Assembly: GCF_000150955.2 (NCBI RefSeq)
Contig: NC_011697.1
Coordinates: 121,876 to 167,262, forward strand
Direction: 5' to 3'
DNA length: 45,387 nucleotides
Source: Phaeodactylum tricornutum CCAP 1055/1
Taxonomy: Eukaryota; Bacillariophyta; Bacillariophyceae; Surirellales; Neidiaceae
Position numbers and translations under genes: made by a program. This document shows positions 1 to 45,387 of the stretch, in pieces; the stretch's first letter is position 1; each line of letters opens with the position of its first letter. The notes beneath the pieces are model-generated. The model was given only the letters and a program-made list of their open reading frames with translations. It had not been told where the DNA came from and did no database searches.

Positions 1-1104
1 TGCGCAACAATGCCGATCAGGGTACCGACAAGAATACAAGACGCGGCTTCGGGTAGGAAATGCAAACGGTAGCGCTGCACGAAGGCTTTGGCAACTTCAC
101 ACAAGAGCAAGACTGAGGCAGCCACGAACAAGTGGAGATTGGACAGGAGAGTGTCCTGTCCGCAATAGTCGGAATGGTGTGCCATGAGTGCTTGACAACA
201 TTTGTGTTCCGAAAATTCTTCGAAAAAGTCGTCATAGTAGCGGCTCGATTCGTAAGAACTTGACTGGGAACACTCTGGACAGGCAAAGGAAATTGTGAGT
301 GATGCAGCAGAGAGCACATCTCGCTCCAGTGGAACCACTCCTCCTATGCTTACCCGCCGCCACGAAAGCATTCATGATGCCGTCACAAGTATCCCTGGCA
401 TCCGTAGTTCCTTCCAAAAAGCTAACTAGAAATTGTGAGCAGAGTTCGTTGTCTCCAGTATAGAAGTCGTCCGTATTATCGGTTTTCCCGTCGTCATTGG
501 ACACTACAGCGTCATCGAAGCTGTAGTAATCGTCAGTCGTTGCGGCGGTGGTAGCATCGTCCGTCGAGGTGGCGGTCGCATCATCGGTCGCGACCGTATC
601 GTCCGCCGCTGCCGCGGCATTGTCATCGACCTGGTTGCTACTACTTTTTTGCTGTACAGCGTCGTCGTACGAGTAGTAATTGTAGTCGCCCACATTTTCG
701 TTGTTGCTGTTTGCCAAATCTCGGGCGGAGGACGATTTTGAAGGAGTACGAGTGTTGGTTTTGGTTGTCACGCGGTATTTTTGCCGAGATTTGCGATATT
801 TCATCTTTTTTCTACTATCTTTGCGTTGTGAAAATACCCGCTCAAAGTGTTCGGAAATCCAATCCCTCGAGCTGGCGCTCCCGGCCAATGCAGTATTTCG
901 TGTGTGCCCTGAAGTATTGTTTTCTGTGTACAATAGTCGACTGTCAAGAGAGGTACTTCTCGATGTTGTTCGTGTCGTAGTTGTTGTTGTTGCTACAACG
1001 GCAGACAAGCCGAGTGATGCCCAGGTTTCGGCTTGCGCTGTCCCCGATGGCAGACACGCCAGGAACAACAGGACGCTCGGCATTGCGAACTCGGCACTCA
1101 CCAT
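1..1104 (-). CDS. Na+/H+ exchanger (CPA1/NHE-like), N-terminal part, two exons, runs off left edge
   Basis: Exon 1 is 1104-354 and exon 2 is 274 to the window edge, joined across a 79-nt GT-AG intron in phase 1. The protein starts with a hydrophobic signal peptide; the second Met at 1083 (MPSVLLFLACLPSGTAQA) gives the cleaner one and may be the true start. A lumenal or extracellular stretch rich in Asp, Thr, Ser and Tyr follows, then a Cys-containing module (ELCSQFLVSFLEGTTDARD) that continues past the splice into more Cys residues (HKCCQAL, DYCGQD). A hydrophobic helix and the segment FLPEAASCILVGTLIGIVA come next; these resemble the first membrane helices of eukaryotic NHE exchangers, with the Leu-Pro-Glu signature. 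Members of that family swap H+ for Na+ or K+ across plasma or endomembranes. The transport core lies outside the window, so the family call rests on about 45 residues. It is divergent from the GH36 gene at 2903. Confidence 0.68.
275..353 (-). other. Spliceosomal intron in the exchanger gene
   Basis: On the minus strand the donor reads GCGG|GTAAGC at 353 and the acceptor CTGTCCAG|AG ending at 275. Removing these 79 nt joins the acidic N-terminal exon (codon 251 interrupted after its first base) to the frame encoding the NHE-like membrane segment. Without splicing, exon 1 runs on into an unrelated low-quality tail. Short introns of this size are usual in pennate diatoms. Confidence 0.72.
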
Positions 1105-2902
1105 TCTTTCGAAAGTGTATGTATTTATCTATCTGTGTATGATTGTCGCTGACTACTGAGTGCCGTCTGTTTCTTTCTGATCTTCTCTGGAAGACTTGGG
1201 ACGCAGAAGCCAATGATGTAAACTAGGGCGGAGGAGCGTCGTCCGAAAGACTACGGGAGCTGATGCGGCTCCGATCCGAGCTCGCAGAAACAGCGAGCTT
1301 CGAACAAATATGTCACGGTCAAATATTATAGCCTCTCAAACAAAGGAATTGAGCGAAGACGCAAATCTCGGACAAGACAGAGAAGGCAACCAACGATAAC
1401 TCTGGCTTTCTCTCTCTAAAAATTCGTTTCGAGGAGAATACTAGGGGAGAGTTTGGTTTGCGATTCAAGCTCGTATAGTTGAGGGGGAGCTGACGGTACA
1501 TGCAATCCATGATTGAAGCCCATGGCGTCGGGCGTCGGGCGTCGGTCTTCGGCCTGGGGATCCGACGATTTGTCGCGCAGGGTTTGGTTTGGCTATTGGC
1601 ACGCGCCCCTAGATTTTAAAAAATTCTGGCGAATTACCTACTTGTTTGACTCAACAGATTGGCAACGACAAAGATATACTTCAGTCAAGCCAAGTCTCAA
1701 TTTACTAAATGTCTATTTTGCTTATATATTCGTTCATTTGAGACTGTATACATGTAAAGATTCTCGTAGAGGACATTTCCATTAACCGTTTGTAACTCCT
1801 GTCACGGCCACATGTTTAGGTTTGTTTCTGCCTAACATGTAAATTTGTCAAGTGCCTATGCGAAAGTATCCAGTGATCCAGCCAATGTCGTAATTGCATA
1901 TGCCTGCTAAGCGTTCTCAAGAAAATAATGTATTCTGAATTGCATGTTGGGATATATGACATGACATATCCACGAACATGCGGTACCAAGTTGCTTTCTT
2001 GAAGCACAACATACATTTTGAGGACGTAACATACGTTCCATTCTGCATCACATAAGCTGTTGAATGCAGTAAAAAATAGACTGTTGTTCTGTTTCAAAAC
2101 TATCGCAACCGGGCTGGGCTCTTCGGATGCCGACGCCGCTATCTCCCCGCAACAAGATCATCGCGTTCAGGTTTTATAAAATTTGTCAGCAGCTAGACAG
2201 GCCGGGGCATTCGTCTGTGTCCTTTGCCAACAATAGACCGGCTAATTTCCCAAATCTTATTTTAGTTGGTTTGTGATTGACCAAAGTTTACCCCTCAACA
2301 CGAAATCAAGCATTTTGGTGGCAAGTCGTATGGAGTGTATGCTGAGAAAGCTTCTTTTGAGCAATTAGGTAAATAGCCGTGGGCTACCTTGTCCTATGGT
2401 TTAGCACATTTGGCCCACGTCCAAACACAGATTACCAGTAGCGACTTTCAGAGGAAACAAAGGGAATGACAAAGCTGTTTACCAAAATAATCTGCCGAGC
2501 AAGCTGTGAATTAGCTAGCAAACTTTCATAAAAGTCGCAAAGCTAGGCATTCATACTCACAAACAGTTATCGACTCTGGAAACACATTCTAAAGACCGAG
2601 AAGTTAATAGTAAATTGCTGACAGAAGACTTGGGCCAGGCAAACGTTAGAAACAAAAAAATGGTTGCAGTTGGTGTACTAACTGTAAGTGAAGACCTAAT
2701 GAAGCCAACCCCACCCTACTTGACCACAACGAGCGAGGAAAATTCCACAAATCCATCCACACAAATCGACCAAAACGGATCCAACATCTCTCACCGACGG
2801 TGAAAAAAGTTTGGGTCTTGTGGTATCGTCTTTGCCTGCGGACCTGTACGGGACCCATCACAGTCACTACTTCTGTCTTGGCGACGCTACCTTGCTATCA
2901 AA
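1105..2902. other. Divergent intergenic region between exchanger and GH36 genes
   Basis: About 1.8 kb with no convincing gene; the small ORFs here lack domain-like composition. It must carry both promoters. Visible details are a 7-bp perfect hairpin (AGCTCGC / GCGAGCT, 1279-1299), a three-fold heptamer repeat (1525-1545) and one TCACAGTCA nonamer (2858-2866) about 40 bp upstream of the GH36 start codon. The part from 1620 to 2600 is AT-rich. Confidence 0.6.
1525..1545. repeat. Three tandem copies of heptamer GCGTCGG
   Basis: Three exact head-to-tail copies of GCGTCGG. It is short and lies in an intergenic region. No function can be assigned. Confidence 0.8.
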
Positions 2903-5900
2903 ATGACTTCTGGGCAGACGAGTATGCCGGGAAAGGAAGAGGACGAAGAAGAATGGATCTTTACTTTGCGGATTCCTTCGTCCTCCGCCAAGGATGCTGC
3001 TGGCGGGGTCTACGAACTTAGTCAATCCCAGCCGCCACCGACCTTATCTACTCACGCTAGCAGTAGTGGTAGCTTCATGAACACCAACAATAGCAATGAT
3101 TCTGTTTCTGTAGACGAAACGGCTGAGCAAGAAGCCCTCTTGGTTGCGGGGGCTGCAACACAGCAGATAATTCGACCGCCTTCTCAGCACTCATCCGCGA
3201 ACCGTAACACCGACTGCGCTACCGATATCCCGTCTGGTTGGACTTGGCAAAGCCCTTATTGGAGTTTGCAGTCTGATGTTGTCCTGCAAGCGACTTACCG
3301 TCCGTATTGGCAAGCCCTGCCCGAGTTCACCAATTGTCGGGCCTGCCGAGCATCAGCCTACTGTCGGACTCGTTGTTGTCGGACGTGTACTGGAACGCGC
3401 GCTTTGGAGTTTTATACCACTGTTTGGACGACTCAGGATGTCGTGAATGTGGAGGTGGTAGAAGAATGTATTGAAGTCGCAGGGGTGGGCCCGTGTCGGG
3501 CTTTGCGAGTGCATTTGACACCGTTGGATACAGCCTGTTTGCCGGTCATTCCAGATGCATTGCAGAAAGCCTGGGAGGGCCACGTCCATAATATGCGCCA
3601 GGCCCACGATTCCAACCTTAGCAACAAAAATTCCTCCTCTCACACCGCAAGCAAGTCAGATACGGTCGCCGGTCCTACTATAATCTTTTGTTTGCCTACC
3701 AAACAAGTTGATCCCCCTTTATTATGGAAGGTAGAATTTGGTGGTGCTAGCAATATGTCACAAACGCCTATTGCTCTGGAAAATCTGACTGTTTTGGACG
3801 GGCAACTGCAGCAATTTAGGAACACCGTTCCCTCACCCACACATATTTACATTCACGGATATCAGTCTTGGTCTTTTGCCGGTTCTATTGTGAAAGGGCA
3901 AGATCAACCGCAGTCGGCCATGCCCGACTTTTTAAGTCGGGCCTTCAATTATGGCGGTTCGCCTCCACCCGTCTCCGACGATGTTCTTACGTACGTGCCA
4001 CCCTTGTCGCATAATCATATTCATCGCGACAACGACGGCGATGCCTACACGGGCCCGCAATCCTGGAAAACACATTACCAGTCCGACTTTTTTACTTGCG
4101 TCACGTCCGATGGAACGATTCCGTCGTTTTGGACATCACGTCGCGAAAAGCAATTTCCTTTTCAAGCTTTGGACGAGACAGGTGGACCCGGACTAGTATT
4201 GGGGTGGCTGTCACAACGCGAACAGTACGGCGTCATTATGGCCGATGTGGATTTAAGGCGGTATGCCATGCACGTTTCCGGGCACGGACAAATAATTTGG
4301 GGCCGTGGCTCTGGTTCGACAACCACAAATACCATTGCTCTAGAGACTGATTGGGCCTATGCACAACTGATCGCCCCACATTCATACGACGAAGAACCCA
4401 TGGTGCACTACCTCGAAGCAGCAGCGGGTTACAATCAAGCCCGACCGCTCCGCAACGGCTCGTTACTCACCGGGTGGTGCTCATGGTACCATTTTTACGA
4501 AAATATTACGGCCGGTACGCTAAGTGAAAACGTATCCAAACTAGCAGCTCTGAAGAACCGAGTCCCAACGAATGTGGTTGTAGTTGATGATGGGTATATG
4601 ACAGCTTGGGGCGACTGGGATTCAGTCAAACCCGGTGCCTTTCCGCAAGGCATGGCGGCTGTCGCTCGTGATATTGTTGCACAAGGTGGTATGCGCGCCG
4701 GATTGTGGTTGGCCCCGTACGCAGCCGACAAGCACTCTCGTTTGGTAAAAACCCATCCCGATTGGATTATTCGCAACGACTCTGGTATTCCGGCAAATTC
4801 ATCCAATTGTGGAAAGTTTTTTTACGGACTGGACGCCACCAATCCAGCTGTCCGGACCTATGTGTACGAATGCATCCGACGTGCGGTACACAGTTGGGGT
4901 TTCGACGTCCTTAAGATTGACTTCCTTTACGCCGCTTGTCTGGAAGGCAACGGTAAGCACGATTTGTCGCTGAGCCGGGCGCAGACGATGGATCTCGCCA
5001 TGCAAGCCATTCGAGATGCTGCAGGTCCCAATGTGTTTTTGATAGGCTGTGGTTGCCCAGTTGGATCTGGTATCGGCTACGTGGATGGCATGCGGGTTTC
5101 AGCTGATACAGGTCCAACTTGGTATCCCGCTTTACCGCTTCCGTGGTGGGATCATGGGACTCTACCTTGTTTGCGGTCAATGGTCCGTAACAGTATGAGC
5201 CGAGCACCGTTGGGACATCGATGGTGGCACAACGATCCGGATTGCTTGCTATTGGGTGAAAGCACCCGCCTTACGGACGAAGAAGTAGCGAGTGCGGCCT
5301 CGGTTGTGGCCATGACGTGCGGTATGATGCTTCTTTCAGATGATTTGACCAAGGTCAGCGTGGCGCGGACCAATATTTTGACCAAAATTTTCCCCATGAC
5401 TGGTGTTACGGCCGTTGTCTTAGATTTGCACAGTGCGAGTGACGGCTTGCCAAGTTTATTGCGACTCTGGTGTACGGACAAGTACGACTTGTTGGATTCG
5501 TTTCGTGAGCGTATGGTGGTGAGCGCGCAAGACCACAATGCGGAAGCGACTTACTTTGCGCGGCAGTCGTCATCGTATCATCCTGATAAGGACCAACAGC
5601 ATCCGATCGAACGCCAACGTAGCTGTATTCACGTGACAAAAGGTCTGGGAACGTGGACGGTTGTTTCGGTCAGTAATTGGTCCGATCGGACCGCTGTGGT
5701 TAACTTACCTCCTCCTGCTTTGTTACCTCCGCCCATGACTGGATGGGAGCAAGGCGATGAGGAGCCAGAATCATTTTTGCAGACTCCTGAAGAAGTTGAC
5801 TGTGAGCAGCACGGTTGCCACGCCTTTGGATTCTGGTCGTCCAAGTACACTTGGTTGCCCAACCAAAAATACAACGACAATGGGCAAGGCCCGGAACGAA

Positions 5901-6289
5901 TTCTTCGTCGAAAGCTAGTTGCTCACGAGACGGAAATCTATCATATTAAAGCCGTAACACCTGACGCAGCGCAATACGTTGGCAGTGATTTGCACTTTTC
6001 CTGCGGACACGAGGTCCTGTACTTTCGGGCACAGAAGAATCAAGTCAGTGTCACTCTCAAAACGAAATACCATCGTGTCGGGCACATTTTCCTTTTCCTC
6101 CCCTGTATTAATACGAATTCTGTCAAAGTGACTGTCAACGGAGAAGCTGGGCGATGGCATGCGGTAGGAAATGTACCGAACGGGCACGACAACGGACATG
6201 CCCAACTGATTGGACGAGTCTTCCGGGTGGCGGTCGTCGTGCACGCCAATGGCCGTCCACAAGATGGACAAGTCAAGGTTGAGTTTTAA
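2903..6289 (+). CDS. GH36 alpha-galactosidase / raffinose-synthase-like glycoside hydrolase
   Basis: 1128 residues, ATG in good context (AAAATG). The central (beta/alpha)8 barrel shows GH36/GH27 clan landmarks: GWCSWYHFYENI (~524-535), VVVDDGYM (~559-566), GLWLAPYAADKHS (~600-612), the nucleophile motif VLKIDFLYAA with Asp673, and the acid/base motif MRVSADTGPTW with Asp735. A beta-sandwich-like N-terminal domain (IYIHGYQSWSF ~315-325) precedes it and a beta-rich domain follows. The likely reaction is hydrolysis or transfer of alpha-linked galactose; raffinose-type sugars, galactosyl-glycerols or galactolipid head groups are possible substrates that the sequence does not separate. No signal peptide is visible, so it is probably cytosolic. 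The first ~100 residues are acidic and low-complexity. A Cys-dense patch at ~145-163 (NCRACRASAYCRTRCCRTC) is unusual for the family. The gene converges on the methyltransferase-like gene with a 71-bp gap. Confidence 0.88.
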   Translation: MTSGQTSMPGKEEDEEEWIFTLRIPSSSAKDAAGGVYELSQSQPPPTLSTHASSSGSFMNTNNSNDSVSVDETAEQEALLVAGAATQQIIRPPSQHSSANRNTDCATDIPSGWTWQSPYWSLQSDVVLQATYRPYWQALPEFTNCRACRASAYCRTRCCRTCTGTRALEFYTTVWTTQDVVNVEVVEECIEVAGVGPCRALRVHLTPLDTACLPVIPDALQKAWEGHVHNMRQAHDSNLSNKNSSSHTASKSDTVAGPTIIFCLPTKQVDPPLLWKVEFGGASNMSQTPIALENLTVLDGQLQQFRNTVPSPTHIYIHGYQSWSFAGSIVKGQDQPQSAMPDFLSRAFNYGGSPPPVSDDVLTYVPPLSHNHIHRDNDGDAYTGPQSWKTHYQSDFFTCVTSDGTIPSFWTSRREKQFPFQALDETGGPGLVLGWLSQREQYGVIMADVDLRRYAMHVSGHGQIIWGRGSGSTTTNTIALETDWAYAQLIAPHSYDEEPMVHYLEAAAGYNQARPLRNGSLLTGWCSWYHFYENITAGTLSENVSKLAALKNRVPTNVVVVDDGYMTAWGDWDSVKPGAFPQGMAAVARDIVAQGGMRAGLWLAPYAADKHSRLVKTHPDWIIRNDSGIPANSSNCGKFFYGLDATNPAVRTYVYECIRRAVHSWGFDVLKIDFLYAACLEGNGKHDLSLSRAQTMDLAMQAIRDAAGPNVFLIGCGCPVGSGIGYVDGMRVSADTGPTWYPALPLPWWDHGTLPCLRSMVRNSMSRAPLGHRWWHNDPDCLLLGESTRLTDEEVASAASVVAMTCGMMLLSDDLTKVSVARTNILTKIFPMTGVTAVVLDLHSASDGLPSLLRLWCTDKYDLLDSFRERMVVSAQDHNAEATYFARQSSSYHPDKDQQHPIERQRSCIHVTKGLGTWTVVSVSNWSDRTAVVNLPPPALLPPPMTGWEQGDEEPESFLQTPEEVDCEQHGCHAFGFWSSKYTWLPNQKYNDNGQGPERILRRKLVAHETEIYHIKAVTPDAAQYVGSDLHFSCGHEVLYFRAQKNQVSVTLKTKYHRVGHIFLFLPCINTNSVKVTVNGEAGRWHAVGNVPNGHDNGHAQLIGRVFRVAVVVHANGRPQDGQVKVEF

Positions 6290-6360
6290 AATAGACTAAA
6301 GCTGTTGTACATTTTGAGAATGAATTGAGGTGCCTTGTTTACTATATACAGCCCGACCCA

Positions 6361-7413
6361 TTACCTCTTATTTTGTGCAGTATATTTGTCCATTTTTCGC
6401 TTCTCGGCAATTAGGATGCGATTCATGGGAGTAATTTCGGAAGGGATACAGGCAAAGTCTACGTGATAGCCTTGCTCCGCCAACCAAAAAGAACGTCGGA
6501 GATCGGCCGCCCAGGCTACTCCGTGTGCCCGCTGAACGCCGTACGGTACCGTCTTGGCCATTCCGGTGTAACAGCAGGGCAAGACGGCAACGCTAGCAGC
6601 TTCGAGTGCTTCGGTTGCCAAATGTAGGACCTCGTCCGTCAAGCTGCCACAGGCGTGAGTGCCAATGACAGCAGTTGGTGCGTTCCGATCCCTACTGGTA
6701 CCCTTATCCCGCATAGAAGTCGCATATTCTTGTATTGGTTGCGCGTGGTATGTGACGCGATCTCGTATCCAGGGACAAACGTCCGTCATGAGGTCGCGTA
6801 GAACGGCGAAGGACGCCGGTTCTCGGGCATCCACAAGATTTACATGTAGACGTTGGAGACCGGGATTGCCTGCGGCAAAGAGTAGACCAGTCAAGCCGTG
6901 TCCCGCGCACGCATCGACGATCTGGAGCGGCGCCCCGATGCGTTTGCGAAGAGATAGGTAAAACTCCGTACTTTCCATCACTTCCTTGGCATCAATAGGC
7001 GCATTGTGGGCCACAAGCTGTTGCAAAATGGCGTTGAGGATCATTTGGGTACTAGGTCGTTCCGAAGCTACCAATGGCGGTGGCGATGTCACTGATGCGG
7101 ATCTGAAAGGCTTCCGGAGGAAGGGAAGATTGGTATCGTTTTCGGCGACGTACTGGGCGAGTCTCGTGCGAAGTGATACTTCCGAGGACGAATATCCGAT
7201 AGTCTTCGATGCTTTCAAGGGGCCTTTGAATGAAGGCGAAGAGACGTAGGATGTAGGATGATTCTGCTTGGCGGTATAGTCGGAGGTGTGGTGTCCCGAT
7301 ATGGAAACTTCCGGCAGTGGAGGCATGTCGGGCGCCCGCATCGCCAAACTTGATCCGATCGATAGATGCCCGATGCACAGAGCCCGCAGCACGAGTATTG
7401 CTAGCCTGATCAT
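6361..7413 (-). CDS. SAM-dependent methyltransferase-like protein (Methyltransf_32 type)
   Basis: 350 residues if started at the ATG at 7413. The frame stays open upstream to 7728 but that extension is Arg/Cys-rich and lacks family features. The 7413 start gives a hydrophobic leader (MIRLAILVLRALCIGHLSIG), suggesting secretory or plastid entry. The SAM-binding motif I is IVDACAGHGLTGLLFA (residues ~165-180), with an acidic motif II (LVDAREP ~193-199). A THACGSLTDEVLHL block (~252-265) and a double Cys (LPCCYTG ~278-284) resemble the H-x-C-G and C-C-Y/H features of METTL25/TRM13-type methyltransferases. Substrate unknown, with RNA or protein both possible. It lies tail-to-tail with the GH36 gene and 508 bp downstream of the SET fusion gene on the same strand. 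The family call is fairly safe; start and localisation are inferred. Confidence 0.68.
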   Translation of the reverse strand: MIRLAILVLRALCIGHLSIGSSLAMRAPDMPPLPEVSISGHHTSDYTAKQNHPTSYVSSPSFKGPLKASKTIGYSSSEVSLRTRLAQYVAENDTNLPFLRKPFRSASVTSPPPLVASERPSTQMILNAILQQLVAHNAPIDAKEVMESTEFYLSLRKRIGAPLQIVDACAGHGLTGLLFAAGNPGLQRLHVNLVDAREPASFAVLRDLMTDVCPWIRDRVTYHAQPIQEYATSMRDKGTSRDRNAPTAVIGTHACGSLTDEVLHLATEALEAASVAVLPCCYTGMAKTVPYGVQRAHGVAWAADLRRSFWLAEQGYHVDFACIPSEITPMNRILIAEKRKMDKYTAQNKR

Positions 7414-7921
7414 TTTGGAGGATCTTGTTTCATCCAGAAACCACGATTTTGTGGCGTTCATGAATGGTTCATGGTTGACTTGTTTGGGTTGATCGCGTGT
7501 CTCGAAAAATGAAGCAACACACAAATTTACCGGGACAACGTACTTTTCTGTACGCGTGTCTACACGAGTCACGTATTGACAAGAATGCCAAGGATCGGGT
7601 CGGTCGGTACCTGATACAGAACTAGAAGTGGAACGCAAGGAACAGCGATACAGTACCCCTGCCGCGGAGCACAATACTATCTTGACTAACCTAAAGCGAT
7701 GCCGTCTCTGTCCTCCCAGTCTTGTCAATCCTCCATAGCAGGTCGCTCACATTAAAATCCGGAGAAAGACATAATCTCGACCGGTCTACACAAGCCTTCG
7801 CAAGCGATACGAAGAACGGGCTGATGATGGGCTCTCCTAACGCTGTCGTGTAGACTGAATACTTGTCAGTAAACATAGTTCTATTGCTAAAAAGTTCTAG
7901 CTCCCTATGTCTCGTTCGTCT
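7414..7921 (-). other. Spacer between SET fusion gene and methyltransferase-like gene
   Basis: 508 bp. An open frame in phase with the methyltransferase crosses most of it, so part may be leader or an alternative N-terminus (to 7728). It should hold the 3' end of the SET fusion transcript and the methyltransferase promoter. No RNA gene or repeat is visible. Confidence 0.45.
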
Positions 7922-10900
7922 CTATGCTAAAAAGCATTGGAGCTCACTGTCATTTTTTTGCTTTTTGGCCGATCCGTTCCCCGCGAGCAAATCGTCCATG
8001 TCATACAAATCGTCTTCATCCCCTTCACCTTCCCAAGTGGCAGCCGTTATCATAGCCTGCTGCCTCTTCGAATCACGAGCCAAATCTGAAGTCCTACCGT
8101 TGGTTCCCATCTGAAGAATTCTTGCTTTTAAATTGACCCAGTCCTCCACGTAGCGTTGACGAAAAATTTGAGTAGTGCTCTGCTCAATAAAGTCAATCAT
8201 CCATTCGTGCCCCAGTGCTTCAGCCGCTGTACACCGCTGGCTTGGGTCCAAGTGTAGCATGCTGGCAATCAGATTGATAGCTTTGGTATGCGTTTCACCC
8301 TGATTCTTTAGCATGTGGCCAAGAGCTCGATCCACACCGCGTTTGTACATTTTAGCTGGTTTGAAATAGTAGGGAAACTTGGCTGCTTCCAGAAAGTTCT
8401 TTTTTGAAGGGGTTCCGACGATCTTGTACTGTGCAGTCAGCAACGATACCCGATCCTTGCCAACAAAGAGCGGTTTGCTTAAAAGCAGCTGCGCCAGAAG
8501 ACATCCTAGTGCCCAAATATCGCTCTCCATCGTGAATTTTGGGGATCCAAGTAAAATTTCCGGAGCAGCATAGGGGTTGGCGGAAACGTCCTCGTCGTCC
8601 TTTTTCCTATCGTCTTTTTTCTTCGACCTAGCAGCCTCGACCAAGTTGGGAGATTTATGCCGTTCGTTCACTGGAATCACGGTTCCTCGGTATAAGCCAC
8701 CAAGCTTGGCGACACCGCTTTGATCAACAATTATCTGATCCGCTTGAACAGTACGAATAACAAAATAATTGGAATGGCAATGGACAAATGCTGAGATAAG
8801 GTCGTGAAACCAAACCGCTAGAATTGCTGGACTGATAAATTGCTCCTCACTGGACTTGTACTTCCGCGAAAAGAAACGCTGAAGCACAAACGGGGTTGGA
8901 TGAAATACCAAATGTGGAAATCCTTTCACTTTCTTGTCTTTCTTAGCAGTTCTGTCATTCTCCTCGGTCGACCGAAAAAGGGAAAACATCGCATCATCCA
9001 ATGGAGAAGGCTCGAGGCTTGCGTTTTGTAATGGATTATCAATTGGGCTCTTCGGAGAGTGGTCCGAAGGCAACGCGATAGCTATTGGCAGAATGAAGTT
9101 CGGGTGACCATGTGATGACGGGACAAGGCTATGCAGATTGGTCAAAAGTTGCATCTCTTGTAGCGCGGACGCAGAAAAACCTGCTTTCATGGCTTTTCCC
9201 TTATATTTTTTTGCTTTCTCTTCTTCTTTGGCAGTAACTTTTTCTGATGGCCACCGCTGCAATGAGACAGCAACTGACACAAAGTCTTCGTTGCCCTCGC
9301 CTGCGGAACCTTTCGTCAATAGAGGAAAAGCACCCGAGGGGCCGACAAATGAGCTTGCGAGACGACCTAACGTTGTCAAGTTGTCTTCGCCACTAGAACG
9401 AATGGCCATCAAGTCGCATATTGAACCGGACAGGCTCGTCCCGTGGCTAGGTGGAATCCACCATCGTAGTCCCGAGCTTCGAAGCGCCGCCTTCGTGATC
9501 TTTCCAGCCACACAACATTTTCCACCCACGCGATGTCCGCTAGTTTTAGAGTCGTCTGGCTGAATAGTTCCCTCCCACCCCTGAGACGTCTGTATCTCAC
9601 AAGCCTGCAAAAGACCTGGATCGGCTTTGGCTTGAAGCTGACTAGCATCTTTCAAATCAGCAGATGCGTCAATGGATGAAGGAAGTTCACAAACAGTCTT
9701 TACGCTCTCTCTCACCAAATGCTCTGCGAGAGAAACTGCCCTCCAATGCCCTTCCATGACTATATCTTCTGTCCCTGGAGTAGCACCTGTCTCAATAAAA
9801 ATGCTGCACGTGCTCGTAGCGGCGATACCATCTACGGAAGGAAGAATGGCTTCGGCTATAAATTGGGTTGGAATGCTGCTCAGTTTGTATCGACACCGGC
9901 TTCGTTTGCTTATTATTCGATAGCGCTGAATATTTGCAGATCCAATACTGCCAGGGCCCGGTCTACGATTTGTTGCAAAAACCGTCATGGCTTCGACGCA
10001 GGACTTCTTGATCTCTGGTAGATACTGCTCCAATTGGTCCTTTCGACCTTCCAGAAGTGGATGGGACGGTGTCTTTTCCCCCGACGGACGCCCTAACTTG
10101 ATAGATTCCATTAGGAGTTCAGCAGCTTGCAAGACTTTCAATGGTATAAGACCTAGCACTGGTAACAAGTCACCGAGAGGGACCTTCATAAATGCGGCAG
10201 CTGCAGCGAACAGGTATTCAACACCATATTTTAACCACAGATCGGTCCCAGCGCTGAGAACTTGTCCACAGTAGGTAAAACTCATAATTCGTCTTGCCAA
10301 GCGTCGATCGATGGATGGTACAGCTGCGACAGCTTCGACGAGCCACTCAGTGGATGGGACAAATATGTCAAACTGAAGCGCATCGAGAATGTCCCTTTCT
10401 GCAGCTATTACACGCTCCTCTAAGACAAGTACCTCTTCCTTTTTTCGATCAAACTTGGTGCCTGGATAGAACGAACTGTATCCTGCTTCCAAAATGCTCT
10501 CCAATTTTTTCCACTTGACCGCTTTCTGGCATTTATTCGCCAAGAACACAGAAGCGAGCAACGCTTCTCGGGCTTTTAAGTGTGTACCTTCCCCAACGGT
10601 CACGAAGCGGTATAGAATAATCATGGCGTGTGCAGCAACTGCCTCATTCAGTCCTACAGTAGCAACAATTTCGGCGATCTCTGTGCCACAGTACGCTGCT
10701 GATTTGCTGTCGAGGTACCCAAACAAGCTTGAAGACTTCGTAAGCGTTCCTACGTCCCCTGCGGCGGCATAAACGTCAGCTGTGGATGCGGACAGACTAG
10801 CCAGTGTCCAATCACGGCCAAAAATCCAGTTTTGATTGCGAACAAAATTATCACGATACAATTCAATCTGCAGCCGTATGATTTCCTCCGCAAGATTAGC

Positions 10901-13399
10901 TCGTTGCTTGTCGGAAAAGGACTGGACCAAATCTGACAGTGTGGCAATCAGGGTGCCGTTGCTACCATCAATTCGTAGATGGTCTCCCGTCATGGGATCA
11001 ATACTGACGGAAGCTCCAGTTATACCTTTGACAAACTCAAAAAATTGTCCGTTGTTTTTAAGCATGAGGGGTTGGTAGATTCGGTTCGAACCCAGATACA
11101 GATAGTTGACACCTCGCTCCAGTTCCGTAGCTCGGGAGAGAATTTGCGCCCAGCGGGTCGATACTTCGGAAGGCTCACAGGCTAAATATAATGATCTACC
11201 GCCATTGCCTTGCGTATCGGTCAGATTGGACATACCAATACGTCCCATATCTTCCTCAGATTGAGTCCAAATGTTACAAGGGTAGGTAGCCTGAAAGCTT
11301 CGGAAAAAGCTGGATCTGGATAAATCTTCGTGTGACTCTTGGCGTAACCTATCTTTTGGCAGTGCTGCAGCTTTTGAGGAGTCAGCACTGGCGCTCCATC
11401 CCTGACTCAACAATTCGAATTGGTGGGGTGTGAGGACGCCTCCCAGTATCCCCAAATCCCGCGGCATTTTTTGTATCGTGACTGGAAGATTGGCTTCTCG
11501 ACAGCAATCCAGGAGCATTTTCCACACAACATCCCGGGCCACAGCCAAGTCAGATGGCAAGCATCCCTCTACAACGATACGCGAAAAGCTCTTACTTTTG
11601 CTATCCGACGGGGCGAAGCTGATGGTTACGCTTTTACATCTTTCCCGGACCCCTACCAGTTTGCGCTTGACCAGGTCGGCCACTCGTCGGGGATAGATCA
11701 TTTCGTCTGTTGCAACCGACGTGAGTGTACCTCCCGACATTGGGGTCGGTGATACGGATGCCGAGGTATTTTGCTGTTGCTGATGTTCCAGAGAAGACGT
11801 CACGTAGGCGACATTCTTTTCGAGAATACCATACGCCCTGTAGACGTTGGAACCCGTGATGGATACTTTCCAGACGGTTCCGTCGTGAGATCGATCCAAG
11901 GCCGCAAACATTTCCAGCTCTTCTGGAGATGAGGGTGGCAACGGGGGTCGGGCTACTTGATGGGCATTAATTTGGACCTGACAGTTGCGTTCACAGCGTT
12001 CGACTAGATGCTTGGCCCAGAGTCCTTCTTTGACGGGCGTTTGGACGTAGATATAATTTTTAATTGGTACGGGGGACTGGGTGGGTCCAAGTAAGCTGGA
12101 AGTTGCCGGTGCGGCAGTGGCAGACGCGCTCGTCGTGGATGGATGCGTAACTTTCTTGGCAATCATAAATTGATCCTGCAGTGTTGGTTCCTCTAGAACC
12201 ATCCAATCCGTTTTGGATAAGTCGACCCATACTTCACTGAGATCGTGCAAGAGCAAAATCTGGTGGGTTTGGTTCGAAGGGTCGTAGCCCGTCACCTCGG
12301 CTCGCTGAAACTTTTGTAATCCGCGGTCGTACACTTGGACCACTCGATTCACCAACGTTTGATCGTTCAATGTGCCGGATTTCCATTCACCGTCCGGTTC
12401 CATCATGGACGATGCCGCTATCGGTAATTCTTCTCCGTTCGTAGTGCCTGGTCCAGCGGCAGTTGCGTGTTTGGGGATGACTTCCAGCGTCCCTCGACAC
12501 GACGGCGTCCCACAGTAGCATTTGGTGGCGGCCCTTCCCCGTTGTCGTTCCCACTGATAATCAAACGTGAGTTCCGTACCGGCAGAGAGGCTGCGGGTCG
12601 GGACGACGACGGCACGTAGTACGCCCTTGACCTTCCAGCGCTGGACTTGGCAGTTGGGTTCACACGAGTGGTTAATATACCGAGCCAGACCTCCCTTCGA
12701 GCGTGCGTCGATGTAAATACCGTCTCCCAAACTCATAATGTACAACCGACGATCGTGTTGGTAACGTCGAAAGTACTTGGCGAGTTGTTTTTGGGGCACC
12801 GCGCGGCCGACGTATTCCAAAATCATATCCCCGACGTCGACGTCTTCTTCCACGACGAGTCCCCGGCCTTTGCGACCCGCTTCCACGACCCGGACCGTTC
12901 GGAACTCCCCGTTAGTGATACGGCGATTCCCGCAGAACATGTCGCCGGGACAGGTTTTGGGACACTCTTCTTGACAGCGCCGCAAGAGACAGGAATCGTC
13001 CAGACAGAGGCCGCGGCGTGGCGTGTAGAGCGTTGTCGACGAACTCGCCGTGGCGTGTTCCTTACGCGCCTGCTCGGATTCCAAAAAGTCAATGGAGAGT
13101 TCACAGCTGCAGGGTTCGACGCGCTGGGGCCGTGGTCGCGGGGCCAAGGACTGGTCCGTGTCGTAGCCGTCCTCGTGTTTGCCGAGACCCCATTCGACGC
13201 CGGTGAGGACGTCGAAATCGGCGTCGGCGGGTACCGTATTGGGAAGAGTCGTCGCGTTGGCCGTCGTCTTCGTATTAGGAATAGTAGTCGTACCAGCATC
13301 CGTACTAGCTATTTCCGTCGCCAGAGTCACAGTAATATCACCCGTCGCTAGTAGGGCGTCGGCAACCTCGTCGGGTACTTTCGGACCCCAGCGACTCAT
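7922..13399 (-). CDS. Fusion protein: AWS-SET-postSET methyltransferase, Tudor-like, KH-like repeats, cyclin fold and CDK-like pseudokinase
   Basis: One uninterrupted 1825-codon frame. Residues ~96-160 form a Cys-rich AWS module. The SET domain (~165-285) has intact catalytic landmarks (YINHSCEPNC ~241-250, ELTFDYQWE ~276-284), followed by a post-SET Cys cluster (CYCGTPSCRG ~294-303). This is the arrangement of SET2/NSD/ASH1-type histone H3K36 methyltransferases. A Tudor-like stretch follows (~345-403), then three KH-like segments (~445-535, ~570-635, ~765-830; the last includes KGITGASVSIDP). Residues ~895-1100 read as a cyclin fold of transcriptional L/K/T type. Residues ~1360-1740 match a CMGC kinase fold: APEILLGSPKFTMESDIWAL and LLSKPLF are conserved. 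The beta3 Lys, HRD (IRTVQADQ ~1548-1555) and DFG (KLGGLYRG ~1565-1572) are all replaced, so it is probably a pseudokinase. The start is the only ATG before the AWS module. Likely nuclear, acting in transcription-coupled chromatin methylation. SET and kinase folds are confident, cyclin good, KH and Tudor tentative. Confidence 0.87.
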   Translation of the reverse strand: MSRWGPKVPDEVADALLATGDITVTLATEIASTDAGTTTIPNTKTTANATTLPNTVPADADFDVLTGVEWGLGKHEDGYDTDQSLAPRPRPQRVEPCSCELSIDFLESEQARKEHATASSSTTLYTPRRGLCLDDSCLLRRCQEECPKTCPGDMFCGNRRITNGEFRTVRVVEAGRKGRGLVVEEDVDVGDMILEYVGRAVPQKQLAKYFRRYQHDRRLYIMSLGDGIYIDARSKGGLARYINHSCEPNCQVQRWKVKGVLRAVVVPTRSLSAGTELTFDYQWERQRGRAATKCYCGTPSCRGTLEVIPKHATAAGPGTTNGEELPIAASSMMEPDGEWKSGTLNDQTLVNRVVQVYDRGLQKFQRAEVTGYDPSNQTHQILLLHDLSEVWVDLSKTDWMVLEEPTLQDQFMIAKKVTHPSTTSASATAAPATSSLLGPTQSPVPIKNYIYVQTPVKEGLWAKHLVERCERNCQVQINAHQVARPPLPPSSPEELEMFAALDRSHDGTVWKVSITGSNVYRAYGILEKNVAYVTSSLEHQQQQNTSASVSPTPMSGGTLTSVATDEMIYPRRVADLVKRKLVGVRERCKSVTISFAPSDSKSKSFSRIVVEGCLPSDLAVARDVVWKMLLDCCREANLPVTIQKMPRDLGILGGVLTPHQFELLSQGWSASADSSKAAALPKDRLRQESHEDLSRSSFFRSFQATYPCNIWTQSEEDMGRIGMSNLTDTQGNGGRSLYLACEPSEVSTRWAQILSRATELERGVNYLYLGSNRIYQPLMLKNNGQFFEFVKGITGASVSIDPMTGDHLRIDGSNGTLIATLSDLVQSFSDKQRANLAEEIIRLQIELYRDNFVRNQNWIFGRDWTLASLSASTADVYAAAGDVGTLTKSSSLFGYLDSKSAAYCGTEIAEIVATVGLNEAVAAHAMIILYRFVTVGEGTHLKAREALLASVFLANKCQKAVKWKKLESILEAGYSSFYPGTKFDRKKEEVLVLEERVIAAERDILDALQFDIFVPSTEWLVEAVAAVPSIDRRLARRIMSFTYCGQVLSAGTDLWLKYGVEYLFAAAAAFMKVPLGDLLPVLGLIPLKVLQAAELLMESIKLGRPSGEKTPSHPLLEGRKDQLEQYLPEIKKSCVEAMTVFATNRRPGPGSIGSANIQRYRIISKRSRCRYKLSSIPTQFIAEAILPSVDGIAATSTCSIFIETGATPGTEDIVMEGHWRAVSLAEHLVRESVKTVCELPSSIDASADLKDASQLQAKADPGLLQACEIQTSQGWEGTIQPDDSKTSGHRVGGKCCVAGKITKAALRSSGLRWWIPPSHGTSLSGSICDLMAIRSSGEDNLTTLGRLASSFVGPSGAFPLLTKGSAGEGNEDFVSVAVSLQRWPSEKVTAKEEEKAKKYKGKAMKAGFSASALQEMQLLTNLHSLVPSSHGHPNFILPIAIALPSDHSPKSPIDNPLQNASLEPSPLDDAMFSLFRSTEENDRTAKKDKKVKGFPHLVFHPTPFVLQRFFSRKYKSSEEQFISPAILAVWFHDLISAFVHCHSNYFVIRTVQADQIIVDQSGVAKLGGLYRGTVIPVNERHKSPNLVEAARSKKKDDRKKDDEDVSANPYAAPEILLGSPKFTMESDIWALGCLLAQLLLSKPLFVGKDRVSLLTAQYKIVGTPSKKNFLEAAKFPYYFKPAKMYKRGVDRALGHMLKNQGETHTKAINLIASMLHLDPSQRCTAAEALGHEWMIDFIEQSTTQIFRQRYVEDWVNLKARILQMGTNGRTSDLARDSKRQQAMITAATWEGEGDEDDLYDMDDLLAGNGSAKKQKNDSELQCFLA

Positions 13400-14615
13400 G
13401 ACGAATTGTTCCAGGAACGGGAATCGAATCCAGACGGATGCGTGCGAACCAAGCTGTTCACGTAGACGTGTACGCTAGCTACCGGACGACGTTCGGAAAG
13501 CTACGGATGCGTTCGTGTGCGGATGAGTGTGTGTATATGTATATGTGTATGAACGGGCACCAACGGGTCGGTGGGCGACTCAGTTCCGTCAACGTTCCAA
13601 ACAGTCCCTGCGCGTACGACACCAGCAAGCACGCTACAGTGGAAGACGAACGAAAGATTGCCGAGCACACTACAGTCGCTCGACGCGAAAATCCAACGCG
13701 ACGGACGCAAAGCCGAGCGTTTAAGATTCCAAGGAGATTGGTGAAAGTGTCGATGGAATGGGTCTTTTTACTATCAATGCAATTACCGTGGGTGAATCAA
13801 GGATTGGATACAACGAACCTAACGACTCGACAGTGCAACGGGAAAAATCCCTCGCGGGCAATCCTTTCCACACCTGTGGTGCTGTACCCTACCCCTCTCT
13901 GCTAGAGCACCCCACAATTGGGAGTTTTCCCTGGAGGTACGGTATCCCTGGCGTCTGTGGATTCCAGATTACCAGAACTCGGTGGGTGTACTTTCCGTCG
14001 AAAATGTCTAGCAAGTTTCCGGCATGGAAACAAAGAGGTCGGCAGTTATTAATCCAGGTGCTTGTTTGTATATACACATACATATATGTAGGACTGTTCA
14101 AATGCTATCCACGCTACCGTAGATAACGTTGTATGTGATAGAACCAACTGTGCGACAAAACCAAACGAATTTGAATACATTAGAGCGTCCCTGATAATTT
14201 TGAACCGTGAGACTTTGTGAATGTGTCAACCAAAGTGTGGTTTCCCATAGCGAACCATCTCTACTCTCTTCCTGTCGAGGTGTGCCAACTACCCGTCAGC
14301 CACGGATCGGTCGGTAGGTAGGTACCATTGACGTTTCCCGTACGTGACCCTTCCGTTCCATCGTAGCTAGAGCCGACCATATCACGGGACTGTCTCGCCT
14401 TGAGAGAACTGGCCATCCTTCGTTTCCGTGGACCTTGCGCCGAACGAGAGCACTTCCGGGAACGACACTGGGCTCTGCGAGTCTGGACACGGAAACCCTT
14501 TGCGTACCAGAGAGCGTTACCGGTATCTCCTCTCTCTACCCGTACGTAGTATACGACGCATATCGATCCGTATACGTATCACACACACACGTACACGGAA
14601 ACGACGGCCTTCGTG
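13400..14615. other. Divergent intergenic region between SET fusion and coiled-coil genes
   Basis: 1.2 kb with no convincing gene. It must contain both promoters and 5' leaders. It shows TG/TA-rich microsatellite tracts (about 13527-13550 and 14066-14090) and a short CA run (14578-14590) just before the coiled-coil start codon. A TGACGT half-site sits at 14328-14333. No tRNA fold was found. Confidence 0.55.
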
Positions 14616-17600
14616 ATGGATCCTCCAGCCGTGGCTTCCGCGTCACTGTCGTTTTCGTCGACAGCCACTCCCGCTGAACAAGCCATTCCCTTGCCGACTT
14701 CGACCGAACGTAGCAACGACGCGGACTCGGAACGCAGCCACGACGTGTGGCCCGAAGATCTTTCCACCTTTGCCTTGGTCTCACCCCCCAAGCGCACGCC
14801 CCCACCGTACGATCGGACCCGTTCCGTGCCACCGGACACGAACACCACGCCCGTCCTCTCCACACACAATACCATGCCGTCCAGTGCCGAACCGGTCAAC
14901 TCCGTACACCACAATAGCGGTAGTCGGGCGTCCAAAGGCGACACGCCTTTGTCGGGATCGATGCTCACCCGCAAAGCACACAAGTTCTCCTCGCTCAAAA
15001 AGAAAAAGGGAGCCACCCAGCTCCTCAACAAGCTCTTTTGCAACACACCGTTGGCGATGAATGGCGACAACGACACTCACACGAACCCCGCTATGGACGC
15101 CTTTCAAGACCAAGTCGTGGAAATTTCTTCGTCACAGGAAGAAAACGTATCCCCGTTGGTCGCGCAGCGGTCTGGGCGCACGGGAGCTCACGGTCCGTCA
15201 GCCTCCACATTCAACGTGGAGGGTCTCCAATCCCCAACCGAACCTCTTATCGTCGAACCACCGCCGTCCTGGTCGCCAAACATGGCTTGTGAGAGCTTCC
15301 ACCAAGCTCTGGAGCGAGTGGCAGATACTCTAACACTCGACGACGAGTCTCAAGTCCGTCGGTCTGTTCAAGGCAACCTTCTAGCCTGTTCCGAGGTCTC
15401 TCAACAACAGACTTCACAGTCAGCCGCTGCAGTGCTATGTAATTCGTCGTCCTTGATTAGTGCTGTGGAAGACCAAGAAGAAAGTCATCAAATACAGGGG
15501 ACAGATGACGATCAGCAGGCGCCAGTGTTGCAGTCGAACGAGACCACTCCCAAGCCGAGTTTGCTAGCCAAATCCCAAAAGTTACGCAGTGACGGGACAG
15601 GCGCGCCCGTTCAGCTTCGCTCTTCTCCACTTCGATATTCCAACAGTGGTTTGTCCACGCCGTACCGCGATCTCCAATCTAAGCCCATGAAGACTCCGGG
15701 AGGCCTTGTCATTCCCACACCCTTTCTCAACAAGACCATGCATAACACATTCGAACACGGGTTTACCTGCCGCAAAGTGAACAAGAGTCCGATGCGCTCA
15801 CGAGAATCCAAGGGTTCCCCAAGCCCCGTCCGGTCCTGGGGGTGCCAAGATTACGGTAATTACACTAAAGCCAGTGAAACTGCTACCAGTTCCGTCTCGA
15901 GTCACGTTTCCGACGCGGTCGAACAAATGATGCGTCGCACTTGCTCGTCAGCGAGCGCACACAAGGATTCCGTATACGCCATGGTATCCTCCGCCGCTCA
16001 CGCCGTCACGGGAACCACCGGAATGGCTTCCCCCGAAACAACTATGACATCGGAGAGCAAGAGGGAAGGTAAACGACAATCCAGTCATCGACGACTGGGT
16101 CCAGATTTGGACACCCCAAGTTTGGCCGATGCTCTCAGTCATGACGATCAAAACACTATCAATTCCAAGCCGTCCGAGGAAGCGCGAGAGATCGCTATGG
16201 AACGGACTGTGGGTGTGGAACGCACGGAGCAAACATCGCCACAACTCTCCCGAGCTGGACAGGCGTCGAAAATGGACGAAGAAGACGACGACGCCTTTTT
16301 GCCGGACGATTTTAAGAATGAGAAGTCGAAAGCCGACGTTTCATCTCCGTCAACTACGAGCCACTACACAACAGCCGAGTTGGATCGGGTCGTAGCTGAG
16401 GCCGTGCGCAAGGCCAAATGGGAGTGGGAGTCCGCCAACCAAGACTTGACGCGCGTCGTCGAGGAAGCCAAAGTTGAATGGGAGCAAACAGAGCGAAGTC
16501 GTCTTCGGAAAGAAATTGAAGAGCACGAAGTCAAATTAGAATTGGCAATTTCCGAGTGTAAGTCCCAGGCCGAGACGCTCTTGGACGAACACGGCTTGCA
16601 GTGGAAGGCGGAGCACGAAGCTGAACTGGCTCAACTCAAATCGCGCTATGAACACAAAATTGGAGAGCACAAGGATAAGGCCGCCCTGGCCAATCGGCTT
16701 GTCAAGTTACGCAAAGACGAGGTGGAAACTCTCGAGAAGGAACTCGCAGACTTGCGAGAGCAACAATTGAGGGCATCTGAAGCACAACGTGAATGGGCAG
16801 AGTTTCAAAAGGAGCAGACAATTCTACAAGAAGAAAAGGATGCCGCATTGGAGCTTTCGACTGCCAAAATACAGCAATTGGAAGCGCAACTGGCAGCCAA
16901 TGAAAATGGGAGATCCAAAGTTCGAACACCATCCGGCTCATCTTCGACGCCCACCCGTGCTTCCACACCCAACCGTCGGTCCAGCGGCGGGAGTACCGCT
17001 TCGCCGTCCCGATCGGGAAGCCGTTTGTCGAAGCCCACATCACGGACGACACCCGTCAAGACTCCTCCGCGAGGGAGTTCTACACCTCAACGAACCTCCA
17101 GTGCAAACCGCGAGTTGCGAGAACGTGAGATGGAATCCCTCCGAAAGCAAATTACCGTGTTGGAAGAGCAAGCAGCCCACATGAGCTTAGAGCACGAAAA
17201 TGCGCTCAAAGAATTGAGGCAGTCCAGTGAGCAGGAGTTGTTTCGAGTCAAAGAGGAAATGGAAACACGGCTTGAATCGCAAATGGTGAAGGAGCGCGAA
17301 CTGAAGGAAACCTTATCGAATGTTAGTTCTCGCGATAAGGAGGAGCTACTCGAACGTATCGAGCAGCTGGAAGCCGAAAAGAAAGCTGATAGAAATGGTG
17401 GTCTTCGGGAAGTTCAAAAGAAGGAAGATCTTCTACAAAGGATTGCTTTGTTGGAAGATAAGGAGAAGCTCATGGTTGAGGATCACGAAAGGTCCATTCT
17501 TGAGGTGCGCACCGAAAATGAAAACGAAATACAGCGTCTCAAAATTGAAATCGAGAAGGAACAGAAAAATTTGATGGACCGTGAACACGATCTCGAATTG

Positions 17601-19181
17601 GCCATTACCGAAACCCAGTCATTCGAAAAAGAAGAGCTTTTGCAAGAGATCGAGTCGTTGAACGACAAAGTGAAGGCAGAACGCAATGGCAACGTTTTGG
17701 TCCATTTGAAGCTTACCGCGATCGAGAAGGAACTCACTGCAGCGCAGGAGGCTCATCAAGCGGAGATGGAGGAGCTGCACCGCGAGAGTCGTGCCAAACT
17801 TTCCAAGCTAGAATCTGACTACTTAAGCGTATCAGAGTTGAAGACGTCTTTGGATAAGGCACAGTCGGAGAAGGAACAGTTACGAAGTGAAATTGAAACG
17901 ATCAAAGCAAACATTGAGCTCGAACGCTGTGAGCGCCACACCAAGCTAGACTCCCTTCGCAAGCAGCAAGCCAAGGAACTGAACCGTGTTCAAACAGAAG
18001 CATCTGCCGTGTTGGAGAAGTCCATATCTGAATCGAAAGAGCGCGTCATGTGTGTTCAAAAAGAGTACGAAGACCGGATAGAGCAGCTGCGCGAGGAAGT
18101 AATCGGTAAGGAAACCGAAATGGAAAACGCGGCGCGGGTAGAACACAGCAAAATGCGAGATCAAATTGAACAGCTTGTGAAACAGGTTGAAGAGTCCGCT
18201 TCAATCGAGACAGGTCTCCGCCAGCGACTTACGATACTCGAAGATTCGGTAAAACAACCATCGGAGGAAATTCTTACATTACAAGCTGAAATTGCTCAGC
18301 TCGAGGAGAAGGCGAACTCCGAGAAGAATAGGTACGAAAACCGTATCAAAGAAGTCCAGGAAAATCACTCGAGAGAGCTCGACGAATTGCTTCAGCAGCT
18401 TGACCTCGTTGAGGCTGAACAGAAAGAACGCCTTTCCGCCGCTGATAAGGCTGCTGCAGAGAAAGACGCGATCATAGCTGCTCTGGGAAGCCAACTGGCA
18501 GATACCAGTACACGAGCTAAGGCCTTTGAGGAGAACGAGGAAGGTCTGATCCAAGAGGTTCAACGGCTCAAAGAGGAAGCGAAGCAGTCCCATGCGGAAT
18601 TCAGTCAGCTCCAAAAGGAGCATACCCGTGTCAAGAGCGAGCATGATTCTTACCGTAAGCAGGCCGACGAAATCAAAGAGCAAGCTTGCGACGAGGCTCG
18701 CGAAGAAATGATTACTCGAGCAGAGAGCCAATTTAAGCAAGCCAACGACCTGTATATTAAATTGAAGAAGAAATTCGATGTTTCCAATGCCAAAGTTGAC
18801 AAGCTGGAGTCGGATCTGAAGGAAACAATGTTTTCGTTAAACACGGCGAAGAAGGAGAAGGAAGAATTCGAGATGGATTGGAAAGCTGAGATTGCGCAAT
18901 TGAAAGCAGCAAATGCAAAGGTTGAAGCAGACGCAGCAACCAAGGCCAAAGAATATCGAAAAGAAATGGAAGGCCTCCTAAAAGCCGCGGCTGAATTCGA
19001 ACAGAAGGCCAAGAGTACGGAATCTACCAGCAGATCCATCCAATCGACACTGGCGTCCGTTCTTGGCGAAAAGAAAAAGTTCGAAGATCAGTATATTACT
19101 CTACTGAAAGAACACGACGAACTTAAGCAAGTATGTGAAGAGCTCATGGCTGAGCTGGAAGGGCAGCAAAACGAATGTTAG
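14616..19181 (+). CDS. Very long coiled-coil protein, function unknown
   Basis: 1521 residues from the ATG at 14616; the frame also has a GTG codon immediately before it. Residues 1 to ~580 are Ser/Thr/Pro-rich and probably disordered, with many S/T-P sites (for example PMKTPGGLVIPTPF around 358-371) that look like targets of proline-directed kinases. From ~585 to the C-terminus the protein is almost continuous heptad-type coiled coil rich in Glu, Lys, Leu and Gln. A basic Ser/Thr/Pro/Arg patch (~768-832, with TPNRRSS and TTPVKTPPRG) interrupts it; patches like this often bind microtubules or carry phospho-control. No enzymatic domain or membrane segment is visible. By composition it resembles centrosomal, kinetochore or golgin-type scaffolds, but no family can be named. 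It converges on the TFIIB-like gene with an 81-bp gap. Confidence 0.82.
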   Translation: MDPPAVASASLSFSSTATPAEQAIPLPTSTERSNDADSERSHDVWPEDLSTFALVSPPKRTPPPYDRTRSVPPDTNTTPVLSTHNTMPSSAEPVNSVHHNSGSRASKGDTPLSGSMLTRKAHKFSSLKKKKGATQLLNKLFCNTPLAMNGDNDTHTNPAMDAFQDQVVEISSSQEENVSPLVAQRSGRTGAHGPSASTFNVEGLQSPTEPLIVEPPPSWSPNMACESFHQALERVADTLTLDDESQVRRSVQGNLLACSEVSQQQTSQSAAAVLCNSSSLISAVEDQEESHQIQGTDDDQQAPVLQSNETTPKPSLLAKSQKLRSDGTGAPVQLRSSPLRYSNSGLSTPYRDLQSKPMKTPGGLVIPTPFLNKTMHNTFEHGFTCRKVNKSPMRSRESKGSPSPVRSWGCQDYGNYTKASETATSSVSSHVSDAVEQMMRRTCSSASAHKDSVYAMVSSAAHAVTGTTGMASPETTMTSESKREGKRQSSHRRLGPDLDTPSLADALSHDDQNTINSKPSEEAREIAMERTVGVERTEQTSPQLSRAGQASKMDEEDDDAFLPDDFKNEKSKADVSSPSTTSHYTTAELDRVVAEAVRKAKWEWESANQDLTRVVEEAKVEWEQTERSRLRKEIEEHEVKLELAISECKSQAETLLDEHGLQWKAEHEAELAQLKSRYEHKIGEHKDKAALANRLVKLRKDEVETLEKELADLREQQLRASEAQREWAEFQKEQTILQEEKDAALELSTAKIQQLEAQLAANENGRSKVRTPSGSSSTPTRASTPNRRSSGGSTASPSRSGSRLSKPTSRTTPVKTPPRGSSTPQRTSSANRELREREMESLRKQITVLEEQAAHMSLEHENALKELRQSSEQELFRVKEEMETRLESQMVKERELKETLSNVSSRDKEELLERIEQLEAEKKADRNGGLREVQKKEDLLQRIALLEDKEKLMVEDHERSILEVRTENENEIQRLKIEIEKEQKNLMDREHDLELAITETQSFEKEELLQEIESLNDKVKAERNGNVLVHLKLTAIEKELTAAQEAHQAEMEELHRESRAKLSKLESDYLSVSELKTSLDKAQSEKEQLRSEIETIKANIELERCERHTKLDSLRKQQAKELNRVQTEASAVLEKSISESKERVMCVQKEYEDRIEQLREEVIGKETEMENAARVEHSKMRDQIEQLVKQVEESASIETGLRQRLTILEDSVKQPSEEILTLQAEIAQLEEKANSEKNRYENRIKEVQENHSRELDELLQQLDLVEAEQKERLSAADKAAAEKDAIIAALGSQLADTSTRAKAFEENEEGLIQEVQRLKEEAKQSHAEFSQLQKEHTRVKSEHDSYRKQADEIKEQACDEAREEMITRAESQFKQANDLYIKLKKKFDVSNAKVDKLESDLKETMFSLNTAKKEKEEFEMDWKAEIAQLKAANAKVEADAATKAKEYRKEMEGLLKAAAEFEQKAKSTESTSRSIQSTLASVLGEKKKFEDQYITLLKEHDELKQVCEELMAELEGQQNEC

Positions 19182-19262
19182 TTAATCAACTAACATTAAA
19201 AAAATAGTTGTTTTGTGATGAACTCTACTAGCATGCTCCGACATCGTGGGAAGAAGCCAGTC

Positions 19263-21530
19263 CTATGAATCAACAGCCTGCGCTTTGGCTTGTAACCAAG
19301 GTTTGCGCTTCATTTGCTGCAATCGCTGTCTCGACGCTTCTTCCCGTCTCTCTTTGAGCTTTTTTGCTTCCTGTCGGCCAACAACACCGCGTAATTCTCT
19401 ATGAATTGCTTCGCCTGCTACCGGATCCTTTAACACGGACCCCAACTTTTTCGCTGTTTTGAGAATGAGAACTTGCCCGGCTGTTCGTCCACTTGAAATC
19501 GCTGCTTGACCTGATCCACCAACACCGCCCTTCCCTCCCGAGCCTCGTTCGTGGGAATGCTGCCATCGAATGCCCAGCTTGGACATATCCTGAACCCGAG
19601 GAGTTACTAGGCGCTTGGATCCCGTGTCTACAGTGTTGCGGCGTTGTAGTTCCTGCTCCAAATGTTCACACAGAACAATGGAGTGTTCCACCAAACCGCC
19701 TTCTAGCTCTTCCAAGCTGCCCTGTGGAACGATTTTGGCCGCGGCAGCATTCGTAGCCTTTTCCCGTTCCTGAACCCACTGCTGAGCTATACTGCGGGAG
19801 GCCTCTAGCAACCAAGACCTGCAGTCTTCCAAATCCCACGTGGCGGCGGGCTTCTCAACGGCTACGGATGATGGTATCTCGGCTGCTTTTGTGGGTTCCA
19901 CATTGGAAAAATCTAGCAACAAACCGCCTTTGCCTGCTAGCGTGGCATGATGCAATTCATTGCGTCGTGTGGCGCGTTTGGACTGCTTCATTGCCGCTTG
20001 TTGTCGTTCACGCTCTTCGGCAACTTCTGGAGAAATCTCGTCAGCTTGTTGTTTCAAAATTTTCTGTCCTTGCGAACTAAGCTGTTCAAAGGCTTCGCAG
20101 AGGCATGCCGCAATGACGGGTTTAAACTGTTGAACGAGTTCACGGTCGTCACGAAAGCCGGCAAACAATTCCTTGGCCCGCTGAACGACGGCTTCGTGCA
20201 GATTCAAGGCATCCCCCACGTGGGTCATTTGCAAAAACGCGTCTTTCTTTTGCTTGTCCTTATAGCCGACACGCGTCCGCCGGTCCGTTTTGCCGAATTG
20301 CGAAACGTTGAGTTCGGTATACGCGTGAGCGTTGCGGAGAATGGTTTCGAGATTTTTCTTCCCAGCGCCCCCACCCGCCACGCCGTTGGCCCCCCAGCCG
20401 GCCCCGCCCGCACCGGTCGTTTGCGTCAGACCACCGAGTGTCGTACTTAGATTGTGCGCGTTGGAGTATAATGGATTGGCCATATCCCCGTGATGATTCC
20501 GGTCCACTTCCCCTTCAAATTTGCGAAATTGTGATCCTTCGTGCATGAGCGATTCCGAGACGACCGTACCACAGACTTGACAAATCACGTCGCCATTCTT
20601 ACGATCGAGGATGAAATTCGCCTGATCGTTGTTACCGCAGGTTGGACAGCGTTTGAACTTTTCCACGTCGTGCACTTGTGACGAGTTGCCCGTGGCCAGT
20701 GTCGGGTCCGTATCGTCCTCGTTCACGTGCATGCCCTTGCCGAGAATGACGGTTTCGTAAATGCGCTTGCGGACCGTTTGGAATTCGGCGCGCGTCAAAT
20801 CGGGCGCCAGCATATGCTGTATCCGGAGCGGAGTGGTGGTCAGAATATCTCCGTGTACCCTTACTTGCAGTGCGCGGTACAACGGGAGTGCCATGTTCCG
20901 ATACAAATCAATCAGGGACAAGTTGCTCGCCGTGGGCATGAGTGCGGGATCGAGTTTCGCCAATTTGGACGCCAGTGGCGTGGGTTGGTCCAGGAGTGGC
21001 GGATTCTGGGCAAGACCAGCGAGACCGTTGACGAGACCGCCCAAACTCAACTGCGCCAACTTTCCACCCAGAGTCGTGGGAATCTCGTCTTGTTCATCCT
21101 GGTTCCATTCCACCGGGTCGAGATGTCGCTGCTCGGACGTCAAAACGTGTATCCAGACGTGGTACGGATCGTGGAGTAGAAACCGTTGACGTTTACGTTT
21201 CTTGAACTTCCGGTCCTCCTCCTCTTCGTCGTCTGCTGTCGTCAATTCTTGCGGGACAATCCTCAGGGCGTCAAAGGCGGTCAAAAGATTCTTCCACAAG
21301 ACGGTGGCGACGGCGGCTAACTGTATCGATGGATTGCTCGAGTGTGGGTCGGATGTATCATCTGCGTGAGAGACGTGGGGCCACAGGACCCCGCGTTCCT
21401 TCATCCACGCTTCGACGGCATCGGCGTTTAATTCCCATAGCGGCGTTTCGGACGGTTTTAACGCCAACGCGGCACTCGACACGGTTGCCGCCGCGGCTGC
21501 GGCCGCCGCCGTATTCGTGGTCGTACTCAT
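19263..21530 (-). CDS. TFIIB-like transcription factor with zinc ribbon and one recognisable cyclin-like repeat
   Basis: 755 residues from the ATG at 21530 (MSTTTNTAAAA); the frame extends to 21650 but adds only a Cys/Arg-rich tail. A TFIIB-type zinc ribbon is clear: CPTCGN (C295, C298) and CQVCGTVVSE (C317, C320), followed by EGSQFRKFEGE, as in B-reader regions. A segment at ~434-485 (THVGDALNLHEAVVQRAKEL, then PVIAACLCEAFEQL) matches the first cyclin repeat of TFIIB. The second repeat is missing or very diverged. Instead there is a long charged region and a Lys/Arg-rich C-terminus. About 290 residues precede the ribbon (KKRKRQRFLLHDPYHVW), unlike canonical TFIIB, where it is near the N-terminus. 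It probably acts in the nucleus in Pol I, II or III initiation; a Rrn7/TAF1B-like or Brf-like role is possible. Gly-rich stretches look disordered. Confidence 0.72.
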   Translation of the reverse strand: MSTTTNTAAAAAAAATVSSAALALKPSETPLWELNADAVEAWMKERGVLWPHVSHADDTSDPHSSNPSIQLAAVATVLWKNLLTAFDALRIVPQELTTADDEEEEDRKFKKRKRQRFLLHDPYHVWIHVLTSEQRHLDPVEWNQDEQDEIPTTLGGKLAQLSLGGLVNGLAGLAQNPPLLDQPTPLASKLAKLDPALMPTASNLSLIDLYRNMALPLYRALQVRVHGDILTTTPLRIQHMLAPDLTRAEFQTVRKRIYETVILGKGMHVNEDDTDPTLATGNSSQVHDVEKFKRCPTCGNNDQANFILDRKNGDVICQVCGTVVSESLMHEGSQFRKFEGEVDRNHHGDMANPLYSNAHNLSTTLGGLTQTTGAGGAGWGANGVAGGGAGKKNLETILRNAHAYTELNVSQFGKTDRRTRVGYKDKQKKDAFLQMTHVGDALNLHEAVVQRAKELFAGFRDDRELVQQFKPVIAACLCEAFEQLSSQGQKILKQQADEISPEVAEERERQQAAMKQSKRATRRNELHHATLAGKGGLLLDFSNVEPTKAAEIPSSVAVEKPAATWDLEDCRSWLLEASRSIAQQWVQEREKATNAAAAKIVPQGSLEELEGGLVEHSIVLCEHLEQELQRRNTVDTGSKRLVTPRVQDMSKLGIRWQHSHERGSGGKGGVGGSGQAAISSGRTAGQVLILKTAKKLGSVLKDPVAGEAIHRELRGVVGRQEAKKLKERREEASRQRLQQMKRKPWLQAKAQAVDS

Positions 21531-22322
21531 GCACCAATAAAGTGGTACGGAACGGTAGCGGTTACTACAGAGCACCCCTCGGTGGTATCTAGCGATCCAC
21601 AGGCAATGGACGTATGACGGAAGAAATCTACACGTGCCCCGATTTCGCAACTCTGCGAAGACTGCGAGGATTCCGGAAAGAATTACAGCGTTTGCTCGTT
21701 CACAAAACCACTACTGAGTTGTAAGTACAGAACAACGCACTCACGTCCCGATCGAAATGTCGCACAGTCTCAAACACACTACGCGAATCTTCCGGACTGA
21801 TTGGCTCTCCCGATTTTGTAAAATCGATGGGGGCAGGGACTCGTGGAGACCCCAGAAACGTATAAAGTGACGCTTCGTGAAAGAGTGGAATCCGACAGCA
21901 CCTGTATCTCTCGGTCCGGAACGCTCGCAGTCTAGCTACGAGGAGATATGAAGCACGCAAGAACTGTCCCGACCAATCGGTATTACCCACCTACCATACT
22001 CTAGCTACCTCGAGTTGTGTAGGGGGTTCCACGTCGAAAAAGTCACTCGTCGTGAAAACTCCGGGTATTTACGACGACTGATCGATCGACAGACAGACCA
22101 CGGACGACCAGCGCCGTGACACGACGACCACGTTCGCACCCGGAATTCGCGATCCAGGTTCTACGGAATTCTCTACGCACCAGCTCTGGTAGGCGATCCG
22201 AGGCAGCGGCCATGAGGAAAGGTCCGAAATAGTGCCTAGTGGCCTCTGCTGCTGTGGTGCTTTCCGCGGCACCGAGGCAATTTTTCAAGCCTGAGTGGTC
22301 TTTGCGTGTACATAGATAGAGC
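21531..22322. other. Divergent intergenic region between TFIIB-like and large unknown genes
   Basis: 792 bp, no gene supported. It should carry both promoters. The small ORFs on the minus strand here are Arg/Ser-rich and out of phase with any domain. No tRNA or clear repeat was seen. Confidence 0.5.
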
Positions 22323-25300
22323 ATGACGACGGCGGAAGGAAAAGACGCGACCGAATCGTCGTGCGCGACCGATCGTATCGTGAGCGTTACCGAAACTGGT
22401 ACGGTCCGTAGCAATCCTACCAGCGCTACACAAACCCACAGAAACGGCACGCCAGGAACGGCCCACACGGATTTGAGCTCCGGAAGCACCACCAAACCAA
22501 CCAAACCAACAGGTAGCAAGGAGACGACATCCACAAAGGCAACCGTGGGTACTGCTGACACTGTCGAGACAAAAGTAGCAGCCAAAGGAACCAAAACAGA
22601 GCCACACAAATCCATGACGGATCCCGGGGGTTCTTCTTCACGACAGACGGAGGGAAACGATCAAGTCTCGGTCGACAAGCCGCATCAGCCCCTCACAAAA
22701 ATCACAGCCGCGGCGGCAGTCGCACCAGCCACGACCAAGGGAACAAGTTATATATCGTCTCCAGTGACAGCGGAAAAGGCTGTTGCCTCGCTGCCACCAA
22801 AGGCCAGCCCCAACGAGTCCACCCAAACCGTCGATCCTTCTGCTCAAGTGGCATCAGGCGCACTACCGACTGCCGCGAAAGACTCTGGTGGGGCTGTAGT
22901 AGTACAGAGCGCGACCATCGTAACGACCACTACCGAAACAGGTGTCGCAATATCCAAGGCTTCGCCGTCCACTTCCACGCAAGACGCAGATAAACCTTCT
23001 CCGCACCCAACATCAGTAGCTTCATCAGACGTGCCGAAAATACCAAGCCAAGCGACCACAACAGCTACACAGGTTTCCATACAACCAACGAATAGTTCCA
23101 CTGCCAATCCGCCTCCCGCATCGACCAGCAGCGCATCACCACCCCCGAACCCAGCACTTCCGCTCGACCCCGTTGCTCAAGCACAAGCTGCCGCTGACGA
23201 AGCCTTGCGGCAACAGCGTTTGCCGCTGACGAGCCTGTACGATACGTTCGTCGTGCCACAGGACACGTGTTTGTTCGACGCACGCAAACGACTGGAAACA
23301 GCCATTACACAAACTCGAACGTTGCGACACGCCTTTACCTCACGCGTTTACCAAAAGTATCGTGTTTGCTTACAGCCTCCGCCGTCGACGGAAGATATAT
23401 TGAGCAACGCCCGACAAGACCCTGTCAATGTACGCACTAGGCTCTTGACAGAACTCGAACACATCAAAGAAGAAAAGGATCAGGAAAAGAAACAAGCCCA
23501 AAAACTCAACGCCGAAATGGCCCAGGCGGGGATTCAATCAACACTTAACGTCGACAATGCTGATCAGCTCATGTACTATAGTGCCGGACTGAATCTGGTC
23601 ATTTTGCCGGAACACGAAATGTCTCCAGCATGGGCCAGCCTGTATCCGGAGCGTGCACCAATGAATGGAGAAACTGGCCAGCGAGCCAAGGGATTGTCAC
23701 TGGCCGCCGCCACGGCTGGCGAAGCTATTTTGGACCGCACGCGGAAAGCGGCTGCCATGCAAGCGGATCGGCAACGGAGGAAACAGCTTCAGCTGCTTTC
23801 CACGGACGACGGAGGGAGTAGCATTTCTCGTTTGCAGGAAGTCCTGGCCACAGCGCAGGGCCCACCATCGACTGTTGCCGGTACGGCCCCGACGGGTATT
23901 GCCAAGGCAACCCTGACTAATTCAGCAGTGGATAATCTCATCTCCATTTCGACCAACACAACGAGCAAGAAGACTATGATGCCGAAAGCCAAGTTGGGTA
24001 GCACTGGCTTTAAAAGTGGCCGTGGGAGGGCGCCGGTCAACCTGTCGACTAGCACCTTGCTGAGCCTACACCCGAACGCTGACGACCTGCGGGACAAGCC
24101 AAAGGGTGCGGCGACGGCCGCACTCATAGCACGTGGTATCGGATCCTCGACGAGTCACAGCAGCAAGAGCACTCATCAACGTTTGCGGCATCCACACCCC
24201 GAGTCCCTGGGAGGACGCAGGCGGGCCAGCATGAATCCACAGAAGAAAGACTCGATCAAGAGCGAACCTTTTTTGCCGGCATATCTTGCCATGACTTTAC
24301 CACCTCTACCAGCCGCTAAAGAGCGACTAGAACGCAAGCCGCTGCCCACTTGTACCTCCAACGCAGCAGCTACAGATCGAGCCAAGACGGCGGTCAGGGC
24401 TATTTTAGAACAGTTTGTGGACGACGAGCATGGTAAGCAGCTGATAGATACGACCAAGATTCGACTTCTGCACAATCTACGACGAATCAGTAACGAAGTG
24501 TCCAAGGGTTTGTCAGAAATCCCATTCTCGCAACCGCCAACAGGCGAACCACCGCCACTTGACACACCTGTCGACCCAGTTGTTGCCTTTTGTGTCTTAC
24601 ACTCAGTTGGCCTCGTGAGAAGATCCAATTACTTAGAAACAGAGCCGGAATTTAGTCTCCCACCAATTCCCGAAGGTGCTCCTTTAACGAGTAAGCTCAA
24701 ACGACTTCGTTCCAGACTCACGGCTCCAAGTGTGACTATGACGGAATTGGTCTTTCGACACAAGGTCTCCAAATCTGCAAAGGTAACTTGCGCTGCTACG
24801 GAAGAAAGAATAGAGGGCGAGCCACCGACAAAAAAAACGCGTGCGAATCACTATTGTACCGAACGAAGTTCATCGCCACACAAAGATTGTACAGACGAGA
24901 CAGATTCCGTTCCTGTCCTGAGTATTAGGGGCGGTGGGGGAACGCTTGAAAATACCAGTAATGCCGACGCTTCGGCTGAAAAGGATCCAAAAACATGCTA
25001 TGAGACGGTGTCCCTTGTTGAAAGTAAGGTGTCGAAGCAATTGCAATTGCCGCCCGACCCAACTGAAAACAATCAAGACCCAGGGATGCAATCCAAGGCT
25101 GACAAAAAACAAGATTTTGAGCAGTCTCTGTCAGGGACTGCGAAACAAGCTTCGCGAAGCCGTGGTAGAGAGCGCTCAACTTCAGAAAGCGCCATTTACA
25201 GATCAGATTCCACGCCGTCGGAATATCTTAATTCGCAAATGGGAAATTCCACGCATATGCAAAGTTACGTTGGACAGCACGACAGATTTCACCAGACTTC

Positions 25301-27848
25301 CACCTTGAACGCGCTGCATCTCACAATTCGTCTACGACAAAGTGCAGGTTTTTCTGGGTTTCACCATCCCGCAGGAGAACTTGCCGCCTCTAATCCCTTG
25401 TATCATGGTGGACAAGGGGCACATCCTCAGATTGGGTTCGATCTATCGCCCTTTCTCAGTGGAACGCCCTCTCCCGTTGGCATACCTACACCGTCCTCAT
25501 TGACAGCATTAGGTTTGGCTCGCCCAGGTGTAGGACTCGGTGGCTTAACAGCAGAGGAACGAGACGCAACCGCCAGATACGTCCGCGATCAGCACACTGT
25601 GGCGCTTCTCCAAGATGCAGCTTCCAGAGGCTTTGGTCAACAACAACAGTTTTCTCATGTGCGCGCACATCCGGTAGCAATGTCGGCTCTACTCGGGCAT
25701 GGCCAATACTCAGTCCAAAAAGGAGGAGCTCTGACGCATGCTCCGCTCCTAAATACATCACAATCAGCGGGATCTGATGCAAACGACGCGAGCAAAAATT
25801 TGCTGTTAAGTGCAGCTTTTGAAAACGACAAGGGAAAAGAAGGAGCAAAAAATGTCGTATCAGGAACCTCGAGAGCCGCCTTCTCACCCCCACGGAAAAA
25901 GGAAGAGAGCCCTGGAGTCGAAGCGACGTCAGATCCGGATCCACTGGAGAATACAACAATGCAAGAACCTGACTCGACTCCAGCCTTAAATACCGATGAC
26001 AAGGAGGTGAAGCTAGACGCAGCCGCCCCACCAAGGAAATGCGAGGATCCTGAAAAAGACGACACTCTAAACCAATCAGGGAAAACTGGTATGCCCTTTT
26101 GTCTCCCAGCGAAGCCAATAATGATTGTCAATTCGATAGCCAAGTTAATACGCGACGGAAGATTCCATCAGGCCATATCTGAAATGCACGAAGCATCGGA
26201 GCACACCAATGCGCTCGAGTACTTAGTCGCAGTGGGCATTGCGGTACCAATACCAAAAGCGTTGATCCTGGGACCGCTCAAAGAGCGACTAAATTCATCA
26301 GGCTTGAAGAACACAGGCAATAGCGGTCCGCCACCTATTCCCCGAGATACAGTTATATCGTCGATTCTCGTTTGGTTATGGGCGAACCACCAAGAAAACT
26401 TTCAAGAGGCATTTGAAAAAAGCGGCCGGATTGATGTTGATCCTGAATGCAAGTGGCTGATCCAAGCAGCTGTCGATACGTCATTTAGAGAGTTAACAGT
26501 AGACATTGCGGATTCAATGGCAAGAGGGCAAGGACCCTTTGCGGATGCCTCAGCTTCACGAAAGGCGCTTGCAAGCCAGAAACAGGCAGGAGTGCTTAGC
26601 AATGAGACTGCCCGAAACGCAGTTTCGACTAAGCTAGACATTCATACGGCTTGTATCGTTAGCCAAGCTCTTATGACTGAGTTGCGGATCGACAGACGTT
26701 TAAACTCAGTTTTGGGCAACTTCAAGGAGCTTGGCGAATACCTTGACGAGTTGAGGCTTTGCGCCCTCCGAACCAGAGCACAAGAGCGAACGCTTCTTGC
26801 AACTCTCGTGTCTCGGAAAGCAACTATGGCTGAATCGTTCTCGCATGCCTTCACCAGTTCCATTGTGCGCGCAGGGGAGGCTATTGGACACGACAAACTC
26901 TTTGAAACTGTACAAAATGAAGAGGTCCTGGCTTCTACAATGATCCCGTATGACATTTTCAGTGATGACACTCATGCGTGGGAAGACCCTTGCAGACCGG
27001 ATGGAGACTTTTCATCCGGATTGAGTGCGGAGGAATTGATGCGCCGAGCACACGCGAGGGCTATGATTCATAAGTCGCTCAGAAAACTTCAAGATCGACA
27101 TAGTATCAGGGGAGGCGTACCCTCATATGGGCCCTACACTGACCCCTATTGTACCACGTCAACCGTTCTCGTCGGAAGCTCGGCCACCAATGGCAAAGTC
27201 ACACCGGTATCATCTCCACGACCGGGGGCGAAACGGCGATTGTCAGCGATTTCGGAACCCCCAATACCACCCGGCACAGGTTCTGCAGAAGCTAAATCTC
27301 GCAGCATCTACGAGCCTCACCATTTTTCTGCACCTCTTGAATGGGACATCAGTATGCCCGAGAACACTCCGTACGGACGGTTCAGCAAAGGCGAACGAGC
27401 TCGCTCGGCGTCTCTATCGATTACTGCTAGAAGCGTCGAAGGCAAGGTCAGCAAGAAAACAAAGCGGTCAATGAGTTTATCGCAGCCTCCTCTATATGGT
27501 TCAAGAAACGACGCGGATCACAAGTTGCCAAGAGGTACATTCGAGATTGACTGGGTTGATGTTGCAGGCATTTTTCAACGGGTGGAACTTCCGAAAAAAG
27601 TTCCTCTTACAGCTGAAGACACGGCCGACAGCAGTAGTGCTCAGATTTTTGCACCTTTTTGTCGAAAACTTGATGACACGTTGCCGAGCGAAACAGTGGA
27701 TTCAGATATGGAGGACGAGGATTTGAGCGAGGATGCGATCCTGGCGAACCATCAGGCAGTCCTTGACGAAATGAAAACCAAGCTAAACACTTTTCTGGAA
27801 GCAAGAAAGGAACAACAGGAACGTCGTAAGAATAGACATAAGCCATGA
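22323..27848 (+). CDS. Large Ser/Thr-rich protein of unknown function
   Basis: 1841 residues, single exon. Residues 1 to ~285 are Thr/Ser/Ala/Pro/Lys low complexity. A more ordered segment follows (~300-480: LTSLYDTFVVPQDTCLFDAR, later DRTRKAAAMQADRQRRKQ) with charged helices and a short coiled coil. The middle contains another ordered block around ~680-800 (RAKTAVRAILEQFVDDEHGK, PVVAFCVLHSVGLVRRSNYL), then a long disordered stretch. The C-terminal third is helical: IAKLIRDGRFHQAISEMHEA at ~1267-1286 and further helices to ~1640. It ends in an acidic patch (DSDMEDEDLSEDA) and a basic tail (RRKNRHKP) that could be a nuclear signal. I recognise no family; composition suggests a nuclear scaffold or transcription-related protein. 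It is followed by a 1.07-kb gap. Confidence 0.75.
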   Translation: MTTAEGKDATESSCATDRIVSVTETGTVRSNPTSATQTHRNGTPGTAHTDLSSGSTTKPTKPTGSKETTSTKATVGTADTVETKVAAKGTKTEPHKSMTDPGGSSSRQTEGNDQVSVDKPHQPLTKITAAAAVAPATTKGTSYISSPVTAEKAVASLPPKASPNESTQTVDPSAQVASGALPTAAKDSGGAVVVQSATIVTTTTETGVAISKASPSTSTQDADKPSPHPTSVASSDVPKIPSQATTTATQVSIQPTNSSTANPPPASTSSASPPPNPALPLDPVAQAQAAADEALRQQRLPLTSLYDTFVVPQDTCLFDARKRLETAITQTRTLRHAFTSRVYQKYRVCLQPPPSTEDILSNARQDPVNVRTRLLTELEHIKEEKDQEKKQAQKLNAEMAQAGIQSTLNVDNADQLMYYSAGLNLVILPEHEMSPAWASLYPERAPMNGETGQRAKGLSLAAATAGEAILDRTRKAAAMQADRQRRKQLQLLSTDDGGSSISRLQEVLATAQGPPSTVAGTAPTGIAKATLTNSAVDNLISISTNTTSKKTMMPKAKLGSTGFKSGRGRAPVNLSTSTLLSLHPNADDLRDKPKGAATAALIARGIGSSTSHSSKSTHQRLRHPHPESLGGRRRASMNPQKKDSIKSEPFLPAYLAMTLPPLPAAKERLERKPLPTCTSNAAATDRAKTAVRAILEQFVDDEHGKQLIDTTKIRLLHNLRRISNEVSKGLSEIPFSQPPTGEPPPLDTPVDPVVAFCVLHSVGLVRRSNYLETEPEFSLPPIPEGAPLTSKLKRLRSRLTAPSVTMTELVFRHKVSKSAKVTCAATEERIEGEPPTKKTRANHYCTERSSSPHKDCTDETDSVPVLSIRGGGGTLENTSNADASAEKDPKTCYETVSLVESKVSKQLQLPPDPTENNQDPGMQSKADKKQDFEQSLSGTAKQASRSRGRERSTSESAIYRSDSTPSEYLNSQMGNSTHMQSYVGQHDRFHQTSTLNALHLTIRLRQSAGFSGFHHPAGELAASNPLYHGGQGAHPQIGFDLSPFLSGTPSPVGIPTPSSLTALGLARPGVGLGGLTAEERDATARYVRDQHTVALLQDAASRGFGQQQQFSHVRAHPVAMSALLGHGQYSVQKGGALTHAPLLNTSQSAGSDANDASKNLLLSAAFENDKGKEGAKNVVSGTSRAAFSPPRKKEESPGVEATSDPDPLENTTMQEPDSTPALNTDDKEVKLDAAAPPRKCEDPEKDDTLNQSGKTGMPFCLPAKPIMIVNSIAKLIRDGRFHQAISEMHEASEHTNALEYLVAVGIAVPIPKALILGPLKERLNSSGLKNTGNSGPPPIPRDTVISSILVWLWANHQENFQEAFEKSGRIDVDPECKWLIQAAVDTSFRELTVDIADSMARGQGPFADASASRKALASQKQAGVLSNETARNAVSTKLDIHTACIVSQALMTELRIDRRLNSVLGNFKELGEYLDELRLCALRTRAQERTLLATLVSRKATMAESFSHAFTSSIVRAGEAIGHDKLFETVQNEEVLASTMIPYDIFSDDTHAWEDPCRPDGDFSSGLSAEELMRRAHARAMIHKSLRKLQDRHSIRGGVPSYGPYTDPYCTTSTVLVGSSATNGKVTPVSSPRPGAKRRLSAISEPPIPPGTGSAEAKSRSIYEPHHFSAPLEWDISMPENTPYGRFSKGERARSASLSITARSVEGKVSKKTKRSMSLSQPPLYGSRNDADHKLPRGTFEIDWVDVAGIFQRVELPKKVPLTAEDTADSSSAQIFAPFCRKLDDTLPSETVDSDMEDEDLSEDAILANHQAVLDEMKTKLNTFLEARKEQQERRKNRHKP

Positions 27849-28918
27849 ACATAAAGACGCAGACACTCTTTGGAGCTCATGTAAGCTCTATGGGATTCAC
27901 AGCTATGCTGGTTTGGCGAATTCAAATTGCTGTAAGTGACATTAGAACCTTCAGAACCCATCCAATCAATACGACATCTCCGAATTATAGGGCAGTCATT
28001 CAAAAAACCTGATAAAATCCAGCACATATTGAGCAGAAGTAAAGCACTTAAGAGGTACGACTGGATATTCAAGTCACAACATTAACTGTAAAATTGCCGT
28101 GCCGGTCTGTCTTTCCCTCCACCCATCAACTAACTGGAAACAGAAAACATGTTGGCTTGTGCCGCGCCAGACGCGTTGGGGCATCTCGTGCTAGCAACAA
28201 TGGAGCAACTTAGGATGCCATTGGCAAGAGATCAATTACGATAATCCCAAACCTTTAAATATCGAGGGATTGAACAAGGAAGAGAGAAAGAGCGAAAACG
28301 ACAAGACAAAAAACGGAAAGTCAAACAAAATAATCCAGGTTTGCGTACCTCGAAGAAACCATCGCAAGCGCTACCAAAGAAGTGGCACATTCTTGTTCTG
28401 TCCTAAAGATCCAGTGTTTTCTTCTTTGGCCGGGGTAGCAATTTGTCACTTCAGGAAGGCAAATAAACTATAATGGGCCACAAATTATACTATATATGTA
28501 TGGAACCGATTGAAGCAGCTCACCATTCCTGTTGGACACCAGAAATGCACTGACAGTGAAACGAATTGGTAGTGACTGTGAGTTTCCAGCGTGTCGTTCA
28601 ATGTCACTGTCAGTCGCGAACATTTCAATCGCGGGAATGGACTCACATCCAACCCGGGTGAATCCAAATAGACACGCAAAGTCAATCTTACTTATGGTTA
28701 CAAAAAAAAACTGTTGATTTTCAGTAGGGATATCTGTCCTACCACAGTCCATTTACGTCTTTGGTTCAGTACAAAGTTAGAGTACGACAAACGCAAGCCG
28801 CTCCCTATCTCTTGCGATCCTAAAATCGATCGCGAGCGCTGTCAATCTATTTTTTTTTGTCATACGGGCGCTGACTGTGAAAGCGATTTGTGTCATTGAA
28901 ACACTGTGCCGCTGAAAA
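27849..28918. other. Intergenic region carrying a cluster of TGACTGTGA-type elements
   Basis: 1.07 kb without a supported gene. The right-hand part contains four copies of related nonamers listed in a separate entry. The small ORFs here are Lys/Asn-rich and not convincing. It includes the 3' end of the 22323 gene and the promoter of the 28919 gene. Confidence 0.5.
28551..28880. promoter_or_regulatory. Cluster of four TGACAGTGA/TGACTGTGA nonamers
   Basis: TGACAGTGA at 28551-28559, TGACTGTGA at 28573-28581, TCACTGTCA (reverse complement of the first) at 28604-28612 and TGACTGTGA at 28872-28880. The last ends 38 bp before the start codon at 28919. Four hits to two nonamers in 330 bp is far above chance. 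The same motif recurs in other gaps: 2858, 30167, 36218, 38557, 39782 and 44048. A regulatory role is inferred from position and recurrence only. Confidence 0.45.
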
Positions 28919-30007
28919 ATGGCTCGCATACAATTCGAGATGTCGGAACAAATTCCTGCAAGCGGGTGTACGGAAGAGCTCCCCTTCAGGGAAGGGGAAA
29001 CAATGAACGCCCCCTCCACAATTTCTCGACAAGAGGTCGCTTTGTTGAAGACAGCAGCTGCGTTCGTGATTATTAAGAATCGCTTTGCAAAGAAGCTGAA
29101 AGCTGAGTTTAACCAGAATAGCGCCGCAAAATCGGATTCTATACCAGCTTTCCACCAAAACGATACATGTCTGCCGCTTGGATCTTGGCTCTCAAAAACG
29201 TCAAGTAAGAGCAGAAGCTTGGTACCTTCGGTAGGTCGAGATTTCAATTGGAGTCATTGTGATCACATGATGAAACTTGCGATACAATTGGCGGATTATT
29301 GCTGCTTTGCTACACGTAATGGCGAAGAGAATAAACTTGAAGTTAAGTTACAGGGGCTCGCAATGCACCTTGCACTTCAAATCCTCCAAAGAAACGAAGA
29401 GGCCCTGCTCGCATCACGTAACTCCATAGAGGATGACAAAATCTCTCCATCGACCATCACAGACTGGATCCTGGGCTCGTTCACTAAGGCTGTATCTTCA
29501 CCGGACGAGTCTCTTGTATCTGTGTTTATCGCGTGGGAAGCGATCTTGCTCGCCAAGCCATCGCAAATTGCAAATCTGCTTCTACCGATCCTTACCGTAT
29601 TAATTTGCGATTTTCTGGAAGAATCAGCGAGTGAGTCTTTTCTTACTCGGTACGGACAGGCTCCAGTACACGCGTTCGGGTTGCTGGAACAGACTATGCT
29701 TCGCGCAACGGAAGACCGATTTCACGAGGCTATCCAAAGATTGACTGAATACTCTGTCCCTCTCTCGCTGTTGGAGTTGTCAACGATCTACCAGCATTTT
29801 CGTGACGGCAATGCTGGTGATGGTGGCCACAAATTACTACTCCGTCATTGCATGTCCACTTTGATACGGCGTTCTTCAACGGAGCGGCAGCGTCACCCAC
29901 AGCAGGACCAGCAGGAACTTTTTCGGGATGCTACATGTGCTACACCAGCTAGTTGGAGCAGTAGATCTACTGCGGAGATAAACCGGGGGCTTGAGCATCA
30001 GATTTGA
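28919..30007 (+). CDS. Hypothetical protein, mostly helical
   Basis: 362 residues, start ATG in good context (AAAAATGG). No family recognised. An N-terminal helix (LLKTAAAFVIIKNRFAKKLK ~42-61) is followed by a predominantly helical body with Leu/Ala/Ile-rich segments (LEVKLQGLAMHLALQILQRN; IANLLLPILTVLICDFLEES), suggesting a helical-repeat fold. The C-terminal ~50 residues are Arg/Gln/Ser-rich and look less ordered; they could be unspliced intron read-through. The next gene starts 368 bp downstream on the same strand. The two could be exons of one locus, but I found no convincing splice pair joining them. Confidence 0.55.
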   Translation: MARIQFEMSEQIPASGCTEELPFREGETMNAPSTISRQEVALLKTAAAFVIIKNRFAKKLKAEFNQNSAAKSDSIPAFHQNDTCLPLGSWLSKTSSKSRSLVPSVGRDFNWSHCDHMMKLAIQLADYCCFATRNGEENKLEVKLQGLAMHLALQILQRNEEALLASRNSIEDDKISPSTITDWILGSFTKAVSSPDESLVSVFIAWEAILLAKPSQIANLLLPILTVLICDFLEESASESFLTRYGQAPVHAFGLLEQTMLRATEDRFHEAIQRLTEYSVPLSLLELSTIYQHFRDGNAGDGGHKLLLRHCMSTLIRRSSTERQRHPQQDQQELFRDATCATPASWSSRSTAEINRGLEHQI

Positions 30008-30375
30008 TAACTGTGCTCAAAGATTCCTATATAGGCCTGTCATAGACTGCATGATTCTATCCAAATATGAGTAGGTCACGTTGTAACGGGATACATTGAA
30101 TTCGAAACGTGAAAAGGCTTCCCCATGATACTGTTTCTCTCGAGTGAGTTTCGCTAGACTTTCAATTGACTGTGAACGTGAAGCGCTGTTAAAAATTAGT
30201 CTTTCAATCGCATGCCTTGTCAAAGCTGCCAAATCTGCTCCAGCAAATGGATCCTTCGAGCATCGATCTTGGCGCTGCGTAGCATGAAAAGAGAAATCGA
30301 ATGAACAAACCTGCTTTGCTAACAGTTGTCATAATCTGTGAATATTCGCTCTACATGACAAACAGTCAGTGAATT
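30008..30375. other. Gap between two same-strand unknown genes
   Basis: 368 bp, AT-rich, with one TGACTGTGA nonamer at 30167-30175. An in-frame stop (30370-30372) just before the ATG at 30376 argues that the next gene starts there rather than continuing the previous frame. No RNA gene seen. Confidence 0.45.
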
Positions 30376-31593
30376 ATGCGGCCTTTTCTTTGTTGGCTTT
30401 TCTCAATGGCATCAGCACGGCGTACAATCCGGTCACAAGACGGTAGTCATGCATTGAAGGGGACAGTCTGTCTTGAAAGCTACATCGCAGAAGTGGTAGA
30501 CTGCTTAGATCCCAACTATACAATGACTGTCAACGAAAAGCACCGCAAAAGTATGTTTCGCTGCTTGCTGGATATAGGTAAACCAGAACTCGACCAACAT
30601 TTGCGCGACACGGCAGCTCGAGTGAAATTTGAGAGGAGTAAACATTTCATAGACTGCTGTCTGCTGGATCTAAAACCGCCATCGGATCGCGCACCAAATT
30701 ACGAAACTGGATTACTATCGCTCTCTACACATCAGGCAACGCCTTCTAAATTTTTCTCCTATCTCGCGGGGGGCAGGCGCTATAAAGGAAAATTTGAGCG
30801 CCTCCTGGACGAAGTCGAACCATCGTTGATATCAACATATCACAGCGTGGTGGCAGAGCCCGGCGAGTTGGAACTCTTGAAATTGTACGCTCAAGAGTCT
30901 GACGTAAAGCCAGAGATCAAGACGAAACTCTTCCAGTGCCTGGAAAACCCTCTCGGGAGAGCCCCGTCCCAGCCTGCTGACGGTGGTCGATCTTTGGGTA
31001 TAAAGGGAGAAATCGATTTAGATTCCTTTTTAAAGCAGCGTGTCTTCGATGGGAAACGCCAGATTAGACTAAACGTTCTTGTGAAGCCATCTGGACGTTC
31101 TTTGAAGACGCCTCACAATTGCCTTCTTGAAGTATCGCCTGGTATAATTAAAGACGGACTTACAAGCGAGTTTGATGCAATCGTTCTGCACCTGACCGCT
31201 GACTGTGCCCAGATCTTGGAAGTATGGGAGGCAAAGGCCTGTCTTCATGCAACAACTATTGAGGATATTTTAGCAAAAAAGGTTCCGTCACTGAACCTGA
31301 TACTATCTGATCCGCAAACAAAGCTGATTATCGACGGCAAGAAGTTTCCAATTACGGGAAGCTTTCCTATCGTCGGTATTTTTTCTACAAGCATTCTGAA
31401 TCCAGAGGCCGCCGCACGAAGAATACAATATGTCCTATGCGAGAATCGACTGGAGACAGACAAGCGAGCTGTAGATGAAGCGTTGGTATCCGGCCTGGTT
31501 CACTCCTTCGACGGCGCTCTTAGAATGAACGAGATTCTCGCATTGGTAAAGAAAAACCGACCAATAGTTGTTGTTTCCTCGCTATTTCACTAA
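30376..31593 (+). CDS. Unknown protein with PD-(D/E)XK nuclease-like motif
   Basis: 405 residues. It begins with a short hydrophobic, then basic leader (MRPFLCWLFSMASARRTIRS), compatible with organelle or secretory targeting. The central helical part carries no named domain. At residues 264-287 the sequence has SEFDAIV, then ILEVWEAKACL, giving Asp267 and Glu285-x-Lys287. That spacing, with beta strands around it, is typical of the PD-(D/E)XK phosphodiesterase core. The following helix (TTIEDILAKK) would supply the next core element. Plant and algal proteins with an EVWEAK-type motif exist, to my knowledge uncharacterised. If active it would cleave nucleic acid with a metal ion; the target is unknown. 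It converges on the GNAT-like gene with an 88-bp gap. Confidence 0.6.
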   Translation: MRPFLCWLFSMASARRTIRSQDGSHALKGTVCLESYIAEVVDCLDPNYTMTVNEKHRKSMFRCLLDIGKPELDQHLRDTAARVKFERSKHFIDCCLLDLKPPSDRAPNYETGLLSLSTHQATPSKFFSYLAGGRRYKGKFERLLDEVEPSLISTYHSVVAEPGELELLKLYAQESDVKPEIKTKLFQCLENPLGRAPSQPADGGRSLGIKGEIDLDSFLKQRVFDGKRQIRLNVLVKPSGRSLKTPHNCLLEVSPGIIKDGLTSEFDAIVLHLTADCAQILEVWEAKACLHATTIEDILAKKVPSLNLILSDPQTKLIIDGKKFPITGSFPIVGIFSTSILNPEAAARRIQYVLCENRLETDKRAVDEALVSGLVHSFDGALRMNEILALVKKNRPIVVVSSLFH

Positions 31594-31681
31594 TATTAAT
31601 TGCTTTGTAATGAGTGCCACAATTTACAAATTCACGAACGTGCGAAAATGTTCTTTAATATAGTCCTGGCTGTACACATTT

Positions 31682-32770
31682 TCAGTGAAAGAATCTGGCT
31701 TCCTGTCGTAACTGCTTCTCGTAAAGAGCCGCCATATTCGTTCCGTCCTGCTTTCTCCCTCCTTCGTAAAAGAAAGGCCCATCATAGTTAGCAACCGATG
31801 TCCAGTCATCAACAGAAAGAAAGCCGTATCGCTCTTTCAGTTCACTGAAGGCGTCGGACCCGCTGGGCCCTAGATCCACTACAGTGACACCTTCGGTCTC
31901 AATGGCCCGACGCACTAGCTCGTACACAGAGTGAAACCAAACGTACTGTTGCGCCGCTTCATCAGTCGCGTAAAACCACTGCCCTCTCACTGTGGACCCT
32001 TTCCGGACTTCATGGGCAATGGCTATTACTTTGTTGTTTACATCTCGATACTCACGAATGTCGCCCGCCATGCGTGTACTTCCCATATAGCGTGAGATTG
32101 CTTCTTCAAGAGCGTTAAAAAAGCCATTTACGTCGTATGCCATCAATCGAACTTCATGGGATACAACACAACGAAAATGAGCCAAAGACGAGTGCGGGGC
32201 CGGTTCTCCCCCAACAATAGGCCTGGTCGTGACGGTAAAGTTTTGCGCCAGAGCTTTCTTTATGGTCCGCTTACAGCCTCGAGGTAAGGTTTGAACCCAA
32301 TCCTCTACTCGTGTCAAATTGCCGACTTTCAATAGCGCATGAGGCCGCGTTTTGAACTGCCCCGTCCACTGCGCGGCTCCCATCGCACCGAGGGAAGCGA
32401 TCTCACGCTCATCCGTCGTAAATGCCTCCCCACACGGCTCTTCTTCATTGGGTAGTAATGCGCGCGCTTCCCGCACCATCTTCGCCGCGAGCTGGCCCGA
32501 CACCGAATCGCCCAAATCTCCAAAAATAGAAGCAATTGCCAGCATAAGATTGTTGTACTCACGTTCGCCTGCGAAAGCTCGTGATACCCACGCAAACAAC
32601 GCAGTAACCTTTTCGTCGTCCAGAGTCGCATCGATCGTTACTGTCTGTTGCGCGAACAATGGAGCACGTAAAGACGAGGCAGGTCGTAGTCTTCCATCAT
32701 TGCCCAAAACAATAGGACTGAAGGCCCTGGCAACGACGAAGATACTCACGAGAGCAAGAAAACGGTTCAT
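31682..32770 (-). CDS. GNAT/FemAB-like acyltransferase-fold protein, probably plastid-targeted
   Basis: 362 residues. The N-terminus (MNRFLALVSIFVVARAFSP) is a signal peptide ending in ARAF-SP, close to the ASAFAP motif whose Phe at +1 directs diatom preproteins through the four plastid membranes. A transit-like Ser/Arg/Pro-rich stretch follows. The mature part has an acyl-CoA N-acyltransferase-like pattern: HEVRLMAYDVNGFFNAL, strands near AIAHEVRKGSTVRGQWFYA, a helix YVWFHSVYELVRRAI, and VVDLGPSGSDAFSELKERYG with a YGF-type end (~306-328). Similar unannotated chloroplast proteins occur in plants and algae. The substrate is not predictable. A palindromic TGACGTCA lies 227 bp upstream of the start. 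Targeting is well supported; the fold call is moderate. Confidence 0.62.
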   Translation of the reverse strand: MNRFLALVSIFVVARAFSPIVLGNDGRLRPASSLRAPLFAQQTVTIDATLDDEKVTALFAWVSRAFAGEREYNNLMLAIASIFGDLGDSVSGQLAAKMVREARALLPNEEEPCGEAFTTDEREIASLGAMGAAQWTGQFKTRPHALLKVGNLTRVEDWVQTLPRGCKRTIKKALAQNFTVTTRPIVGGEPAPHSSLAHFRCVVSHEVRLMAYDVNGFFNALEEAISRYMGSTRMAGDIREYRDVNNKVIAIAHEVRKGSTVRGQWFYATDEAAQQYVWFHSVYELVRRAIETEGVTVVDLGPSGSDAFSELKERYGFLSVDDWTSVANYDGPFFYEGGRKQDGTNMAALYEKQLRQEARFFH

Positions 32771-33836
32771 TCTCCAATGCCACCAAATGTACTTCTTTCA
32801 TAAGATGGTTCCCTTGTCTCTTGATTTCTCTTTAGAGGCGATGTATACAAAAGTGTGTGTTACAGCAGCTATTGCATGGAATGAGTGTTTGTCGTTACCC
32901 TCATGGAATCGGCAATCGAGAAGGATTCTCTGTCAAAGAAGAAAGAAAGGCTACTAGGCTATCCAGGCGCCTCTCTAGGTTGTCAGGACAAGAAGGTGAC
33001 GTCATCAAACACTAGCTTCCTTCGGCCACACGCTATGCCAAGATATTCAGTTCCGACTTCAACGTTTTAGCTACCAAGTACAGCTAGGATGATCATCCCT
33101 CGTTCCCTATTTTGCTCCTTTTTCTGTCTAATATCACGCATCGTACAAGCTAGTTGGAGGAGATGAAAGGTGTACTCTCTGCAACGAGTAATACTATACA
33201 TGAGCATGATTTGGGCGATAAAAAGAGCGCCACAATACCCGAGCGGCAAAGTATTGAGATGGTAAAGTAACTCCCTGGTCGTTTTTCGACAAACGGAAGC
33301 CCTCTTTTGATTTTGAACTATACTTTGGCAGATAGTATTTGTTATGATCTCTCTGTTGCTAGTAAAAATAGAGACCGCACTCACTGTCCGTCGCCTTTAT
33401 TGAACAAGCCATCATCAGCGATCGTCAACCTTCATACAAAGGTTAAACGATAATATTATAAGCGATGCAACTGAAGGAAGACTCTTTTCAAGAATCCTTC
33501 TCCTTACCTTCGATCATGCTGGCGACAGCCTCCCAACTCACAAGCAATGAAGGCCCGAAGGGATCGATTTCGAGTATGACAAGGCACTGTGGCGGTTGCT
33601 CTGTCGTTCGGAACGTCACGGAAAAGTATTTACCTGGAACAGCACCGCGGAACATGCGCCGCCTTACCTCTGTGTGCAACCATTCGCACGATAGTGGCAT
33701 TTTAACTAAAGAAATGCCTAAACTCCGTTCGTAAAATTGGCCGTCATTCTTGTGTAAATTCGAGATTTGGAGGCATTGCCTTGCACAGCGTGCCTTTACA
33801 GCGCAAAGTGGGATCATCTGTCCACGATCTGACTCT
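32771..33836. other. Intergenic region upstream of the GNAT-like gene
   Basis: About 1.07 kb between the plastid-targeted gene and the end of the GT31 gene. The left part should be the GNAT-like promoter, with the TGACGTCA element at 32997. The right part (33488-33836) carries a minus-strand open frame listed separately. The stretch 33067-33400 shows nothing recognisable. Confidence 0.5.
32997..33004. promoter_or_regulatory. Palindromic CRE/ATF-type element TGACGTCA
   Basis: A perfect 8-bp palindrome 227 bp upstream of the ATG at 32770. In Phaeodactylum, TGACGT and ACGTCA are the known CO2/cAMP-responsive elements bound by a bZIP factor in carbonic anhydrase promoters; this site contains both, overlapped. 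Its position upstream of a probable plastid protein makes CO2- or light-linked control plausible, but that is inferred. Confidence 0.45.
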
Positions 33837-33928
33837 TTAGCCGCTGTAGGGGCGGAGCCTCTTCTTCGCCAGTTCCTGCTCCCTTTGCAGTAAACTCTGC
33901 AGATAAAAGAAGTTCCGTTTCTTCTCAC
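33488..33928 (-). CDS. Doubtful small ORF overlapping the 3' end of the GT31 gene
   Basis: 146 codons, overlapping the last ~90 bp of the GT31 gene in another frame. The C-terminal part reads like ordinary protein (GQFYERSLGISLVKMPLSCE; LVILEIDPFGPSLLVSWEAV), and GAG|GTAAGG and CAG|GTAAAT look like splice donors. It may be an exon of an unrecognised spliced gene, a remnant, or chance. No family recognised. Confidence 0.22.
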   Translation of the reverse strand: MRRNGTSFICRVYCKGSRNWRRRGSAPTAAKESDRGQMIPLCAVKARCARQCLQISNLHKNDGQFYERSLGISLVKMPLSCEWLHTEVRRRMFRGAVPGKYFSVTFRTTEQPPQCLVILEIDPFGPSLLVSWEAVASMIEGKEKDS

Positions 33929-35159
33929 TCATTTCAGTGTCGCTCCATTCATCCGCAGTCGCGAAACAAGCTCGGATTTGATCCGGAGTGAGGTAGTGAC
34001 CGACAACAAGCCATTCTTTTTCGTGACACAGACCATGATTCTGAAAGTAGGGAGACCGAATCCACGTCACTTGTAGGTTTGACTCGTCCAACCAGATACC
34101 CATTGAGCTGTCTTCCCCTTGATAGTTGATAAGATCCTTCGCGTGGCGGCCAACATAATCGGCAACCGGTCGAGAAACTACGTGCCCAGTGCTTCCCTTG
34201 GGCCAAAAGGGATAAAACGCAGGTTTGTAGAGGGGATCCGTCCACTTTCCCGCACGTGCGACGGGGCTGTGCTCGACAATCTCGCCAAAGACCATGGGAA
34301 CATTAGGGTTGAAATTCCGTAAGAGCGTCTTATCGAGAGTTGATATCCGAGCTATCGAATCATCATCGACTTTAACGAACCACTGGGCTTGGGGCAGTCG
34401 CTCAATCAGCCATCCGTACGAGTATTTCAGTTTGTGAACTAGACTGTAATACGAGTCGGGATGGATTGTATCCAACAAGTCTTGGTGTTCCGCCTGCTCT
34501 CTTGTCACTCGTTCTTGTACGGTATTGTTTTCTCCGAGTGGAGGTCCACCGACGACAAAATATACCGGGTGCCCACGCCCCCAGGTTTCTCGAATGGTAG
34601 CCCTCAATTCAAAATTGGTCCGGGACGATAAGCATAGGACAATAGTAGTCTCGTTTAGAAATAGTACTGGGTCAGTCAGCGATTCGTTTGTACGCTGTAC
34701 TGGTTGTTGATAATCAAAGTCGAATCTGGGCGCCCCAGCCTCCCTAACCGCGCGGCTTGTGATCGCATGTTTAGCATTCTGGGGTAGCTGTTGCCTACGT
34801 GTAGCTGTTTCTGCCCGCTCTTCGCGACGTTGGCGTATGAGTTCGTGGAGATCGTTGTTCGCTCGACTGTCCGGCCCCGCATTCTGCGGACGGAACCAAT
34901 TCCAGCTACTGGTGCTCTGGGAGCTGCTTTGATTGAAGGAGACGGACTCACCAATCCCAGACGACAGCAACGAGTGCACCGGTTGATTGTGTTCGATGGG
35001 TAGTTGATAAATGTTCATGCTCTGATTGAGACCGTCCATGGTCCACAACAAGGAATACACGAGAAGCAGTAAACCGACGGAAATGCAAACACAATTGGTG
35101 GTACATCTCCGTAGCGGTGGTCTCCGCTGTCTCGTTCGAGGATTGCTCAAGCCGTTCAT
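33837..35159 (-). CDS. GT31-family beta-1,3-glycosyltransferase (type II membrane protein)
   Basis: 440 residues from the ATG at 35159; the frame is open to 35330, but this start places the usual short basic cytosolic tail (RTRQRRPPLRRC) directly before the anchor helix (VCISVGLLLLVYSLLWTM ~23-40). A Ser/Gln/Arg-rich lumenal stem follows. The catalytic domain has the GT31 order: VLCLSSRTNFELRATIRETW (~174-193), WFVKVDDDSI with the metal-binding Asp triad (~265-267), FWPKGSTGHVVSRPVADYVG and the YQGEDSSMGIWL motif (~346-357). GT31 enzymes add Gal or GlcNAc in beta-1,3 linkage to glycans in the Golgi; the donor and acceptor cannot be read here. With the sulfotransferase and p24 gene nearby, three secretory-pathway genes fall within 10 kb, probably by chance. 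Confidence 0.85.
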   Translation of the reverse strand: MNGLSNPRTRQRRPPLRRCTTNCVCISVGLLLLVYSLLWTMDGLNQSMNIYQLPIEHNQPVHSLLSSGIGESVSFNQSSSQSTSSWNWFRPQNAGPDSRANNDLHELIRQRREERAETATRRQQLPQNAKHAITSRAVREAGAPRFDFDYQQPVQRTNESLTDPVLFLNETTIVLCLSSRTNFELRATIRETWGRGHPVYFVVGGPPLGENNTVQERVTREQAEHQDLLDTIHPDSYYSLVHKLKYSYGWLIERLPQAQWFVKVDDDSIARISTLDKTLLRNFNPNVPMVFGEIVEHSPVARAGKWTDPLYKPAFYPFWPKGSTGHVVSRPVADYVGRHAKDLINYQGEDSSMGIWLDESNLQVTWIRSPYFQNHGLCHEKEWLVVGHYLTPDQIRACFATADEWSDTEMSEKKRNFFYLQSLLQREQELAKKRLRPYSG

Positions 35160-35936
35160 AATAGCGTTCGAGGGCACACGACTTTGAAGGAACAAACGCC
35201 TAACAAAATTAACCGTAACAAACATTAGCTCGGCGCTCGCCGGTGTTCGCCGCCATTCTTCCCCCCCCTTCGTCGCTTTTGGTGTGCTGCAGAGATATAC
35301 CCCCAAAAACCTCGGAGCAGAATTCACCACGTCGAACAGCGTCTGACGGCCGTTGGAATGTCCTCCTGGTTTTCTGTTTCAAGACGTATTTCCGCAAGTC
35401 AACGTTGGCACAATATTTTACAACAAACGCCTATTTGAAACGGATTACACATATACTCCGCTCTTCTCTTGGTTTATCCCAATGGATTTGTTTTTAGAAA
35501 ATTCGCTAGAGGGAATCGGAATAAGTGGAAATTTTTTTTACAGGGACATAACGTGTTCGGTTTAAGTAGCGTCAATTGGCGCCAGTATATTCTTCACTTT
35601 CAGTATTTAAACTATTTAAACTAAACGCCGTGAATTCGACTGAGATGCCAACCGTTGTCGGTCAAATTACCCGATAGCAGTTTCTCACCGCCTGTGAACA
35701 ACTGTGGAAACGGCAATGGCTCCAGATCTTCCACAAGGTAGGGTGCAGAAGGCTTCTAAGCCCGAAAGTTAATCCAATCAGCTCCGTATGTGAATTGCAT
35801 TATTGTCAATGTTTGAAAACGAAGTAACGATCAATAACTTTCAGTACGGTATGCGATCGATCCCCCACAGTCAGCCAATATAGAGGTAGCAAAATGACTT
35901 GCAGTGTGTTATTTCTTTTTTTGGCTAAAAAGTTCG

Positions 35937-36002
35937 TTAGATTGAAGCGATCAACTCCGTCTATATTCGTTTGATTGAAGCGATGAACTCCGTCTATATA
36001 CC
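35937..36002. repeat. Two-copy tandem repeat, 33-bp period
   Basis: Units 35937-35969 and 35970-36002 share the core ATTGAAGCGATSAACTCCGT and the following CTATAT, with one mismatch across 27 bp. It is a recent local duplication in non-coding DNA. Confidence 0.85.
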
Positions 36003-36199
36003 ATTTTATGAATTTAGCCATACATAAGTAAAGTCCTTCGATTTGTCTATTTTTTATTCTCACTTTCAAAATTGTCTAATTGGTACTTCAATTGCCTCAT
36101 AATACTGCGAAGCAGATTGCGACTGTCAAATCCTGGCTCGCAACACAAAGAGTATGGCGAACGCATTTTTTAATTCCAGCCGTTTGTTCCCCTTGGCGA

Positions 36200-36217
36200 C
36201 CCCCCCCCCCCCCCCCC
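36200..36217. repeat. Homopolymer of 18 C
   Basis: Eighteen consecutive C residues about 270 bp upstream of the sulfotransferase start codon. It is likely length-polymorphic, able to form G4/i-motif structures, and prone to sequencing error. Confidence 0.9.
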
Positions 36218-36485
36218 TGACTGTGAGTAAGGATTCTCATGTTAGTAGGAAAGCGGTTACGAAAATGAATTATGTGCGGGTACGAAATTGCGATTCATTA
36301 ATTTGCCCCAGCAGCGGAGATAGAGACTTACAATGAACACAAATGGTATATAATGCGTTGGTCACGAGTCGACAAAGAACTCACCTAATGCTTCCCTTGC
36401 TGTCACAGCTTTTTCCAGTGTTTTGACTTACAGCAACATTAGTGCGCTATTTTGCACAGCGTTTTGTGTACGACAGTAGTATAGA

Positions 36486-37922
36486 ATGTCCAAATCTTCG
36501 TTTCTCGCTTGGGACTATGTAACGACTTCGCCTGGTGCTTTTTCTTCCACGACATTGCTGAAGGAAACCGACGACCATACAACCAAGAATTACGGACATG
36601 GCAGGCGTCGCTCCGTTGCGCGCATTGTTTTGGGTTCCGTCTTTGGACTCGCTCTTGTATCCGCATACTTTGGCATCTACGCCAATGGTGCAATTCTGAA
36701 GCTGAAGTCTGGACCTTCGGTTTTCGAGTCGAAGGAAGCACTACAGCCTTCCTCGTTGACGAACCAGTCTATCGCCGCTGTTGAAGGCAGATCGGATCTT
36801 GATGACGAAGTTCTATTGAAACAGCGTTTTTATGCGAGTGTTGTGGCAGAGCATCGCAAGGCCGCCGTAGAACGGGCAGCAAGAGGCCCGTTCAAAGTTA
36901 CGGAGACGCGTAGAAAGCCTCATCCAGGACTGTCTCCAATGGCACCCCAGTTTCAGCCGGATCCAGCATGGAGACAAAGCAAGTTTCCAGATATCAACAT
37001 AGTGGGGTTGGCCAAGGGCGGAACGTCGCAGCTGTACAAGATTCTCGTTTCGCACCCCGAGACGATACCGTTCCGAAAAGGGTTAAAGGAAGAGTGTCTA
37101 ATTGGTTTAGAAATATTGGAGGATTGGAACGGCTTTGTGCCGGGAAGGCAACCGACGTCAAAACAACTCATCCTTCAAAAAAGTCTCTTTAATGCATTCC
37201 AGAGAGTATCAAATAATAGTGGAACCTCTCCATTCAAACAAAGCGTCAACGGTTGCCTCATGGAACACAAATGGTCGGTTGTGCACCAGTATATACAGCC
37301 GCCGCAAGAAAAAAAATACATCATCGCATTAAGGGATCCAGCTGAATGGCTGTGGGCAGGCTACAACTTTTGGACTAATTCGCAAGTCGACGCTTTCACT
37401 TCAGCAAAAAACTGGGGATGGACAAATCCTGCCAGAAATTATCGATCGCCCGAAATGTTCCACGAGCTTGTTGCCTCGAGCTACGCGACGAACTTGTACA
37501 ATCAGAGTATGAAGCTGTTAGAAGATTCATTTCTGGCATCCCCTTGGAAATATGACGGCATGGTAGGACTAGAGAACATTCTATTCATTCGCAATGAAGA
37601 CATGTTACCTGGAGTAGTCGAGCAAAAGGGAGGTGTTCTGGATCGAATTTCCGAGTTCACTGGTCTGGATAGGGATGGTTTTGACCCAAACATTTTTGGG
37701 AGCATCGTTAACTGCAATGACATGAAGGGCGGTGTTTCCGGAGGTTGCGGAGCAACAAAAAGCAGTGCCTACGAAATTACCGGGGGTCGTTCCATGCTTC
37801 CGGAAACTCGTACATTGATCTACCTGCGTTTTCACGAAGAGTGCAAATTATGGTCCGAGAGATACAATGCCGTCTACACGGATTGCCTGAATGTGCTGGA
37901 GTCGACGAAGCAGGAAACTTAA
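36486..37922 (+). CDS. Membrane-anchored sulfotransferase-like protein (intact copy)
   Basis: 478 residues. A basic cytosolic tail (GHGRRRSVAR) precedes an anchor helix (IVLGSVFGLALVSAYFGIYA ~47-66), giving a type II Golgi topology. A charged stem follows. The PAPS 5'-phosphosulfate loop is NIVGLAKGGTSQLYKIL (~171-187), with the family's Lys-Gly-Thr-Ser pattern. The 3'-phosphate region is IIALRDPAEWLWAGYNFW (~279-296). It keeps Arg-Asp-Pro, but the usual later Arg and Ser of the RxxxxxxS pattern are Trp and Ala/Gly, so binding may be altered. Cys residues in the C-terminal part (NCNDMKGGVSGGCG; EECKLW) may form disulfides. The likely role is transfer of sulfate from PAPS to carbohydrate or another lumenal acceptor; diatoms make abundant sulfated polysaccharides. 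A damaged second copy lies 2.3 kb downstream. Confidence 0.75.
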   Translation: MSKSSFLAWDYVTTSPGAFSSTTLLKETDDHTTKNYGHGRRRSVARIVLGSVFGLALVSAYFGIYANGAILKLKSGPSVFESKEALQPSSLTNQSIAAVEGRSDLDDEVLLKQRFYASVVAEHRKAAVERAARGPFKVTETRRKPHPGLSPMAPQFQPDPAWRQSKFPDINIVGLAKGGTSQLYKILVSHPETIPFRKGLKEECLIGLEILEDWNGFVPGRQPTSKQLILQKSLFNAFQRVSNNSGTSPFKQSVNGCLMEHKWSVVHQYIQPPQEKKYIIALRDPAEWLWAGYNFWTNSQVDAFTSAKNWGWTNPARNYRSPEMFHELVASSYATNLYNQSMKLLEDSFLASPWKYDGMVGLENILFIRNEDMLPGVVEQKGGVLDRISEFTGLDRDGFDPNIFGSIVNCNDMKGGVSGGCGATKSSAYEITGGRSMLPETRTLIYLRFHEECKLWSERYNAVYTDCLNVLESTKQET

Positions 37923-38080
37923 TTTGACGGTACGCGAGTGTAGTATTTCCTGTACTTCTACAATTATATCCATAGTCAATGTCAGTCATGTTTCGATCGC
38001 TCATTTCTCCTGCGGCAATGTAAATGTTTTGAAATTCGGTTAGTTTTCCTCAATACATGCACGCGGAATATCTATGACAG
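36620..38080 (+). repeat. Duplicated segment, copy A (sulfotransferase gene body and 3' flank)
   Basis: Sequence from about the anchor-helix codons (GCGCAT at ~36620) through the stop codon and ~150 bp of 3' flank recurs at about 40265-41560. Homology ends upstream before the cytosolic tail, so copy B lacks this exon start and its promoter. Both 3' flanks share TTTGACGGTACGCGAGTGTA and GGCAATGTAAATGTTTT. Confidence 0.85.
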
Positions 38081-39861
38081 TGGGCGTCAACGTAAACGGA
38101 AGAAAGAAATTCTTTACTACACTATCTAATATGCACTGAAATCCAGTACGCCTGTCAAAAACCATGAACATTGAAATTTTAGAGGGTTTGGCATAAGCTG
38201 TACGTTGGTCTGTTAAAAGAATTCAATACTACCGATCTATTCGTGGCCTATGGTACTTTGCATAGAAATGGCCAGAGGTGTGACCCACAAAGGTAGCTAT
38301 GTCAATGTGGTCTACATAAACATGTAAGCATTTGGACTCTTTCTTCCTTGGGCAGTAAGAAAGCCGAAGAGCCAAAATCTTCCTATATTGAGATACCTCA
38401 TGGTGACACCAAGGACTTCCTCGGAGAAATAAGCAATCCAAATCGATGTGAAATTGATAATCATGGGGACGATGCATCAGATTCTAGTCATAGACAGATT
38501 TGCTGAATCTCCTCTCGTTGTGAAAGTGAGTTCATTTCCTGTTCGTTTCTCACATTTCACTGTCAGAAAGACATGCTTCATGCTGAAAGGTTCTTTCGCG
38601 AGCATATTCATTGTATCGGCCCTAAGAGAATACTTACGGCTTCAAGGAAACCTAAAAGGGAATTTCTGTCACGGCCTGTCGGACTTCATGGCATACTAAT
38701 AGCAATCACAATTAGTCTGTCATGTATAAACGCCAATCACGTTGCCGACTCTAAAACCTGAGAACAGTCACTACTATTATGGTATTGCATTACCCACCTA
38801 TCAATAGTTCCAGGGGCGTGCCTCATTATGTCTCAGTTTATCCACAACAATTAGAAGAGATTGTGAAATGAATGCAACGGAGCCTTCTTAAATTTCAACA
38901 CTATGTGGGGTTATTAAAGAAGCAGAAGGTTGATCATCTACAATACTAGAGCAGAGGAATGATCTGAAGACAATAATGATCTGACAAATTGAAATAGTAC
39001 TATGTTAGATTGCTTCATTCTACGGTATATATTTGAAGAAAACAATAGTCTAGCAAGATGTCAAGTGAGGGGGAGCCCATGGTATTGAGTACAACATAAT
39101 CTTGACAAAAAGCAGCAGCAAATCCTTTGTCAGCCGGCACAGCTGTGGAGCAGCGTTTGTGGGTAGTAGTTTGCTGTGCCCAGGATGACCCATTCCGTCC
39201 AGGGCACAGGAACCGAACGAAAACGGTGCAACGGCAAATGTGGTAGACCCCAGTTTGGTCGCTATTTGCAACAACAGCCACTGTCACAGTTTTGTAACAC
39301 CAACATGGTCTGAGACTTCTCCGTTACCCTTGCCACGTACGACGAAGTCAATGCCGTCGTCGTTTCGGTCATCTTCTGGCGAACATAGTGGCGGTTCCAA
39401 CGTCAACCGCTTGGAAAGAGCGATTCAGAAATCCAAAATGAGGCGACAGGTGGCCCCGAGAATGCACGGAGAGTTGTTTGCTAAAGAGATTCGACCACTG
39501 TTGATAGCGACAGGACCAGAATCAGTCTTAAAGTCGTACGAGCGGAGCTCAGCGTTTGTTGCAATCCTGTTTTCTTGACCGAATGAGGTGGCATACGTGT
39601 TTTGGAGGTTGCACGGACCATCTTGGTAACGGTAAGATCGTGTTATTGATACGAGGTAGATTCGTACTCGACGCAACATTTGAAATTCTTTTTTATGAAC
39701 TATATGAGCTCAAAATGTGGCAAGGTCCGTATAGATTGTCGCTCATGGACAGCGAATGATGAATGCTAAGAGTGAAATCGATGACTGTGAACAGCGAGCA
39801 CAGAGTGCTACCGCTCTTTGCCATTCGAGGAGAGGTTGACTGGAAATGCTGCTCTAAAAGC

Positions 39862-39974
39862 AAATCTTGCTCTAATTTCTCTTGTTTGAATTTAAAGCAA
39901 GGTTTTTTACAGTTAATCATGCTCTATTTTACAGTTAGAGCATGGTTTTCAATCAACTATAAATCTTGCTCTAA
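39862..39974. repeat. Repeat cluster: 14-bp direct repeats flanking a 9-bp hairpin
   Basis: AAATCTTGCTCTAA occurs at 39862-39875 and again at 39961-39974. Between them CATGCTCTA (39918-39926) and TAGAGCATG (39936-39944) form a perfect inverted repeat with a 9-nt spacer. The core GCTCTA is shared by all of them, suggesting one element copied several times, perhaps a small mobile-element remnant. Confidence 0.7.
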
Positions 39975-40222
39975 ATGTTTTCCAGCAAAAAATTTCAACG
40001 GAATTTTAAACGCTTGCCGATCAATTTCAGGTATTTTCAGTCACAGCGGTTAAAATCGAAAGTACACTTATTGTTTTGGGAGCTGTTGAGGCAAGCCCCA
40101 GTTACCTACTTGAAATGTAAGTCCGAAATTTTCCTGCCTTGCCAGTTTTCAGAAACTCGTCTACAGAATATCCCGCAATCATATGAGTAGTGCAACAAAT
40201 CCAACTATAAATCAACTCTTGC

Positions 40223-40254
40223 TGTCCTGATAGGAAACTGTCCTGATAGGAAAG
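40223..40254. repeat. 16-bp tandem duplication before sulfotransferase copy B
   Basis: TGTCCTGATAGGAAAC (40223-40238) is followed directly by TGTCCTGATAGGAAAG (40239-40254), ending 8 bp before the ATG at 40263. One mismatch. A recent slippage or excision-type event close to the duplication boundary is possible. Confidence 0.85.
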
Positions 40255-40262
40255 CCTCTACA

Positions 40263-41409
40263 ATGCGCATGACTTTGGGATTCATTTTGGGGCTCGCTCT
40301 TGTATCCGCATACTTTGGCATCTACACCAACAAAGCATGTCTGAACTTAGCGCCCGGACCTTCGGTTTTCGAGTCGAAGGAAGCACTACAGCCTTCCTCG
40401 TTGACGAACCAGTCTATCGTCGCTGTTGAAGGCAGATCGGATCTTGATGACGAAGTGCTATTGAAACAGCGTTTTTATGCGAGTGTTGTGGCAGAGTGGA
40501 ACGTCGCAGCTGTACAAGATTCTCGTTTCGCACCCCGAGACGATACCGTTCCGAAAAGGGTTAAAGGAAGAGTGTCTGATCAGATCATCAGAGCACATAT
40601 TGGAGGATTGGAACGGCTTTGTACCGGGACCGCAACCTACGTCAAAACAACTCATCCTTCAAAAAAATCTCCATAGTGCATTTCAGAGAGTATCAAACAA
40701 TAGCGGAACGTCTCCATTCAAACAAAGTGTCAACGGATGCATCCTAGAAAACATGTGGTCGGTTGTGCACCAGTATATTCAGCCGCCGCAAGAAAAAAAA
40801 TACATCATCGCATTAAGGGATCCAGCTGAATGGCTGTGGGCAGGCTACAACTTTTGGGCGCTCCCGAAAGTCGATGCCTTTACTTCCCCCACAGAAACTT
40901 GGACGTGGACTGATCCTGCTAAACAGTATCGATCGCCCGAAATGTTCCACGAGCTTGTTGCCTCGAGCTACGCGACGAACTTGTACAATCAGAGTATAAA
41001 GAGGTTGGAAGATTCCTTTCTGACTGTACCTTGGAAATATGATGGCATGGTAGGACGAGAGAATATTCTATTCATTCGCAATGAAGACATGTTACCTGGA
41101 GTAGTCGAGCAAAAGGGAGGTGTTCTGGATCGAATTTCCGAGTTCACTGGTCTGGATAGGGATGGTTTTGACCCAAACATTTTTGGGAGCATCGTCAACT
41201 GCAATGACGTGAAGGGCGGTGTTTCCGGAAGTTGCGGAGCAACAAAAAGCAGTGCCTACGAAATTACCGGGGGTCGTTCCATGCTTCCGGAAACTCGTAC
41301 ATTGATCTACCTGCGTTTTCACGAAGAGTGCAAATTATGGTCCGAGAGATACAATGCCGTCTACACGGATTGTCTGAATGTGCTGGAGTCGACGAAGCAG
41401 GAAACTTAA
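40263..41409 (+). pseudogene. Second sulfotransferase copy, N-terminally truncated with 167-nt deletion and frameshift
   Basis: A duplicate of the 36486 gene. Frame 1 (from 40263) encodes the anchor helix and stem, starting at a Met where the intact copy has its TM segment. At about 40496 the sequence jumps to what corresponds to position 37019 of the intact copy: 167 nt are missing (36852-37018), which removes the start of the PAPS loop and shifts the frame. Frame 2 (ATG at 40477, 310 codons to 41409) then encodes the rest without a stop and ends in the same LESTKQET. A 6-nt in-frame insertion (RSSEH region) and a divergent patch (~40855-40930) separate it from copy A, while the last ~360 nt differ at about six positions. 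Either it is a pseudogene, or a soluble 310-residue product is made from 40477, where the junction creates a partial loop (WQSGTSQL). Confidence 0.78.
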
Positions 41410-41560
41410 TTTGACGGTACGCGAGTGTAGTTTTTTCTACACTTGTACGATCGTATCCACAGTCTCTGTCAAACATGTTTCGATCGCTCTGCTATTACGG
41501 CAATGTAAATGTTTTCAAATTCGGTTGGAATTCCTCTAGACATGCACGCGGAGTATCGTA
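40265..41560 (+). repeat. Duplicated segment, copy B
   Basis: Direct-orientation partner of the segment at 36620-38080; it is about 165 bp shorter because of the internal deletion. The 3' flank similarity fades after about 41560. Confidence 0.85.
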
Positions 41561-42098
41561 CAAGAGGGTATGAAATCAAAAGGGTAACACAAATGAGTAA
41601 CGATGGCGTGCTTGCGTTCTTTGTTTGAATCGCAAACGGCCGGATCGAAAGCATTTCTGAATATGACGTGGATGAGTCGGGTAAGGAGTTTTCACTCCTG
41701 AGTATTAGTGATTTTTTGCCATCCCCGATACAAACAAAGCAAGCGGGACTGGAGCGGTGGCTTATATACAGGACACTTAATCTTATTCTTAAAGATACTT
41801 ATTGGAAAAATGCGTTGAATACAATCGCCCATCCACGGGCATGGTAGTGAACTTTACGTGAGAGCGCGTCCCCTGTATGTTTGGTTACGTTACCGAGTTT
41901 CACCCATGCATGCCAGGATGGACAAGTAGGAACTGCTGGATCTATACAACCGCTGTACCACGGAGACACCGTCGAAAGAGCGATCCGTACCACAATAGAA
42001 TTCTTGCCCGCTGTATGGACTAGGTAGGACACACGACACGACGAGTATGTTGACGCAGGACACACTCATAGTGCATCACGCGAAAGCCCCCTCCGGCC
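41410..42098. other. Intergenic region between sulfotransferase copy B and PH-like gene
   Basis: 689 bp. The first ~150 bp is duplicated 3' flank. The remainder must hold the promoter of the PH-like gene. No gene, RNA or repeat of note seen. Confidence 0.5.
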
Positions 42099-42974
42099 AT
42101 GGACTTGTTGGACCGCATGTGCTGCGGCGACGGCCGTGACGGTGATACCCGGACGAATCGCTGGAGTGTAGCGCAAGACGTGCCGCTCACAGCGGAACAC
42201 CGAGACGACAATTCGTGCGACCACGATGACCCCATGATCGTTGTTCGCGACGCGCTGAACGTCGATCATCATTTGCGCTGTGTTTTAGCGGAAGGGTGGG
42301 TCCAAAAGAAGCGTTCGGAGAACGAGCGGAAGAAAGAAACCCTGTGGAAATACAGATGGGCCCGATTGGTCTTAGCTCGTACCCCAGCTTCCCCTCTGCA
42401 AGTCCCTCTGCTGTTGATCTACCGGTATCCGCATTCGGATGCCGGAAGTCCCTCGACTGTCTGCCATCTAGACTCAACCGTCATCTTCCCGGTGGATTTG
42501 GAGCGGGAAGAGAATTCCGCGGACGAGACTGGCTTACTGGCGGACGCGTGTGGGTTCGAAATCCAACCGGCGGGTTCGGCCCCGCCCGAAGCGAGTGCCC
42601 ACGCGGGGCTGATTCTGGCGGCGTTTTCCGCCAGCGCGCGCAACGCTTGGATCTACGCCATTAGTGCCGCACTACTAGCGTACGAAAAGGAAAAGGCGTA
42701 CCGTCGCCGGGTGTCTCCCAAAACCTTACCGCGTTCGCCATCGTCCAAGTCGCGGCGGGGGATGCGGCCCGGCCACGAACTGGATTCGCCTGGAGCGAAC
42801 CCAGCGACCCAGTCCGTTCATCGGACGATCAACAACACCCTCAGCAGAAAATCACCGGTTGGTGGTGTGGGTACCCCTCCGCGCCATCCGGCACGTTCGG
42901 GGCGAGCTGGTAGTTTGTCAACGCCCACGAGCCGACCATCACTGAACGAAATTACGTTATTGGATAAAGAATAG
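42099..42974 (+). CDS. PH-like domain protein
   Basis: 291 residues. Residues ~62-197 follow a pleckstrin-homology pattern: LAEGWVQKKR (beta1, ~63-72), TLWKYRWARLVL (beta2), PLLLIYRYP (beta3), later LILAAFSASA and the C-terminal helix RNAWIYAISAALLAY, which holds the near-invariant Trp (Trp184). PH domains bind phosphoinositides or proteins at membranes; basic residues in the beta1-beta2 loop (KKRSENERKKE) fit lipid binding. The C-terminal third is Ser/Pro/Arg-rich and probably disordered and phosphorylated. The N-terminus has several Cys and Asp residues and no clear motif. It converges on the p24 gene with a 111-bp gap. The fold is inferred from the pattern only. Confidence 0.6.
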   Translation: MDLLDRMCCGDGRDGDTRTNRWSVAQDVPLTAEHRDDNSCDHDDPMIVVRDALNVDHHLRCVLAEGWVQKKRSENERKKETLWKYRWARLVLARTPASPLQVPLLLIYRYPHSDAGSPSTVCHLDSTVIFPVDLEREENSADETGLLADACGFEIQPAGSAPPEASAHAGLILAAFSASARNAWIYAISAALLAYEKEKAYRRRVSPKTLPRSPSSKSRRGMRPGHELDSPGANPATQSVHRTINNTLSRKSPVGGVGTPPRHPARSGRAGSLSTPTSRPSLNEITLLDKE

Positions 42975-43085
42975 AATTTTTTTTTGTAAAGCGCATTCGT
43001 TTGTGATTTTGTGTATCGCACCAGGCATCATTTTTTCTCCCTACCAAACTTTGCTCACATCTTGGCCACACCTTCCGTTTTACAG

Positions 43086-43814
43086 TTAGTACATTCGGGA
43101 ATTTTGTCGTTCCAAAAATCTGCGCAGGTAAAGTATTTGTGCGCAGGCCACGGTGAGGACGACGCCGGCTTCGGCCAACGTCCAGATGAGTACGGCGGAA
43201 AAGTTATGTTCAGCCAGGGCCCGGTGATTGGATTCGCGGACCTTGAGATACTCGTGATGCGATTGCAGATTGCGGAACTGATCGTGAATGTCCCCAGACT
43301 GCGTGCGCCATTCGTCTGCGTGCGACTGAACCTCTTGTGGCAATCGGTGGTGATTATTATTATTGTCGTCGTCGTCATCATTGTCGTGTTGGTTGTGATC
43401 GTATTCGAGTCGGTAGGCCAATCCGACGCGTCGGGTTCGTCCGTCTTCGTGTTCCGGTTCTTCCAAGTGGTGGTCTTCCGGTCCGTGTGACGAATTCTGA
43501 ATACACAGCCAGTATTGTTCCTTGAGTTGCACTGGGAGTCGAAAGGTATCGGAGGGTCGACCCCGAGTTTGGTAGACGACGCGTTCGTCACTGCCTTGCG
43601 TCACGTAAAGAAGCAACGGATCAGCCGACACGTCGTCGATGAGTCCGTAGTCACCCGTGAGTACGGGTTGCGGGGGATTCCGACGACGTGAGGAATGTGT
43701 GGTGGGAGTCCGGAGTAAGAAACATTCTTCGTCGTACGCGTCCAACGTCAAGATCCAACGCGCCCCGTCGACGACCAAGGTTCCCGCCCACACGGACCAC
43801 CACCACAACACCAT
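43086..43814 (-). CDS. p24/emp24 family cargo receptor (GOLD domain)
   Basis: 242 residues from the ATG at 43814, which places the hydrophobic signal peptide (MVLWWWSVWAGTLVV) at the N-terminus; an upstream ATG at 43859 would add 15 basic residues. The lumenal GOLD domain has the two conserved Cys (DEECFL and YWLCIQN) expected to pair. A membrane-proximal helix (RNLQSHHEYLKVRESNHRAL) precedes the single C-terminal membrane helix (LIWTLAEAGVVLTVACAQIL). The short cytosolic tail YLRRFLERQNS has the aromatic/basic pattern read by COPI and COPII coats. p24 proteins cycle between ER and Golgi as coat adaptors and GPI-anchored cargo receptors. An extra Asp/Asn/His-rich insertion (~43330-43400, NQHDNDDDDDNNNNHH) sits between GOLD and helix, coded by a GTC/ATT-type trinucleotide tract. 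Confidence 0.82.
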   Translation of the reverse strand: MVLWWWSVWAGTLVVDGARWILTLDAYDEECFLLRTPTTHSSRRRNPPQPVLTGDYGLIDDVSADPLLLYVTQGSDERVVYQTRGRPSDTFRLPVQLKEQYWLCIQNSSHGPEDHHLEEPEHEDGRTRRVGLAYRLEYDHNQHDNDDDDDNNNNHHRLPQEVQSHADEWRTQSGDIHDQFRNLQSHHEYLKVRESNHRALAEHNFSAVLIWTLAEAGVVLTVACAQILYLRRFLERQNSRMY

Positions 43815-44568
43815 CCGCCACGGTCTGGATAGGGATAGAGGATGTCGTCGCCGTGGCATCGTACTACCGCGGCACTGTCCGTACGGGACGTATAAGGCAC
43901 ACTCGTTACTGTTCGTCGGAGAAGTAGGTCGATTGGTAGATAGCGTACCGTCCGGTTATTTGATTGGTAGGTAGGTTGGTTGGTTGGGGGTAATGTAAAT
44001 AATAGTCCGGAGAACAACGTAATCCGTGCTCCGTTTGTCCATCCAATTGACAGTGAATTGGCGTCGCTCCTACTAACCGCTTTGACAGGAACAATTACTT
44101 TCGGACTGTCGTTGTTCTATGAGGCTCTCCGTCATAGTCGTGATTGAATCCTCGATCTGACTCATTGTACCCTAACCCTGAGAACTCAGGGAAAAGGAGC
44201 GCTAGAAAACTGCAACGATAACGGGCTAGAATCGTCTAAGGAACCGAAAAGGATCCTGCATACTTTCGTAGACGACCAAAGGCGTAAAGCACAAGATTAT
44301 AGACTTATCTGATAGACTTAGGGATATGAACCCCTCATGTACCTCTTGACGTAGGGGTTTTCTAGTCCCCACACATCGAAATCATAAACATAGACATGGA
44401 GATGGAGAGATGTGTCCCCTCAAAACCACTATGGGAAAAAATAGGGATCCACAACTTGTAAAAAAAACTTCGACACTGCATGCAGTGACATGTGGTACTG
44501 CAAATGCAATTTGTTCCGATACTGGCTTCATCGAAACGGGAAAGTCGGCAAACCCTTCTTCACTTGAA
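43815..44568. other. Region between p24 gene and copia polyprotein; probable non-coding 3' end of the retroelement
   Basis: The left part (43815-~44100) is the p24 promoter and leader, with a TGACAGTGA nonamer at 44048. The right part (about 44150-44568) lies downstream of the copia stop codon and probably contains the untranslated end and long terminal repeat. The other LTR is outside, so boundaries cannot be set. Inverted repeats (44176-44191; AACCCCT / AGGGGTT near 44329-44359) and a repeated ATAGACTTA (44299 and 44312) are visible. Confidence 0.45.
44176..44191. repeat. Perfect 7-bp hairpin CCCTGAG-AA-CTCAGGG
   Basis: Two exact 7-nt arms with a 2-nt spacer, preceded by CCCTAA. It may be a structural element of the adjacent LTR or its far edge. 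It is too short to classify. Confidence 0.6.
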
Positions 44569-45387
44569 TCAATATAAAATTTGACGCATAAGATTCTGTC
44601 GTACTGGGGCTGACTGAACCTTTGTTAGCGCATCGGCTAAATTTGTCTCCGATGGCTCATAAGCAATCTTGATAACTCCCATTGCGACATTCTCTCGTAC
44701 AAAGTGATATGCAATAGCATTACTCTTCTTCTTCAACATTGATTCCGGCGCTGTAGTATTGTGTACCACCGACATATTGTCGCACAAAACTCTAGCCGGA
44801 CCATCAATTGGAATTCCCATCATCCGTAACTTATACCTCAAACCTTGAATCATCTCCGTAGCAATCTTTAACGCAACAAACTCACTTCCAAACGAAGACG
44901 TTTCGACTGAATTCTGACGCTTCGAAAACCACATAATCGGAGCACGATTAAGATAGATCAAAACACCTGTTCGTGAACGACGAGTGACTTTGTCTCCAGC
45001 ATGGTCAGCGTCAACAAAAGCAGTAATCTCCACAGCTCTACTACGTGGCTTCGGAGCATTCGGCGGAATAGGTTCTTTCACATTACCATAAAAGTCCGTC
45101 CAATCTGCACCATCTATAAAAGGGTTCTCAATATCAGCATACGAATCATCAAACACGAGTCGTGACCTGTTGTGAGATTTCAAATAAGCAAAAATATGAA
45201 GAACAGCACTCAAGTGTCCTTCACGTGGCATCGCGAGAAATGATGAGAGCATAGATACTTCACACATAATATCAATTCGACCAATTTCAACTGCCCATCT
45301 CAAAACACCAATCTGAGACTGAAAATAGTTAGCACGCTCTGCATTCAACAAAGGTGAAACATCCAGTTCTGGTCGATATTTCGTCGA
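44569..45387 (-). mobile_element. Ty1/copia retrotransposon, 3' end of pol (RT end and RNase H), partial
   Basis: The frame is open from the right edge to the stop at 44569; there is no start because the element continues outside. The segment NYFQSQIGVLRWAVEIGRID with EVSMLSSFLAMPREGHLSA is the connection region after reverse transcriptase in diatom copia (CoDi-type) elements. RNase H follows: TAFVDADHAGDKVTRRSRTG with the catalytic Asp residues, then SSFGSEFVALKIATE with the Glu, RVLCDNMSVV with the third Asp, and the C-terminal ADALTK motif. No stop or frameshift interrupts it, so the copy may be young. RNase H degrades the RNA strand during element replication. CoDi-type assignment is from pattern memory and should be treated as likely, not proven. 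Confidence 0.88.

Follow-up and report, generated by a model that had tools for sequence, protein, structure and literature searches.

A single polypeptide of Phaeodactylum tricornutum predicted to combine a SETD2-like SET domain with a cyclin box and a CDK-like pseudokinase

The CTD kinase and Set2 of yeast and animals come together via phosphorylated Pol II. CTDK-I or CDK12-cyclin K and Set2 are separate chains in this pathway, and the kinase is active. A locus of the diatom Phaeodactylum tricornutum appears to place comparable parts on one chain, and the question it raises is whether such a fusion is real and what it might do. The window (the whole stretch of DNA analysed, 45,387 nucleotides) maps to C29:121876-167262 of the 27,450,724-base, 88-contig genome; feature coordinates below are window positions. 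The analysis indicated that the fusion is real and unusual, its parts being separate proteins in better-studied organisms.

The reading frame and its surroundings

The fusion protein is encoded by a single ORF at 7922..13399 on the minus strand (1825 aa), which is open for 1825 codons from an ATG start, has its sole stop at the end and is preceded by an in-frame stop upstream. The coding signal was monitored with a codon-preference score, for which 11 other open frames of the window served as the training set. This frame ranked top of the six in 23 of the 24 intervals of 75 codons that were scored (the last 25 codons were left out); in the one exception, residues 151-225, it and a reverse frame were almost level (0.07 versus 0.09). 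No GTARGT donor was found inside the frame; of the weaker GTRAG type, five sites have an acceptor in phase. The 1825 open codons, the coding signal and the absence of a GTARGT donor make a join of two genes unlikely. The single frame of 1825 codons proposed in the earlier note is thus real, with no internal stop and a coding signal almost throughout.

When Pfam was run on the whole protein, it returned Pkinase, SET, Cyclin_N (below cut-off) and a second kinase model (below cut-off). Profile searches on the translation, which the earlier note had put forward as a check, therefore recovered the SET, cyclin and kinase parts, while the AWS and KH profiles gave no match. The core of the proposal stands: one chain carries a SET domain resembling that of SETD2, together with a cyclin box and a CDK-like pseudokinase. 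Two weak Pfam matches at residues 420-576 (at most 11.6 bits versus cut-offs of 22 and 25) were dismissed, and four NCBIfam matches, all to bacterial proteins and far below the cut-offs, were dismissed as family names.

Several neighbouring frames of the window were also surveyed. At lower window coordinates lie a Melibiase-like glycosidase (2903-6289, plus strand) and a Methyltransf_32 protein (6361-7728, minus strand). On the other side, the plus-strand frames at 14613-19181 (1522 codons) and 22323-27848 (1841 codons) had no Pfam match at E<=0.001, and residues 334-378 of a 795-codon frame at 19263-21650 (minus strand) match a TFIIB-type zinc ribbon.

The SET domain and the genome's separate SET, cyclin and kinase proteins

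On the basis of Pfam SET and an alignment with SETD2, a Cys-rich (AWS-like), SET and post-SET region was assigned to residues 95-310 (12470..13117, minus strand). The SET domain proper occupies residues 178-282 (12554-12868, minus strand) and scored 67.9 bits in the whole fusion protein, the Pfam cut-off being 22.4. The motifs NHSCEPNC (at 243) and FDYQ (at 279) and the post-SET CxCx4C (C294, C296 and C301) are all present, so that most of the claimed AWS-SET-postSET array was confirmed. The AWS part is less firm: the Pfam AWS profile left the fusion locus unreported and had its single genome match elsewhere (in L004, below), and the SETD2 alignment begins at residue 132, within the Cys-rich stretch.

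The best solved relatives of the fusion SET domain were SETD2 (137.9 bits), ASH1L (120 bits) and NSD2 (115.2 bits), SETD2 leading ASH1L by 18 and NSD2 by 23 bits. Scores under those of ASH1L and NSD2 were obtained for two chains that we take to be fungal Set2, 6nzo (104.3 bits) and 9wms (98.4 bits); it is therefore SETD2, and not these chains, that carries the assignment to the Set2 class. Of the 51 SET matches in the genome, the fusion SET domain and L004 were the two compared with solved structures. For the L004 SET domain the order was NSD2 (136.1 bits), SETD2 (123.2 bits) and ASH1L (123.1 bits). Since SETD2 comes first for the fusion SET and NSD2 for L004, the fusion protein is by score the more SETD2-like of the two. 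Taken together, the diatom protein resembles SETD2/Set2 in its closest solved relative, both SET motifs and the post-SET cysteines, whereas it lacks a Pfam AWS match and an SRI match and adds the cyclin and pseudokinase parts. For SRI, no Pfam match was obtained in the fusion protein or in nine fragments of it, and none in the genome at E<=1 in a search run without a positive control.

L004 (also L037; G000:C1:2502108-2502656, minus strand) is a second Cys-rich SET protein, NSD2-like by score, and the start of its frame is Cys/His-rich and looks PHD-like by eye. It is a putative alternative source of H3K36 methylation. Elsewhere in the genome, three SET matches at G000:C4:499842-501923 (plus strand), each with an open frame of 1230 codons, are probably one protein.

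The genome also encodes a standalone cyclin K-like protein, L023, which is closest to cyclin K (110 bits), and a standalone kinase, L040, which scored best with CDK13 (237.7 bits) and CDK12 (232.7 bits), followed by CDK9 (217.9 bits), and keeps both HRD and DFG. By these scores, L040 and L023 look like an ordinary CDK12-cyclin K pair; the cyclin of the fusion is far more divergent than L023. Because L023, L040 and L004 exist separately in the genome, the fusion is, as judged from these predicted proteins, an addition to separate cyclin K-like, CDK12/13-like and NSD2-like SET proteins.

Cyclin, pseudokinase and middle region of the fusion protein

Cyclin box 1 (Cyclin_N) was located at residues 908-1012 (10364..10678, minus strand). 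Its Pfam score varied from 20 bits in the whole protein (cut-off 23) to 24 bits as a 260-aa fragment and 24.9 bits in the genome search. With two profiles it reached 15.4 and 21.9 bits, which none of 500 shuffles equalled in either case. For the region of cyclin box 2, the outcome depended on the profile, 6 or 143 of 500 shuffles being equal or better. The cyclin fold claimed for this part is thus upheld for one box, weak in score and unmatched by 500 shuffles, and is profile-dependent for the other. Lys956 and Glu1001, both invariant in the cyclin alignment, are kept; we take their positions to be the CDK-contacting pair of cyclins. All PDB matches at E<=5 were to cyclin T1, in 11 distinct sequences with a best E of 0.014, and the best relative among 52 frames of the genome was the cyclin K-like L023 (E 0.013). 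These matches do not allow the fusion cyclin to be placed specifically in the cyclin K/L class.

The kinase part matched Pfam Pkinase with 68 bits in its C-lobe only, at residues 1517-1734 (8198..8851, minus strand; profile positions 90-263). Against a profile of five P. tricornutum kinases the C-lobe scored 88.2 bits, and none of 500 shuffles was as good. In an alignment with six kinases of the genome, the catalytic loop is lost within residues 1546-1558 (8726..8764, minus strand), where HRDLKxxN is replaced by IRTVQADQ, that is, HRD by IRT and the catalytic Asn by Gln. The DFG region at residues 1564-1572 (8684..8710, minus strand) reads AKLGGLYRG, with GGL at the DFG position. APE, DxW and the presumed alpha-C Glu are kept in the same alignment. 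As HRD and DFG are destroyed, this part is a pseudokinase, predicted to be catalytically dead, in agreement with the earlier note; retention of APE and DxW together with loss of HRD and DFG is as expected of a scaffold.

The presumed N-lobe pieces (9155..9274, minus strand) were read by eye from the alignment. They include VAVS for VAxK (residue 1376), a Ser replacing the VAIK-position Lys in this weak region, and a PSTAIRE-like SASALQE with Glu1415. In the presumed N-lobe region, 16 of 500 shuffles were equal or better. Hence the proposed CMGC kinase fold holds for a CDK-like C-lobe and is presumptive for the N-lobe. A specific placement in the CDK9/11/12/13 class is likewise not possible, the C-lobe scoring nearly equally with the CDC2 homologue (1v0o), FUS3, PHO85, CDK1 and CDK12. 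In view of these near-equal scores and of the cyclin matches given above, a finer class for the kinase or the cyclin is unjustified.

The region between the SET domain and the cyclin box had been read as a Tudor-like part and three KH-like parts. The former is without support, with no Pfam Tudor match in residues 310-419. For KH, Pfam gave no match in the whole fusion protein or in the nine fragments, and none of the genome's 23 KH_1 matches lies within the fusion gene. A KH profile built from 19 of these 23 matches (four partial or weak ones were dropped) scored 1.0 bit on the fusion protein; 12 of 500 shuffles reached this value, and the top shuffle scored 7.0. Five KH-like blocks on the minus strand were compared by hhalign with 200 shuffles each. 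A weak signal was obtained for residues 690-765 (11105..11332; score 17.3, no shuffle as good) and for the post-cyclin residues 1158-1238 (9686..9928; 15.2, no shuffle as good). The other three are unproven, namely residues 447-541 (11777..12061; 12.5, with 13 shuffles equal or better), 565-640 (11480..11707; 10.2, 21 shuffles) and 764-836 (10892..11110; 12.5, 10 shuffles). These scores of 10-17 compare with 40-79 for the 19 real KH domains in a leave-one-out comparison, and a profile of the five blocks matched KH with a probability of 0.3 of 100.

A sliding hhalign KH scan gave a mean of 11.8 and a maximum of 17.5 over 25 windows of the middle and post-cyclin regions, a mean of 8.5 over 47 windows of the rest of the fusion protein and a mean of 8.6 over 251 windows of control proteins, one of which reached 16.2; the block limits and window classes were picked by eye after the KH claim had been made, which favours a signal. 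An RRM decoy profile gave 9.1, 9.6 and 8.9, with no comparable excess. KH as an established domain was therefore rejected, for want of any profile match and with scores far below those of real KH domains. The three KH-like parts originally described are unproven, the KH-specific excess being weak, and degenerate KH-like repeats in the middle region are possible.

Known relatives and competing explanations

The statement in the earlier note that no protein with this order had been described needs correction. In the part of PMC3019232 (2010) available to us, Phytophthora infestans PITG_14137 and its orthologues in P. ramorum and P. sojae are reported as an N-terminal histone-lysine methyltransferase fused to an inactive CDK-like kinase. 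The order, methyltransferase and then inactive CDK-like kinase, is like that of the diatom protein; compared by description, the difference is the cyclin box, which the diatom protein has and which that part of PMC3019232 does not mention for PITG_14137. The diatom protein is probably a more complete version of a fusion that has been noted once already, in Phytophthora. Since the same source states that species other than the three Phytophthora are without the methyltransferase/kinase fusion, orthology with the Phytophthora protein can only be presumed. Beyond this remark, no SET-cyclin-kinase protein was found among the open-access papers listed. The available text of PMC3019232 further describes four CDK-cyclin fusions in oomycetes, ciliates and Theileria, none having been found in P. 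tricornutum. As described there, they share with the diatom protein a CDK-like kinase and a cyclin on one chain and an altered catalytic loop; they differ in their order, with the kinase preceding a C-terminal cyclin, in the nature of the change, Asp to Asn, and in that no methyltransferase is mentioned.

Other reports touch on the locus less directly. The sections of PMC10421102 at hand name PtSETD2 (Phatr3_EG02211) as the putative H3K36 enzyme of P. tricornutum, by which either the fusion gene or L004 may be meant, and describe motifs IV-VII in SETD2 homologues of polar centric and some raphid pennate diatoms. A multifunctional 'Cyclin, N-terminal' protein of P. sojae and both diatoms (P. 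tricornutum 48208) appears in the excerpt of PMC2705460 and is not equated here with the fusion gene. The main text of PMC2872877 on diatom cyclins, as far as it was available, does not mention 'SET domain', and PMC7784034, likewise in part, refers to many Ectocarpus methyltransferases with novel domain structures.

No orthologue was found when the full fusion protein was searched against prokaryotic genome contigs. The SET alignment yielded 361 confirmed stretches in these contigs, and among the best 80 of them there was no match to the fusion protein beyond residue 335. Viral contigs searched with the full protein and with the SET, kinase and cyclin alignments gave none. The collections searched were those of prokaryotes and viruses; therefore, absence from them says nothing about other stramenopiles. 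One of the best 80 SET stretches, L079 (CALZFZ010000029.1), is about 46% identical over residues 143-306 and comes from a MAG labelled Muriicola, in which it is a short SET protein beside frames of 743 and 530 codons on a contig of 5,099 bases. The contig is probably eukaryotic, within a bacterial MAG. Its SET frame ends just after the post-SET region, and thus no fusion is seen there.

The explanation we favour, at a probability of roughly 0.4, is that the protein is a Set2-class H3K36 methyltransferase in which a cyclin box and a dead CDK-like domain would serve as a C-terminal targeting part in place of SRI. The SET domain itself would methylate H3K36. The cyclin box may pack in cis against the pseudokinase, in the manner of a cyclin on a CDK. 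The pair could dock the enzyme on elongating Pol II or on its kinases and so take over the part played by the SRI domain in Set2/SETD2 of yeast and human, and RNA or DNA contact may be contributed by the middle region. Since AlphaFold models made without an alignment for residues 885-1760 and 335-890 had a mean pLDDT of 35, packing in cis is something we infer, and cyclin box 2 and the kinase N-lobe, the main cyclin-CDK contact surfaces, score within the shuffle range (6 or 143 of 500 and 16 of 500, respectively). The 'hard-wiring' of methylation, RNA contact and cyclin/kinase scaffolding suggested in the earlier note would be plausible.

A Pol II tail is presumably encoded at G000:C20:605235-605755 (minus strand), where 25 YSPTSP units in tandem, at 21-base spacing, have the appearance of the largest-subunit CTD. 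Genome-wide, this shorter YSPTSP pattern matched 49 times (15 forward and 34 reverse, versus 11 and 4 for the controls), 25 of the matches being in that one run; a strict two-unit tail pattern, in which position 7 had to be a Ser-type codon, had no match in the genome. The run and the H3K36me3 that the available part of PMC10421102 reports mainly in promoters and genes of P. tricornutum fit a co-transcriptional enzyme.

Alternatively, the cyclin box might bind an active CDK in trans, which would bring a kinase to chromatin or allow phospho-regulation and would leave the dead kinase as a decoy or spacer. The retained Lys956 and Glu1001 and the presence in the genome of L040, intact in HRD and DFG and closest to CDK13/CDK12, speak for such a partner; however, the standalone L023 is the one expected for an L040-type kinase, and the divergence of the fusion cyclin makes the idea rather unlikely. 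Pseudokinases can serve as regulatory partners, HER3 being the example given in PMC3019232. The cyclin/pseudokinase part could thus fold back on the SET domain and regulate it, through autoinhibition or allosterically, and play no part in targeting to Pol II; we consider this unlikely.

The idea that the cyclin and kinase parts have lost their function and are in decay would agree with the lost catalytic residues and the weak cyclin score. Nevertheless, a frame open over 1825 codons, a C-lobe whose remainder, away from the active site, reaches 88 bits with the five-kinase profile, and the motifs IV-VII common to some diatom SETD2 homologues in the available part of PMC10421102 (whose correspondence to the cyclin and kinase parts is only possible) render it quite improbable. 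An artefact of the gene model, with at least two transcripts or an intron separating the parts, is very improbable indeed: the frame has no internal stop, ranks first in 23 of 24 intervals and holds no GTARGT donor, and the order of methyltransferase and then inactive kinase recurs in Phytophthora according to the portion of PMC3019232 at hand.

Extended beyond this diatom, the favoured targeting explanation would become a stramenopile-wide single chain of Set2, cyclin and dead CDK, whose built-in docking unit, possibly with degenerate KH repeats, would target co-transcriptional H3K36 methylation and take the place of an SRI domain that reads the phosphorylated tail of Pol II; we advance this wider form as doubtful. 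If true, a chain that naturally joins a Set2-type enzyme to a cyclin and a dead CDK would offer a rare 'Rosetta stone' of the CTD kinase/Set2 pathway, and it would suggest a kinase-independent placing of H3K36 methylation in a diatom that is amenable to gene knockouts.
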